DNA of 64,000 bases, from positions 45,192,890 to 45,256,889 of the forward strand of contig OX387183.1 in the NCBI GenBank assembly GCA_947561395.2. The letters run 5' to 3'. Position 1 is the first letter of the stretch. Every line of letters begins with the position of its first letter. This stretch comes from Buxus sempervirens. Its lineage: Eukaryota > Streptophyta > Magnoliopsida > Buxales > Buxaceae. A program made the translations under genes and the position numbers. Below are positions 1-64,000 of this stretch, in pieces. The notes under the pieces are model-generated. The model saw nothing but the letters and a program-made list of their open reading frames with translations. It did not search any database and was not told where the DNA came from.

Positions 1-240
1 TGTACCATGGATGTGTAATAGGTTGGTTGAGATTATGCCTGGGAGTGTTGTAATATGCAATGTTGCCAATGGGAATCGATTTCATCAATTGTTGTAGCCT
101 CGATGGGTTTAAGGTTGGATGTCGACCCATGTTATTTGTTGATTGCCTATGTTGAATAGATTTCTGATTTCTCTACTCTTTCAAACCAAGCAAACTAATG
201 TATTACTTCTCTCCTCTTTATCAGTGTGATCTTTGTGTGA

Positions 241-492
241 CCGATTGAGAAGAAATTCAAAATAATTGTTAAAAAGACTTGTTACAGAGGGGAAGAATTT
301 GCAGTAGAGAAAAAATTGCTCAAAAGAAGATACGAAGTCTTACCAGAAGCCTTGACGACGACATTTTCAAAAATGGCTAAGCAATCGAAGCTTGAAGACA
401 ACAAGGATATCAAAGAAGCAATCGAGAGAGTCAAGTGTACTTTCGTTCTCCAATCATTAGTCGAGAATTGTGAAAAAGAGGGATCTCATTAA
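241..492 (+). other. Possible coding fragment, unrecognised
   Basis: An 83-codon open frame without its own ATG at the left runs from just after a TGA to a TAA at 490-492. It is rich in Lys and Glu and includes the string KLLKRRYEVLPEAL, so it has protein-like composition in otherwise AT-rich DNA. No family is recognised. It could be an exon or a relic of a mobile element, or chance. Confidence 0.22.
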
Positions 493-599
493 GGAATTGC
501 AATTTAACATTTTAAACTAAAATAAAATTCTAAGGAATTGGAGGAAAGATTTACAATTTGAATTCCTTGTACCATCAAACATAAAATTTGTTATTCTCT

Positions 600-935
600 A
601 ACCGAATTCCAATCCCTAAATTGGAATTTACAAGTCTAATAACATGGTTGACAAATCTCTAAACTGTTTTTACAAGTCTACTAAGGGGATTTACAAGTCT
701 CTAAATTGGAATTAGAAGTCCTTAAATAACATCGTTTCAAGTCCCTAAATGGAATTTACAAACCTAAAAATATGGTTTACAAGTTCCTAAATTGGATTGA
801 CAAGTTTTACAATGTGGTTTACAAGTCTTTAAAGTTTATTAATGGAGTTTACAAGTCTAATAATATGGTTTACAAGTCCCTAATTTGGATTGACAAGTCT
901 ACTAATGGGGTTTACAAGTCTCTAAATTGAAAGTG
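600..935. repeat. Degenerate short tandem repeat
   Basis: The phrase TTTACAAGTC followed by CTAAA or a similar string recurs about a dozen times at irregular spacing of roughly 20 to 45 bp, with variants such as TTGACAAGTC. Units are too diverged for a fixed period. No function is apparent. Confidence 0.6.
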
Positions 936-1000
936 ATGTTTTAAAAGTCCTCAAAGGAGTCTTGGGAGAAGCACCATGCTTGTGGGGAGCATAGTCACTG

Positions 1001-1102
1001 ATTAGTGAAGTTAAACAACTAGTTGCCAGATTCGAAAAGGTCAAAATATCTCATATTAGAAGGGAAGCAAATCGAGTAGCGGCTACAATGGCCAAAGTGA
1101 GA
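1001..1102 (+). pseudogene. RNase H-domain fragment (retroelement relic)
   Basis: In one frame this short stretch reads like the C-terminal end of a plant RNase H domain: a helix followed by the motif SHIRREANRVA and then a Met-Ala-Lys end. That matches the common 'H-x-x-R-E-x-N-x-x-A-D-x-x-A' signature of RNase H domains in plant retroelements, except that the final catalytic Asp is replaced (AAT where AD is expected). A stop lies just upstream and no partner domain is visible, so this is a dead fragment. LINE or LTR origin cannot be decided. Confidence 0.42.
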
Positions 1103-1693
1103 CTCTCTTTCATAAAAAAAATTTATTTTAAGATAATTTATTTTTAAGTAGGCTAGCTTCGAATGTAGTAGCAAATTATAGCAAACATACATGAAGCAAT
1201 ACAATACATGTTTCCTACCACCAAAAAAAACAAAATCACTATTTGATGGTCAACTCACTTGAAGAACGCAATATTATTATGCCATAATATCTTGAGACAT
1301 ATACACATGTACACAACACATGCATGCATGGGATAATATCCATGGAATATGTCATGAGGTATATGTCCAAAACTTAGGCAAGGAGGGCAAGGACATGGGA
1401 TTTATCCGTAACTTATTACTCACTAAATTGTGGGTGATCTATCATTCCTAGCAGATTAGTCTTTGATTTATGCCTTCCCCAAAACTAGCTCAAGCTCAGT
1501 GTAGGCTATGTTTTAATATATGGGTTTAGTTTCTTTTTTTTTCTTTTTTTTTATTCTTATTGTATGCATTATCACAAAATGACCTTGTAGGGTTTATATC
1601 TGGAAAATTTAGGTAACACCCAACCCTTTTTTGGGGTTCTTTTTAATTATCCTTTACATTAATTTCCATTATGATCTACATTCAAAAGCCCAA
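1103..1693. other. No gene seen; AT-rich spacer
   Basis: AT-rich sequence with a T-rich tract near 1531-1555 and no supported coding region, RNA gene or clear repeat. Confidence 0.5.
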
Positions 1694-1935
1694 ATTTTGA
1701 AGATTCGGTACTTTGAAATCAAATGTTAGTGCCTAATATAGTCAATCTCATAACATCTTATGGGAATTTTAGTTTATTCATTAAATTTCCATTTCTTCAT
1801 AGAAGATATCAATATTTTAAATATTATAGAATTAAATGCTATATCAATAAAGAATAATTATCGACTCCCGATCCACAAGTTTAGGCAAACATTTATTTTC
1901 AGTAAAAAACTAATATAAAATTTCAAAATGGCTAA
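1694..1935 (+). repeat. Dispersed repeat copy A, left part
   Basis: This segment aligns by eye with 32876-33140: both share 'TTTGAAGATTC', 'GCCTAATAT', 'TATGGGAATTTT', 'AAATTTCCATTTCT', 'AATAAAGAATAAT' and 'CCACAAGTTTAG' in the same order. Homology continues on the far side of the solo LTR at 4920, so the repeat was split by that insertion. The repeat family was not identified. Confidence 0.75.
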
Positions 1936-2786
1936 TGTACACTCATCGATGGGTGGGCTGCACTGTGAGGCACACATAAGTGCGTGCTTGCTTCTTTTGG
2001 GTATTTCGGGATTAGGAGTCGCCATTTCCTGATAGGGTACAGGCAGACACCTGGATGCCTAATGTTTGTCTATTAGGTGATCTACGGCTTAAGATTCTAG
2101 CTAAATTCTTGGTTATAGTCCGGGAAAGTCCGTAGACACCCCGGTCCGCCCCCGTCTGATGATGGGTCCCATGGGCCATCCTATTTAAATCTGGCAAAGT
2201 CAACTTATTTGTCTCACCCTTTCCTAATCCGATATGCTCTTTCCATTTTCAATCCATGTGGGGACCACTAACATGGTGTAGATCCCCTTTTTATTTGATT
2301 TTATCTTATTATTTTAGAGATGATGTGGGTCGGGTATGTAGACCCCATTGGAAGGCCCATGGATATGCCAACGTAGGTTTTAGAGAAAGCCTAAATCCTG
2401 TTTGGGGGTTATATTGACCAACTTTTGGACTTGGTTTTGTTTGGTTTGGATGTGATTAAAAGATGAAAAACAATTAATTTGATTGGTTTAAGTTTTTTAA
2501 GAGGGTCCATTGGGCTTGGAAGAGGCCCATGGACTATCCAAGTTGCTTGATATCCGTCATGGGGATGGATCTAGGTTGAACAAGACGGGTGTGGGCCCAG
2601 TTCGAAGGCCCACAAGGAAGCCATTATTGGGCCCTAGGTGGGCCCAAATCCCCAAAAGAGGTCTTTGATTACTCAAAGACCAAATTGGTTTAAGATAAGC
2701 CAAATAGGATTAGTTTTAATCATTGTGAATCAAGAAAAACCAAGATTTAACATCTCTGTAGCCTGTCTGTATACTATATACAGATT

Positions 2787-2819
2787 GGCCTGATCCGTAT
2801 ATGCCATACGGATCAGGCC
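2787..2819. repeat. Perfect 14-bp inverted repeat
   Basis: GGCCTGATCCGTAT is followed after a 5-base loop by its exact reverse complement. An adjacent smaller palindrome, CTGTATACTATATACAG, lies at about 2767-2783. Both are of the CCGTAT/ATACGG type seen in element 2 and lie inside the solo LTR. Confidence 0.85.
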
Positions 2820-4157
2820 AAACCGCCCTGTGTATACGAACAAGACCTAAAATGCCAGAAGCCTGATTTTCTGGGGGGCAAGGGTCCCTACCTTTTGTGA
2901 GTTTTGTATCATCTATGGGTTACTGTGTTGACCCACAGTGGCTTCCCAAATTTGATTTTTAGCACAATAAACCTACTTTTTAATTGTTTACACAAATTGG
3001 GAAAGGAGGGAGAAGGCTTGGGGCCTCTCCCTCTCTTATTTTGAGTTTAAACTGAAGGTAGACAAGGACCTTAAGTGTCCCTGCTTGGTGTTAAAGGCAT
3101 TCTCCCTCCTTCCATGGGGAGAAGAAGGGAAGTGACCTGGTCAGTCCAAGCCTTGGTCTAACCGACCAATCCATGATCATGTTCAAGCAAACCATAAAAT
3201 GCTCACAAGAAATATGCAAGGAAGACATTAAGACATGCTGAAATTTGTGGATTAAAGTGTGTGTTACTCATTTTAATGTACATACAAATAAATTGACCAA
3301 AAAGAGGGAACCTAGACATGGATTTTAAATATGCTATTTTGCATTCATGATAGCTTATACACACAACATGTGAAGGTCCTACAGAAGGGCATAAAACAGG
3401 TGGGAAAAAAGTGAATAGAGGTTCATGGTAGTGGTGCTCATGGAGTGTACTACTTTTATGCATGGGTCTACCAATTTCACACAATCACATTACATAATTT
3501 CATGGTCAATCAACAACGAAACATGCTTAGAGGTAACTTAAAAGCAATTAAAATAAAGGGATTGGGGGTTTAAGGGATACATGAGATGTGAAGAGGGGTG
3601 AAGGGAGAACAATCTCTCCCTTTGTCATATAAAACCAAATAAAGAGAAGCATGAAAAACGATGCCTTAAGAGGTGACTTTATGGGTACTAGATGGTCTCT
3701 CCTCCTTTCCCTTGAGTCTACACATTTCCACTTACCATGGGAAACCATCTTGGTGAAGAAAATGAAAAGAGGAAGAAGAAAAGAAGATGGAAAACAAACT
3801 AAAAATGGAGAAAACAGCAAGTAAAGAAGACATGTTCATCTTGAATCCAAATTCATATATGTCATGTAAATGAAGGTAAGGAAGCTTACCTTGGGGTTAT
3901 TTGCCCTCTTTGAGGTGTGTAGGGGATCCCTTGAGGTATGGATAGCAACTAGACTCCTCTTAGCTTCACAACTCCTTCCTTGGGATCCTCCTTGGTTAAA
4001 ATGGAAGGAGAAGAAGTTGAGAGGAGATTGGAGGGTATTTAGGGAAGATTTAGAGGCTTAGGATGAGGGAGGAGGGTTATGGAGAGTGTCTAGTTTGTGG
4101 AAGAATATTAAAGAAGAAGCAAAGGCTTGACAACACCCAGCATTGAGGTGCAGTGCC

Positions 4158-4166
4158 TTATTTATA
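4158..4166 (-). promoter_or_regulatory. TATA box of the minus-strand LTR
   Basis: The minus strand reads TATAAATAA here, just downstream (in that direction) of a group of imperfect GTATACGG/CCGTATAC palindromes at 4183-4452. The arrangement of palindromes then TATA matches other LTRs in the window. Confidence 0.55.
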
Positions 4167-4919
4167 GAAAATGGCCAAATCCATATGTAGTATACGGACA
4201 GGCTATCTTGTCCACAATCATCATGATCATCCACATGATAGATTCGCGCAGTGGATAAGATTTTTACAAAATCTCCCAAAACCATATAGGAAGTGCGGAC
4301 AAGGAATTTTTAACTCAATTTTGCTCCATCCGTATGCTATATATAGTTTTTTTTTATTATTCTCTTAGATTTGATTGGATTTTGGACAAGTTTTTGGATA
4401 AGATTTTCATCATTAGAGAATTTTACATGGCCGTATAAGGTATACAGTAACGAACTTTTCTTTTCTCTCTCTTAGTTGGCCGATTTGATGCGAAGTGACC
4501 CCCCATAAATGCGATTTGATGCGAGGTGAACCCCCATAAATGCAAGAATCATTAAGATTTATTGTTAAAATAGTTAAGATATTTTTAAGGAAATAATACT
4601 ATTTTAATCAAGATATTTTAGTATTTGTTTTTTGTCCTTAATTTGCCACTTGACCAATGTGACTTGCACATTTGCCATGTGGACAGAATTTCTGCATTTT
4701 TTTCCCTCAAGGTTCTTCTCATATCTTCTTCATTTGGACTCCAAATCTGGGAAACTAAGTTGTGTTGGAACTTTTTCGGAATTTCCTATCCATTGGAATA
4801 GGGTATGGCAGTCAATTCAGGCTTGATTAGAAATTCAATTTCTAGTCCCTTGTGTTTGACCTGTTTGTTAGGGTTTTCATTTCTGGTTTTCTAGGATGTG
4901 CAAAAATGAGGTGCTTACA

Positions 4920-5352
4920 GCTAAAAACCAATATATCATTTGAGTTACAATAGTTCAAACAAAATCTGAAACACATTAAGCATGAAAATCAAACTCTATG
5001 ACGTCTGAATACAATGATTTACACATCAAAGTAAAAAAAAAGAAGGTGTCAAGTGACATTGGCATTTCTAAAAATTTATTCCTAATAGGTGCATATATCA
5101 ATCGCAAGTGCATAATGTCATTTATAAGAAAAAAATACCTTCGACTAGTCGCAAATGTGTAATATTGATTAGGGACATTAGGCACTTGCGACTTTGGCAT
5201 TAGGCACTTGAACAAATAAATATTATGACTAGATAGAAAAAGCGGCATTGGAGGCCTAAAAAATTTACATTAGGCATTTGTAGTATTGAAGGTATGAAGG
5301 TGCGAAAGCAATAAAGGCCATTAGCATTTGGAAAAAAAATACCTTCGATTAG
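4920..5352 (+). repeat. Dispersed repeat copy A, right part
   Basis: This continues copy A after the solo LTR and aligns with 33141-33928. Shared phrases include 'CTAAAAACCAATATA', 'GTTCAAACAAAATCTGAA' and several 'ATTAGGCACTTGCGACTTTGGC' style segments. The short phrase GGCACTTG recurs. Similarity stops near 'AGTCGCACTT'. Confidence 0.72.
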
Positions 5353-5528
5353 TCGCACTTTTTTTTTATCATAAAAAATTAGCAACCACCCCATGCATCG
5401 CACAGGGATAGATAATAGTTACATATAATTTTCTAATGCATTTTTTAGAGTAATTATGAAGTTTTAGAAGGTGCTTCCCCAAGTTGAAGGCTCATATTAT
5501 TATTGATATTGTTATAATTACTGCTATG
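5353..5528. other. Flank of element 1; target duplication
   Basis: A short AT-rich flank without a gene. The last five bases, ctatg at 5524-5528, are the left target-site duplication of element 1, repeated at 26838-26842. Confidence 0.8.
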
Positions 5529-5617
5529 TGTAGACACCCCAAATTGCACAAACAATCATCAAAAATCATTATCTCCTTGAAAGCCAGCACAGAAATTGCA
5601 GAAAATGAACTTTTACC

Positions 5618-5761
5618 TGTATCCGGTTACTCAGGCCGGATACAAGTACTCCTTCCTGTATCCGGTTACTCATACCGGATACATATGAGCCTTAGTGTAT
5701 CCGGTACCATGTACCGGATACCTTAAGGCCCTTGTGTATCCGGTCTAACATACCGGATACA
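5618..5761. repeat. Palindrome cluster in 5' LTR (4 units)
   Basis: Four imperfect palindromes of the form GTATCCGG, 7 to 12 bases, CCGGATAC, spaced about 35 to 40 bp. The centres differ (TTACTCAGG, TTACTCATA, TACCATGTA, TCTAACATA) while the arms are constant. They lie about 155 bp upstream of the TATA box. Confidence 0.9.
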
Positions 5762-5915
5762 TTAAGTTTGCTCAAAATTAGGGTTTTCGGAGAGAAATCA
5801 CTTGTTACCATCATGTCCCTCATTAAATGAGGGGAAATCTCGGAAATAACCTTAGGGTTAAGGTTGGGGGGTTCTAGACATTAAGTTGTGTCTACCAATG
5901 ACCTTAGCCTTTGCC

Positions 5916-5923
5916 TATAAATA
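5916..5923 (+). promoter_or_regulatory. LTR TATA box
   Basis: TATAAATA within GCCTATAAATAGG, identical in the 3' LTR at 24939-24946 and with a counterpart in element 2 at 54528-54535. This is the likely core promoter for the genomic RNA, with the transcription start expected some 30 bases downstream. Confidence 0.75.
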
Positions 5924-7806
5924 GGAGACTCCTCCTTAAGCAAAAAGGGGAACCAACTCTTGTTTTGAATTCTCGCAAAGAAGAACTCCAAGAGAAGAAG
6001 GAAATCGCTGCGGGAGTGCTTCCAGAATCCAGGTAAGCCTCAAACTTTTCTTTTATTTTATGTCTTTACATTCCTAGATCTAGATCTCTTCTTCTACCTT
6101 TCTGTAGTGTAAAGCCTTCTTTGTGTGTGGAAATCCTTCCCTGGCACAAAGTATCTCAAGACTCCCCTAGCCATAAAACGTGAAGGCGGATCTAGGAGAA
6201 ACGAGACTGGGGATTGACCCTAGTGCTAGAACCCATGTAGCATAAGGCTTTTGAATGATTGAAAACCGTTCTATAATCAAAGTACCCTTGATTATCTCGA
6301 AGAACCGTGTTTAACGGGGAGAGAGAACAGAGGGAAACGATAATGGAACGGAACCCTAGGCTATGCTAGAACCTATTTTGTTGAATCTATATGCATGTTG
6401 TATTAATCTTGCTTGGTTTTTCACTCTTGCACACATATTACACTTTTTGGTGAAAAGGCTCACATTTGGGGATTTATTACATTCATTGTGATAAATCTCC
6501 AATAAATGGCCTCAATCAAATTCTGTAGTGTTTTTAAATGTTTTTCAAAGGTTTTGGATTCATCTCACACACTTTATAAATTTTCGGATTTGATTTTCTT
6601 CAAAAATGGCCTAACTGGACAGCACCTGTACCCTTACTTCGGACGCTCATAAATTCATCGTCCGGATGAATTTTGGAGCGATTCCAGAACATTGGGAAAG
6701 GTGAGGCTGTCTAGTTTATGTCCACCAAATTTCATAAATTTCTATCAAACGGATTTTTGACACTTCTCTGTCGAAGTTGAGTGGACAGTTCAGGTTCAAA
6801 TACAGAACTTGTCACTTCGACGGACCACCATGTGTTCGTTTTAAGTCCGATTCGAGTGATTTTTGTTTCTGAGTACTGATTTATGAGTATATTTTCAAAT
6901 CCAGTTGATTTCATAATTTTTGGATTCCATTTGAATTATTGGTAACCGATTTACTCAGAACTGTTCATTTGTACTTTTCTGGGTAAATCTGTGATCTTCG
7001 GGGCCTGTTCGGGAGATCACCCAAGGCACATCCGAAGGGATTTTTGTATGAGGCTAGTTTATTTTGAAAGATGGCCATACAAACTTCAATCACACCAAAT
7101 TTCGTGGATTTTTATGTAGTGGATGTTTCTGTGTAATTTCCCAAATTTGCCCACTTATCACTTTTAAAAATCCCCAGCAGCAACTTCAAAGGAGCATAAC
7201 TCCTAGGATTTTTATCGGAATGAAGTGAAATTTTGCATGAGACTCTTGTTTACCCTAATCTTTCAAATGGATTTGGTTTGGCTCAATTTAAAATGGTATT
7301 TGAATGATTTCAAGGCAAATGGCATACTTTTTACTGAATTTTCCGGATTTGATTCAACTTGGTTTTTGAGTAACTTGTGCTTTGATTTTCATCTTTTGAG
7401 ACATTCCAGAAATGATATTGACAGAAGGGAAGATCTAAAATCCATTTGGATCTTCATGTGAAAATATCATACATTGGTCTTTTTTCAAGGTTTTCTATGA
7501 TTTTAGCAAGCTTTCTATTTTTGTATGAACGTACACTTGGCAACCACTTCGTGTGGATGAATGGGGGTGCCTAACACCTTCCCCCGTTCATAATCTAATC
7601 CCCTTACCCATCTCTGGATTTTATTTTCAAGTAGGGTTATTTTTATCCTAGAATGTTTCTTTTGTCACTTTTTGCTTATTTTTGAACTCTTTGGTGTCCA
7701 TTCTCACCCCAAAATCATGAATGGTGGCGACTCTCCCATTTTTGTGTTGAGCCCGTGTGTTGACGGAGGGATGATCACTCCGGTGATTTTTCCCATGTCT
7801 CACAAC

Positions 7807-7824
7807 TGGAGACTCTGCTGGGGA
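7807..7824 (+). promoter_or_regulatory. Primer binding site
   Basis: TGGAGACTCTGCTGGGGA begins two bases after the LTR end; element 2 has TGGCGACTCTGCTGGGGA at the same place. A TGG start followed by this string fits complementarity to the 3' end of a tRNA-Arg, the primer type known for Ogre/Tat elements. The tRNA identity is recalled, not checked. Confidence 0.75.
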
Positions 7825-8758
7825 CTTGTGGATTTAAGCCATTTTGTGTATTTGTTCATGCTTTTCTCTAATTTTGGATGCTTGCTACTTTGTTTAATTT
7901 ATTTGTGCATATATGTTGCCTAGAGGTTGATTTAAGAAAAGCCTATCTTGAAGCATGATTTTGATGCATTTGGTGATAACATGCTCTAAGTTGAATCGTT
8001 AATGCCATGGTTTGAACATAAGAATTAGAAGCATGAAATCTAGGAGTTCAGAATTTTTGAGTATTCAAACATGATTCCTATGAAGCATGCTTTCTTGTGC
8101 TTAAAAAAAATTTTTTTTTCATACCATGCCTTTAATTTGGGGTATAAGTGACACACTTTGAGCATGAAAGCAAACAAAAAAAAATCTGGAAATTTCAGTG
8201 CACATTTTGGGGCATTTTCAAGCATGTTTAAATGATCAAAACCTTTCTTGTATCATGTCAAGTAGTGCTAAAATTTTAGGCTCCAATTTGGGTAGAAATG
8301 GTACACTTTGAGCATGAAAAAGAGCATGAAATCTAGAATTTTAGGAATGCTTTTGGGTTTCAAGCATGCTTACATGATTTAATTGTTGTTTGTACAAATA
8401 ACATGTTTTGTATACCACTTTTTGGGCATGTAATATTTTTGTGCATATTTGGTTCTTGCTTGCTTGTATTTAGCTTCATTATTTTGTCATATATGCCTTG
8501 GCTTGGAATGAATGCATGGCTACGAAAAAGAGTGGCAAGGGGCTGGGACATTGTGAATGTTACCACAATTTGAATGAAGGTAATACAAGGTGGCAAGGTA
8601 AAGCCATGTTCTTTTCATGAATGTATGAATTGTGGATAGTATGATGTCCAAGCCCAATTTGGGGCAAGTTTTGAAGGTCAAGTTAAGGTGAACACCAATA
8701 GGGAATGAAAAAAATCAAATCTGGTGAAAAAAAAAAGAGTCAAAATGGCCATTTCGGC
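7825..8758 (+). other. Leader of element 1, non-coding
   Basis: No coding region is supported. The phrase AGCATG with 'CACACTTTGAGCATGAAA' style segments recurs loosely between 7950 and 8400, suggesting old internal duplication. Element 2 has a related leader after its PBS. Confidence 0.55.
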
Positions 8759-8900
8759 ATTAACCGGCAACTCAGGCCGGTTAAGAACACTTTCCTCATA
8801 TCCGGTATATATTTCCGGATACAAAGACATATGCGTGTATCCGGTTAGGGTTACCGGATACAATAAGGCATATTCTTATCCGGTATATTATACCGGATAC
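8759..8900. repeat. Palindrome cluster in leader (4 units)
   Basis: Four units of the same TATCCGG...CCGGATA type as in the LTR (the first is a variant, TTAACCGG...CCGGTTAA). They lie inside the predicted leader intron, about 0.95 kb after the PBS. Confidence 0.85.
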
Positions 8901-9234
8901 GTTCAAAAAAAATGCACAAATTGGCTTTTTCAGCCCGAATTTTCAAGATAAAAATGCCTAAGCACTGTGTATAATCCTTAGGCATCCCAAAGAAAATATT
9001 AAAATGTCAAAAAAAATATAAATAAAATAAAACAAATAAAAAAAATGTATATTCTTTTAGGATTAAACCTAAGGTTGAAACTCAAAGAATGAGCTAAGGT
9101 GTCATATTTTTTGACATCAATTCAATTCAAACATGTGTCAATCAAGCTTTAGAACTTGAAAATCTTCTAAAATGCATCAGATTTCAAAAAAAAAAAAAAA
9201 TAAAACCCTTGGTTGGTCAATCAAATAAAAAAAA

Positions 9235-10466
9235 AAAAGTAGGACACTTGGAAGCCCTAGAATATTCCATGAAAACCTTGGTTGGTTATTTTTATCAATC
9301 AAATCAAAACATGTGCGGGACGCTTGGAAGCCCTAGAATATTCAATGAAAACTTTGGTTGGTTATTTTTATCAATCAAAGTCAATGTTGTTAGGACATTT
9401 GGAAGCCTCAGAATATTCCAAAAACCTTTGTTTGGTCACGAGTACCACTCAAAGTCAAATCTTTTTAGGACATTTGGAAGCCTCAGAATATTCCAAAAAC
9501 CTTTGTTTGGTCATGAGTACCACTCAAAGTCAAATCTTTTTAGGACATTTGGAAGCCTCAGAATATTCCAAGAACCTTTGTTTGGTCACGAGTACCACTC
9601 AAAGTCAATTTTGTTAGGACATTTGGAAGCCTCAGAATATTCCAAAAACCTTTGTTTGGTCACGAGTACCACTCAAAGTCAAATCTTTTTAGGACATTTG
9701 GAAGCCTCAGAATATTCCAAGAACCTTTGTTTGGTCACGAGTACCACTCAAAGTCAATTTTTTTTAGGACATTTGGAAGCCTCAGAATATTCCAAAAACC
9801 TTTGTTTGGTCACGAGTACCACTCAAAGTCAAATCTTTTTAGGACATTTGGAAGCCTCAGAATATTCCAAGAACCTTTGTTTGGTCACGAGTACCACTCA
9901 AAGTCAATTTTTTTAGGACCTTTGGAAGCCTCAGAATATTCCAAAAACCTTTGTTTGGTCACGAGTACCACTCAAAGTTAAATCTTTTTAGGACCTTTGG
10001 AAGCCTCAGAATATTCCAAAAACCTTTGTTTGGTCACGAGTACCACTCAAAGTCAATTTTTTTAGGACCTTTGGAAGCCTCAGAATCTTCCAAGAACCTT
10101 TGTTTGGTCACGAGAACCACTCAAAGTCAAATCTTTTTAGGACCTTTGGAAGCCTCAGAATATTCCAAAAGCCTTTGTTTGGTCACGAGTACCACTCAAA
10201 GTCAATTTTTAGGACCTTTGGAAGCCTCAGAATATTCCAAGAACCTTTGTTTGGTCACGAGAACCACTCAAAGTCAATTTTGTTAGGACATTTGGAAGCC
10301 TCAGAATATTCCAAAAACCTTTGTTTGGTCACGAGTACCACTCAAAGTCAATTTTTTTAGGACCTTTGGAAGCCTCAGAATATTCCAAGAACCTTTGTTT
10401 GGTCACGAGAACCACTCAAAGTCAAAACTTTTTAGGACATTTGGAAGCCTCAGAATATTCCAAGCA
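9235..10466 (+). repeat. Tandem hairpin array, about 75-bp period
   Basis: About 17 units of 74-75 bp. Each contains TTTGGAA, then GCCTCAGAATA, then TTCCAAA: a 7-bp stem with an 11-base loop, followed by a linker with TTTGGTCACGAGTACC and CAAAGTCAA. The first two units have the loop variant GCCCTAGAATA. Because 75 is divisible by three, several frames stay open through the array and give repetitive translations, but frame-shifting 74- and 70-bp units argue against a real protein. Element 2 has an array at the same place with the same loop but different stems. Confidence 0.9.
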
Positions 10467-10680
10467 AAAAAATAAAAAATAAATAAAAATAAAAAAAAAC
10501 AAAAAAAAAATTTTGGACTGGGGTTCACTTGACCTATTTGTCTACATTTATAGGGGTGTATTTCAAATTAAATGGAAGCTGACTTGTGTCTTTGTTTTTC
10601 TTATCCAGGTACATTTACTTTCAACCCAGGTGCACTTATTTGCAGTCATTGCTCCCGTGACCAGATCCAAAGCCCGAACA

Positions 10681-12277
10681 ATGAATACTGAAGAGAACCA
10701 AGCCCAAGCTACTGTCCCTGCTCAGGACTTTACTCAACTGCAGGAGCAAGTGGCCGGTCTGGCCAAGATGCTGGGAGACCTACTGGCGGCTCATGCCCAA
10801 CAGGCCCAAGCCCAGAACCAAGCCTCTACTTCCCATCCGGCACCACCACCTCAGGCCTATATTCCGCCTCCGGCTCAGCCCATGCCTGAGCCCATTTCTG
10901 AACCAGTCCCTGAACCCATTCTGATCAGGGAAAATACAGCTGAGTCTGAGAAAGAGCTGGAAAAAGAAAAGGCCCGAGATGAGATGGAAAGGAAAATGCT
11001 GCTCAGGATAGAACGAATCCAGGCAGAGCTGAAGGAGGTGAAGGGGGGAAGCAGCCATGGAGGCACCACCTTCGAAGACCTGTGCATGTACCCGGACGTC
11101 TGTCTACCGGCTAAGTTCAGGTGCCCAGACTTCGACAAATTTGATGGCACGGGCTGCCCATTAAGCCATTTGAAACTATACTGCGGGGCCCTATGCCAAT
11201 TTGGCCGGGATGATGGCATACTGATCCAACTCTTTCAGAGGAGTCTAACCGGGTCAGCCCTTCGGTGGTTCGCTACAGTGGACCATAGAAGGATTAGAAG
11301 GTGGAAGGACTTGGCCGATGCTTTCTTGGACCAGTACAAGTTCAACTCGGAGATTGTGCCAGACCGGTACGACATGATGAGGATGACCAAGGGCAAAGAT
11401 GAGCCAGTACGGCAATACGCCAAGAGGTGGAGAGAGGCCGCCTCCCAGGTCAGGTCACTTATGCAAGAGCCGGAGATGATCTCAACATTTATGGGCACAC
11501 TGGGGTAGCCTTTTTACAACCATCTGGTGGGCCAGATCACCACCAACTTTGCTGCCCTGGTACAGGTGGCGGACCGGATCGAGGAAGGGGTCAGGTCAGG
11601 AAGGCTGATAGACTACTCTACTCTGACTGGGCAGTCTGATTCCTCGGCCTCCATGGCCCAAAAGAAGGGAACTGGGTTCAAGAAGACAGGGGCCCAAAAA
11701 GAAGGGGAGGTGAACCTGGTCCAGGCTCCTCCAGCCAAGAAGCCACTTCATGTGAACATCTCGGCACCCCAGCAGGCCCAACAGGCCCAGCAGTTGTACC
11801 AGACCCCGCATAATGTCAATTTCTCCCCTTCCGTGCCAGCAAACCAGAGGAGGGCCTTTACTAAGGAGGAGCGGGAGGCCTGGATGGCAGCAAGGAGAAA
11901 TAGAGTCTTCACTCCTCTCCCGATATCGCTGTCCCAACTACTGCCAACCCTGCTGAAGGGGGAATATTTGACTCTGAAGGAGCCTAACCCAAATGCCCCA
12001 AACGGTAGAAATTATGATCCAGCAATCACATGCGATTATCACATGGGTGCACCAGGGCACTCTACTGACACTTGCTGGATGCTGAAGCATGCGGTCCAGG
12101 ACTTGTTGGACCAGAAGGCCTTAGTGTTCAACACTGCTGCACCAGCCCCGTCCGGAAATGATATTGGGCAGAACCCTCTACCGTACCACAATGGGGCAGG
12201 CCCATCCAACTCCATCACTGCCATATCCAAGACCCACTCCCTAGGGGAGATTGAACTGCCTAGGGGAGATTGAACTG
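10681..12277 (+). pseudogene. gag: gag of element 1, interrupted
   Basis: Gag forms the virus-like particle that packages element RNA. The ATG at 10681 is the first after the predicted acceptor. The N-terminal part is rich in Gln, Pro and Glu; the core resembles retrotransposon gag (motifs LYCGALCQFG, GSALRWFA, QYAKRWREAA). A zinc-knuckle-like CDYHMGAPGHSTDTC lies near 12028-12072. A TAG at 11506-11508 replaces the Gln found at this place in element 2 (LGQPFYSHL), after which the frame continues. It ends at a 19-bp tandem duplication (12240-12277) that shifts the frame. The codons just before the ATG (IAPVTRSKAR) also match element 2, so translation may begin upstream on spliced RNA. Confidence 0.88.
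12240..12277 (+). repeat. 19-bp tandem duplication in gag-pro
   Basis: CCTAGGGGAGATTGAACTG occurs twice in direct succession. It adds 19 bases, shifts the reading frame by one and separates gag from the protease remnant. It falls at the junction where the catalytic half of the protease is missing. Confidence 0.92.
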
Positions 12278-13296
12278 CCGGTCACAATTGGGTCGAATAT
12301 CTTTAACATCACATTTGAAGTGATGGATATACCCGCAGCATTCAATCTGCTCCTAGGAAGGCCGTGGATACATTCGGCTAGGGCAATACCATCCACACTC
12401 CACCAAAGGGTGAAATATGTAAGAGGGCAAAGGGTGATAACAGTCCTAGCCGAAAACTTGGTGCCGCCCATCGTGTCACCTGATGTACCCTTGATCAATG
12501 TGGACCTAACTGTCGACAAGATTGCATTCCACTCATTTCAATTTGAGGCGGTCAATTACATACCTGGGGGGTGTGATAAAAAGAAGGAAAGGGGGACCAC
12601 TGCAGAAAAAATGGTCGAGAAAGTGATGGAGAAATACCACTTTCACCCAGGGAAAGGCCTGGGGATCAATCTGCAAGGGATGGTGGAGCCAATCACGGCT
12701 AAGAAACTGATCCCCAAGGTAGGGTTGGGCTTCAAGCCTAGAGGCTGGAGAAGAATGAAATATGAAGAAGGGGAGAGCAGAAGCAGAGGAAAAATCCCTC
12801 ATCTGAGGGAGAATTTTCCAAAACCCTCCCATATAATCCAAATAACTCCTCCTATGGACCAGTCCGAGCCGCCATACCGAAACATTAACCCATTTCAAAA
12901 ACCTTTTGTTTCGGCCCTACAACCCTATAACCCATCTCCAATACTGGGAGCAGCAGATGGGCCTGGGCCACAGCCCGAGCAGCAGGTGGACTTTTCTGAA
13001 GATGTTGGTGCATTCTTCGCCATGACTGAAGGCAAAAAGACAGGGGCAGGCATGGAACTGCCGTTTATTGACTGGGCCGCAGTAAAGATTCCGGAAGAGG
13101 TCATTTCTGGATTGAGCCCCATAGCAAAAAAGGGCAGTACCCACCCGGTGATGATGGCATCGGATGCTGGGCTTGAGGAGCGGACTTTTCCTATTTCCCC
13201 TACTCCCCAAAATTTTGTAATGAACAATTGGGAGGAAACTCCCCTTACCTTTGAAGCAGCGTCTGTGTGGCAAACTGACGCGGCTTCCAAAAAAAA
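12278..13296 (+). pseudogene. Protease remnant and G-patch-like linker
   Basis: The first part (PVTIGSN..., then LLGRPWIHSARAIPSTLHQ) is the C-terminal half of the aspartic protease typical of plant Ty3/gypsy elements. The upstream half that should hold the catalytic Asp-Gly/Ser motif is absent: gag runs directly into this block. At about 12606-12740 lies a glycine-rich motif (FHPGKGLG, later KVGLGFKP) resembling a G-patch, as found between protease and RT in Ogre/Tat elements. The frame is lost at an eight-A run (13289-13296), after which homology to element 2 (CHFPEGSNEP) continues in another frame. The protease cannot be active. Confidence 0.78.
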
Positions 13297-15023
13297 CTCC
13301 AATAGTGGATTGCCATTTCCCTGAAGGTTCTAATGAGCCTTCGTCTTCAGGGGAATTATGTTTAGAAGGCCCACAAAAAAACCAAAAAGATTTTTCTATT
13401 TTTTCTAGAAAATTTAATTTTTTCAAAAAAGTGCAAACCACTTATGAACCCTATAATCAGACCGAATTGGACCAGGTTGAATATGACTTCGACCTTGAGC
13501 TCGACTTTGATCTCATGGGGGTCGAAGAAGAGACCGAGGTCGAAGGAGAAGACGTTCCAAAAGAAATTGGATACTAATTGGAACGTCATGAAAAGGGGGT
13601 CCAACCTAATATTGAGGAGACCATATCCATAAATCTTGGGACCGAAGATGACCCAAAAATTGTGAAAATCGGGTCATGCTTGTCTAATGTGCAGCAGGAT
13701 GAAATGTCACGGTTCTTGGCAGACTACAAGGATGTGTTCGCGTGGTCATACCGGGACATGCCGGGGTTAGACACTGACATGGTGGTACACAAGTTGCCAA
13801 TTTTGCCAGGGGTTAAGCCAATCAAGCAGAAGCTGAGAAGATTGAAACCTGAGTGGACTTTGAAGGTCAAAGATGAAGTGGTCAAACAGTTTCAAGCCGG
13901 ATTTCTGGCCGTCTCAACGTACCCAGAATGGCTCGCAAACATAGTGCCGGTACCCAAGAAAGACGGAAAAGTCAGAATGTGCGTGGACTATAGAGACTTG
14001 AACAAGGCAAGCCCTAAGGATGATTTTCCGCTTCCACACATAGACATCTTGGTGGACAATACTGCGGCCCATAGTCTATTCTCATTCATGGATGGATTCT
14101 CAGGATATAATCAGATCAAGATGGCTAAGGAAGATCAAGAGAAAACAGCATTTATCACACCTTGGGGCACATTCCACTATACAGTCATGCCATTTGGGCT
14201 TAAGAATGCCAGGGCAACATATCAGCGGGCCATGACAGCACTATTCCATAACATGATCCACAAGGAGATGGAGGTCTATGTGGACGATATGATTGCCAAA
14301 TCATGCAAAGAGGAGGACCACTTGATCAATCTGAAGAAAGTGTTTGATCGGCTCAGGAAGTACAGTCTACGGCTTAACCCGGCTAAGTGCGTCTTTGGGG
14401 CTACATCAGGGAAGTTACTGGGGTTTATAGTGAGTCGAAGAGGAATTGAAATTGACCCGGCTAAAGCCAAGGCCATAATTGAAATGCCAGCACCCAGAAC
14501 CGAGAAGGAGGTTCGTGGTTTTCTTGGGAGGATTCAGTACATAAGCCGGTTCATAGCACAGCTCACTGCTATCTGTGAACCAATTTTCAAGCTTCTGAGG
14601 AAGGATAACCCGACGGTCTGGAATGAGAATTGCCAGCAGGCATTCGATAAGATCAAGGAATATTTACTGAACCCACCTGTGCTAGTGCCACCAACCCCAG
14701 GAAGACCACTGATCCTGTACTTGTCAGTGTTGGAAACATCGATGGGATGTGTCTTGGGGCAGCATGATGAGACTGGTAGAAAAGAAAGGGCCATTTACTA
14801 TCTGAGTAAAAAATTTACGGAATATGAAGCCAAATACTCACCATTGGAGAAGACTTGCTGTGCTCTAGTGTGGGCCACTCAGAGGCTAAGGCATTACTTC
14901 CTTAGTCACTCCACACTATTGATATCCCGGATGGACCCGCTGAAGTATTTATTTGAGAAACCGGCACTGACTGGCAGGACGGCAAAGTGGCAACTGCTAC
15001 TGTCCGAGTTTGACCTCACATAA
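13297..15023 (+). pseudogene. pol: pol part 1: reverse transcriptase and RNase H
   Basis: Reverse transcriptase copies element RNA into DNA. After an acidic linker with an in-frame TAA at 13575-13577, the RT domain is nearly complete: KQKLRRLKPEW, PVPKKDGKVRMCVDYRDLN, MPFGLKNARATYQR and the catalytic YVDD at 14278-14289. The thumb and the Ty3-type RNase H follow (AIYYLSKKFTEYEAKYSPLEK, then RLRHYF). In that RNase H the first catalytic Asp is replaced (LYLSVLE), as is common when a second RNase H is present. A TAA at 15021-15023 cuts the protein just before the second RNase H; the next codons continue in frame. Confidence 0.9.
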
Positions 15024-16892
15024 ATCACCCAGAAGGCGATCAAGGGTCAAGCCATAGCTGATCACCTGGCTGCACATCCTTTGCCAAAATATCAACCCTT
15101 GAAGACCAACTTTCCAGATGAGGCAATCCTGTACACTGAAGAGGAGGACAGTGAGAGTTCTTGGCAGATGTTCTTCGATGGGGCCGCCAACATGAATGGT
15201 AATGGAATAGGGGCAGTCTTGGTCAAACCAGATGGTTCACATATCCCAATTGCAGTAAAGCTGAGATTCCAGTGCACCAATAACATAGCAGAATATGAAG
15301 CATGCATAATTGGATTGCAAGCAGCCATGGATCATGGAGTAGAGGAACTTGACGTATACGGGGATTCGAGTCTTATCATCTTCCAAACAACTGGTGAGTG
15401 GAAAACTAAGGATCATAAATTGATCCCCTATTACCAGTATTTGGAAGAAATAAGCACAAATTTCACTCGAATTTCCTTCAACTATATGCCAAGGGCCAAG
15501 AATCAGTTTGCGGATGCTCTAGCAACCTTGGCTTCAATGGTCAGCATACCAGAAGGAGTAAACATCAGACCGCTGGAAATTGAGGTTAGAGATGAACCGG
15601 CTTACTGTCTCGTTCTAGAGGGAGCACCAGAAGAAGAAGCTCCGTGGTTTCAAGATATCAAAAATTTCTTGAACAATCGGAGTCTGCCAGAGAATGCCAC
15701 TGCTACTGAGAAGAGGACAATACAGAGGTTGGCGGGTCAGTTTCTGCTAAGTGGTGGACATGTGTACAAGAGGTCACATAACGACATTCTGCTAAGATGC
15801 GTAGCCAAGGCTGAATCGGAAAGGTTGATCGAGACGGTACATGGAGGAGTCTGTGGGCCCCATATGAGTGGGCACATGCTGGCTAAGAAGATCATGAGGC
15901 TGGGATACTACTGGATGACCATGGAGCACGATTGCTGTATACATGTCAGGAGGTGCCATCAATGCCAAATCTATGCAGATAATAAGCATGCACCCCCAGG
16001 TGAGCTGCACAACATGACATCACCCTGGCCCTTCTCTATGTGGGGCATAGATGTTATTGGCATGATCTCCCCTAAGGCATCGAACGGGCACAGATTTATC
16101 CTGGTGGCGATTGATTACTTCACTAAGCGGGTGGAAGCAGCCTCATATGCAAATATCACAAGCAACCATGTTATTAAATTTTTGAAGCACAATATCATTT
16201 GTCGCTATGGGCTGCCAAGCGCCATAGTATCAGACAATGCTTCAAATATTAAGAACAAGGACATGAAGAAAATGTGTGAGCAGTTTCAGATCACCCATCA
16301 TAAGTCAGCTCCGTACAGGCCAAAGATGAATGGGGCAGTAGAAGCAGCAAACAAGAATATAAAGAAAATCATTCAGAAGATGGTAGTGAGTTACAAAGAT
16401 TGGCATGAAATGCTGCCACTTGCTCTACATGCCTACAGAACCTCGATCCGTACTTCAACTGGGGCAACCCCGTACTCCCTAGTCTATGGGATGGAAGCAG
16501 TCTTGCCCGTGGAAGTGGAGATCCCATCACTCCGAGTGCTCATGGAAGCAGAACTAGAAGAAGCCGAATGGGTCCAGTCGAGACATGATCAACTTAACCT
16601 GATAGAAGAAAAGCGGTTGAAAGCGCTTTGCCATGGACAGTTGTACCAGAAGAGAATGGCCCGGGCTTACAATAAGAAAGTGAGGCCTAGAACTTTCCAA
16701 GAAGGAAACCTGGTGATAAAGAAAATTCTACCATTTTTGGAAGATCCTCGTGGTAAGTTCAAGCCCAATTGGGAAGGCCCATATGTCGTCAAGAAAGTCC
16801 TATCAGGGGGAGCACTCATCTTAGCAGAAATGGATGGGTCAGATTTTCCTGAACCAATAAACTCTGATGCAGTAAAAAGGTATTTCCCTTGA
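15024..16892 (+). pseudogene. pol: pol part 2: second RNase H and integrase
   Basis: This is the in-frame continuation after the TAA at 15021. The second RNase H (archaeal-like, diagnostic of Tat elements) has its acidic residues: FFDGAA, NIAEYEA, YGDSSL and FADALA. Integrase follows: an HHCC zinc finger (HGGVCGPHMSGH...CIHVRRCHQC), then the DDE core with GIDVIG, VSDNAS and GAVEAANK. The end (FKPNWEGPYVVKKVL, closing near KRYFP) is the usual plant gypsy C-terminus without a chromodomain. This 603-residue segment has no further stop and looks well preserved, but as part of a broken polyprotein it is expected to be silent. Confidence 0.92.
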
Positions 16893-17831
16893 GTGAATAT
16901 TTCTGGGAAATGATCCGAGGCCATTTTTCTTTATTTCCTTCAAAAATTTTAATCCCTAGTCTAGCCAAGTTGAGCCGGTTCGTTTCTTTGATAAACCCAA
17001 ACCGGATTTACAGTCTTAAATTGGGGCAAAGCCAATTGGGGCAAAGTAAGGAAAGAAAAAGAAAAAGAGAGGAAAAGCAATGAAAAATGGCAAATGAAAG
17101 CCAAGTGTGAAAAAAGATGCAAAAAAAATGCAATTTGGGGAAAAATGGGTAAATTTATCATGACTGTAAATCCGGTTGACCTATTTCCACCCTTTGGGCC
17201 TTTAATACCCTTTCTTTCATAAACTAAGCCTAGCCTTTATTTCGTCCTATTTTTAAGCCCTCGGTGATCTTAGCTTGTTCATTCAAATATCAGAGCAAGA
17301 TGGGTGATGACGGAATTCAGAAGCCGGCCCTAGTGAAAACCGTAACTGGCGCTAGGGGCAATATTGGCAAAAAGGCAAAAAGAAAAAAAATAAGAAAAAT
17401 GAAAGAAAATCAAATGTTGAGTTGATCATGGGGATCTGAGCTTTAAGCAAAGTTGGCATGAGCAGAATGGGGCAGTTTTGGCATTCTGGGGATGACTCTA
17501 AAGGTCCTAAGATGGACGGTTCTGATCCCTCAGTATTCTTGTGGACTACCCTTTTCATTATTTAACCTGGTTTTAATTCCTTTAATTATAGGTGATTAAG
17601 TGCATGGACTAAATTTCAAAAAAAATATAAAAAGGAAAAATTATACTTTGGCCAGTGATGATAAATCAAATACTTTTCATAAAACCTTTGTTTTTACAAG
17701 CATCTGAGCATTCTGAGGCCAATAATATAAAAATTTTATTTTGAATTAAATCCTTTGTCTTTCCACTATTGGAGTTTGCTTTGGTACAAAGGTAGAAAAA
17801 AAGAATAATAATAATAATGCAGGAAATAAAG
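16893..17831 (+). other. Non-coding region after pol
   Basis: No gene is seen. The blocks TTTCGTCCTATTTTTAAGCC, GTGAAAACCG...GGCGCTA, TTTTCATTATTTAACCTGG and CATTCTGAGGCCA all have counterparts in element 2 at 61790-62640, so this is conserved element sequence. Homology between the two elements stops near 17800, which marks one edge of the antisense gene cassette. An ATT microsatellite lies at 17803-17818. Confidence 0.7.
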
Positions 17832-19548
17832 CTAGTCTCTGTCTCCTAGCCGCTCCTCAAGCTCCCGAATCCGAGCTGCCTGAGCTGCAATGACTCCTGA
17901 AGCCCCCTCTGCAGCGGGATCACTCAAGAAGGAAATTACCTCATCTAAAAGGGCCTGCTTGATCCGCATACTCCTAAGGCTGGCCAAAGTAGCTTGGTAC
18001 TTCTGCCGGATCATACGGACCTCGAAGCAACGGGCCTGCCTCTGCTCCTCCAGCTTCTCTTCCACGGCAATACGGCGTGAGATCTGCTCCTCAAGCTGCC
18101 TCTCCAGATAAGTGCCCTGTATCCTGAGCTCCTGGGCCTCCCGTACCCATATCTGCTGAAGCCGCTTATGTGAAGCCAGCTCAGACTCTAGAATGTCCTC
18201 ATAGGTGGGAGCCAAGACTACAGGAGGATCTTCGGGTACCGGGGCCTGAGTCTGTATCTGTTCCTTTATCCAGAAGAGATAATCCTTCACATGGGCTTCT
18301 GAGAAGACTGGACCATGCATGAAGCGGACATAGGACCACTCCTTCATCAACCAGGCATTCAGCTTCATAGAAAGGGGCCCAAGACGATCCTCATATCCAC
18401 ATGGGATGATAATCCCCTGGGTCGCACGAAACTGACGAAGGACCCGCAGAGGAAGATACAACACTGCATGCTTCAGGCCCGCTAGGATCAGAAAGTTGCG
18501 GTCACGAAAGCTAATCACTGTCGCTGCATTGGGCTGATAAGTGCCAGGCCATCTCACCTGGTCCTCCTGAAGTGAGCCCAAGAAAGTGAACCAGCCCTGT
18601 TTGCCCCCTAGAATATCGGGGCACCCACTGTTGCTCATCAAGAAGGGGACTTTTAGACTCGGGAAGAAGTGTTGATTGATCTCTTCAATCTGGCTCAAAT
18701 GATCAAGTAGCCAAAGCTGCAAAGGAAGAGAGATATGTCAACACATTGTAAAAAAAAAAAAAAAGCAGAAAAGGCAAAAAGAAAGCCAAAAAGCAAGAAA
18801 AAAAAAGAAATAAAAAAAAGAAAAAAAAAATTTTTTTTACCTGCAGGATCTGGGCACATGCTAGGAAGCGTTTCGACTTCCTATTGTAGCAGTCAGTTAA
18901 GGCCTGATACATCCCAGCTAAAATCATAGGGGCCAACCTCTCCCTCTCCCGAACCTAGCATATCACTGAGATTAAGGCCAAGTCCACCTCGTCATCCTCC
19001 CGTGGGAAAAGTAACTGGTTGACCACAATCAAGGTCAAGGCGTTGAACCGGGTCTCCTTATCTTCCCCCCTCAAAAGCTTCTCAGTCAAAAAGGCCTTAG
19101 ATAGGGTCAAAAGGGTGTCAGAATCCCCCAAGTCCTTCTTCCCTATGCCCAAGAATGTAGAAGCTTCTTTTTTGTAACTGGGCCTAAGAGGTGGATTTAC
19201 CACCTTCTCATCAAACCTCAAGCCCAGGATAGTTTCCACCTCCTCAATGGTTGGGGTCATCTCATGGTTCCCAAAACGAAACAAGTTGAGGTCAGGAACC
19301 CAATGACCAATCATGGCCTCTATAATCTCCCACCTGAAGGGAACCTTGGGAATAAGCAGGATGTGACCTAGATTAGTAGTACCCCATCTCCTCTCCTCAT
19401 CTAGGGTCATAGAGTTAACGCACCTTGTGTAAAAGGAATCCACAGGGTTGTACCTTGTGAGATTTGGGGGTTTTGATCTAAAAGGTTGTTTTGCAGGGGA
19501 GGCAGTGTGGACAGGCTATAATGGGGCAGAAGATGATCCGGATTCCAT
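17832..19548 (-). pseudogene. Antisense gene 2: PMD-like coiled-coil protein, two nonsense codons
   Basis: Two exons on the minus strand: 19548-18841 (236 codons) and 18716-17832 (294 residues), joined in phase by a GT-AG intron at 18840-18717. Exon 1 has plant mobile domain features (HILLIPKVPFRWEIIEAMI, then MTPTIEEVETILGL). Exon 2 ends in a charged coiled-coil region (LERQLEEQISRR..., RIRELEERL). The ATG at 19548 gives a frame with TAG at 19518-19516 and another TAG at 18957-18955, where the surrounding VIC*VRERERLAPMILAGM suggests loss of a Gln codon. If a later start is used, about 200 residues still precede the second stop. PMDs occur in plant regulators such as MAIN and in transposable elements; the role here is unknown. 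Confidence 0.78.
18717..18840 (-). other. Intron of antisense gene 2
   Basis: On the minus strand it starts GTAAAAAA after ATCCTGCAG and ends CTTCCTTTGCAG. It is 124 bases, with a long T/A-rich middle on the transcribed strand. Both flanking exons join in phase 0. Confidence 0.75.
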
Positions 19549-19658
19549 TGGAGTTGACGGGAGCAAGCTAGAACTCAAGAGGAGGAAGAAAAAGGCGAAA
19601 AAGGGGGTTTCTAAACTCAAAAACTCGTAAAAAATGCTCAAATCCCGAGGCTGGTTGC

Positions 19659-19665
19659 ATTTATA
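19659..19665 (-). promoter_or_regulatory. TATA box upstream of antisense gene 2
   Basis: The minus strand reads GCTATAAATGC, about 110 bases before the ATG at 19548. A palindrome cluster lies immediately upstream, the same order as in the LTRs. Confidence 0.6.
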
Positions 19666-19677
19666 GCATCTTTTAAT

Positions 19678-19820
19678 GTATCCGGTTACTCAGACCGGAT
19701 AACAAAGGTTTTATCCATATCCGGTTAAGTATACCGGATACAAAGGGGATCATGAGTATCCGGTATAGTATACCGGATACAAAGACCAGTCAATGTATCC
19801 GGTATATCAGACCGGATACA
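19678..19820. repeat. Palindrome cluster between the antisense genes (4 units)
   Basis: Four GTATCCGG...CCGGATAC units as in the LTR of element 1. The cluster lies between the 3' end of antisense gene 1 and the TATA box of antisense gene 2, so it probably belongs to the gene 2 promoter. Confidence 0.88.
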
Positions 19821-20024
19821 AAGAAAAAATGCAAAAAAAAGAGCTAAGGATGAAAAATCCGAATTTTTTACCTGTTTTACCTGTGTACAAATCATAATTG
19901 CATAAATTTAAAAACAAAAGATGTGCAAGACAAGAGAGAATGAATCAAAGTTTTTTTCATATATATATATGCAAGTTTTGGTACAATGATGATGGAAAAA
20001 AAAAACAGAAATCCTAATCTACTG

Positions 20025-22552
20025 CTACTGTGCAGGATCATCCACACGGCCTCGGCCACGTCCACCTCTACGGCCCCTCCCTCGAAGCGCTCTGCCCCTA
20101 GAGTAGGCAAGAATACGCTCAGCTGCATGGCGAGGATGCCGACCCACCACCTGCTGGAGCTGATACTCCAAGCAATACTCCTCGATGTCTGGGGGCAGAG
20201 CAGGAGCTGAATCTGGGGAGGAGACCTCTGGCTCAACAGCAACCGGCCCAACTGGACCCTCAGCCATAGCAGGCTCTGCTCCCGCAGCTCCAGAAGGCCC
20301 GGCAGCAGAAGAATGGCCAGGAGCAGAAACATCTGGATCAACAAAAAAAAAAAAAATCAGAAATGAAAGCATCAGAATAAACCAAAGAGGAAAAATTAAA
20401 GAAAGCATACCAGGGATATCTACAGCAGGCACTAGGGGATCCGGATCCACCGGGTCAGCAGCAGGGACCTCCTCCGGCTCAGGAACCATCACTGGAGATG
20501 AAGGATCAGCAGATGGGACATCCACAGGATCCATAGCCCGAGCAGGAGACGGGTCAGGAATGAGGAAATCATACTCGAAGGCAACATCCTGATCTGGGAC
20601 CGAGCCCTGCACAAGTCAAACAAGCATATCAGAATAGCAGAAACAAGAAAATGAAAGAAACAAAAATATAAGAAGGCCAGATACCTGTCTAGCCTGAAGC
20701 TCAGCAACCAAGGCCTCCAGCTCCCTGATCCGGGCATCCCGCTGGGCCACGACCGCATCATGCTCAGCGATCATATCATCAATCGCAGCCCGCTGGCTCT
20801 CGAACCGGTCCCGAATGGTGTTCAGCTCGTGTACCTGCCAACAAGAACAGAAGTAGGGTCAGAAATACATAAAGGAAGAAAAGATGAAGATATGAAAAGT
20901 ACAAGACTTACTGTGTCCTCATGAATCCGGATACGGATCCCGCCAATCTCTGTCACCCCGGCACAAGTGGGTCGATCCATCAAGCATCCTATAGATACCC
21001 GCTGGTAGGACTGACGTCGTCGATCTCTATCGAAGGCGTCCTGTACCGCCATCTCACGAGCCACTCCGACATCCACATCATCAAATCGGGACAGGAGGAG
21101 CTGCAAAAAAGGGAAACAGTCAGGTACAATCAAGATACAGGAAAGGAAATAAAAGAAAAAAGATAGAGGACTTACATCAGATCGGCGGGCACGGTCCAAG
21201 TGCACCCGAGCGGTGCGGGGCTGACTCCTATCAGCATCCCGGACCTGGGCCGACCATCGCAAAGCCACTGGGAAATCTGCGACCTCAGGTACCGGGGATG
21301 GGCGGAAGAAGGTCATATAGGTGTACATGAACACCTAGCAAAAGAAAAATCACTCAGAAAAAAATGAAGCATAAGGGATTAACCCAGACAGATGAATTCA
21401 ATACCTGTAGAATCTGCCAGAAAAACCGGCTGCTGACTCCATCACCTCTCGGAGATGCTAAGCCTCGAACCGCTCGGCACATCCCGGCCAGGATGGTCCC
21501 ATAGATGAGTCGGCCCCATGCCAGCTGACGGGTCTGACGAAGATCTCTCAAAGCATCCAAGAAAAGTGGGCTGACACCAGTGGTATCCTCCGGGAAAAAG
21601 CAGCTCCCAAGCATCAGCAAGAATACGTGCCGGAAGATAGGCACAAAGGCTGCATCCTCCACGGAGATGGTCTCGTGCCTCCTCTCAAAATGACGAGCCA
21701 GACTCTCCCGTAGCCAACTAATGGAGAGCCGGCCACTCCGCCCATCCCAAGCAGCAGGTGGCAGGGCCTGATATCCTAGAAGGAGGCCGATGTCCTCCGC
21801 AGAAGGTCGCTCCAAGACAAGGGTCCGCCCCGTCAAGGGAATGCCGGTAATCATCACAAAATCGGAAGGGCGGATCCCTAGCTCCACGTCCGGAAGGTGG
21901 AAAGACTGAGTCTCCGGAAAATACCTCTCCATCATGGCAAATATAAGTGGACGATCAGCTCTGAAGGAAGGAATGCTGAGGAAATGATCTAAATGGCACC
22001 TCCCAAACTCCCGCCTGAGTGCCGGAGACAGTGACTGAGCTAGCTCACTAAATCTCCCCCAACTACCCCGCAGATGGGAAGAATGATATGGAAGCGGCAC
22101 ATCTGCCCTGATGCACATAGAGGGGTGGCTATCCAAGCCACGAAGGAGCTCTGTATCATGCACAGAGGCCCTCAACTCCTCAGAAACTCCTGCCAGAGCT
22201 ACAGCAACCCCCTCCTGAGCCGTATCTTTGGCTCTGCCTCGGCCTCTGCCACGGCCTCTCTCGCCCTCAAGGGCCTGATCCTGAACTCTGCCTCTGCCAC
22301 GGCCTCGACCACGAGCAGGTGCAACCACGGGCTAAATTTCAAAAAAAAAGTATGAAGGTTGTGTGGGAAAGGAGAATAGAAGAAAGAAGAGAGAGAAAGA
22401 ATTTGAAAGCCTACCTCAGCAGAGCTCTCTCGGGAGACATCTAGCGGCTCCGACAGGGTGGCGCTGGAACTCGCCTCTGTCCGAGCCCGCGAACTGGAGG
22501 GCTGATCAGCAGGGTCAGACTCCTCTCTAACACGGGAACGACTCCTAGCCAT
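20025..22552 (-). CDS. Antisense gene 1: intact 7-exon plant mobile domain protein
   Basis: Coding exons on the minus strand: 22552-22415, 22331-21405, 21334-21176, 21100-20912, 20834-20685, 20606-20411 and 20332-20025. All six introns are GT-AG, the exon sum is 2067 bases and there is no internal stop, giving 688 residues. The ATG directly follows an acceptor-like TGTTGTAG. Order: a Ser/Arg-rich N-terminus; Arg-Gly repeats (RGRGRGRGR) near residues 53-85; a PMD-like region about 110-375 (HFLSIPSF, RYFPETQSFHLP, DFVMITGIPLTG, SWLRESLARHF); a coiled coil in exon 5 (RDARIRELEALVAELQ); a Pro/Asp/Ala-rich acidic stretch; and a second Arg-Gly tail (RGRGRRGGRGRGR), suggesting nucleic-acid binding. 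The domain assignment is by pattern; function is unknown. That the frame is preserved while gag-pol is broken is notable. Confidence 0.85.
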
Positions 22553-23597
22553 CTACAACAGGGAAGTATCCTATGAATTTCAGTGCAAATTTATCTAAAA
22601 TCCTACTTTGCTTTTAATCTGGATTTAGTTCAAATTTATCAAAAATTTCACTTTGCTTTAGGTTCCAACTCTAGTTCATCAGGAATCTTATTAAAATTTT
22701 CAGGAATTGTGGTTCGGTTCAAAGTCTTTTAGAAAATATTTCTATATTACTCTAAAACATTTTTTACAAGGCCTAATATCTGATAATTTACTACAGGATT
22801 GCTACAGTGGCGCAAAAGCAAATGGTCTGAGCTAAATCAAGGATCGGAATAAGCTGAGGAGTCCCAGAACCAACCACAGAATGGTCCTGGCAGTTAGAGC
22901 ACCACATTAACACCAGGTGGATTGAGAAGAATAAATCCCAGCATATCAAGACAAAAGAAGTAGCAGCAAGGTATGAGAATCAGAATGCAATCAGAAAAAG
23001 CACAACATGGCACCAGCAGCATGCCATCTGAAAAGGAAAGAAAATCATGGGAAAAGACCACCAGTTGGTCAATTTTAAGGAAGTCGGAGCAAGTTTACGA
23101 GGTCCAAGCCAATTCAGCATACAATTAACAGTTCAATGAATACCACCGGCAGGCAATTCGAAGCTATTGGATATCATCAATACAGCACCAGCAGCATGGG
23201 AAATGCAAAATCATGCCATTCAGTGGGAAAGGCAATTCCAATCAGTGCAAGTAAAAGTCATGGCATCACAAAAAAATTGATGCATTGCAATCCAGCATGA
23301 TTTGTCCATAACAACCAAGGCAATGGCAAGATTGGATTCATTAAAGCATCAATTCAGAAATTCAAGCTCAAACTTGGTGGAAGTTCAGAAATTCAGGCAA
23401 TTGACAGAAATCCAGACTTGGCAGAAATTCAAAAATGCAGGCAATTGGGGAAATGGACAATTAAGAGAAATCATAGCATGGCAAAATTGCTTGGATATGG
23501 CACTAAAACATATTGCAAGGAAAAAACAGCACATGGCATTAAAATTTGGCCAATTGAGCATGAATTGGTTACCAAGGAAAATATAAATCTCACTAAC
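22553..23597 (-). other. Predicted 5' UTR intron of antisense gene 1
   Basis: On the minus strand a donor TCGTCCAG|GTTAGTGAG occurs at 23598/23597, and an acceptor CCTGTTGTAG ends directly before the ATG at 22552. The 1045 bases between hold no convincing coding region; small open frames overlap in several frames without family resemblance. The predicted non-coding first exon is 23598 to about 23930. This is inferred from splice signals only. Confidence 0.45.
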
Positions 23598-23935
23598 CTG
23601 GACGAAAAATGGAGAAATCAAGTGCCTAATTGCAAGGGGAAGACAAGAGACAAGTAGCCAGAACCGAACCTCCAATGCCAAGCTGAGAAATCGCAAGAAA
23701 ATGGAAAAAATCAAGCTAGGGCTCGACCACGGCCAAGAATGGGCGACGATGGAAGTCGCCGGAGTTATAGGTCGTCGCCGGCAACAATAGGAGGCACCGG
23801 AGTTGCTGGAGATCGCCGGAGAAGCAGGAAGAGTCGTCGGAGACAAGGAAGAGAGGAGATAGCCGGTCTGAGTTATCGGAGAATGAAGAAAAGAAATGAA
23901 AAGTCGCGGTCGCGCGCGACTTAAGTAAACCTGGG
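23598..23935 (-). other. Likely non-coding first exon of antisense gene 1
   Basis: A GC-rich island with CGCCGG-type repeats (about 23735-23890) in AT-rich surroundings, between a palindrome cluster (23936-24000) and a splice donor at 23597. This is where a promoter and first exon of the antisense gene would be expected. No TATA box was seen. Confidence 0.38.
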
Positions 23936-24000
23936 GTATCCGGATACTCAGGCCGGATACAAACAAGGCCAGGTGTATCCGGATACACATACTGGATACC
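23936..24000. repeat. Palindrome cluster upstream of antisense gene 1 (2 units)
   Basis: Two units with TATCCGGATA or GGCCGGATAC arms, the same type as the LTR clusters. The cluster lies just upstream, on the minus strand, of the GC-rich first-exon region. Confidence 0.8.
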
Positions 24001-24003
24001 AAA

Positions 24004-24140
24004 GAAAAAATAGAAAAAAAAAACAGGAAAAAATAGAAAAAAACAGAAAAAATAGAAAAAAAAAAGAAGAAAAGAAAAAGAAGAAAAAGAAAAAAAGAAG
24101 AAAAAAAAAGAAAAAAAAATAAAAGAAAAAATAAAAAAAA
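24004..24140. repeat. A/G-rich low-complexity tract
   Basis: Almost only A with scattered G on the plus strand. It produces long meaningless open frames (poly-Phe on the minus strand). Confidence 0.85.
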
Positions 24141-24194
24141 AGCAAACTTGTGCTATAATTCTTACTATTTTCTCAAAATCCCTATTTTGTCTTG

Positions 24195-24375
24195 AAATCC
24201 ACCTCACAGCCACGAGAGCTCTGTGGAATTTAGGACAACCTTGGGAAATGTGCCTGGTCAAAAGGATGATATCCACTCAATTTTTAACTTGGTTTGATAA
24301 AAAAATCAGTTTTCAAAAAAATCCTATTTTTGGGCTTAAAATCCACTTCATAGCCACGATAGCTCAGTGGAATTT
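24195..24375 (+). repeat. Two conserved-loop hairpins near the 3' LTR
   Basis: Hairpin one pairs AAATCCAC (24195-24202) with GTGGAATTT (24223-24231, one bulged A); hairpin two pairs AAATCCACT (24339-24347) with AGTGGAATTT (24366-24375). The loops share CAYAGCCACGAKAGCTC. Element 2 has two hairpins with the same loop and different stems at 63323-63368 and 63665-63697. The second hairpin ends 177 bp before the 3' LTR. Confidence 0.8.
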
Positions 24376-24536
24376 AAGAACTCTTGGAGAGATGCCCCCC
24401 TTAAAGTTAGGGTTTTTTGGCAAATCTACACTCAAAAATTGTTTTCTACAAAATTGAATTGAACCGAGCAAATCATGCTCAAGGAAATGCAATTTGGGCT
24501 TGTCTACTCTTTGCAGCTTACTGCTTCGCAGCTCCC

Positions 24537-24551
24537 GCAAAGAGGGGCAGT
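24537..24551 (+). promoter_or_regulatory. Polypurine tract of element 1
   Basis: GCAAAGAGGGGCAGT directly precedes the 3' LTR; element 2 has AGCAAAGAGGGGGCAGC in the same place. This is where plus-strand DNA synthesis is primed. Confidence 0.82.
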
Positions 24552-26837
24552 TGTAGACACCCCAAATTGCACAAACAATCATCAAAAATCATTATCTCCT
24601 TGAAAGCCAGCACAGAAATTGCAGAAAATGAACTTTTACCTGTATCCGGTTACTCAGGCCGGATACAAGTACTCCTTCCTGTATCCGGTTACTCATACCG
24701 GATACATGTGAGCCTTAGTGTATCCAGTACCATGTACCGGATACCTTAAGGCCCTTGTGTATCCGGTCTGACATACCGGATACATTAAGTTTGCTCAAAA
24801 TTAGGGTTTTCGGAGAGAAATCACTTGTTACCATCATGTCCCTCATTAAATGAGGGGAAATCTCGGAAATAACCTTAGGGTTAAGGTTGGGGGGTTCTAG
24901 ACATTAAGTTGTGTCTACCAATGACCTTAGCCTTTGCCTATAAATAGGAGACTCCTCCTTAAGCAAAAAGGGGAACCAACTCTTGTTTTGAATTCTCGCA
25001 AAGAAGAACTCCAAGAGAAGAAGGAAATCGCTGCGGGAGTGCTTTCAGAATCTAGGTAAGCCTCAAACTTTTCTTTTATTTTCTGTCTTTACATTCCTAG
25101 ATCTAGATCTCTTCTTCTACCTTTCTGTAGTGTAAAGCCTTGTTTGTGTGTGGAAATCCTTCCCTGGCACAAAGTATCTCAAGACTCCCCTAGCCGTAAA
25201 ACGTGAAGGCGGATCTAGGAGAAACGAGACTGGGGATTGACCCTAGTGCTAGAACCCATGTAGCATAAGGCTTTTGAATGATTGAAAACCGTTCTATAAT
25301 CAAAGTACCCTTGATTATCTCGAAGAACCGTGTTTAACGGGGAGAGAGAACAGAGGGAAACGATAATGGAACGGAACCCTAGGCTATGCTAGAACCTATT
25401 TTGTTGAATCTATATGCATGTTGTATTAATCTTGCTTGGTTTTTCACTCTTGCACACATATTACACTTTTTGGTGAAAAGGCTCACATTTGGGGATTTAT
25501 TACATTCATTGTGATAAATCTCCAATAAATGGCCTCAATCAAATTCTGAAGTGTTTTTAAATGTTTTTCAAAGGTTTTGGATTCATCTCACACGAATCTC
25601 ACACACTTTATAAATTTTCGGATTTGATTTTCTTCAAAAATGGCCTAACTGGACAGCACCTGTTCCCTTACTTCGGACACTCATAAATTCATCGTCCGGA
25701 TGAATTTTGGAGCGATTCTAGAACCATGGGAAAGGTGAGGCTGTCTAGTTTATGTCCACCAAATTTCATAAATTTCTATCAAACGGATTTTTGACACTTC
25801 TCTGTCGAAGTTGAGTGGACAGTTCAGGTTCAAATACAGAACTTGTCACTTCGACGGACCGCCATGTGTTCGTTTTAAGTCCGATTCGAGTGATTTTTGT
25901 TTCTGAGTACTCCTTTATGAGTATATTTTCAAATTCAGTTGATTTCATAATTTTTGGATTCCATTTGAATTATTGGTAACCGATTTACTCAGAACTGTTC
26001 ATTTGTACTTTTCTGGGTAAATCTGTGATCTTCGGGGCCTGTTCGGGAGATCACCCAAGGCACATCCGAAGGGATTTTTGTATGAGGCTAGTTTCTTTTG
26101 AAAGATGGCCATACAGACTTCAATCACACCAAATTTCGTGGATTTTTATATAGTGGATTTTTCTGTGTAATTTCCCAAAGTTGCCCACTTATCACTTTTA
26201 AAAATCCCCAGCAACAACTTCAAAGGAGCATAACTCCTAGGATTTTTATCGGAATGAAGTGAAATTTTGCATGAGACTCTTGTTTACCCTAATCTTTCAA
26301 ATGGATTTGGTTTGGCTCAATTTAAAATGGTATTTGAATGATTTCAAGGCAAATGGCATACTTTTTACTGAATTTTCCGGATTTGATTCAACTTGGTTTT
26401 TGAGTAACTTGTGCTTTGATTTCCATCTTTTGAAATATTCCAGAAATGATATTGACATAAGGGAAGATCTAAAATCCATTTGGATCTTCATGTGAAAATA
26501 TCATACATTGGTCTTTTTTCAAGGTTTTCTATGATTTTAGCAAGCTTTCTATTTTTGCATGAACGTACACTTGGCAACCACTTCATGTGGATGAATGGGG
26601 GTGCCTAACACCTTCCCCGTTCATAATCTAATCCCCTTACCCATCTCTGGATTTTATTTTCAAGTAGGGTTATTTTTATCCTAGAATGTTTCTTTTGTCA
26701 CTTTTTGCTTATTTTTGAACTCTTTGGTGTCCATTCTCACCCCAAAATCATGAATGGTGGCGACTCTCCCATTTTTGCGTTGAGCCCGTGTGTTGACGGA
26801 GGGATGATCACTCCGGTGATTTTTCCCATGTCTCACA
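24552..26837 (+). repeat. 3' LTR of element 1
   Basis: It matches the 5' LTR except for about 30 substitutions and two indels, including an 11-bp duplication (ACGAATCTCAC) near 25590. It repeats the four-unit palindrome cluster (24641-24784) and the TATA box (24939-24946). It ends TCTCACA, followed by ctatg at 26838-26842. Confidence 0.95.
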
Positions 26838-26842
26838 CTATG

Positions 26843-28565
26843 TGAAGGAAAAAAGATTAGATTCACAATTGACAACAGATCTTATAGATCTGAATCCAAG
26901 TTAAAAGAAAATCTTTTCAGCAGAACATAGACAAAATTATTTTAATTTTGGAGTTCAAAAACTAATACAGGTTATAAAATAAGACTGAATAGCAATGAAT
27001 CATCAAGCCAAAAAATAAAGGGTCACAACAAGGCTAGACAAATGTGTACCATGAGACAAAATTATACTAAGCACTAAACCAATTGAAGAAGTTAAAAACC
27101 TCATAAAATGTATTAGAATTATGCTTCTCTTGACAACCATTGGTGTCCTCTAGCACATATATGAGTTTTTTGTGGCTAATTGTTGCCTTCAATACTGTGG
27201 AGCAACAGTTACTATAGTATACAATCATAATGATCTCTAAAACTTTTTTATTTATGCTTCCATATAAATGTCAAAATTTCTCATTGAAAAATTTAAAAAC
27301 AGATTTACCTCTTAGAATTTTAGCTAAAGCACCATATAAGAGAAATTCAAAAAAAGGCAATATCACCATCTACCAAATTGGATTCAACCTGAATCACAAG
27401 TGCATTAGAAATTATGGCCTGGGAATTTTAGCTAAAGCACCATATATTAGAAATTCACAAAAGGCAATATCACCATCTAGCAAAGATATTCTGGTTAGTG
27501 TCCCAGGACCTTCAGTATCATATAAGTAATCTGGTCATAATGAATGATTATAAATTTTGGCCTTTTATTGCACTTGGTAAAGGCTTGATAAATTAGAAAG
27601 ACAATAAAACCCGCCGACCATAACAATCGACTAACTTCATCAGAAAGAATTTGAGGCAAGAACTTATTTGAGATACTAACATCCCTAGTTGAAATGATTA
27701 ACGTTGCTATAGCAATACTCTATGGGTGCAATGTAATTAGATACCATGGCTATTTACTCATAGTTGGTTTAAACAAAAACAAAAGAAAATGAGCAATGTG
27801 TAGAACACAGTTGAATGAAGATTTCGGAAATTGAGACAGGTAAGCCTCTGCACCTGAACTATCAAAAGGAATAAGAACAATTTCTATTTCGTCATCGTAA
27901 TCTAAGTCAAGATTTTCCCTTCTTAGTCCGATAGAAAACTATCATGTACTAAATATGGATGAGATATGCAAATGTTTTCAAATATTAGCCTTTTCTAAGA
28001 CCATAAGAAATCTTATGTATTGTTTATGCTAGTATTGTCACCACAATACAAAATTCATGAAACTACAAAATGGTATTATATGTCCAATCCAACTCCCTCT
28101 AGAATCCATGTATAACACTATAACACAGTTTTTGTATTGTGATCTATTCTTTATTATAAATTTCCCCAATCCACCATCAAAAACCTCAGACACATCACAA
28201 ACCAGTATAAGGCACTAAACTCAACATTTTAAGTTTTTCTTATTAAGCAAACCTTAACTATCACCTCCTACTTTGGTGCATCACGCAAATACATGTAAAG
28301 CATTATAAATCCAATTGTTCAACAACTTTGAAATAGCTGGTGTGAATTTAGTACCATGAATAGAAAAATAACTACATGAACAAAGTAAAAAACTTTTTAG
28401 GATTAAAAAACCATAGCAGCACAATTAGAAATAATAGAAAATAAAATGACTATTAGAAACATAGGATGCATCTAGAGTAAGAATATCTTCTAGCATAAGG
28501 CCATTGATTTCTAACAATCATTAAAACATCTAGAACCCAAAGAGAAAGCATAAACCACAAAAATC
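26843..28565. other. No gene seen; possible host spacer
   Basis: AT-rich sequence without a convincing gene or recognised transposon. A direct repeat of about 60 bp occurs at 27315-27375 and 27423-27482 (shared GAATTTTAGCTAAAGCACC). Bases 28566-28570, ataga, are the left duplication of the Cassandra element. Confidence 0.5.
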
Positions 28566-28570
28566 ATAGA

Positions 28571-29313
28571 TGTGACATCCTGGCTATTTGAGTGGGCTGG
28601 TGAATGGGTAATCTCACTGGGCGACCTACCAGGCGAGGATGTGCATATGGTTGGGATCCCACAACGCTCGGAGATGCTATAAGTAGTATTGTGATCCCTT
28701 ACAAAGCAAGAGGCCTTTTAAGGTATAACACAAGACTAAATCCCCTTAGAACCCTGAAGTTAAGTGTGCTCGGGTGAGAGCAGTTCTAGGATGGGTGACC
28801 ACTCGAAAGTTTTCTCGTGTTATCTCTTGAGAACAAATCCGTGAGGGCCCATTGGGCCTAGAGCGGACAATATCTTGCTGGGTATGGGTCGGGACGTTAC
28901 AAATGGTATCAGAGCCTGCCCCGACCAGAAAGTGTGGGGGTTCGGCCCAACGCGAGGACGTGTTGTCCCATGGAGGGGAATATGTGACATCCTGGCTATC
29001 TAAGTTGGTGGGTGAATGGGTAATCTCACTGGGCGAGCTGCCAGGTGAGGATGTGCATATGGTTGGGATCCCACAACGCTTGGGGATGCTATAAGTAGTC
29101 TTGTGATCCCTTACAAAGTAAGAGGCCTTTTAAGGTATAACACGGGACTAAATCCCCTTAGAACCCTGAAGTTAAGCGTGCTTGGGTGAGAGCAGTGCTA
29201 GGATGGGTGACCACTAGGAAGTTTTCTCGTGTTATCCCTTGAGAACAAATCCGTGAGGACCCATTGGGCCTAGAGAGGACAATATCTTGCTGGGTATGGG
29301 TTTGGGACGTTAC
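28571..29313 (+). mobile_element. Cassandra-type TRIM element (last base at 32310)
   Basis: Two LTRs of about 331 bp (28571-28901 and 28983-29313, with the final A displaced to 32310) surround an internal region of only 81 bp. A PBS TGGTATCAGAGC (28904-28915) fits tRNA-Met, and a purine-rich AGGGGAATA precedes the 3' LTR. Each LTR contains a 5S rRNA-like segment, the defining trait of Cassandra. The duplication ataga stands at 28566-28570 and at 32311-32315, after a nested insertion. There is no coding capacity, so it depends on other elements for movement. The LTRs differ at some two dozen sites, so it is older than element 1. Confidence 0.93.
28709..28823 (+). promoter_or_regulatory. 5S rRNA-derived pol III promoter in Cassandra 5' LTR
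   Basis: It resembles plant 5S rRNA: CTGAAGTTAAGTGTGCTCGG near 28755-28774 matches the A-box region and CTAGGATGGGTGACC near 28786-28800 matches the C-box region. A second copy lies in the 3' LTR (about 29121-29236). The mismatched 5S ends and the LTR context show it is not a 5S gene. Confidence 0.88.
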
Positions 29314-32304
29314 TGTAAAACCCCGATTTTTCACCTAATAAATAAATAGATAATAAATAAAAGAAAATATGAATTAAGTCCTAGTTAAAATAAAAAGTGA
29401 AGATTTAGAGGATAATTAATTCAAATAAGTCCTAAGTTGAAAATAAAGAAAGATTTTTATTGAAATTAGCCTAAAAGAATAAAAAGGGTATTTTGGTAAT
29501 TTTCAGAAAAGGGTAATTAGTAAATAGATCATCAAATAATAATTAGAATTAGAAAATAGAAGAAAACAAATTATTTTGACAAGTTAGAAATTAAAAGAAA
29601 TTAATAAAAGCCTAAAATAGGGAAAAAGGGTAAGTAGAAGATTTCACGTCTTAATTTGGAGAAAATAAGGTTTTAAGTGATAGAAATGTTTAATTAAATA
29701 TTTTGCACGAAATTAGGTTATTTTCATGAGTTTAGATAATAAGAAACTTAATTAGTATTATTTAAGTTGAAAATAGAAGGTGGAGAAAAAGTAGGAATTA
29801 AATTAGAAGGATTAGACATTAACTAGACCATGGTTGGGTTAGCCCAAATTAAATTAGCTAATTAGGGTTTGTTTAGGATTTCTAAAGCCTTGTATAAATA
29901 GGAGGTTAAGGTTAGAAGAGAGGGGATTTTCGTGGGTTTCTTATGGAGAGAAAAGAGGGAGAGAAAGGAAGGAGGTCTCTAATGGAGGTGTCTAACCAGC
30001 CACCATCAAGATGCGATCGGGGAAAATCCGTGCGGTGGATCGCCTTCAAATTTGGAGGTTTTGTTCGTGACTGATAAAACTACATTGTGAACGGTGAAGA
30101 TTTGAATTGGAAGAGTCTAGCTTGGTACGGTTGGGAGCAACATTCTGGTCCAGAATTAGAAGGTGCAATAGAAGAAGGATTTAGCGTATAAGGCAAGTAG
30201 TAACCCTTGGAAAACGTGAGGAATTGCATGATTTGGTTTTCTGTGATTTCATATGGTTGAATGGATTAGTCGAAACAGTATTTACATGGAATCAAGTTGT
30301 TTATATTTTAGAGTTTTGTGTTCTTGAAGAATTTGCTAAAGTAAGGAAGAAACTTGGTTTGATCATGAAATAAATTGTAGGATGGTATTTAATTAATAAG
30401 AATTGATCTAGAAGGCTCTAGGTATGTTTTAGAATGTTATTAGATTGATTTAGACCAAAGAAACATATGGCAGAGGCATAAAAATCAGAACTTTAGAAAT
30501 CTGGAAAATTCTGTTAAAAATTGCACGAGCGCCTAGGATCGCCCAGCACAGTAGAGGTAGGCGCTCTAAGTAAAATTTGTAGATTTTGGGGATTTTGTAA
30601 TTCGAATAAATACCCAATAATTCTTATGATTAGTTAAGCATGTTAGCATCTTTATAAGGACCTAATTAAGCTATAAAAATTATAAAATTAATTGGGAAAG
30701 ATTAAGCAATAAATAGAAGGTTATAATGAAAGGATTGTTATAAAAGAGTCAAAGGGTAAGGATATTGCTAGAAATAATACTACTGAAATTTATAGCTTAC
30801 AAACATCTTTTAAACTTCATTCTAGGTCTGTAGAACATGCTGGAAAAATAAAATACAGAAAATTCAAATAGAAACTAGCTTAGGTGCTAAGGTAGGAAAT
30901 TGGATTCTAATAAAGGGATTAAGAAGGAAAAGTTCAAGCATGATTTGATTTACTTTATTTTGAGCTTTAAATAGGAATATTGGCTACTGGAATTGCATAA
31001 ACTCAGATTTTATCGGATTTATGATACTTGAGTTTTATTTTGAATATAATTGGAAGAATTGCATATGTTATTCTGAAAATGCCTATAATTGGATTTGTTA
31101 TGATTGAATCATGATTTTCACATGGAATGGAATACTTTGGTATGGATTGGTATGTGGTATGATATTGTTCTCTTTAATTTTACGGTTGGGTGATACGGCT
31201 TCTGTGGTAGAGTTTGATACTATCTTTTACGGCAGAGATGGGTAATCCTCTGTGTAGAGATGTGTAATCCTTTACGGGTAAAAGTGTGTATGCCTCCTAC
31301 ATTAGCGTGTCCTCCCGTATGTGGTTTTATCGTGGTTTGTGTCAGTGGGCTTAGCTGTATATGGATCCATAGTTTTGGCTGGTTAGCTAAGTGGTATTTA
31401 GTTTGGGTTGATTTACTCCTATATTGCGAGCGCGCTTCCCTTTTCAAGTTAGTTTGCTCTGGGAGGGTCCTATGTCTGGAGGGACACCCCGGTGAGCCGC
31501 TGGTGATTCCCTGTACATGTGGATAAGCGACCACTCCATGTATTGATTCTGGTGCTGCATGCTGGTGGTACGTCCAACTCTGCGGGGTTCGTGCGCAATA
31601 AGTCGGTGACTACGGCTCTTGCCTAAGCTGCGCTGCATGGGGCTTGAGTATCATTAAGTAGCACTGCCCCTAAGCCGCACGGTGGAACAGCATTTAGTTG
31701 AGTGTCATCTCAAATACTTATCATCTTTGTGAGTCCTGCAATGGCACGTGTTTTATCGCTTTTATCGGTTTTACCTCGTTAACATCAAGCTACTGGTATT
31801 TATACATGATCGTCTGTTTTATCGCTTTATTTGGAATTGCCATGAATAACTTGGATTTCTCGTCTTATCGTTGATTAATCGAATACCTCATGACTATTTG
31901 CTTATATTGGACTGTTTCAAATTGCATGCACCTGCTACTTGCTGAGATGTAAATCTCACTCCGTTTTCCCCTATTTTTCAGGTTGCTTGGAGAGATCGCG
32001 AAGATGGGGTTTTAATTTGATGGGTAGAAATATAATTGGTATTAATGCCACATGTTGATTAGATAAACTTTATTGTAAATGCATTTGATATTATTGAATA
32101 AAGAATTGTTGTTATTGGCCACCATAACTCTGATGTAATTAATTTGTAAATTTTAAAAATTATTGTGAATCTTGGTTTGTATCTGACCCCAGCTTCGTGG
32201 TAACACCTCGGGTTTGGTTGTTGAACCGGACTTGGGTTGTTACAGTAGCGAACCGGGTTCGGGTTGGGTGCCGGTTTGCACTAACCCGGGTTCGGGGCGT
32301 TACA
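29314..32304 (+). mobile_element. LTR element (solo LTR) nested in the Cassandra LTR
   Basis: It begins TGTAAAACCCCG and ends GGGGCGTTACA, with the perfect duplication gttac at 29309-29313 and 32305-32309. It is 2991 bp with a TATA box at 29893-29900 and no gag or pol, so it is most likely a solo LTR. The ends and the 'CTCACTCCGTTTTC...TTTTTCAGG' segment near 31950 are shared with 36706-38440, so both belong to one family or related ones. The ends suggest a Ty3/gypsy chromovirus (Tekay-like), which is uncertain. Near its right end GTTACAG occurs twice about 60 bp apart. Confidence 0.82.
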
Positions 32305-32315
32305 GTTACAATAGA

Positions 32316-32542
32316 CATCAACTAATATGAAGAATATAAAAACTCATGGTACACTGGACAAATATACAATACCTCAATATGTGTTTGAACATATGACACT
32401 AAAAGCATTGATACACTAAAACTTAGACAAAAACGTATATATTGTACAAGTAAGCGGCCATGTCACAGATGATGTGGAGCTATGAGGATTCAGAGTTCGA
32501 AGTTTGGAGCTTAGTGGTGAGTCTTGAGAAAAGACGGATTGC

Positions 32543-32578
<36 letters not shown>

Positions 32579-32875
32579 ACTTTTTAAAAACAACAAATAA
32601 TTTGGACTAACGATCAAAGGTATTTTTTCAATTTTTTAAAAGCCAATAGAACAAAATAATTTCAACCTTTTAAAAGCCAAGAGAACAAAAATAAAAGAAT
32701 TCAGATTTGGAATAGATTGAAAATAAATCAGACTGGGAATATACTTTATGATAAAAGAAATTAGCATTTCTAAAAAATTCAGATTGGGAATATAATTAAT
32801 GGTAAAAGCCATTAGCATTTCTAAAAAAAATAAAATAATCACTTGATCATTCGCACTTGGTTCCGTAACATAGCA
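32316..32875. other. No gene seen; microsatellite and repeat fragments
   Basis: AT-rich spacer. A compound (TA)n(CA)n microsatellite lies at about 32542-32578. Fragments such as AAATTCAGATTGGGAATATA occur twice, and a partial extra copy of the tail of the dispersed repeat lies just before 32870. Confidence 0.6.
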
Positions 32876-33928
32876 GATTTTGAAGATTCAGTACATTGAA
32901 ATCAGATGTTAATGCCTAATATGGTCAATCTGATGCATTTTATGGGAATTTTTATTTATTCATCAAATTTCCATTTCTCCATTGAACGTAATGAGATCAG
33001 TATTTAAATTTTTTATCTTGATAGAAGATATTAGTCTTTTAAATATTAGAGAATTAAATGATCTATAAATAAAGAATAATAATTTACTCTCGGTCCACAA
33101 GTTTAGTCAAACATTTATTTTTAGTAGCAAACTGAATTTCAAAAATCCTAAAAACCAATATAGCATTAGAATTTCAATAGTTCAAACAAAATCTGAATCA
33201 TAAAGCATGACGATCAAACTTTATGACACTGAAGTAAATGATTTACGCATCGGAGTAAAAAAATGATAAAAAAATATAAAGATACAAGGTTTTTACGGCC
33301 AAGTAATAGGAAGATTCTAAAATTTTAGTCCACAAAAAGCTGAGTGTAATGCCCCGCCATGCTTGCCGGTGATTGCATTGGAATTTCAAAATAAAATAAA
33401 ATAAAACATACCTTCAATCAATTGCGCTAGCTTCGATCAGTTGCACTATACCTTAAAATGAATTAGGACAATGATTTTACAACCAATTGAAAAACAAAAT
33501 GTACAACCAAAAAAGAAGAAGAAGAAGAAGAAGAAAGTATTTAAAAAAATCTAAAGAGGTGTAAAGTGACATCAATATTTCTAAAAATTAATAAACGACA
33601 TTGGCATTCCTTATATTTTATCCCTAATAGGCACTTGCTATCATGCTAATGTCATTTCTAAAAAAAAGAAAAAAAAATACCTTCAATCAATCCCAAATGC
33701 ATAATGTCAATTAGGACATTAGGCACTTGCGACTTTCGCATTAGGAACTTGAACAAAATCGATATTAGGCACTTGTGACTTTGGCATTAGGCACTTGTGA
33801 AAGTACAAAAATTGACATTGGAGAGGTAAATTATCCGTCAACATTAGGCACTTGCAACATTGAAGGTGTGAAAACAATAAATGACATTGGCATTTCTAAA
33901 ATAATAAAAAAATTACCTTTGATCAGTC
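32876..33928 (+). repeat. Dispersed repeat copy B
   Basis: The uninterrupted counterpart of copy A (1694-1935 plus 4920-5352). It has extra sequence around 33340-33560, including an AAG microsatellite at 33513-33534. It contains several TTAGGCACTTGCGACTTT-type phrases. There is no coding region, so it may be a non-autonomous element of unknown class. Confidence 0.72.
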
Positions 33929-34172
33929 GCACTTGCTTCAGCAACAAGGTGTGAAGTGTGCAGGAGATGTTATTGACAGTTGAAGAAGATGATTCAATCA
34001 ACCACGAAGGTTATCCCACACTCAAAATAACGACGCTTGAAAACAACATTGAAGGTTTTGAAAACGACGTTTAAGGTTTTGGGCGCTCACAATAACGATG
34101 CTTGAAGAAGATTCAATTAGCGACAAAGAGCAAGAGGACTGGTTTTGGCGCTCAAACAAGGTTGAAAATGAA
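33929..34172. other. Spacer before the reverse Cassandra LTR
   Basis: Phrases such as GAAAACGACGTT and TTTTGGCGCTCAA recur loosely. No gene is seen. Bases 34168-34172 (atgaa) are a target duplication. Confidence 0.5.
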
Positions 34173-34502
34173 TGTAACGCCCCAGACCCATAACCAGCAA
34201 GATATTGTCCACTCTGGACCCACGGGCCCTCACGGATTTGTTTTCAAGGATAACACGAGAAAACTTCCCAGGGGTCACCCATCCTAGCAGTGCTCCCACC
34301 CGAGCACGCTTAACTTTAGGGTTCCCAGGGGATTTAGTCCCGTGTTGCTCCTTAAAAGGCCTCTTGCTTATTTGGGGGTCTCAAGACTACTTATAGCATC
34401 CCCGAGCGTTGTGGGATCCCAACCATATGCACATCCTCACCTGGTAGCTTGCCCAGTGAGATTACCCATTCACCCGCCTACTCAGACAGCCAGGATGTCA
34501 CA
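34173..34502 (-). mobile_element. Cassandra solo LTR, minus orientation
   Basis: A 330-bp copy of the Cassandra LTR on the minus strand (begins TGTGACATCC, ends GGGGCGTTACA), with a perfect atgaa duplication at 34168-34172 and 34503-34507. It contains the 5S-like segment (A-box-like and C-box-like strings in reverse around 34270-34320). One LTR remains and no second is present nearby. Confidence 0.93.
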
Positions 34503-34507
34503 ATGAA

Positions 34508-35156
34508 TCAACTGAACTTTGAAGAAGAAGATTGGGATTGATTTTGGCACTCAATTTAGGTTGAAAATGACTGGTTTTGGCATGAACACAATTGGATTTT
34601 GGCGCTCAAGGTTGAAAACAAACGAATCGAAAGCTTAAAGAAGTTTTCTCACTTACTGGTTTTGGCGCTCTAGATTGAGAACAAACGAATCAAAAGCTTG
34701 AAGAAGAAGGTTTCTCACTTACTGGTTTTGGCACCCATTGTTGAAAATGCAAGCTTGAAGAAGAAGGTATTGCTCGTGTTTAAGAGAAGGGCATCTAGGT
34801 AAACATGAACAAGGGCAAAATGGGTAAGTGAATGTTTAAAAAGGCATTATTGTCCATCCCCACTTGTTTCTAATTGTTTTGAAAAAGTACCACTAAAAGC
34901 CAATTTCGCAACAATAGCTGACTGGATCTGAATTATTCTAATAAAGTATCACTAAAAAACAATTTCCCCAGTGTTAAATGGGAAGAGAACAAAAGTACTA
35001 ATATTAAATCTAGCTCAACCCCTCCTAAAATAAACTTCCCTTAAAAACATGTTATGGGCTCAGGTGGGCTTAAATTATACGCCAATCCAAGCTTATCCTA
35101 AAATTAATTTGCTTCAAGTAAGAAGGCAACGTTGTAACTAAGGCACCCCAACACCC
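34508..35156. other. Spacer with GGTTTTGGCGCTC repeats
   Basis: Between about 34530 and 34770 the phrase TGGTTTTGGCGCTC, or a close form, recurs with GAAAACAAACGAATC and AGCTTGAAGAAG, giving a loose tandem structure of about 70 bp. The rest shows nothing recognisable. Confidence 0.5.
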
Positions 35157-35183
35157 CACCCACCCCCCCCCCCCCCCCCCCCA
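35157..35183. repeat. Poly-C tract
   Basis: A run of C, about 20 long, preceded by CCCACC. A possible assembly or sequencing trouble spot, and possibly a quadruplex on the other strand. Confidence 0.85.
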
Positions 35184-36700
35184 CACGTATTAAGGCAGTG
35201 TTTGGTGCCTTGGATTTTGAAGGAAAAGAAAAGAAACTTGCAAAGGTTTATTTTCCCATGTTTGGTATTATCTAAGAAAGTTAATATTTTAAGAAAAGGA
35301 AAGAAAATTTGACCAAAAATTTTCTTTCCATCGTCCAAAAGTTTTCTCTCTTAAAAACTAGTCATTTTAGAAGAAACAAAAATACGATAGATTTGGGGAG
35401 AAACTTCTCTCGACAAAAACGCGCGAAGAGCCCAACAAGCATCTCTTCCAAATCTTGACCCCAAGAGAGGGAGGCGATTCTATCATTTGAAGCTTCTCTT
35501 CCGACCTTGCTATTCAGAGAGATAAGCATTGTTCAAACGAGATAAGAGAGGCCATAAGCAATCGCAACATCTCCCCCAAATCTCCTAAAACGTACGGCTG
35601 ATTGTTCTCTTCTCCAACCACCGGAAATGTAAGCACTTCTTAATTGCAACATCTCCCCCCTTTAAACCTCCAGCTGATTGTTGTGTTGGTGTTATGTTAT
35701 TTCTTTTTTTCCTTCTCTTTCTTGTTGTCTTTGCTTGGGCTTTGGATAGAAGAAATGAGACGGTGTTGAGAAAAAGTCAAAGAAGATAATAGTAGATTTC
35801 TCATTGTTGAATAACCTATACTTGTGTTTTTGTTCATCTGATTTCTCCCCCAACCACCCTGAAACCTATGACTGATTTTTGCTTGTGTTTTTGTTCATTT
35901 GATTTCTCGTTGTCGAATAACCTAAATCCTAACCAAACCCCAATAGAAACCAAATTATTAAATAAAACCAAATCAAGAAAATGTTACTTAATTTTTCAAA
36001 CAAAGCAACGGCAAAGCCTTAAGAGAGATGCCTCTTCCAAACTAACTCCTGGGATAGAAAATTACAACCTTGTATTAATTTTGGTGCATCTCAGCTAGCT
36101 TATCCAACTATGTATATTTTGCTTTGATTGACATTGTTTTTAGTTTAGTTTCGAGTTTGTTTGTAGTTGCTTTCATTCAGTTTGTTTTTCATTTCAATTC
36201 AGTTTAATTAATGAAATCTAGCTTTAAGAAAATAAAGAAAAAAGAAAGAAACTGAATAAAATCATTTTCTGTTTGTTTGGTTCAATTGTTTGAAAAGAGA
36301 AATTGAATGAAATGAAACAAATTAAAAATTCTTCTTTGTTTGGTTTCTTTCGTTTTCTTTTCTCACTTGTTATACATGTGCCTTGTATTTCACACTACTC
36401 AGTATTTAATGGGATTTTTCTGCATTTGGCAAAGGATATCCATTGGTTGACAAAATGGCTCTATGAGAATTATTTTTATTTTGTAGCGAATCTTTTCATC
36501 ATATCCCAATAGATGTAAGCTATTAAGCCAAACCAAGCAAATAGTATCCTCATTTTTTATTGTTATGCTCTTTCTTTCTATGTTATTTGCCATCTCATTC
36601 ATGTTTTCTGCAACAAAACCTTAGTTAACTTGTATATTTGTGTCCTCTAAATACTACTATATCCGTGTACGTTTGTGTTTCCAACAAAAATTCATAGAAA
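35184..36700. other. No gene seen
   Basis: AT-rich with pyrimidine tracts. GTGTTTGGTGCCTTGG at 35193 and several TTGTTTGGTT phrases resemble ends of small DNA transposons, but no matching inverted end or target duplication was found. Confidence 0.45.
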
Positions 36701-36705
36701 AGGCC

Positions 36706-38440
36706 TGTAAAACCCTGGATTTTCCTAAAGATAAAATAAATAATTAAGGAATAAATTATGGAGGAAATACTAAGAAAAGTAAATAGTAGGAAAATTAAAG
36801 AGAGATATAAAGGTTAAAATAGGAATTTTAAGAGGAAGGGTAATTTGGTCATTTCAATTTGTTAAATTTATGAAAGAAGATAAGACAATTAGTTATTAAG
36901 TCAACAAATTCAACTAGACAAAATCTTGGCTTAGTTGGATGTAAAATAATGAAATTTAGGCTTAAAGGGTTGAAAAAGGGCCTAATGGTAATTATACTAA
37001 TTACGGTCCAAGATATAGGTAATTTGAGCGAATAATAAAAGTCTAAGTTCAATTTAAAATTAGGAATAAAATTAAGCACGAAAATTAATTAGGAGATCCT
37101 TTAAAAGAGAGTTAAATTAGTTAAATTAAGGAGAAGAGTAGAAGAGGGAATGCACTTAGTATATTAGAATAAGCTAAACCTAATTAGAGTTTGTGTATAG
37201 TCTCGTACTTTTCCTATTAAATGATCTGGAACTTTGTTTAAGAACTGTTTAATGGTTATTTTGAATATCTTTTGGTTGGACACCGTGGTTTTGAAAATTA
37301 TTGCTGGACACAACACTTGGGACATGGTTGTGATTATTGGTACAAGGTTTATCACTGAATATTGTATTTTTGAGTTATTCAAGGTTTTGATTGTGAATTG
37401 TGTCTAGTGGGCAATGCTTAGTATGGATCCATAGCTTAGCTAGGAAGTGAAAGGGAATTGGTTGGGAAGTTATTCTTGTTCGGAACTCCCCAGTATGTGG
37501 TCCGTCGTACTAGCAGGTGCGGGCGACGTAGGCAGCAATCTTAGACTGCTGCAGGTGCGGCCTGATCTTAGCTGAGGTTGATTTCAATAAACAGTTTTTA
37601 TTTTGTTATTTAGGTTACCATCCGCATGCTTCAATGAGACATCGACTTTCACGAGCTTTATATTGGTCATGTTGGTAAGTTACTTGTGACTCACATTGGA
37701 GCTATGATTTGGCCGAACTTGAGAATCACTTGTGACTTGCACTTGCACTGGTATTAAACGTGTTTGTTGTGGGTCCATTAATCTTTGATCGGATTGGTAT
37801 GGCCTCCGCGGAAGCATTACCCTTTATGGGATTTTATTTGGACTGTGGATTGTACTCGCCAACCCATGAGTGGGTGGTCCACGTTGATGGTTGACAGAGG
37901 AGATGGTAGTGACTGCAGGTGCAGGTTCCATCTATCATATAAGTTGTGATGTGGTGAACTATGGGGGCAAGAGTATTCTTATTAAGTGGTTTCAGTTCAT
38001 GAGTCCTATTATGTCACACGTGTTTGTTTTGGATTGGTATTTGTTATTGTTATATCATCGTATTATCGTGGTTGGTTTTTATCGTTCACCTCATGACTAT
38101 TATTGTAAAAGTTGTGGACTGTTTTACATCATGCACATTGTTACTTGTTGAGATTTATTCTCACTCCGGTTTCACCCCATTTTTCAGGTACACTTGGCAA
38201 GGACGTCAAATCTTGGGTTAATAGTAGATGGATAGTTTATATAGTTGTAGGTTGTTCATGGAATTGAAATCATTGTGTATCCTGGTTATTGATTAATAAA
38301 GAGAATTTGAATTCAAGTTTCCGCATTTACTCTGATTATAAAGTTAGAAAAAGTTTTAAATTATCCAAATTCTTTAGTTGCTTTGTTTATTTACCATAAC
38401 ACCTCGGGTTTGGGAATGGACCCAGAACCGAGGCGTTACA
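36706..38440 (+). mobile_element. Solo LTR, same family group as 29314-32304
   Basis: It begins TGTAAAACCCTGG and ends GAGGCGTTACA, flanked by a perfect aggcc duplication (36701-36705 and 38441-38445). It is 1735 bp. The 3' part contains TTGTTGAGATTTATTCTCACTCCGG and TTTTTCAGG like the larger copy, and CACCTCGGGTTTGG is shared near both ends. No coding capacity. Confidence 0.85.
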
Positions 38441-38445
38441 AGGCC

Positions 38446-40324
38446 TGAATTTTGGCTAGTGTATGTGGTTACATGGTCCAAGAGATTGATAAATAGTTAA
38501 AACTTCCTATTCCTCTCACCATTTCATTCGGTTCCTGAGTACTTCATTGATAAGTTTCTTGTTTCTTCTTTTGGAGAGATTAGATTCTCTTTTGTGACTT
38601 GGAATTATATTACATCCCTAGAAACCTAGAATTATATGAGAAATCTAAAGTAGAGCTCAAATACACTATTTGAAAGCTAAGGGAGAAAGTGAGTAGTACC
38701 TGAATGTTAATTTCTTGTGGCCATAATTTTTAATCCTTTTATAGGGTTTCTAGGTTGAATTGAATCAGCAACCTGGTGCTATAATAGACTATTAAGTATT
38801 CAGATTGTCTTGATGGGCTAAGGCAGGCTACATCAATTCAACCAAACATGGACTCTCCAAACAGACAGATATACCAATACTAGCTCACCTGTTCCATAGG
38901 CTAGGTTAATAGGTGAGAATGAGATGCATATGTGTTGGAATATTTTTGAGACATCTATATATGGCATTTGATTTGACAAGCATTAATTATCAAGGACCAT
39001 ATTCAAATGACCCCTTTAACCTATTCAGATTCAAACTTCAAACCAAACATCATTTGCCAAAGATAAAGAAAAAGAAAAACAATTACTACTATACTAAACA
39101 AAATCCAATAGTTATTACTAAATGGACTTATGAGGACAAAATTATTCCCCAAATAGCCCATTGTGTCCTTGAAAGGTGGACCATTTTACCAGAATTGGCT
39201 AGGACACTCTGGTTTAGCACAAAAACCCATCTTAATTGTCCCACCAAGTTCCAAAATCTAGTGAAACATACTAGAACCTTTGGTCTTTTGTCTTCTGCAT
39301 TTTACACTCTTATTGATAATGATGCAAGGGAAAGATGTCATCTTCCTATGAAGTGCCTCTGAGATGTATTTGTGGAGCACATGGCCCATATTTTCAAGAA
39401 TCAGTTGTAGTAAAATCTCACAGACAAGCACTTGCAATCATTCGAAAATATTTTAATCAGATCCCATGTGTAAACAGGCCGAAAAATCTAACCCAACCCA
39501 TTAGATGATGTGAAGTCAACTGAATATAAATGACATTTAAGAGAGGAGGTTGGTTTCCATCTTCCAACCACATATTCTCTAATTCATTTCCTTTAACTGT
39601 AGGTCATATGATAAATTTTTTTTTATTTTTTTTCTTTCTTTTGGAAATTGAATGGGGATAAAAAATGAGAAAATCTCAAATATATTTCATATTTAGGGAT
39701 TTAAATAGTACTAAATTATAAAATTGTCAACTAGGGAGTTATTTTGAAACTGTAGAAGCTTCATGTAGAAGGGTACTTAGATACAATAGTAGAAAAGTGC
39801 TCCAAGCACCATCTAGGAATAAAAATTGAGAAGTTATTCACTAGAGGCAGTGTTTAAAAGATCCTGCTAGGCTTATGTCTCAAGGTTTGCATCAAATTGA
39901 TCTCAGCAAAAAATGCCTCAATGTAAGCGTATGGGTATGATGCTTACATCTTCAAGTACATTCATTTCTTGCTATTGCAACCTGCTGCCATCATCGTTGC
40001 TCTCAGCAAAAACATGCCTCAATGTAAGTGTATGGGTATGATGCTTATATCTTCAAGTGCATTCATTCCTTGCTGTTGCAACCTGCTGCCATCACCTTTG
40101 CCAAGTACTACATAGGTAACCCCTTGATCCTTGAATTAATCTTGAAAGAACTTGTATTTTTATTTTGATTTGCTGTTTGGTGGGGGAAGGGAGATATGTG
40201 CTGGAAAAGAGGGCAACTTGGTTCAAAAATTTAGCCCTAGCTGAACCACTTTTAGCTATACATAACATGTCTCTATGCTGGTGAGGTGGGCCACGATACC
40301 TATTTAACCTTGAATGTTCACATT
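38446..40324. other. No gene supported; contains a 100-bp tandem duplication
   Basis: A 149-codon open frame at 38913-39362 has no recognisable domain and no neighbouring exon support. At 39901-40099 a unit of about 100 bp (CTCAGCAAAAA...CTGCTGCCATCA) occurs twice in tandem with about 8 differences. Confidence 0.5.
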
Positions 40325-40329
40325 ATTAG

Positions 40330-43300
40330 TGTAAGCACCCAAATTTTTTTCAAACCAAATAAAAGAGAAAAAAATGTGCTAAAAAACAACAAAATAGCTC
40401 AAGACCCTAAGGGGCAAAAACTTGACCTTTTGATCAAGTGATAGTTGGCCACCTTGCTTTATCTCAATGGATAGAGAATCCCGACACGAGTCCAACGCAA
40501 CTGAGTTTGCTGGAATCGGAGTCCGGCTGAAGGTTCTGTGGGCCGGTCAAACTTAGAGGATGAGCCGAAAGTTGACTTTTTCTCAAACCCCGTACCAAGT
40601 GCTTAGCCCTATGTCATTGGATAGGGGCTCCGATATGAGTCTAACGCAATTGAGTTTGCTCAAATCGGAGTTCGGATGAAGGAGATATGAGCTGTCGAAG
40701 TTTCCGAGCAGCAAAACCGGAAACTGCACACGTGGCACAAGAACTGCCCACACGGTGGCCAACGCAGCAAAATATCTTAGGGACTAAATCTTAAATATCC
40801 AAAATTCATAGGGGGCAATCCGTAGATATCCAAAAGTGTCAAATCGGTCGAATCGGTCGAATCAGTCAAGTCGAAGGGCAAATCCGTAATTTTTTTATTT
40901 GTATCTGGTCAAATATGCCGGATACACATACCCTTGAGTATATCCGGACTCAAATGCCGGATACAAGAAGATTTTCGCGCGAGATTCGCGCCGATCGCCC
41001 GACAAATTCGCGGCGGCATTAATTTTTCAAATAATTATGTTTTGTAGCCGGCATTGAATGCCGGATACAAAGAAGCCTCTGTGTAACCGGTCATGGAGGC
41101 CGGATAAGGAGAAGCCTTAGTGTATCCGGCCTGAGTTGCTGGATACATTAAGTTTGGCTATAAAAGCCAAACAGCAGCTCATTTCCGGGGGTTGGCTTCT
41201 TTTGGCTTTTCTCCAGCTCTCTTCTCCCACTTGCTCACCTCCGAATCCCATCTCTTCCCACTCCCTAAGGCATCTACCACCACCCTGGACCATCTAAAGC
41301 CACTCCAACCCTCCTTTTCTTTCTCCATCTTCACTCACACTCCAACAAGAGGGAGAGGAAAAGCTGCTGTGCTCAAGAAGGAAGATCTCCGGCTGTTGTA
41401 CCACCTCAAGAGGACATCTCCACCTTGCTCAAGGGTTCAAGAACCCCCAGCTATCGCTTCTTACTAAATTTTACTTCATATATATGAGAATGAGGCCTTT
41501 CTAAATATGTTGAGGTGCATGGTTCTTCATTGCTGCTATAAGTCCCTTTGAGTGCCCATATGGTATGTACTTGTTTCCCTTTTCATGTCATGAAGACTTC
41601 CAAAGGTAGGAGGTTCACGTGTGAGTTCTTAGGCACATGAGAGTTCAGTTTTGCACACTTGTAGTGGTCGTAGGGTGCTGTTTTGGCCTTCTTTTTCAAG
41701 TATCACTAGGAGGAGCCTGTTCCTCCCATTTTCAATCCAATGTACCCCCCATGATAAGCCCCCTTCTCTTTCCTTTCTTCAAGTGCTTTCTTTTTTCTTG
41801 TTTTGAGCATGAGACTTGAGCTTAGACTTTGCGGCTTCTTGCCTTCTTTGTGTGTTCTCTTACATGCGTAGTGGCATGCATGCTAGGAACATATGGGCCC
41901 TTGTCCACTTCTATGTTTTTTTTTACATGTTAGATCAGGCCTTCCATGGCATGATAGCTACTGTTTTCATCATTTGAAAGTCAGTCCATATGAGTATGCT
42001 AGATGTGTATGCATGTACTCTCAGGTGTTAAAAGATGTTAATATGCTTGGCTCATAGTGATTGTTCCGTCTAGTAATTGTATGAATGTAAACTAGTTTAC
42101 AGATCTTAGGGCGTATCCTAGGATGTGTGGGAGCGTGAGCACTCTCGTATGTTTTTTAGTAAGATCCATGTATGGTAGTTAGGAGCTTTGATTGCGTGAT
42201 GGAGGGCAGCAATCCCATTGCCCTCCCCTCTCTCCTTTGGCTAGCTAAGAATCCAAGAAAAGAAGCCAAGAGGGGAGATCCCCAAACCTGAACCAATGTG
42301 GGCCCATCCGAGGGCCCACATGACTAGTAGAAGGCCAAAGGAAGCCCCTGGAAACCACCCCAATTGCCAAAATCCGAAAAAAGGCTATCTTGGGGTGATC
42401 CGGCAACTCAGGCCGCATCACCTACAGCCCATGTGTATCCGGCAAATCAGGCCGGATCACCTAGGGATTGTGTGTATCCGGCAACTAAGGCCGGATACAC
42501 GACAGAAATGTCTATTTTTTTTATCTTCTTGATCCTTGGCCGAATTTTGTGATGATCTTCACCAAAACCATTGAACCAACAGGCCCGGAAACCCAACATG
42601 GGACCTGGACCATGGTCCAATTTGGTGCACCTAGTGGGCCTTCCAACGGGGCCCACCAAGCCCGATAAACTCAAAGCATGCAAATGAATAAGTATAAGTA
42701 AAATGAACCATTCGAATCGGGTGGGCCAAACCCAATGCGGCCCACCCGAACCTTGGTATGTGTACTAAGTATGTGAATTGCATGGTTTGGCCGAGACCAA
42801 GGGCTAGGGCCTATCGGGCCCGCCATAGCCCGCTAACCGAACCAAGTTAGGGTGCAAGCCCTAGACTTCAAAGAACTGGGCTTTCGAGCCCAAACCTGGA
42901 TCACGGGCCCCAAGCCCAGTGACCAGCCCATCTTAGCAAATTTAAGCAAATCCAACATACTTTGGCAACCACCATGGGGGCCCGCCTAAGGGCCCACAAA
43001 CCAATGCAAACTCACTTATTGCATGAAAATCACATAAGGCTCCAAACTTGAACAAACTAAATAAAATCAAGTCACCTCACCAAAGCCCACAGGGCCTCCT
43101 AAGCTTAAACAGAGGCCCACATGGGCACATGGGCTCACACAAGCCCGCCAAGGACACCGTGGGCCTTCCAACGGGGCCCACCCCATCAAACTCAGATCAC
43201 CTAAGATAAGCAAAAGATAAAATCAACTAAAGGGACCCACACCACTCAGGTGGTCCTGCCAAGACTTAATTAAATGACATGCTGGAATAGGAACCGGGTG

Positions 43301-43534
43301 AGAACCAAGTAAGGAAGCTGACTCAAACCAGGGAACCCACAGGACCCGTCATCCGGCGGGGTAGACTGGGGTGTCTACAGACTTCCCCAGACCACAACCG
43401 AGAATCGACTTAGAATCTCAAGCCGCAGACCAAAGCCCAAAATAGACAAACTTAGGCACCCAGGTGTCCGCCTGCACCCCATCAGGTGGTGGCGATTCCG
43501 AACTTTCCCGTGCCGCGTTTCCGACGCGTGCACA
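40330..43534 (+). mobile_element. Large solo LTR, Tat/Ogre-related
   Basis: 3205 bp, beginning TGTAAGCACCC and ending GCGTGCACA, with a perfect attag duplication at 40325-40329 and 43535-43539. Palindromes with CCGGATAC arms lie at about 40900-41150 and again at 42397-42503. A TATA box, TATAAAAG, stands at 41159-41166 right after the first cluster. The 3' end (AGGTGTCCGCCTGCACC...GGTGGCGATTCCG) resembles the ends of the solo LTR at 1936-4919. The open frame at 41192-41467 follows the TATA box but has no known domain and is treated as leader sequence. The insertion lies just left of the decayed Harbinger transposase. Confidence 0.87.
40900..41153. repeat. Palindrome cluster upstream of TATA in the large solo LTR
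   Basis: Degenerate CCGGATAC/GTATCCGG palindromes (for example GTATCTGG...CCGGATAC and TATCCGG...CCGGATAC), ending within about 10 bp of the TATAAAAG at 41159. Several arms carry C-to-T type changes, as expected for older sequence. Confidence 0.75.
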
Positions 43535-43867
43535 ATTAGTGTTTTGATATATTTTCTGTCTTCTTGCACACATTTAAATTTTACTTAGGGCATTGATTAT
43601 TTTGGTTACTTCAATGTTCAAATTGGAGCACGAAGACTGTTTCTTGGTGTCAAAGAATTGCATTACTTTTTAATTCGTTCTTGATACCTAAAGCATAAGT
43701 TCTTTTTATATGTGAATGGTATTGAGATAAAATGAACTTTTTTATGCATTCTACTGTATAAATCCAACTCAAGTTAGGTTATGTTGCCAAATTACTATTC
43801 CATCGGATTCAAATTTGTCTAAGAATGTTTTACTCTTATAAAGTTATCTCTTATTTATTATATGTAG

Positions 43868-45249
43868 ATGGACAGTATTCAAGAGTGGGAAAGAGAAAGA
43901 AAGTGGGCTACTGGAAGTGTTGCAGCAAATGTAATGCATGCAAATAGTAGTGCCTCAATATTGTACTACACAAATTATGTAGATAGAGATATCTCAGATT
44001 ACAAATCTGAAGTTAGGACAGAATTAATGGAAAGGCTCACTAACAAAAGTGACAAGTGTTGTCGTCACTCATTACATATGGGAGTAGAAGCCTTTGCTAA
44101 GTTAGTTTGTGTGCTTAGAGAAACAAACCGATTGAGCGATACATGGAATTGGACTGTAGAGAAACAACTTGCAAGGTTTCTTCATATATTGGCTCATAAT
44201 GTGAAGAATAGAGTTATTGGCTTATACTTTCAACGTTCTAGTGAGACAATTGGTCAACAATTTCATCAGGTGTTAAAAGCAATCATATCATTAGAAGAGC
44301 GCTTTATAAAGCAAGCAGATGGATCTGAGACCCCCTGTCGAAATCACAAGCAATGCAAAATTTTGGCCTTATTTCAAGGTATCAAAATATTTTTAAAGGC
44401 ATTCCATAAGATTATGTATAAGTTATTTGCATGGAAGTTACATAATCGGTATAATTTACTACAGGATTGCATAGGAGCTATTGACGGTTCACATTTTCGT
44501 GTCGGAGTGGCAAAAGCAAATGTTCCAAGGTATAGAGGGTAGAAAGAATATCCAACTCAAAATGTTTTGGCAGCTTGCACCTTTGATTTAAAGTTTACAT
44601 ATATAATGGCTGGTTGGGACGGATCTGCTTTTGACTCGAGGATATTGAATAATGCTTTGAGAAGGGAAAATGACTACCTTAGTGTACCCAAAGGTGATAG
44701 CATGTTCTAAATTATTTTGATATGTGCTTCGGTTTCTTAAAATAGATAGTTTTAATTAATATCCTTCTCAATATTTCATTTCTAGGTAAATATTATCTTG
44801 CGGATGCTGGATTTATGCTAAAAAAGGGTTTTCTTGTTCCATTTAGAAGTACTTGATATCATCTTAAAGAAAATTCAGTCCAACAACCTGAGAACAGTCA
44901 AGAAATCTTTAATCATCATCACTCATCATTGAGAAATGCCATCAAAAGGGCATTTGGAGTTTTGAAAAAGAGGTTTCCAATCATTGCTAGTTGAACAGAG
45001 CCCCAATATCCTATTGATACACAAACAGATATTATTTTGGTATCATGCGTCCTCCATAATTATCTTATCTGCATTGATCCATATCCTAGCCTAATTGCTC
45101 GTGCAGACAAAGAATTAGAGGAACAAGAGCTAGTAGTGGAGGAGCCATCACCTATGCCTCCAGCAGATGATTGTAGAGTAGGTGAAACTTTAAGGCATAA
45201 AATTGCCTCAGTAATGTGGAGTGACTATAATGCTAATCGTGGGAGATGA
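43868..45249 (+). pseudogene. PIF/Harbinger transposase, dead copy
   Basis: DDE transposase related to DDE_Tnp_4. The reading frame carries TAG at 44540-44542, TGA at 44854-44856 and TGA at 44992-44994. One GT-AG intron fits at about 44693-44786 (CCCAAAG|GTGATA to TTTCTAG|GTAAAT). The first Asp is kept (GAIDGSHF) and the second (YYLADAGF) too, but the third residue, expected as Glu in IERTFG, is Lys (AIKRAFG). So it is broken by nonsense codons and by loss of the catalytic Glu. The intact neighbour at 48347-49689 shows the same domain order. Confidence 0.9.
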
Positions 45250-46356
45250 AATGATAGTCACTATCTTTTGATCTTTTTTTTTTTTTTACTTTTTTTGTGA
45301 ATGGAGAAGGAATAGGAACATAGTCATGTATAGCTTATAGATACATGAAGATATACACTTGTCAGTTTTTGCTTTGACATGGTGAAACTTTTGTTTTTTT
45401 GTTTTTTTTTTGTTTTTGGTGCTGTATAGGTTGATAAATGACTATACATGTATGTATTAGAGAGAAGCCTATGTTGTATCATGATAATTTTGTCAAATGA
45501 CTGTTGCATATCAATCCAAATGACGATTTTTCTTTTGTCTCTCAAAGTAAATGTGTTCTGCTTTCCAATTGATTGATGATGTGTTCCGGTAGCTAATGGA
45601 CATGACCAATCACAATCGTAGGATGAGTGTCTGTCACTCCCGAGGCATTGTGCAAACTTAGGTCTTAAGACAGCTTTGTTATTTTTTTTTAATTTTGATC
45701 CCTGTTTTGTTCTTTTCTTTTTCAGACTGAAAGTATATACAATATCTAAAGATAATCTTGGAAAATTCTCTCCATTATTTTGGATTGTTTACAAGCTTCT
45801 TTGGTCTTCATTGGGAGATGATAAAGTTTTAGGACTTATTAAGGTTCTTTTTTTTTTTGTGAGTGAGAGAGAAAGAGAAGCCTCTATTTGGACTATATGT
45901 GTGATGTGCCTCTTTGTTTCTACATTGTTTAATAAATAACAAAATTACATGATTAGTGGAATTTATGATTTTGAATGCCCACCCCATGTGGAGACCAAAA
46001 TGGCTGATGTTCCTCGGCTGCCCTAACCAGCACATATTAGAGTTTTGAGTTTCCAATCCCCATACACACCGAAGCTTAGCCATTCATTTCTCCCCTATAT
46101 ACCCACCACGATGATTTAATTTAGTATAATATTTGATGTGGGGTAGGGATCATTTTATTATATTTGATGTGGGGTACCTTGGAAATCAACTTTAAATAGG
46201 AACAACAACTAGGGTTGGAATCCATGTTTAAATTAACATGTGAGAAGATGATCATGGGGATTGGGATTGGAACACTTTATATTCAAGTGAGTGTGAGTGC
46301 GAGTGTGTGTCCGTGTGTCTCCCACCTCAATTGCTCCAAAAACCAGCAAAAGAACC
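45250..46356. other. Remains of the outer Harbinger; no gene seen
   Basis: T-rich sequence between the dead transposase and the younger Harbinger. There is no recognised coding region. Bases 46357-46359, tta, are the left target duplication of the younger element. Confidence 0.5.
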
Positions 46357-46359
46357 TTA

Positions 46360-46383
46360 GGGTCTGTTTGGATCGTGTGAATT
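46360..46383 (+). repeat. Left terminal inverted repeat
   Basis: A 24-base end that matches the right end (52216-52239, reversed) at 22 positions. The two mismatches are T/C differences. Confidence 0.92.
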
Positions 46384-47021
46384 TAAACATCCGTGAGAAT
46401 TTGAACACACATGAATTTGAAATCCAATGAATTTGAATTCATAGGTATTAAAATTTTGGTGTTTGGCTAAGTTATGGAATTTTCTTGAAATTCACACGTG
46501 AATTTCAATTCCATTGTTTGGATGAAAACAAATCCGTAAGAATCTTTATTGTTGATTTTATCAAGATGCATGATATGATGTAAGCACATACAACAATACG
46601 TGGTTCATCGAGCCTACACAGTACAAGATGATCTTGAAAAGGTGTCATCTAGAATAGGCAACAACCAATCCAATATAAGCATTTGGCGCTCTTATGTGGA
46701 ATACCTAATCTACAAATATAGCTATTTCTTTTTTATAGTAAAAAGTATAACAAATTGAAAATTATTATTGCCTCATAAATGGACTAGACAACATAAATTG
46801 AACAAGAACATTTAATCCAAAAAAAAAAAATTTTTTTGAACAAAAATAGCCAATAACTATTAATGTGCCCAACTAATAGTAAATAAAATAAATTCTAACA
46901 GTTGATAGAAAGGTCCTAAAAGTCCAAAGTAAACATATTTTATATCAAGGTCTAAAATAAAAACATTATTAACATTTAGAGAATCAATAATTTAGAAAAA
47001 AAAAATAAACTAAGAATTCTT

Positions 47022-48051
47022 TTAAAGATTCATGTTAACCATATGCCTCGTCAACCATCGTTTCTTCATTTCATCATCAAGGCTCAAAAATATCTCTGCT
47101 TTCTTATCATCAGAAGACAGAAAGTCTACAATATCAAGCACTTGATCATCATCAATATCTGGGATCTTACAGACCTCCTTATATAACCTTTCTACAATAG
47201 ATGTGGGCTTAACTCGCTGAGCATATGCATCTGCCATGATTTTTATGGTTTCTGTTATTGAAGTAACAGCAGAAGCAAGTGCATCACTACTACGGCTCCT
47301 CTTTCTGGTTAGACGTTGTGCAGTTGATGTTGAAGATGATCCTGCTCTTTGATTTTGACCTCCTACAGTATTGGCTGCATTTGTTTCAGTTTCATCAATG
47401 TCTTCAAGACCAACTTCATTGGGTAGTGGATCATCATTATTGCCCTTTTCATTAGTCCCCATATCAATATCAATTTCATCAGCATTTACAGAACGATCTC
47501 CATTCGCATGATCAGTTCCAACAAGAATTGCGAGATTTTTAAAATTTTCAATAACCTTGAATCGATATACTCTAGCTTCTTTGTGGGACTATTAAAATCA
47601 AAAAAAGAAAAGAAAAAAATTAGTTAACAAAGTATCATACATGTACATAATTGATAAAAAAAAATAAGAACATCTTTACTTTAAAAAATACCTGTATATA
47701 AGCATTCCACACAGCTTCATCATCTACTTCTATCATATTTTTTGTTTCATTCCATCCAAATCCACTTTGTTTGAGAAGTTCATTAACGATCCTGTAGTGT
47801 TTCTCCCATGTTTTTAAACGAGATCTTACATTTTCTTTTGATATAAGAACATTACATTTTTCATATATAGCCTTTGTTGCAGATGTAAGCGCCACTGGTT
47901 TCCATCCATTACCTGCTTTGTTTCCTTGGTGTACTTGATCAATAAGTGTTTCAGTTAATACACGATCCATCTCAATTGTCTATGATAAATATTTTCCTTT
48001 CTCTTTAGCATTTGTGTCCTGAGATTGAAATTGAGCTTCTCCTCTTTCCAT
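47022..48051 (-). pseudogene. Harbinger ORF1 (Myb/SANT-like) with an early nonsense codon
   Basis: ORF1 proteins of Harbinger elements bind DNA through a Myb/SANT-like domain and are needed with the transposase for movement. The frame opens with ATG at 48051-48049 but meets TAG at 47982-47980, at the place where the related ORF1 in this window has the conserved Trp of FSWTTKID. Translation could restart at ATG 47970, giving 281 residues from exons 47970-47692 and 47588-47022 (GT-AG intron 47691-47589), lacking the first Trp of the domain. The C-terminal region is charged, with an RKRSRSS basic stretch that could be a nuclear signal. Confidence 0.82.
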
Positions 48052-48346
48052 TCCTAATAATATGAAAAATAGATATTTGATTTCAAAAAATTCTTCCAAT
48101 ATAAAACAAAAATTGTTCTATCATGTAGAATAACAAATAGCAAAAGTAAAGTAAAGTTGTGATAAAGCTTAAACCAATAAATTTTATATAATCTCAAATC
48201 ACAAAATATCCAAGTGGAACAATAAACGATATCAATTTCAATAAGCACACTATAAATTGATGAATACATCCCAAATAATAAAAAAAACCCCAAAAATTGA
48301 ATTCAAAAGCCAACTATTTGGCATAAAAAATTAATATAAATCTTAA

Positions 48347-49689
48347 TCAATTTCGACTTAATAGAAAATCAGCAAACATTTTTTGAGCAAGATCATCTCG
48401 AAATTTTTGCCATTGCTCCGTAACTTCAATTTGTGTGATAATTTCATCATGTTCTTGTAGTGTAGGTTCAGGTTGCAACTCCTCTTCAAAATCTTGAAGA
48501 TAATCATCTGGATTGACATTTCTAATATGATTATGAATAATGCAACATGCAATCACAATTTTAGCTTGCGTATCTATATCAAAGAAAGGGGCAGTTCTCA
48601 AAATCGCCCAACGTTTCTTCAATAACCCAAATGTTCGTTCAATTACATTATGTGCCGAAGAGTGTCGATGATTAAATAACTCTTTAGGGTTTCGTGGTGT
48701 ACGACCAACCCATTCATTAAGATGGTAGCGAACACCGCGATATGGAGCAAGAAATCCTGTAGCGTTTGCATACCCCGCATCCACCAGATAATATTTACCT
48801 ACGATAAAAAGGTATTATATCATTTCATATGTTTTTATGATATTTTAATTAAATTTACAATCCCAAAAAAAAGATGAAAAAGAATACCAGTAGGAACAAC
48901 CAACGGCTTCATTCTTCTAAGGGCAGATTGTAGGACTCTAGAATCAGAGGCAGAACCTTCCCAACCAGCTAACACATAGGTGAATTTCATATCCATAGAG
49001 CAAGCCCCTAAAACATTTTGTGAAATATCTTGCTTTCTATTTCGATATCTGCCTTGGTCGATAAGTGGAACCATTGCTGGAATATATGTTCCATCTAAAG
49101 CTCCCATACAGTCCTATTGGATTTCATGAGAATATAAGTAAATATAAATAGAAAAAAACTAAAATAATAGGTTCATGTAGTATATTTTTACCGTAAAATA
49201 CTTCAATCTTTCATCATTGATGATTTCTTGAGGCGGTAAACGATCAGGAGGTTTTAAAAAGTCTTGATGCAAACTAATGACTGCATTTAACACCTTATTG
49301 ACGTACCGACTTACTGTTTTTGTAGAACGCCTAAAATATCCTCGGATAGCTCTGATTTTGACATTATGGGCAATAATGTGTAAAAATATCGTTACTTGTT
49401 CTTCCACAGTTACATACCTTGAATCACACAACCTTTGATTACATCGTAAAAGATGACATAATCTATAAAATGCAGTCTGATCAAGCCGTAACTGATCACG
49501 GCAAGTTTGGTTGCTTTCCTTGTACATTCCTTCTAAGAACCTACGTCTCAAATAGTCATCACTTAGTGATGGTTCTTTTGTAAGATATCTTTGATGATAC
49601 CATACCGCAATGACAGTCATAGTAGCTCCAACAACAGTAGCAATCATAGGCATGATTTCTTCATCACTATCATACCCATGGTCATCCAT
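48347..49689 (-). CDS. PIF/Harbinger transposase, intact
   Basis: Three exons on the minus strand, 49689-49192, 49113-48888 and 48798-48347, with GT-AG introns of 78 and 89 bases, total 391 residues, no stop inside. It acts in the nucleus, cutting and rejoining DNA at TTA targets. The catalytic triad is visible: Asp in GALDGTYI (exon 2), Asp in YYLVDAGY and Glu in NVIERTFG (exon 3). An N-terminal helical region (VEEQVTIFLHIIAHNVKIRA) matches the helix-turn-helix part of DDE_Tnp_4 proteins. The length is usual for the family. The start is the first ATG after a possible acceptor; other starts are possible. It ends TTTTGAGTC-side at 48347 with a normal stop. Confidence 0.92.
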
Positions 49690-51742
49690 CCTATATGTGA
49701 TAATTAAAATATTAATAATAAACTCATCACTTATGACATACTAAAAGAGTTCAACATTTACACACAAAAAATGATATTCAAACAATTTTCACAATAATTA
49801 ATTTTTAGTATACGAGTTGTGTTTAAGCCACTTATAATGTATAAAGCAAAAAAAAAACAAAAAAAAAGAACAATCCATGCAAAGTAAACATGAGAAATAT
49901 TACCAATAATAAATCTAGGTGAAAAACTAAACACAAACAATGACTCAAAACTCAATAATTCTTTATTTGGTCCTGGAATTTGAGTAAGCATTTAGGTCAG
50001 AATCTGGGTATGATAATTTAAGTTAATGAGAAAGGCTGAAGTTGGCTGTCTAGGATTTGTAATTTTTCAGAGTTCAAATATGTGTTGTGGGGTTTTGAGA
50101 AGTGTAAGGTCAGCATAGCTAAAAGTTGATGTAATGGACTGAAATCTCAGAAGCAATGCCCTGAATATTCAAAATCTGTCTACTTTCAAATAGATGAGAA
50201 GTCAACTAGCTAAGGCATAAAAGTGTAGGCAACAGAGCTGCAAGATTTCAGTGTTAAACATGGTCAGTGACTAATGCTGTGACCCCATGAGGTTATTTGG
50301 AGAACATGGTAAAGGTTGATGATTGTCTGGGCAGATTCAAGTCACAGACTGATAGCATATATGCAACCCAAACATGATATTCTTCAAAAAATTCCATATA
50401 GTAACCAGTTTCCACATTGTTATAAATTACATGATGGAACTCTTGAAGTTCAAATTTTGACATATGGGACAATGCAACAAACAGATAACATGCATTAACC
50501 AACTTATTGGAATTCAAAATATATATATATATATATTATAGACATGATAGATCCCATGAATAATATCTTTCCAACAATCACCATTTGAAATAAAAATCAG
50601 TTGGTTTATTATGCATAATTTCATTAGTAATTTCTTATAAAGAAAACAAATAAAGAATGCTTTGCTGCATTCAACACATTGATTATGGACTACCATTCAG
50701 TCAAACACAAGGAAATCGCAACAATTTAATCAGTCTTTCTTTCTTTATCCTTGTTCAGTTAGATTGCTAAGACTTTTTCTATGAGAAATCTTTAAAATAA
50801 ATTCAAAGTTGTCCTCCTTTTTCCTCTCTCTGATCGAGCAGATCTGTGGCAAGTTGGTAAGTATATCACAATGAGTTTTCAACCCTGTAATGATGCACCA
50901 ATATTCACAGAGAACTTAGAAAGCTGCATCTTCCTTGCTCGTTTAGCACCTAATTCAAATCCTCAAGATAGACTTAAATTGAATAATGTTTGAATTGAGT
51001 TCCATCAATACTCATCTTTAATAGCTTATTCAAAATCATTAGAAGTAGGACACTGCATTGATCATCATGCCATAAGCAAGATATACACTGCGGCTCCTCT
51101 TTCTTGCATTTTGTATCCTTACTCTTCAAATTTTTGTAAAGGTAGAACACGAATAGGTCAAAAACTACATTATTTCTTTTAATTTGTACCTGGGACTCGT
51201 CTGTACTAATAGGATGTTCTTGCAAACTTTCCAGTCAGTAACTCCTTCACCATCTCATCTTCGTGAAACTGAAGCATCTTGGTTGTATTATTTTTAGAAA
51301 AGAATGAAGCCTTTGTCTCGTCTTTTGGGGAATTTCCCTCATGACACTATTTGAAACCCTTTCTATTTAGAAGATGGTCACGTAAAAAAAACTCCTTTCT
51401 ATTTAAACCCCTGCAAGAATCTCCACTTGATGCTCCAAACAAAAGCCATGTGGGGTAATTGGTAAGTGGAGAAGAGATTAAAACAAATATTTGCTCGGTA
51501 TCAGTCAATCTCTTCGGTCGACGGATTTCAATGGTGTCTTACTTACAGCAGTCTATGGTCCCAGCAAACCCAGAATTAGAGAGAGAAACGGATCAAAACA
51601 GAGTAAAAAATTAAACAGAAAATAAAAAAGGTACCTGATTACAAACTTTGTAAAAGCTTTCAGAGTTAACCCACCACACAATGCAGAGAGTTAAAGAGAG
51701 AAACTGAGAGAGGTTTTCTTCAAGATCAGTCCAAGATAACAG
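49690..51742. other. Non-coding part of the young Harbinger
   Basis: No coding region is recognised. A short (TA)n run lies at 50519-50537. This is probably the promoter side of the transposase. Confidence 0.5.
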
Positions 51743-51985
51743 AGCAGTCGAAGAAGAAGACGTTCTGGGGAAGGCTGTTGTTGAAGAAGAAGAGCAGTCC
51801 AAAGTCGAGACGTTCTGGGGAAGGCTGTTGTTGAAGAAGAAGAGCAGTCCAAAATCAAGATGTTCTAGGGAAGACGCTCTGGGGAAGGCTGTTGTTGAAG
51901 AAGAAGAGCAGTCCAAAATCGAGATGTTCTGGGGAAGATGCTCTGGGGAAGGCTATTGTTGAAGAAGAAGAGCAGTCGAAGTTTT
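51743..51985 (-). repeat. Subterminal tandem repeats in the young Harbinger
   Basis: About four units with GGCTGTTGTTGAAGAAGAAG and GAGCAGTCCAAA, of about 60 to 75 bp. They lie near the end that precedes the transposase. Subterminal repeats can be binding sites for the transposase or ORF1 protein in DNA transposons; here this is inferred. Confidence 0.7.
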
Positions 51986-52215
51986 TTGACTATAGTCGTC
52001 GGGAAGATTATCAAACGAGGAGAGACCTAATTCGTACGTGATTTGTAACTCACGTGAATTAGAAAAAACACCCCCTTAGGTCTGACTTATGATTCTTATG
52101 ATACGCAGGAATTGAGGTCTAAAAAAGTCATGTGGGATTTTAAATTCTTATAAGAATTGGTGAGCCAAACACCGGAATTGGAATTTTTTTGTCTCAATTC
52201 CAATTCTCACCCTCC

Positions 52216-52239
52216 AATTCACGCGATCCAAACGGACCC
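52216..52239 (-). repeat. Right terminal inverted repeat
   Basis: The reverse complement begins GGGTCCGTTTGGATCGCG, matching the left end. Followed by tta at 52240-52242. Confidence 0.92.
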
Positions 52240-52242
52240 TTA

Positions 52243-52986
52243 AATTAATTGAATAAATGTCCAATCCTCTAACTTTAAAAACCAATATTAAAGGAGGCCA
52301 AGGTGGGATTTTGGCCCCCCAATACGCCATACAAGCCTGACTCTTTTTTGACCTTAGTCTATTGTTTTGGCGGTTCAGTGAAATTGTGTTATTGGCTTTT
52401 TTTGTAAATGATATTGCTTTTGGGACTGAATTTTGTATTGGGGATTGACTTAACATTAATGGTCTGGCTTGGTAAAGTCAAACCTAAACCTAATCCATTT
52501 AAAATATCTTAAGCATTTAGTCAGGCCATGCGATCTTTTTTAATCTACTTTATATGTTTAGTAATTCAAAATGACAATCATGTCATCTTTTATATTGGGT
52601 TTGGTAACCAAACCAGATGAAATGGTAATCAATTCTAACACCTCTTGTGTTATACTTGTCCTTCCATACAACTAATTTTTGTCATCTTCTCCAAGATTGG
52701 ATCCCAGTATTTGGGGTTATTCTTGTATTCTTTAAAATACAAAACTGTTAACTTTGAATGGTTTTTTTGTTGGTATAATCTGATACATTTCTCCCTTTTA
52801 TGACGATTTATGTGTGCATTAAAATTTTAAAAGCATTCAAACAATATTTTCAGTTGTTTTGAAGTGAGAATGTCTACAATTGGATCAATTGAAACCTTTA
52901 TTACTTATAACATGGTAAAATAATTTCTAGTAACATATTTCCTAACATTAATTTTGCATGTTTCTCCTGATGTTCGAAGTTGAATA
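52243..52986. other. Outer Harbinger spacer
   Basis: AT-rich sequence before the ORF1 pseudogene. No gene is seen. Confidence 0.45.
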
Positions 52987-53954
52987 ATGAATAAGCCTCA
53001 AGGAGAAGCATCTGAGATGAAAGAGAAAAAGAATTTTAGTTGGACAACAAAAATTGACAAATGCATGTTAGAAGGGCTCCTGGAACAAATGCAAGTTGGT
53101 CAAAAACCCCGATAGGAGCTTCTCCAACACGGCATATATGAAGGTTTCTGTCACTTTGTTTGGAAGGTTTAATATTATCTGTAGCGTCCAAGACTTGAAG
53201 AATCGACTGAAAACATTGAAAAAGAACTTTGGAATTGCTCATGACCTTCTTAATGCTAGTGGTTTTAGTTGTACCACTAATGGAATGGTACAAGCTGAAC
53301 CAAAAGTGTGGGTTGAGTATGTAAAGGTGTGTATTTATATTTTCATATAATGCAAAACATGTGTTCATGGATCTCTAATATTCACATTGTGGTACTTGGG
53401 CAAAAACATCTAGATGCAAAACACTTCCAGACAAAGCCCATTTTGAACCATGAAAGTATGTATACGCTCTTCGGAAAAGATAGAGCAACTATTTAACATG
53501 GTGAGACTGCAAAGGAAAGGCGTTTAGGGTATGAAAAGGAAGGAGTTGAAACAAGTGTGAACAAAGTAGAGTATAATTTCGAAGAGAATGAAGGTGGGAT
53601 ACAAAATGTTGTTGAAAGCATCATCAACCAGCCATCTGCAAGTAAAGGTAATTCGAGCAAAAAACTAAGAGAAATAGACTCATTGGGTGAAGAGTTGAGA
53701 GAACTTAAAAGTGCAATAGATACAGTTGCAAAGGCACTTGGGGGCAATGCCCGGTCATACATAGAGGAAGCATTGTTTGATGAAGTAATGAAGATAGAAG
53801 GCTTGGATGAAGACTATTAGATGAGAGCGTATGACTACATTTCTGGAGATATTATCAGGGCTAGATCTTTTATAGAAGTCCCACCAACACGATGCAAGCA
53901 ATGGTTAGAGATGAAGATGGGAAACAATAATTCTACTTTGCCATAATTAAACTT
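52987..53954 (+). pseudogene. Harbinger ORF1 (Myb/SANT-like), dead copy
   Basis: Starts ATG at 52987. The Myb/SANT-like domain begins FSWTTKIDKC and is interrupted by a one-base frameshift and a TAG near 53111-53116, in the CAAAAACCCCGATAG stretch, after which the frame continues as RSFSNTAY. An intron follows VEYVK near 53330, and the second exon has TAG codons (for example at 53493-53495 and 53818-53820). The C-terminal segment (LRELKSAIDTVAKAL) resembles the helical end of Harbinger ORF1 proteins. It is the partner gene of the pseudogene at 43868-45249. Confidence 0.8.
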
Positions 53955-54225
53955 GTTAGTAAACTTTTTGTTAAGACTCTTCCTAGACTTTAATTTATGG
54001 CTCAGTTGTGATGTAACTCGGATATAAGGGTTTTTGGATTGTTACTGATGCTATGATATATGCATTGTATTTAGTAATGCTTATTCAAGTTGCAAGTTTT
54101 AGTTTGGGGTTGTGTAGACACCCCAAATTGCACTAAAAATGAGAAAATAATTGAAAATATTAATTGGGATTTGAAACAGGTCAAAAAAGTATAAAATCTG
54201 GCCAAATTAGTCATGACCGTATTTT

Positions 54226-54319
54226 GTTTACGGTCTAGTCATACCTGCAGTTGATATACGGTCACGGCGTGCCCGTATTAATAATACGGGCAGGGCGCAA
54301 CCGTAATATATATACGGTC
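54226..54319. repeat. Palindrome cluster in the LTR of element 2
   Basis: Three to four imperfect palindromes with CCGTAT or CCCGTAT and ATACGG or ATACGGG arms (for example GCCCGTATTAATAATACGGG). Same position relative to the TATA box as the CCGGATAC cluster of element 1 but a different arm sequence. Confidence 0.82.
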
Positions 54320-54527
54320 ACAGGGGTCTTTGTGCGAATTTAACCTTTTTAATTTTTGAGCCTTATCTGCACCCAAATATCTCTCTTGGATAAGCGAATT
54401 CTCTTATTTATCTATTCGAATTATCTCATTTATCCTTGTGGATAAAGGATTGGCATGATCTTGTGTTTAACTCAAACTGAAACTCTATCTTGCCAAACCT
54501 TGGACCAACCATACCCCTGTGCTTGCC

Positions 54528-54535
54528 TATAAATA
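54528..54535 (+). promoter_or_regulatory. TATA box of element 2
   Basis: TATAAATA within GCCTATAAATAG, about 210 bp after the palindromes and about 107 bp before the splice donor, as in element 1. Confidence 0.75.
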
Positions 54536-55939
54536 GAGGTGAGATTCTCAAGCTAAAGGCCACGAAATTTTGAGTTCAAGGAAGTCTAAGAAGCTCCAAG
54601 AAAAGAAGAGGAACCCCTGCTGCTTTGCTTGCTCAATCCAGGTAAGTCCCCTATCCTTTTTTATTTTCTGTCTTCAATTCTAGAAGTAATAGGATCATCT
54701 CTATTGCTGTAGAATAAGGCCATATCTATTTTCGTATCCCTAAACTTGTCTCCAAGTACCTCAAGAGTCTCTCTAGCCGTAAAACGTGAAGAGAGAACTA
54801 GGGGAAAGGGGAACAGGTGGATCCCTAGAATAGAACCCCATATCTGTTTTTTTTCTTTTGTTCATAGAATAAGGCCTGTGATTGTGTTTGTGTAACCAAA
54901 CCTATCTCTAAGTACCTCAAGAGTCTCTCTAGCCGTAAAACGTGAAGAGAGAACTAGGGGAAAAGGGGAACAGGTGGATCCGTAGGGTAGACCCCCATGT
55001 GCTCTAATTTGTGAGATGTGGCTGTTTTAAATATCCTGATCATGTTTTAATGCTTTTTATGATACATCTGAATGAATAACATGAATCTATGATGTTTATA
55101 GCATGAGATCCCCACTTTTTGATAAAATTTGGATTTTTGCCACTTTTGCACCTACAGCACTGTTTTCGTGATTTTTGTGGTTTTAGGCTAAGATCTTGGA
55201 TTTATCATGATCAATATGGTAGATCTGAATCTAGAAGCCTAAAAATAAATCCTAGGGTTTCATGAGATGATTTTTAAATTGTTTTTCATTATTGAGAGAA
55301 GACCCTACGGTCTCAGTTCTCCCCTTTTGGTGTTCTTCATCAACGTGGGTATTTTTGGTTTTTATTTTCTAATTTAATGTGAAATTTGGGCTTTATCTAT
55401 GTCCTGGATTGTTCAAGTTCAATTTTGAAATATTTTATAAAAATCATATTTTTCTAGATTTCTAGAATTTTGACTTGAAGCCAGATTTTTGGATTTTTCA
55501 CTTTAAATTGATTTTATTGGATTTTATCTCAATTTTATTTTGATCATGAAACCCTAGGAATGGTATGATCATGTTTGATCGTTCTGGATCAATCAGACTA
55601 TTCATATGAAAAAACCATACATGTTTGTCTTTTTTGTGATTTTGTGTGATTTTTATAGCAAGCTTTTTCCTTTATTGCAAACATGAACAATGCCTGGCAA
55701 CCACCTTGTGTGGATGAATAGGGGTGCCTAACACCTTCCCCTGTTCATAACTTAATCCCCTTACCCATCTCTGGTTGTTTTTTTAGGAGGGATATTTTGC
55801 CCTAAAATTTGCCTTTTGTGCTTATTTAATATTTTGGTGTCCATTCACACCTAAATTGAATGGTGGCGACTCTTTGTTTTATTTAATCCCGTGTGATGAT
55901 AGAGGAAATCATTAAATCGATTTTCCCATGTCTCACAAC

Positions 55940-55957
55940 TGGCGACTCTGCTGGGGA
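55940..55957 (+). promoter_or_regulatory. Primer binding site of element 2
   Basis: TGGCGACTCTGCTGGGGA two bases after the LTR. It differs from element 1 only at the fourth base (C rather than A), consistent with a tRNA-Arg primer. Confidence 0.78.
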
Positions 55958-57173
55958 CTTGTGGATTTGAGCCTTTTTGGTGTTTTAGTTCATGTTTTTT
56001 ATATTTTTTGATTTGCTTGCTATTTTGTGTTCTTAAGCATGTTGAGTATGTTTTAAATATGAATTATTGCTTAAGAATTCATGGGGGTAGAAACATGCTT
56101 AATTTTGATTTATAGGATTGTTTCTACAAACATGCGTAGGGGAGGTCCGTTTTGATGAACTATGCTTATTTCTTGCTATATTTTTATGATAGCATGTTTT
56201 AATTTTCAGCATGATCTCCATGATGATTTTGGGTGTATAACATGATCATATGTTTGCATGATAGATGATTTTTTTTATGAGCATGTTTTGGGTGCTATAG
56301 GATTGCTTTATTTACTTGTTTATTTTAAATATGCTTTCCTATTATGCCTTGGTTTGTTTATGCATGGCTGCGAAAAGAGTGGCAAGGGTTTGGGACGTTG
56401 TGAATGCACCCTATTTTTACAATGCACTGTGCACCTTTTGTTTTTACACGGCCTACCCTTAACCTATAGGAAGTTGAACCCGAATGTGTGTAGCTTGGCG
56501 CAACGAGGTCGATACTTCGGAAAGTGAAAGTGAAAACATTCACCTTAGAACTTTGAGCTAATGATGTGATGATAATGTGGATCTGGGATTCTGGTCATCA
56601 CTAGGCTTGAGTGCTAAGTTGCCATTAAGCCAAAACCCAAAACCCCTACGCTTGAAGGTGGAGTTACACGTTTTTGGCTAAAGTATACAATTACGTGGGG
56701 ATATGGGTTTGTATGATTTTGGGAAAGCCGTGTGCATGGCTTACAAACCAGGGCATAATGCAGATGCCATATTGAAGGTAAACAAGGTAACAAGGTAATC
56801 CTATTGCTTTGCATTATTATCATGTCATGGGGGTGTCATGGTGCCCATTGGTTGGGGACAAAATTGGTCCCAAATATGTTTGTTCTTAAACATGGTGTAG
56901 CCCATAGGAAGAGTTTCCAACTCTGTTTAGAATCAATCCTACCCTATGTTCATACAAGAGGCAACAAAAGGGTACCAAATTCTTGAGTATGGTGTCAATT
57001 TGGAGGGTACATGTGCCTTCCTAAACATGTGTTTTAACAAAAAGGTCAAGGTCCACTTTGGGACAGTTTAGAAGCCTTGCACTGGGTGAACCGTATGTTT
57101 GGATGAGCAATTAAAGTGATCAAACCATGTAGAAACTCGAAAAATATAACAGGGTTTCGTAAAACAGCATTTA
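55958..57173 (+). other. Leader of element 2, non-coding
   Basis: No coding region is supported. Parts such as GCATGGCTGCGAAAAGAGTGGC recall element 1 (8514-8535). Confidence 0.55.
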
Positions 57174-57295
57174 GTACACGGGCTGGGCTTGCCCGTATTA
57201 GTTATACGGGCAGGGTTCGCCCGTGGATTCCATACGGTCACGGCTGGCTCGTAATTTGAATACGGGCATGGCTGGACCGTACTGTGTATACGGTT
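57174..57295. repeat. Palindrome cluster in the leader of element 2
   Basis: Arms such as GCCCGTAT...ATACGGGC and CCATACGGTCACGG, the same type as in this element's LTR and unlike the CCGGATAC type of element 1. Confidence 0.8.
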
Positions 57296-57424
57296 TTATC
57301 GGAAAATTAAATTTTAATCAGTTTTTCTTACTAAAATCTTCCTTTAACCCTTAAATAATAATAAAGGGAAACAAGTTTGAATAAAATGCTTCAGAAAAAA
57401 AATAATTGAATAAAAAAAATGTGT

Positions 57425-58690
57425 GAGAGAAAGGTTCCTTGGGCTTCTGAAAGCCTTTGAATTTCAGACTTTTTCTCAAAAACTCCTTGGGCCTCTGAAA
57501 GCCTTTGAATTTCAGACATTTTTTCAAAAACTCCTTGGGCCTCTGAAAGCCTTTAAATTTCAGACTTTTTCTCAAAACTCTTTGGGCCTCTGAAAGCCTT
57601 TGAATTTCAGACTTTTAATCATTTTTTGGGCCGTCTATAAGCCTCTGAATTATAGACACATATCCTTTTTGGGCCGTCTAAAAGCCTCTGAATTTTAGAC
57701 AAACCTTTTCTTTGGGCCGTCTATAAGCCTCTGAATTATAGACACATATCCTTTGGGCCGTCTAAAAGCCTCTGAATTTTAGACAATCATTTCTTTGGGC
57801 CATCTAAAAGCCTCTGAATTTTAGACAAATCATTTTTTGGCCGTCTAAAAGCCTTTGAATTTTAGACAAACCTTTTCTTTGGGCCGTCTATAAGCCTCTG
57901 AATTATAGACACATATCCTTTGGGCCGTCTAAAAGCCTCTGAATTTTAGACAAATCATTTCTTTGGGCCATCTAAAAGCCTCTGAATTTTAGACAAATCA
58001 TTTTTGGGCCGTCTAAAAGCCTCTGAATTTTAGACAAACCTTTTCTTTGGGCCGTCTATAAGCCTCTGAATTATAGACACATATCCTTTGGGCCATCTAA
58101 AAGCCTCCGAATTTTAGACAAATCATTTTCTTTGGGCCGTCTATAAGCCTCTGAATTATAGACACATATCTTTTGGGCCGTCTAAAAGCCTCTGAATTTT
58201 AGACAAATCATTTCTTTGGGCCGTCTAAAAGCCTCTGAATTTTAGACAATCATTCTTTTGGGCTGTCTAAAAGCCTTTGAATTTTAGACAAATCATTTCT
58301 TTGGGTCGTCTAAAAGCCTCTGAATTTTAGACAAATCATTTCTTTGGGCCGTCTATAAGCCTCTGAATTATAGACACGTATCCTTTTTGGGCCATCTAAA
58401 AGCCTTTGAATTTTAGACAAATCCTCTTTGGGCCGTCTATAAGCCTCTGAATTATAGACACATATCCTTTGGGCCTCTGAAAGCCTTTGAATTTCAGACT
58501 TTTTTCAAAAGTATCCCTGGGCCTCTGAAAGCCTTTGAATTTCAGACTTTTTCCAAAAAAATCCCTGGGCCTCTGAAAGCCTTTGAATTTCAGACTTTTT
58601 CCAAAAATTTCTTGGGCCTCTGAAAGCCTTTGAATTTCAGATCTTTTTTCTCTTTTTGTGGGACCTGTTGGAAGCCCTAGAATATTCCAA
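57425..58690 (+). repeat. Tandem hairpin array of element 2
   Basis: Roughly 28 units. The outer units are about 54 bp with stem CTGAAA/TTTCAG; the middle units are about 42-44 bp with stem TCTAAAA/TTTTAGA or TCTATAA/TTATAGA; the last is TTGGAA/TTCCAA as in element 1. The loop is GCCTCTGAA or GCCTTTGAA in nearly all, and each unit has a GGGCC before the stem. The stem pairs change together while the loop stays, a pattern expected of a selected RNA or single-strand structure. Minus-strand open frames through it are by-products. Confidence 0.9.
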
Positions 58691-58887
58691 CAATTCAATT
58701 CAAAAAAAAAAAAAAAAAGAAGCAAATAAAGAAAAAATCCAAACTCGTGTTCACCCAGCTTGCACATAGGCATTCCTAGGCATGTGAATGAGATTAATTG
58801 GGCACTGATATTTTTTCCTTTATTCTGTGATCAGGTACTAATACACTTGCAATCATAGCTCCTGTAACCAGATCAAGAGCTCGCGCC

Positions 58888-60585
58888 ATGAATCCCATTG
58901 AAAACGAAGCTGATGCTCCTCATCCAGATGTTGTCCTACTCCAAGAACAAGTGGCAGGACTAGCCCGAATGCTAGAGAACATATTGTCAGTACAGGCCCA
59001 GCAGGTGTAGGCCCAGAATCAAGCATCCACTTCCAACCCTGCACCTCCACCTCCAATCAATATCCCACCTCCGGTTCAACCTATTCCTGAACCCATTTCT
59101 GAACCTACCCCTGAACCTATACTGATCAGGGAGGAGATGGTTGAGTCTGAGAAAGAGAATGAAAAAGAAAAGATGAGGGATGAAATAGAAAGAAAATTCA
59201 TGCACAGGCTGGAGATGATCCAGGATGAAATGAGGGAGGTGAAAGGGATACGTAACTTTGGGGGCACCAATTTTGAAGATTTGTGCCTATACCCCAATGT
59301 ATGTCTACCGGCCAAGTTTAAATGCCCAGATTTTGATAAATATGATGGCACTGGCTGCCCAATGAGCCATTTGAAGTTATACTGCGGGGCTTTATGCCAG
59401 TTTGGCCGAGATGACGGCATACTAATTCAGCTCTTCCAGAGGAGTTTAACTGGAGCTGCTTTGAGGTGGTTTGCCACTTTGGATCATGGGAAAATAAGAA
59501 GGTGGAAGGATTTAGCAGATTCCTTTTTGGCACAATACAGGTTCAACTCTGAGATTATACCAGATAGGTACGACATGATGAGGATGACGAAGAGAAATGA
59601 TGAGACCATAAGGCAATATGCTAAAAGGTGGAGGGAGTTGGCTGCACAAGTCAAGCCACCCGTGGGAGAACCAGAAATGATTTCAACCTTCATCAGTACA
59701 CTGGGGCAACCCTTTTACAGTCACTTGGTGGGTCAAACTACCACCAACTTTGCTGCCCTAGTGCAAGTGGCAGACAGAATTGAAGATGGGATCAAGTCTG
59801 GGAAAATAGCTGATTACTCTGCAGTGTTGAACCAGGAAGCTTCCACCACTTTCTCTACACAGAAAAAGGAGAATGGTAATGGAAAAAGAAAGAATGAAGA
59901 AAGGATAGAAGCAGAAGTGAATATGGTACAGCTTCCCAGGGAACCCTTTCAAATCAATGTCCATCCACCTCCTATCAAGCCAACCCATCAAGTTCCTTTG
60001 TTGCCTATTCAAATTAATGTCCCTTCTGCACAGCCTGTGAATGAGGAAACAGAAGTAAGGAAGAGAAGGGAATTTTCTAAACTACCTATGAGACCATCTG
60101 AGCTTTTGCCTACTTTACTTCAGAAGGGTTATGTGGCTTTGAAATTGCCAAATCCTCATGCAAGCAAGGGGAAGAATTATGATTCATCTGCAATATGTGA
60201 TTATCATATGAGCACTCCAGGGCATACCACAGATCGTTGCTTGGCCCTAAAGCATGCAATTCAGGATTTGCTGGATAATAACTCTTTATCATTCAATTCA
60301 GTCACCCCCATCCCACCTACCGATAACAATGGGGCAGGCAGCTCAAATGCAATAGGGGCAATTTTCTCTGGAGAAAGAAGATTTGACCATTCTCAACTTA
60401 TCGTTCCTATTGGTCCAACAGTCATGGTTTATCTTGAAAGAAATGCTCCTGGTTATGAGCAGGAAGGCTTGCCTCACTCAACAAGAGAAAGAAATTATCT
60501 GAAAAAGGGAGAAAAGTCAACTTTTGCCTTTACGAACAGGGGCAGTTTTCGAACTCCCATGTTCTTTCAAAAGAAACTTCCATAA
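58888..60585 (+). pseudogene. gag: gag of element 2, one nonsense codon
   Basis: Homologous to gag of element 1 over its whole length. ATG at 58888 is the first after the predicted acceptor. A TAG at 59008-59010 replaces the Gln in the Gln/Ala-rich N-terminus (a single C-to-T change from CAG). From 59137 to 60585 the frame is open for 482 codons with the gag core (LYCGALCQFG, GAALRWFA, RQYAKRWRELA) and the zinc-knuckle-like CDYHMSTPGHTTDRC. A start at 59137 would give a shorter protein. After the knuckle the sequence goes to a short unrelated tail and stops; there is no protease or RT. Confidence 0.87.
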
Positions 60586-61260
60586 GAAGAATGCACATTT
60601 CCTGAGGATCCTAAGGAGCCTTGTTCTCAGGAAGTGATTTTAATAAAGGCTCTTCAAAAAAAAAAAAAAGATTTTTCCCTTTAACATTTTTCTAGAAAAA
60701 AGAAAAAAAAAGTTTTCAGCAAGGTCCTTTTACTTATGAATCATATCTCTTATTGAATTTCATTGAGTTGAATATGACTTTGACATTGGGCTCGATTTTG
60801 AGACCAAAATCGAAGAAAAAGACATTTTATATGAAAATTCAAATCTTTTTAAGTGTCATGAGAAGCATATTCTACAAAATTATGAAGTGACTAATTTTAT
60901 GGCCTTTGGAACCAAAGATGACCCACAATCTTCAACAGAAAAGATAGAAGAAGATTTGAAGTTTCTTCATTAGAATACAGAAAGGATCGCACCACTTGCT
61001 GATTCGTTCAAGGGGAAGTTGATAATATTGTTTGAAGAAATTTTGGGGCTTTGCACTTGAAAATATGGAAGAATCTGACCTTTTTGTTGGAAATAGAATT
61101 GGGCATCATTTGATGGAAAGAATCCAAATTTATAAGATTGATCAAAAGGTGAAGAACTTGTTCATAACAGAAGTTCTATTTAAAGAGGCTTTCATGTTGA
61201 CAGAAGGTGATTAAGAAGGAAAAAAAAAAGAGAAGAAAAAATCCTGAGCCAGTCATGTAG
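60586..61260 (+). other. Degraded remnant of the gag-pol linker
   Basis: ECTFPEDPKEP after the gag stop matches CHFPEGSNEP of element 1, and FGTKDDPQ at about 60908-60931 matches LGTEDDPK just before RT. After that the sequence departs and no RT is found, so pol was deleted between here and about 61260. Confidence 0.65.
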
Positions 61261-63322
61261 TACAACTCTACCAAGTCTAAAATTCAAATTTTTCTTAAAA
61301 TGATAAGAGGCCTTTCTTTCTTATATCCCCAAAAATTTTGAAATCCCTAGTTAGACACTTTGAGCTTGATACATTTTTCCAAGTAACCTAAACTGAGAAT
61401 TGTAACCCCACACTGGGGCAAAGGAATGAATGGACAATTATTGAAGTTCAAGAGGGATTTTGAATATGTTTTCAGAAAATGGGGCAAAGAAAAAAAAAGA
61501 AATGAAGAAAAAGAAAGAAAAAAAAGGAAGAAAAAAAGATAATCAAATGCTATTTGGAGAATGTCTTCAAAATTGTGAAAAAAAGAATGGAAAAAAGAAG
61601 TTCAATACTGGAAAATAAGTTTCAAATGAAGAAATGAAAGTGAGGGAAGAACTTCATTACTGGGGGCAATTTTGTATTCATTCCAAGGGAAGAAATGCCT
61701 TAAAAATTACAATTTCAGTTAACCCATTTGATCATATGATATTTGAGCCTTTTATTCCTTTTCTTTCTAAACAAACACCAAGCCTTCGTTTCGTCCCATT
61801 CATAAGTCCTTTTTGATTAAGAAATTTTGAATTAAGGCAGCTTTGACTATATAGTTGCTGGTGATGAAGGATATAAAAAAAAAAATAAGAAGAAAAGAAA
61901 AAGAAAACGGAAAAAAAAAATGGAAGGAAATGTAGTGAAAACCCGGGAGGGCGCTACATGGCAAATAATCAGCTATCTACAAGAAGGAAATCGTCAGAGA
62001 GGAAAGTCCAAAATTGGCATGGATTTAGGTGAAGTCCTCATATTGGAAGTTATTTTGAGATACAGTCACTCATCAAGTGATTGAAGAAAATTCTCTTTTC
62101 AAGACTTAAGCAACATAATCAGAACTATGGTATGAAGCCTCTGTGAACAAGTTGATGGCCATCAAAATTGCCATTAAGAAATTGTTGCTGAAGTTGAAGT
62201 CATAAAGTCTCATATCATGGATACAATGGAGAAACAATTGTTCTTCAATTGGATGAAGGAAAATGTCTTCCTAGACTGGGGCAAAATAGTCAGATTGAAA
62301 GAGTCACCATATCTAGAGCATCAATTGACAAGCCGATGGTCATGGGAATGATTCTAAAGGTTCCGAAGGCTTATTTTGGTCTTTCGTCATTTTTTGAAAT
62401 AATCTTTTCATTATTCAACTTGATTTTAATTCTTTTGGACTATATTCTAATAAGTGATTTGATCATTTTTCAAAAAAAAAAAAAGCACAAAAAGCAAAAA
62501 ACTATATTTTTGGCCTATGATGAGAATCTATATCTTTTCATAAAACATTGGTTTTGCAAGCATTAGAGAATTCTGAGGCCACTAGTATAAAACCTATTTT
62601 CTTATGTTTGCATTTGCATTCTTCTATTAGGGTTTCTTTTTGGCAAAGGTAAAAAAAAAAAAAAAAGAGAAAAAAAGAGAAGAAAAGGAAAAAAAAAGAA
62701 AAGGAAAAAAAAGAGAAAAAGAAAAAAGAAAAAAAAAAGAGAAAAAGAAAAAAAAGAGGATCATCTCTGCTGAGGGGCAAATACTTCTTCAAACAATCAA
62801 AACCGGGGCATGCTCAGTGTCTTCTGGGTTTTCATTGGAATGAATTCCAACATCTGGAAGAAGCAATCAAGCTTTAGTCTTCGAATTTGAAAGAAAAAAA
62901 AGGCTTCGAAGCAATGGCATGTTTTCTTCATTAAACAAAGGTTCCCAATTCTTCAATCATGAAGAAGGATTTTACTGGGGTAGCAAGAAGGCATGAAAGA
63001 CAGATCATGGGTTGTACAGGCAGGAGATTAGATTAACAGATCATGATCCATTAATCAAGATGAGGGCATTCACTTGGGCAATTAAAAAGCATGAAGACAG
63101 GTTATGGGCAGTAAGGGCACATACATCGTTATTGAGAGAGCAAGAAGATAAAGAATCAAAAGCAAGTTCCAAAATATTCAAGCACAAGTTTGGGCATCAC
63201 ATGGCACCCAGGTATATCAAATAAGAAAATCAATCAGGAAAATTCAAAAAGTGAAAAACATCAAAATCAATTGAGTTTGCAGTGGTCAATTTTAAATCCA
63301 CATTCTTTTCAAAAATTGCTTG
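61261..63322 (+). other. Non-coding 3' region of element 2
   Basis: Collinear with 16900-17800 of element 1 up to about 62640 (CTTCGTTTCGTCCCATT, GTGAAAACCCGGGAGGGCGC, ATTCTGAGGCCACTAG). An A/G low-complexity tract follows (62650-62760), then sequence with no open frame of note. The two antisense genes of element 1 would lie between; they are absent. Confidence 0.65.
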
Positions 63323-63697
63323 TCTCAGATTTCTTTTCATAGCCACGAGAGCTCCAAGAAATCTGAGATAAGGAAGAGACGCCACCCCACTTCAAGCAGG
63401 GGTTTCATTGGCTATCTTCGAATCCATGTTTTTATCATTTCTTTGTTGGACCAAAGCAAGTTCAATTAATGAGATGTTTTTCAAATGTGTAATTTTGAGT
63501 TGTGTCTGTTCTTTGCTGTTTATTGTGCTACAACTGCAGGCCACCCAGAAAAATTGTATTTTTTATTATTTTCTCCACTTTTTTCAGGAGATTAATGTCC
63601 ATATTAGTTGTAAGTTGCAAGGATTGCCACCATACTCACTTTTGTTTAAAAATTTTGTCTCAAATCTCACTTCATAGCCCACAAGTGCTCAGTGAGA
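63323..63697 (+). repeat. Two conserved-loop hairpins near the 3' LTR
   Basis: Hairpin three pairs TCTCAGATTTCTT (63323-63335) with AAGAAATCTGAGA (63356-63368), 13 bp perfect; hairpin four pairs TCTCACT (63665-63671) with AGTGAGA (63691-63697). The loops (TTCATAGCCACGAGAGCTCC and TCATAGCCCACAAGTGCTC) match those of element 1 (24195-24375). The last ends 197 bp before the LTR. Confidence 0.82.
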
Positions 63698-63877
63698 GGA
63701 GAGAGGAGGATTTGGCCCTTAAGCTGAGGGACTTCTTAGCAAATCTTCCACAATCAATTCTTTTTTTCAAAAATCATCCATTTAATCCTTGCAAAGTGCA
63801 ATTGATTAGACAAAAATCTTAGAAAGTGCAATTGGTGGGACTTTTTGCTCTCTGCTTGTAATTGGTTCCAATTACCA

Positions 63878-63893
63878 GCAAAGAGGGGGCAGC
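63878..63893 (+). promoter_or_regulatory. Polypurine tract of element 2
   Basis: GCAAAGAGGGGGCAGC directly before the 3' LTR, equivalent to that of element 1. Confidence 0.82.
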
Positions 63894-64000
63894 TGTAGAC
63901 ACCCCAAATTGCACTAAAAATGAGAAAATAATTGAAAATATTAATTGGGATTTGAAACAGGTCAAAAAAGTGTAAAATCTAGCCAAATTGGTCATGACCG
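63894..64000 (+). repeat. 3' LTR of element 2 (cut by window end)
   Basis: The first 107 bases match 54113-54219 except for three substitutions. Confidence 0.93.

Follow-up and report, generated by a model that had tools for sequence, protein, structure and literature searches.

The 64,000-nucleotide stretch of Buxus sempervirens DNA analysed here (the window) contains an Ogre-like LTR retrotransposon, young and now broken, whose minus strand carries two intron-containing genes of the PMD superfamily and whose non-coding regions carry arrays of a constrained palindrome phased at 39 bp. It is possible, with a probability that we put at about 0.4, that the proteins encoded by the antisense genes regulate their own element, perhaps by de-silencing it, through these palindromes. 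The complete picture, of an LTR retrotransposon endowed with its own sequence-specific self-activation or anti-silencing in the form of a spliced antisense PMD-superfamily pair and a phased palindromic operator, is offered more tentatively. The occurrence of PMD genes in Ogre elements is already known; the second antisense gene with its common intron and the palindrome arrays go beyond an earlier, sequence-only reading of this DNA. Published work is cited by PMC number.

The element was delimited by self-comparison, by the ends and flanks of its LTRs and by its domains, as follows.

5529-26837, plus strand: LTR retrotransposon, Tat clade, Ogre-like, 21.3 kb, with the 5-bp duplication CTATG on either side
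5529-7804, plus strand: 5' LTR, 2276 bp, with TATAAAT at 5916
24552-26837, plus strand: 3' LTR, 2286 bp, differing from the 5' LTR by 31 substitutions in 2275 columns and 2 indels
10483-13324, plus strand: gag and G-patch region, open frames stop to stop, broken (stop at 11506, 19-bp duplication)
13578-16892, plus strand: pol with RT, RNase H, second RNase H (PF13456) and integrase, broken by a stop at 15021

Direct TG...CA LTRs, which start TGTAGACACCCC and end CACA, together with the target-site duplication, gag and pol, identify it as an LTR retrotransposon. The sequence-only reading had placed it in the Tat lineage and had described the element as dead. The placement is upheld by the RNase H-like domain PF13456, which sits between RT-RH and integrase (residues 51-169, ahead of rve at 336-433 in the same pol frame); elements of the Tat clade have a second RNase H in pol, and in Ogre and Retand it separates RH from integrase (PMC6317226). 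As for the damage, the frameshifting 19-bp duplication in the gag region was confirmed near 12.25 kb, and no protease family was matched among the frames scanned, in agreement with the damaged protease that had been described. Two of the "at least three" nonsense codons are clear (11506 and 15021), and the third (13322) may be the normal end of gag-pro.

The gag-pro frame ends 253 nt before the pol frame opens, a gap for which the published mean in Ogre is 274 bp (PMC6317226). The element appears Ogre-like by its size, its PMD gene and this gap, which agree with Ogre, rather than by phylogeny. PMD-carrying Ogre elements (Tat, Ty3/gypsy) resemble it in the second RNase H between RH and integrase, the very large size, the PMD extra gene and the gag-pol gap; compared with Ogre as described in PMC6317226, it is distinguished by an antisense PMD gene, seven exons, a DUF7745 partner and palindrome arrays. 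Retand elements with antisense TRP28 are alike in belonging to the Tat clade and in having a long region from pol to the 3' LTR, antisense genes and tandem repeats. In Retand, however, the LTRs are 315-1194 bp and the internal region 7.4-12.9 kb, and TRP28 (PF04195) is found as an antisense domain in 97% of clusters (PMC11963269), whereas here the LTRs measure 2.28 kb and the internal region 16.7 kb, and PF04195 (Transposase_28) was unmatched in the 15 proteins scanned, a subset of the element's antisense frames. The element is called Ogre-like because its LTR and internal lengths lie above the Retand ranges, TRP28 gave no match and 57% of Ogre elements are reported to carry a PMD (PMC6317226). 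Given that frequency, and the existence of clades PMD-A1/A2 that are reported to be exclusively gypsy-encoded (PMC5418596), the label "cargo gene" applied to the antisense PMD gene in the sequence-only reading undersells it; PMD in gypsy elements is also reported in PMC9289625.

Reverse transcriptase relatives were abundant (6404 matches), and among the 120 listed those named by organism were all dicots, at 59-75% identity; the matches listed include Cajanus, Gossypium, Hibiscus, Vitis, Cucumis, Mucuna and Theobroma. At the rates used for LTR dating, 1.3e-8 and 7e-9, the 31 differences in 2275 columns between the LTRs correspond to an insertion age of about 0.5-1 million years. An Rfam scan and a tRNA scan of the window gave no match.

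The PMD gene occupies the following segments of the minus strand.

22415-22552, minus strand: exon 1, 138 nt, start codon at 22552
21405-22331, minus strand: exon 2, 927 nt, bulk of the PMD domain and Arg-Gly repeats
21176-21334, minus strand: exon 3, 159 nt, in which the PMD match ends
20912-21100, minus strand: exon 4, 189 nt
20685-20834, minus strand: exon 5, 150 nt, borderline heptad stretch (residues 494-521)
20411-20606, minus strand: exon 6, 196 nt
20025-20332, minus strand: exon 7, 308 nt, stop codon and Arg-Gly tail

These seven exons (22552 to 20025) have the lengths originally claimed and join into 2067 nt, or 688 codons plus stop, with 0 internal stops; all six introns, 70-83 nt long, run from GT to AG as had been stated. 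The introns are 27-35% G+C and 49-62% T, the exons 56-62% G+C. Stops number 24 in the unspliced frame and 12-43 in the other five frames of the joined coding sequence. Codon (three-base) periodicity of the joined sequence reaches 12.0, and the highest value among 500 shuffles is 2.7; taken singly, four of the seven exons are significant, the exceptions being exons 1, 3 and 4. Introns 3 and 6 are stop-free and a multiple of three in length, so that the frame stays open if either is retained, and their removal is not proven by sequence alone.

The proposed identity of the protein was confirmed by a Pfam profile search (PF10536, E 9.3e-18, 64.9 bits against a gathering cut-off of 34.9), the match extending over residues 166-408 and crossing junction 2, between exons 2 and 3. 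Arg-Gly tails are present at both ends, as described. The coiled coil attributed to the same protein is weak: the 0.53 scored by its top heptad stretch (residues 494-521) just equals the 95th percentile of 200 shuffles, and the score of the second antisense protein (DUF7745) is weaker, 0.38. A homologue search with the whole PMD protein returned one match among 7979 scored candidates, a protein of Juncus effusus (P0001, 28% over 31%), and a search with the domain only returned none among 7995, both searches scoring just the candidates with most words in common. The PMD protein found no match in a PDB sequence search. The structure predicted for exon 2 with two other rows has a mean pLDDT of 42.8 and was set aside. 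Viral contigs that were searched held no RT relative, no PMD relative and no palindrome pair.

The sequence-only reading set an intact PMD gene against broken gag and pol, a contrast that might suggest selection. That argument did not survive, since neutral decay is enough to explain the intactness. When a PMD coding sequence was simulated as evolving neutrally to the divergence of the LTRs, with substitution and indel rates taken from the LTRs and loss of the start or stop codon ignored, the probability of no stop was 0.57-0.69, and that of no stop, no indel and all splice dinucleotides kept was 0.20-0.23. Gag, pol and the second antisense gene together have four internal stops over some 2530 codons; at that density 1.1 would be expected in 688 codons, the probability of none being about 0.34. 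The insertion is so young that an intact PMD gene is expected by chance, and its presence beside dead gag/pol calls for no special explanation. The selection argument is also undercut by the sister antisense gene, which has two in-frame stops.

This second gene comes after the PMD gene.

18841-19548, minus strand: second antisense gene (DUF7745/PMD superfamily), exon 1, 708 nt, putative start codon, in-frame stops at codons 11 and 198
17832-18716, minus strand: second antisense gene, exon 2, 885 nt, after a 124-nt GT-AG intron

Its exons (19548 to 17832) join to 530 codons, the two stops in frame. DUF7745 (PF24924) is matched by the upstream piece at 46.3 bits and by the downstream piece at 36.9 bits, above the gathering cut-off of 26, and both pieces also match PMD, below the cut-off of PMD itself. 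When the PMD protein, the DUF7745 protein and the Juncus relative were aligned, the intron of the second gene coincided with PMD intron 2 both in alignment column (that of the last codon before the intron) and in phase (0), in all three MAFFT modes. Pairwise alignments of the PMD and DUF7745 proteins to the Juncus protein each yield the same register; direct pairwise alignment of the two antisense proteins fails to recover it. The exons before both introns end in ILQ, which aids the alignment, so the test of intron position is not wholly independent. The simplest reading would be a single ancestral intron-containing gene that was duplicated within the element lineage, which would mean that an intron outlasted repeated retrotransposition; two independent captures of host PMD genes having this intron in common are the alternative. 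The antisense introns probably outlived many retrotranspositions. The suggestion, made in the sequence-only reading, that they ride on the strand other than that of the genomic RNA is strengthened by the intron position common to both genes.

Plant LTR elements are generally without introns, Ogre and EVADE being named as exceptions (PMC12786077), and the Ogre intron lies between gag-pro and pol (PMC6317226). Tat elements have antisense genes between pol and the 3' LTR, one such protein being nuclear-localised (PMC11963269, PMC7264820), and PMC7264820 urges the examination of antisense and spliced transcripts. The available text of PMC6317226 contains none of the terms "palindrom", "introns" and "antisense"; that of PMC11963269 contains neither "intron" nor "mobile domain", and has "palindrom" in the reference list only. 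Among the matches listed from the open-licence literature, neither a spliced antisense PMD gene nor a palindromic operator was found in titles or abstract starts.

The palindromes have the core TATCCGG-N9-CCGGATA, which occurs in 17 exact copies in the 64-kb window and in 24 copies with at most one mismatch. In 40 simulated windows (first-order Markov), the mean was 0.0 for both classes, and no exact core occurred. Fifteen exact cores lie within the element, 0 of the 15 in the listed coding intervals (9660 of 21309 bases); like the VANC motifs, the core is short, repeated and located in non-coding DNA of its element. The arrays are distributed as follows.

5620-5759, no strand assigned: array of 4 exact units at 39-bp spacing in the 5' LTR, 157 bp upstream of the LTR TATA motif
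8761-8899, no strand assigned: array of 3 exact units and 1 degenerate unit in the untranslated leader
19679-19818, no strand assigned: array of 4 exact units, followed immediately on the minus strand by TATAAA (19665) and then by the second antisense gene
23937-23998, no strand assigned: a pair of palindromes 39 bp apart, the one exact and the other with 1 mismatch, at 1.4 kb upstream from the start codon of the PMD gene
24643-24782, no strand assigned: array of 4 units, one with 1 mismatch, in the 3' LTR

The TATAAA beside the array at 19679-19818 stands 117 bp before the putative start of the second antisense gene. For the PMD gene the array is weak, with two units at a distance of 1.4 kb; a further palindrome at 23860 has 3 mismatches, a level that chance also reaches, and no TATA motif was found between 22553 and 24551, upstream of the gene. 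The leader array has no obvious promoter adjoining it and no minus-strand frame of at least 120 codons nearby. Tandem repeats of about 75 bp (9234-10500) lie between this array and gag.

Within arrays, the spacing is 39 bp in 16 of 17 cases and 38 in the remaining one, at the degenerate unit (25 units examined, those with three mismatches left out). Between the three four-unit arrays, 4 of 168 arm positions differ, compared with 44 of 108 in the spacers and 120 of 192 in the linkers; the corresponding figures within arrays are 6/252, 88/162 and 185/288. Mean column information over 12 units is 1.94 bits in the arms against 0.84 and 0.48 for the rest, and the arm value was reached by 0 of 100,000 random column choices, the arms having been picked after inspection of the data. 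The ratio of observed to expected CpG is 1.02-1.49 in the arrays versus 0.08-0.63 in the other element regions measured, partly because the core itself contains CpGs and is kept. When the two LTRs of this copy are compared, the arms show no advantage (1 of 56 positions changed, with 1 of 36 in spacers and 1 of 64 in linkers), so that no constraint is visible since insertion. The arrays may have recent common ancestry; drift in the spacers and linkers makes this unlikely as the whole reason for the likeness of the arms. Fixed half-sites at a fixed spacing, with drifting bases between them, point to recognition by a putative dimeric or multimeric DNA-binding protein.

According to the self-regulation model, the element lineage would carry a minus-strand regulatory module consisting of two PMD-superfamily genes between pol and the 3' LTR, both transcribed from their own promoters. 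Their introns would escape removal since it is the opposite strand that is packaged as RNA, and on that strand they are not introns. One or both proteins would bind the 39-bp-phased palindromes of the non-coding stretches near the LTR and these genes; binding would raise transcription or lift silencing, akin to the action of VANC on VANDAL. The antisense proteins are the nearest candidate readers because the sites lie by the LTR and by these very genes, and because VANC offers a precedent for element-encoded regulators. We infer the expression, splicing, DNA binding and direction of effect of the module, and the choice between activation and de-silencing is a guess. The proteins themselves seem to lend little support to the idea of a dimer, the heptad score being borderline for PMD and lower for DUF7745. 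VANDAL is a DNA transposon, the motifs of VANC21 are in one orientation and the VANC protein family differs from PMD; the system described here belongs to an LTR element with phased palindromes. VANC/VANDAL (a MULE) and the present element are alike in a transposon-encoded protein and repeated short non-coding motifs, the link between protein and motif being in our case one that we infer. In their own transposons, VANC proteins bind short motifs that recur in the non-coding parts (PMC5735166), and they are the precedent for element-encoded regulators that read the repeated motifs of their own element (PMC5735166, PMC10398659). Antisense transcripts may also feed silencing via double-stranded RNA (PMC12786077).

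PMD proteins silence transposons in Arabidopsis, yet also sit in retrotransposons (PMC5418596). A constrained palindrome by the LTR and the antisense genes of one element provides a concrete, testable candidate for their DNA target, and the common intron position is evidence for the long-term keeping of spliced genes on the non-genomic strand of an LTR element. HTLV-1 is a virus of people, in which the HBZ transcript is spliced and its protein is unrelated to PMD. The likeness to HBZ lies in a retroelement antisense gene for a nuclear protein (PMC11963269). For the PMD domain, whose own function is described as still to be determined, an anti-silencing use has been suggested where it is captured by MULEs (PMC5418596). 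The host PMD proteins MAIN and MAIL1 affect transposon silencing, and the promoters of some dependent genes have a DNA motif in common (PMC7156037). MAIN and MAIL1 are host genes, of clade PMD-C, and the proteins of the window are element-borne; both belong to the PMD superfamily. If the model were true, the module would be a retrotransposon counterpart of VANC, PMD proteins would gain a DNA target, and common ancestry of MAIN/MAIL1 with an element-borne DNA-binding regulator would be suggested.

The main rival to self-regulation is a host factor reading the palindromes. These would then be host transcription factor sites driving the LTR and the antisense genes, and the PMD proteins would do other work, for example on chromatin or RNA via their Arg-Gly tails. 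Host factors are commonly used by LTR enhancers, and the leader array is without an evident adjoining promoter. The presence of a phased array by two antisense gene starts and both LTRs fits self-regulation, yet a host factor predicts likewise, and we consider this rival somewhat unlikely. It is appreciably more doubtful that the antisense genes are passengers, descended from an ancient captured PMD gene, functionless, and intact since the insertion is young. Such an origin gains from the chance expectation for PMD intactness (P 0.20-0.69), from the broken sister gene and from a related element (54113 to beyond 64000) that has gag and in which neither the antisense genes nor most of pol are matched. 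It is countered by the recurrence of PMD in Ogre and other gypsy elements across many plants (PMC6317226, PMC9289625, PMC5418596); a recognisable domain, open exons and good splice sites would, moreover, presumably not outlast long neutral evolution.

The arrays might act as RNA hairpins in the genomic RNA, in packaging, export or stability, and not as DNA sites. Their units are inverted repeats with arms of 7-9 bp around 9 nt, the sense transcript would hold the internal arrays and that of the 3' LTR, and Arg-Gly tails can bind RNA. The primary sequence of the arms is nearly fixed, however, and the 39-bp phase is kept. Furthermore, 17 of the 25 units have an unchanged core, seven are changed in one arm only and one in both; a compensating change in the opposite arm is thus found in only one of the eight units with a changed core, three of the others keeping a G-U pair and four being mismatched, which leaves hairpins quite improbable. 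Least probable of all is a host takeover of the PMD gene at this locus, with selection at the level of the host preserving it as the rest of the element decays. PMD host genes do exist, namely MAIN and MAIL1 (PMC7156037), and the CpG ratio of the PMD coding sequence (0.63) is the highest among the coding parts measured, but an insertion about 0.5-1 million years old is too brief to separate selection from chance.

Self-regulation aside, several other features of the window were recorded. The related retroelement at 54113-64000, cut by the window end, has a gag frame at 59011-60585 (524 codons). It lacks the palindrome core even when three mismatches are allowed, and neither the antisense genes nor most of pol found a match in it; it is probably a non-autonomous relative. 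An LTR-like related stretch (40902-41146 and 42397-42497) bears the same palindromes at the same spacing, with TATAAAA after the 41.1-kb array; three of its units, when compared with the LTR, differ at 3/42 arm, 20/27 spacer and 17/48 linker positions. A transposase piece (DDE_Tnp_4, E 5e-13), presumably of the PIF/Harbinger type, is found on the minus strand at 48347-48814, and a Myb/SANT-like DNA-binding domain (PF12776, E 1e-7) on the plus strand at 53072-53350. Finally, repeats of about 330 bp, 88-89% alike, are present at 28571-29313 and 34173-34502, two on the same strand and one inverted.
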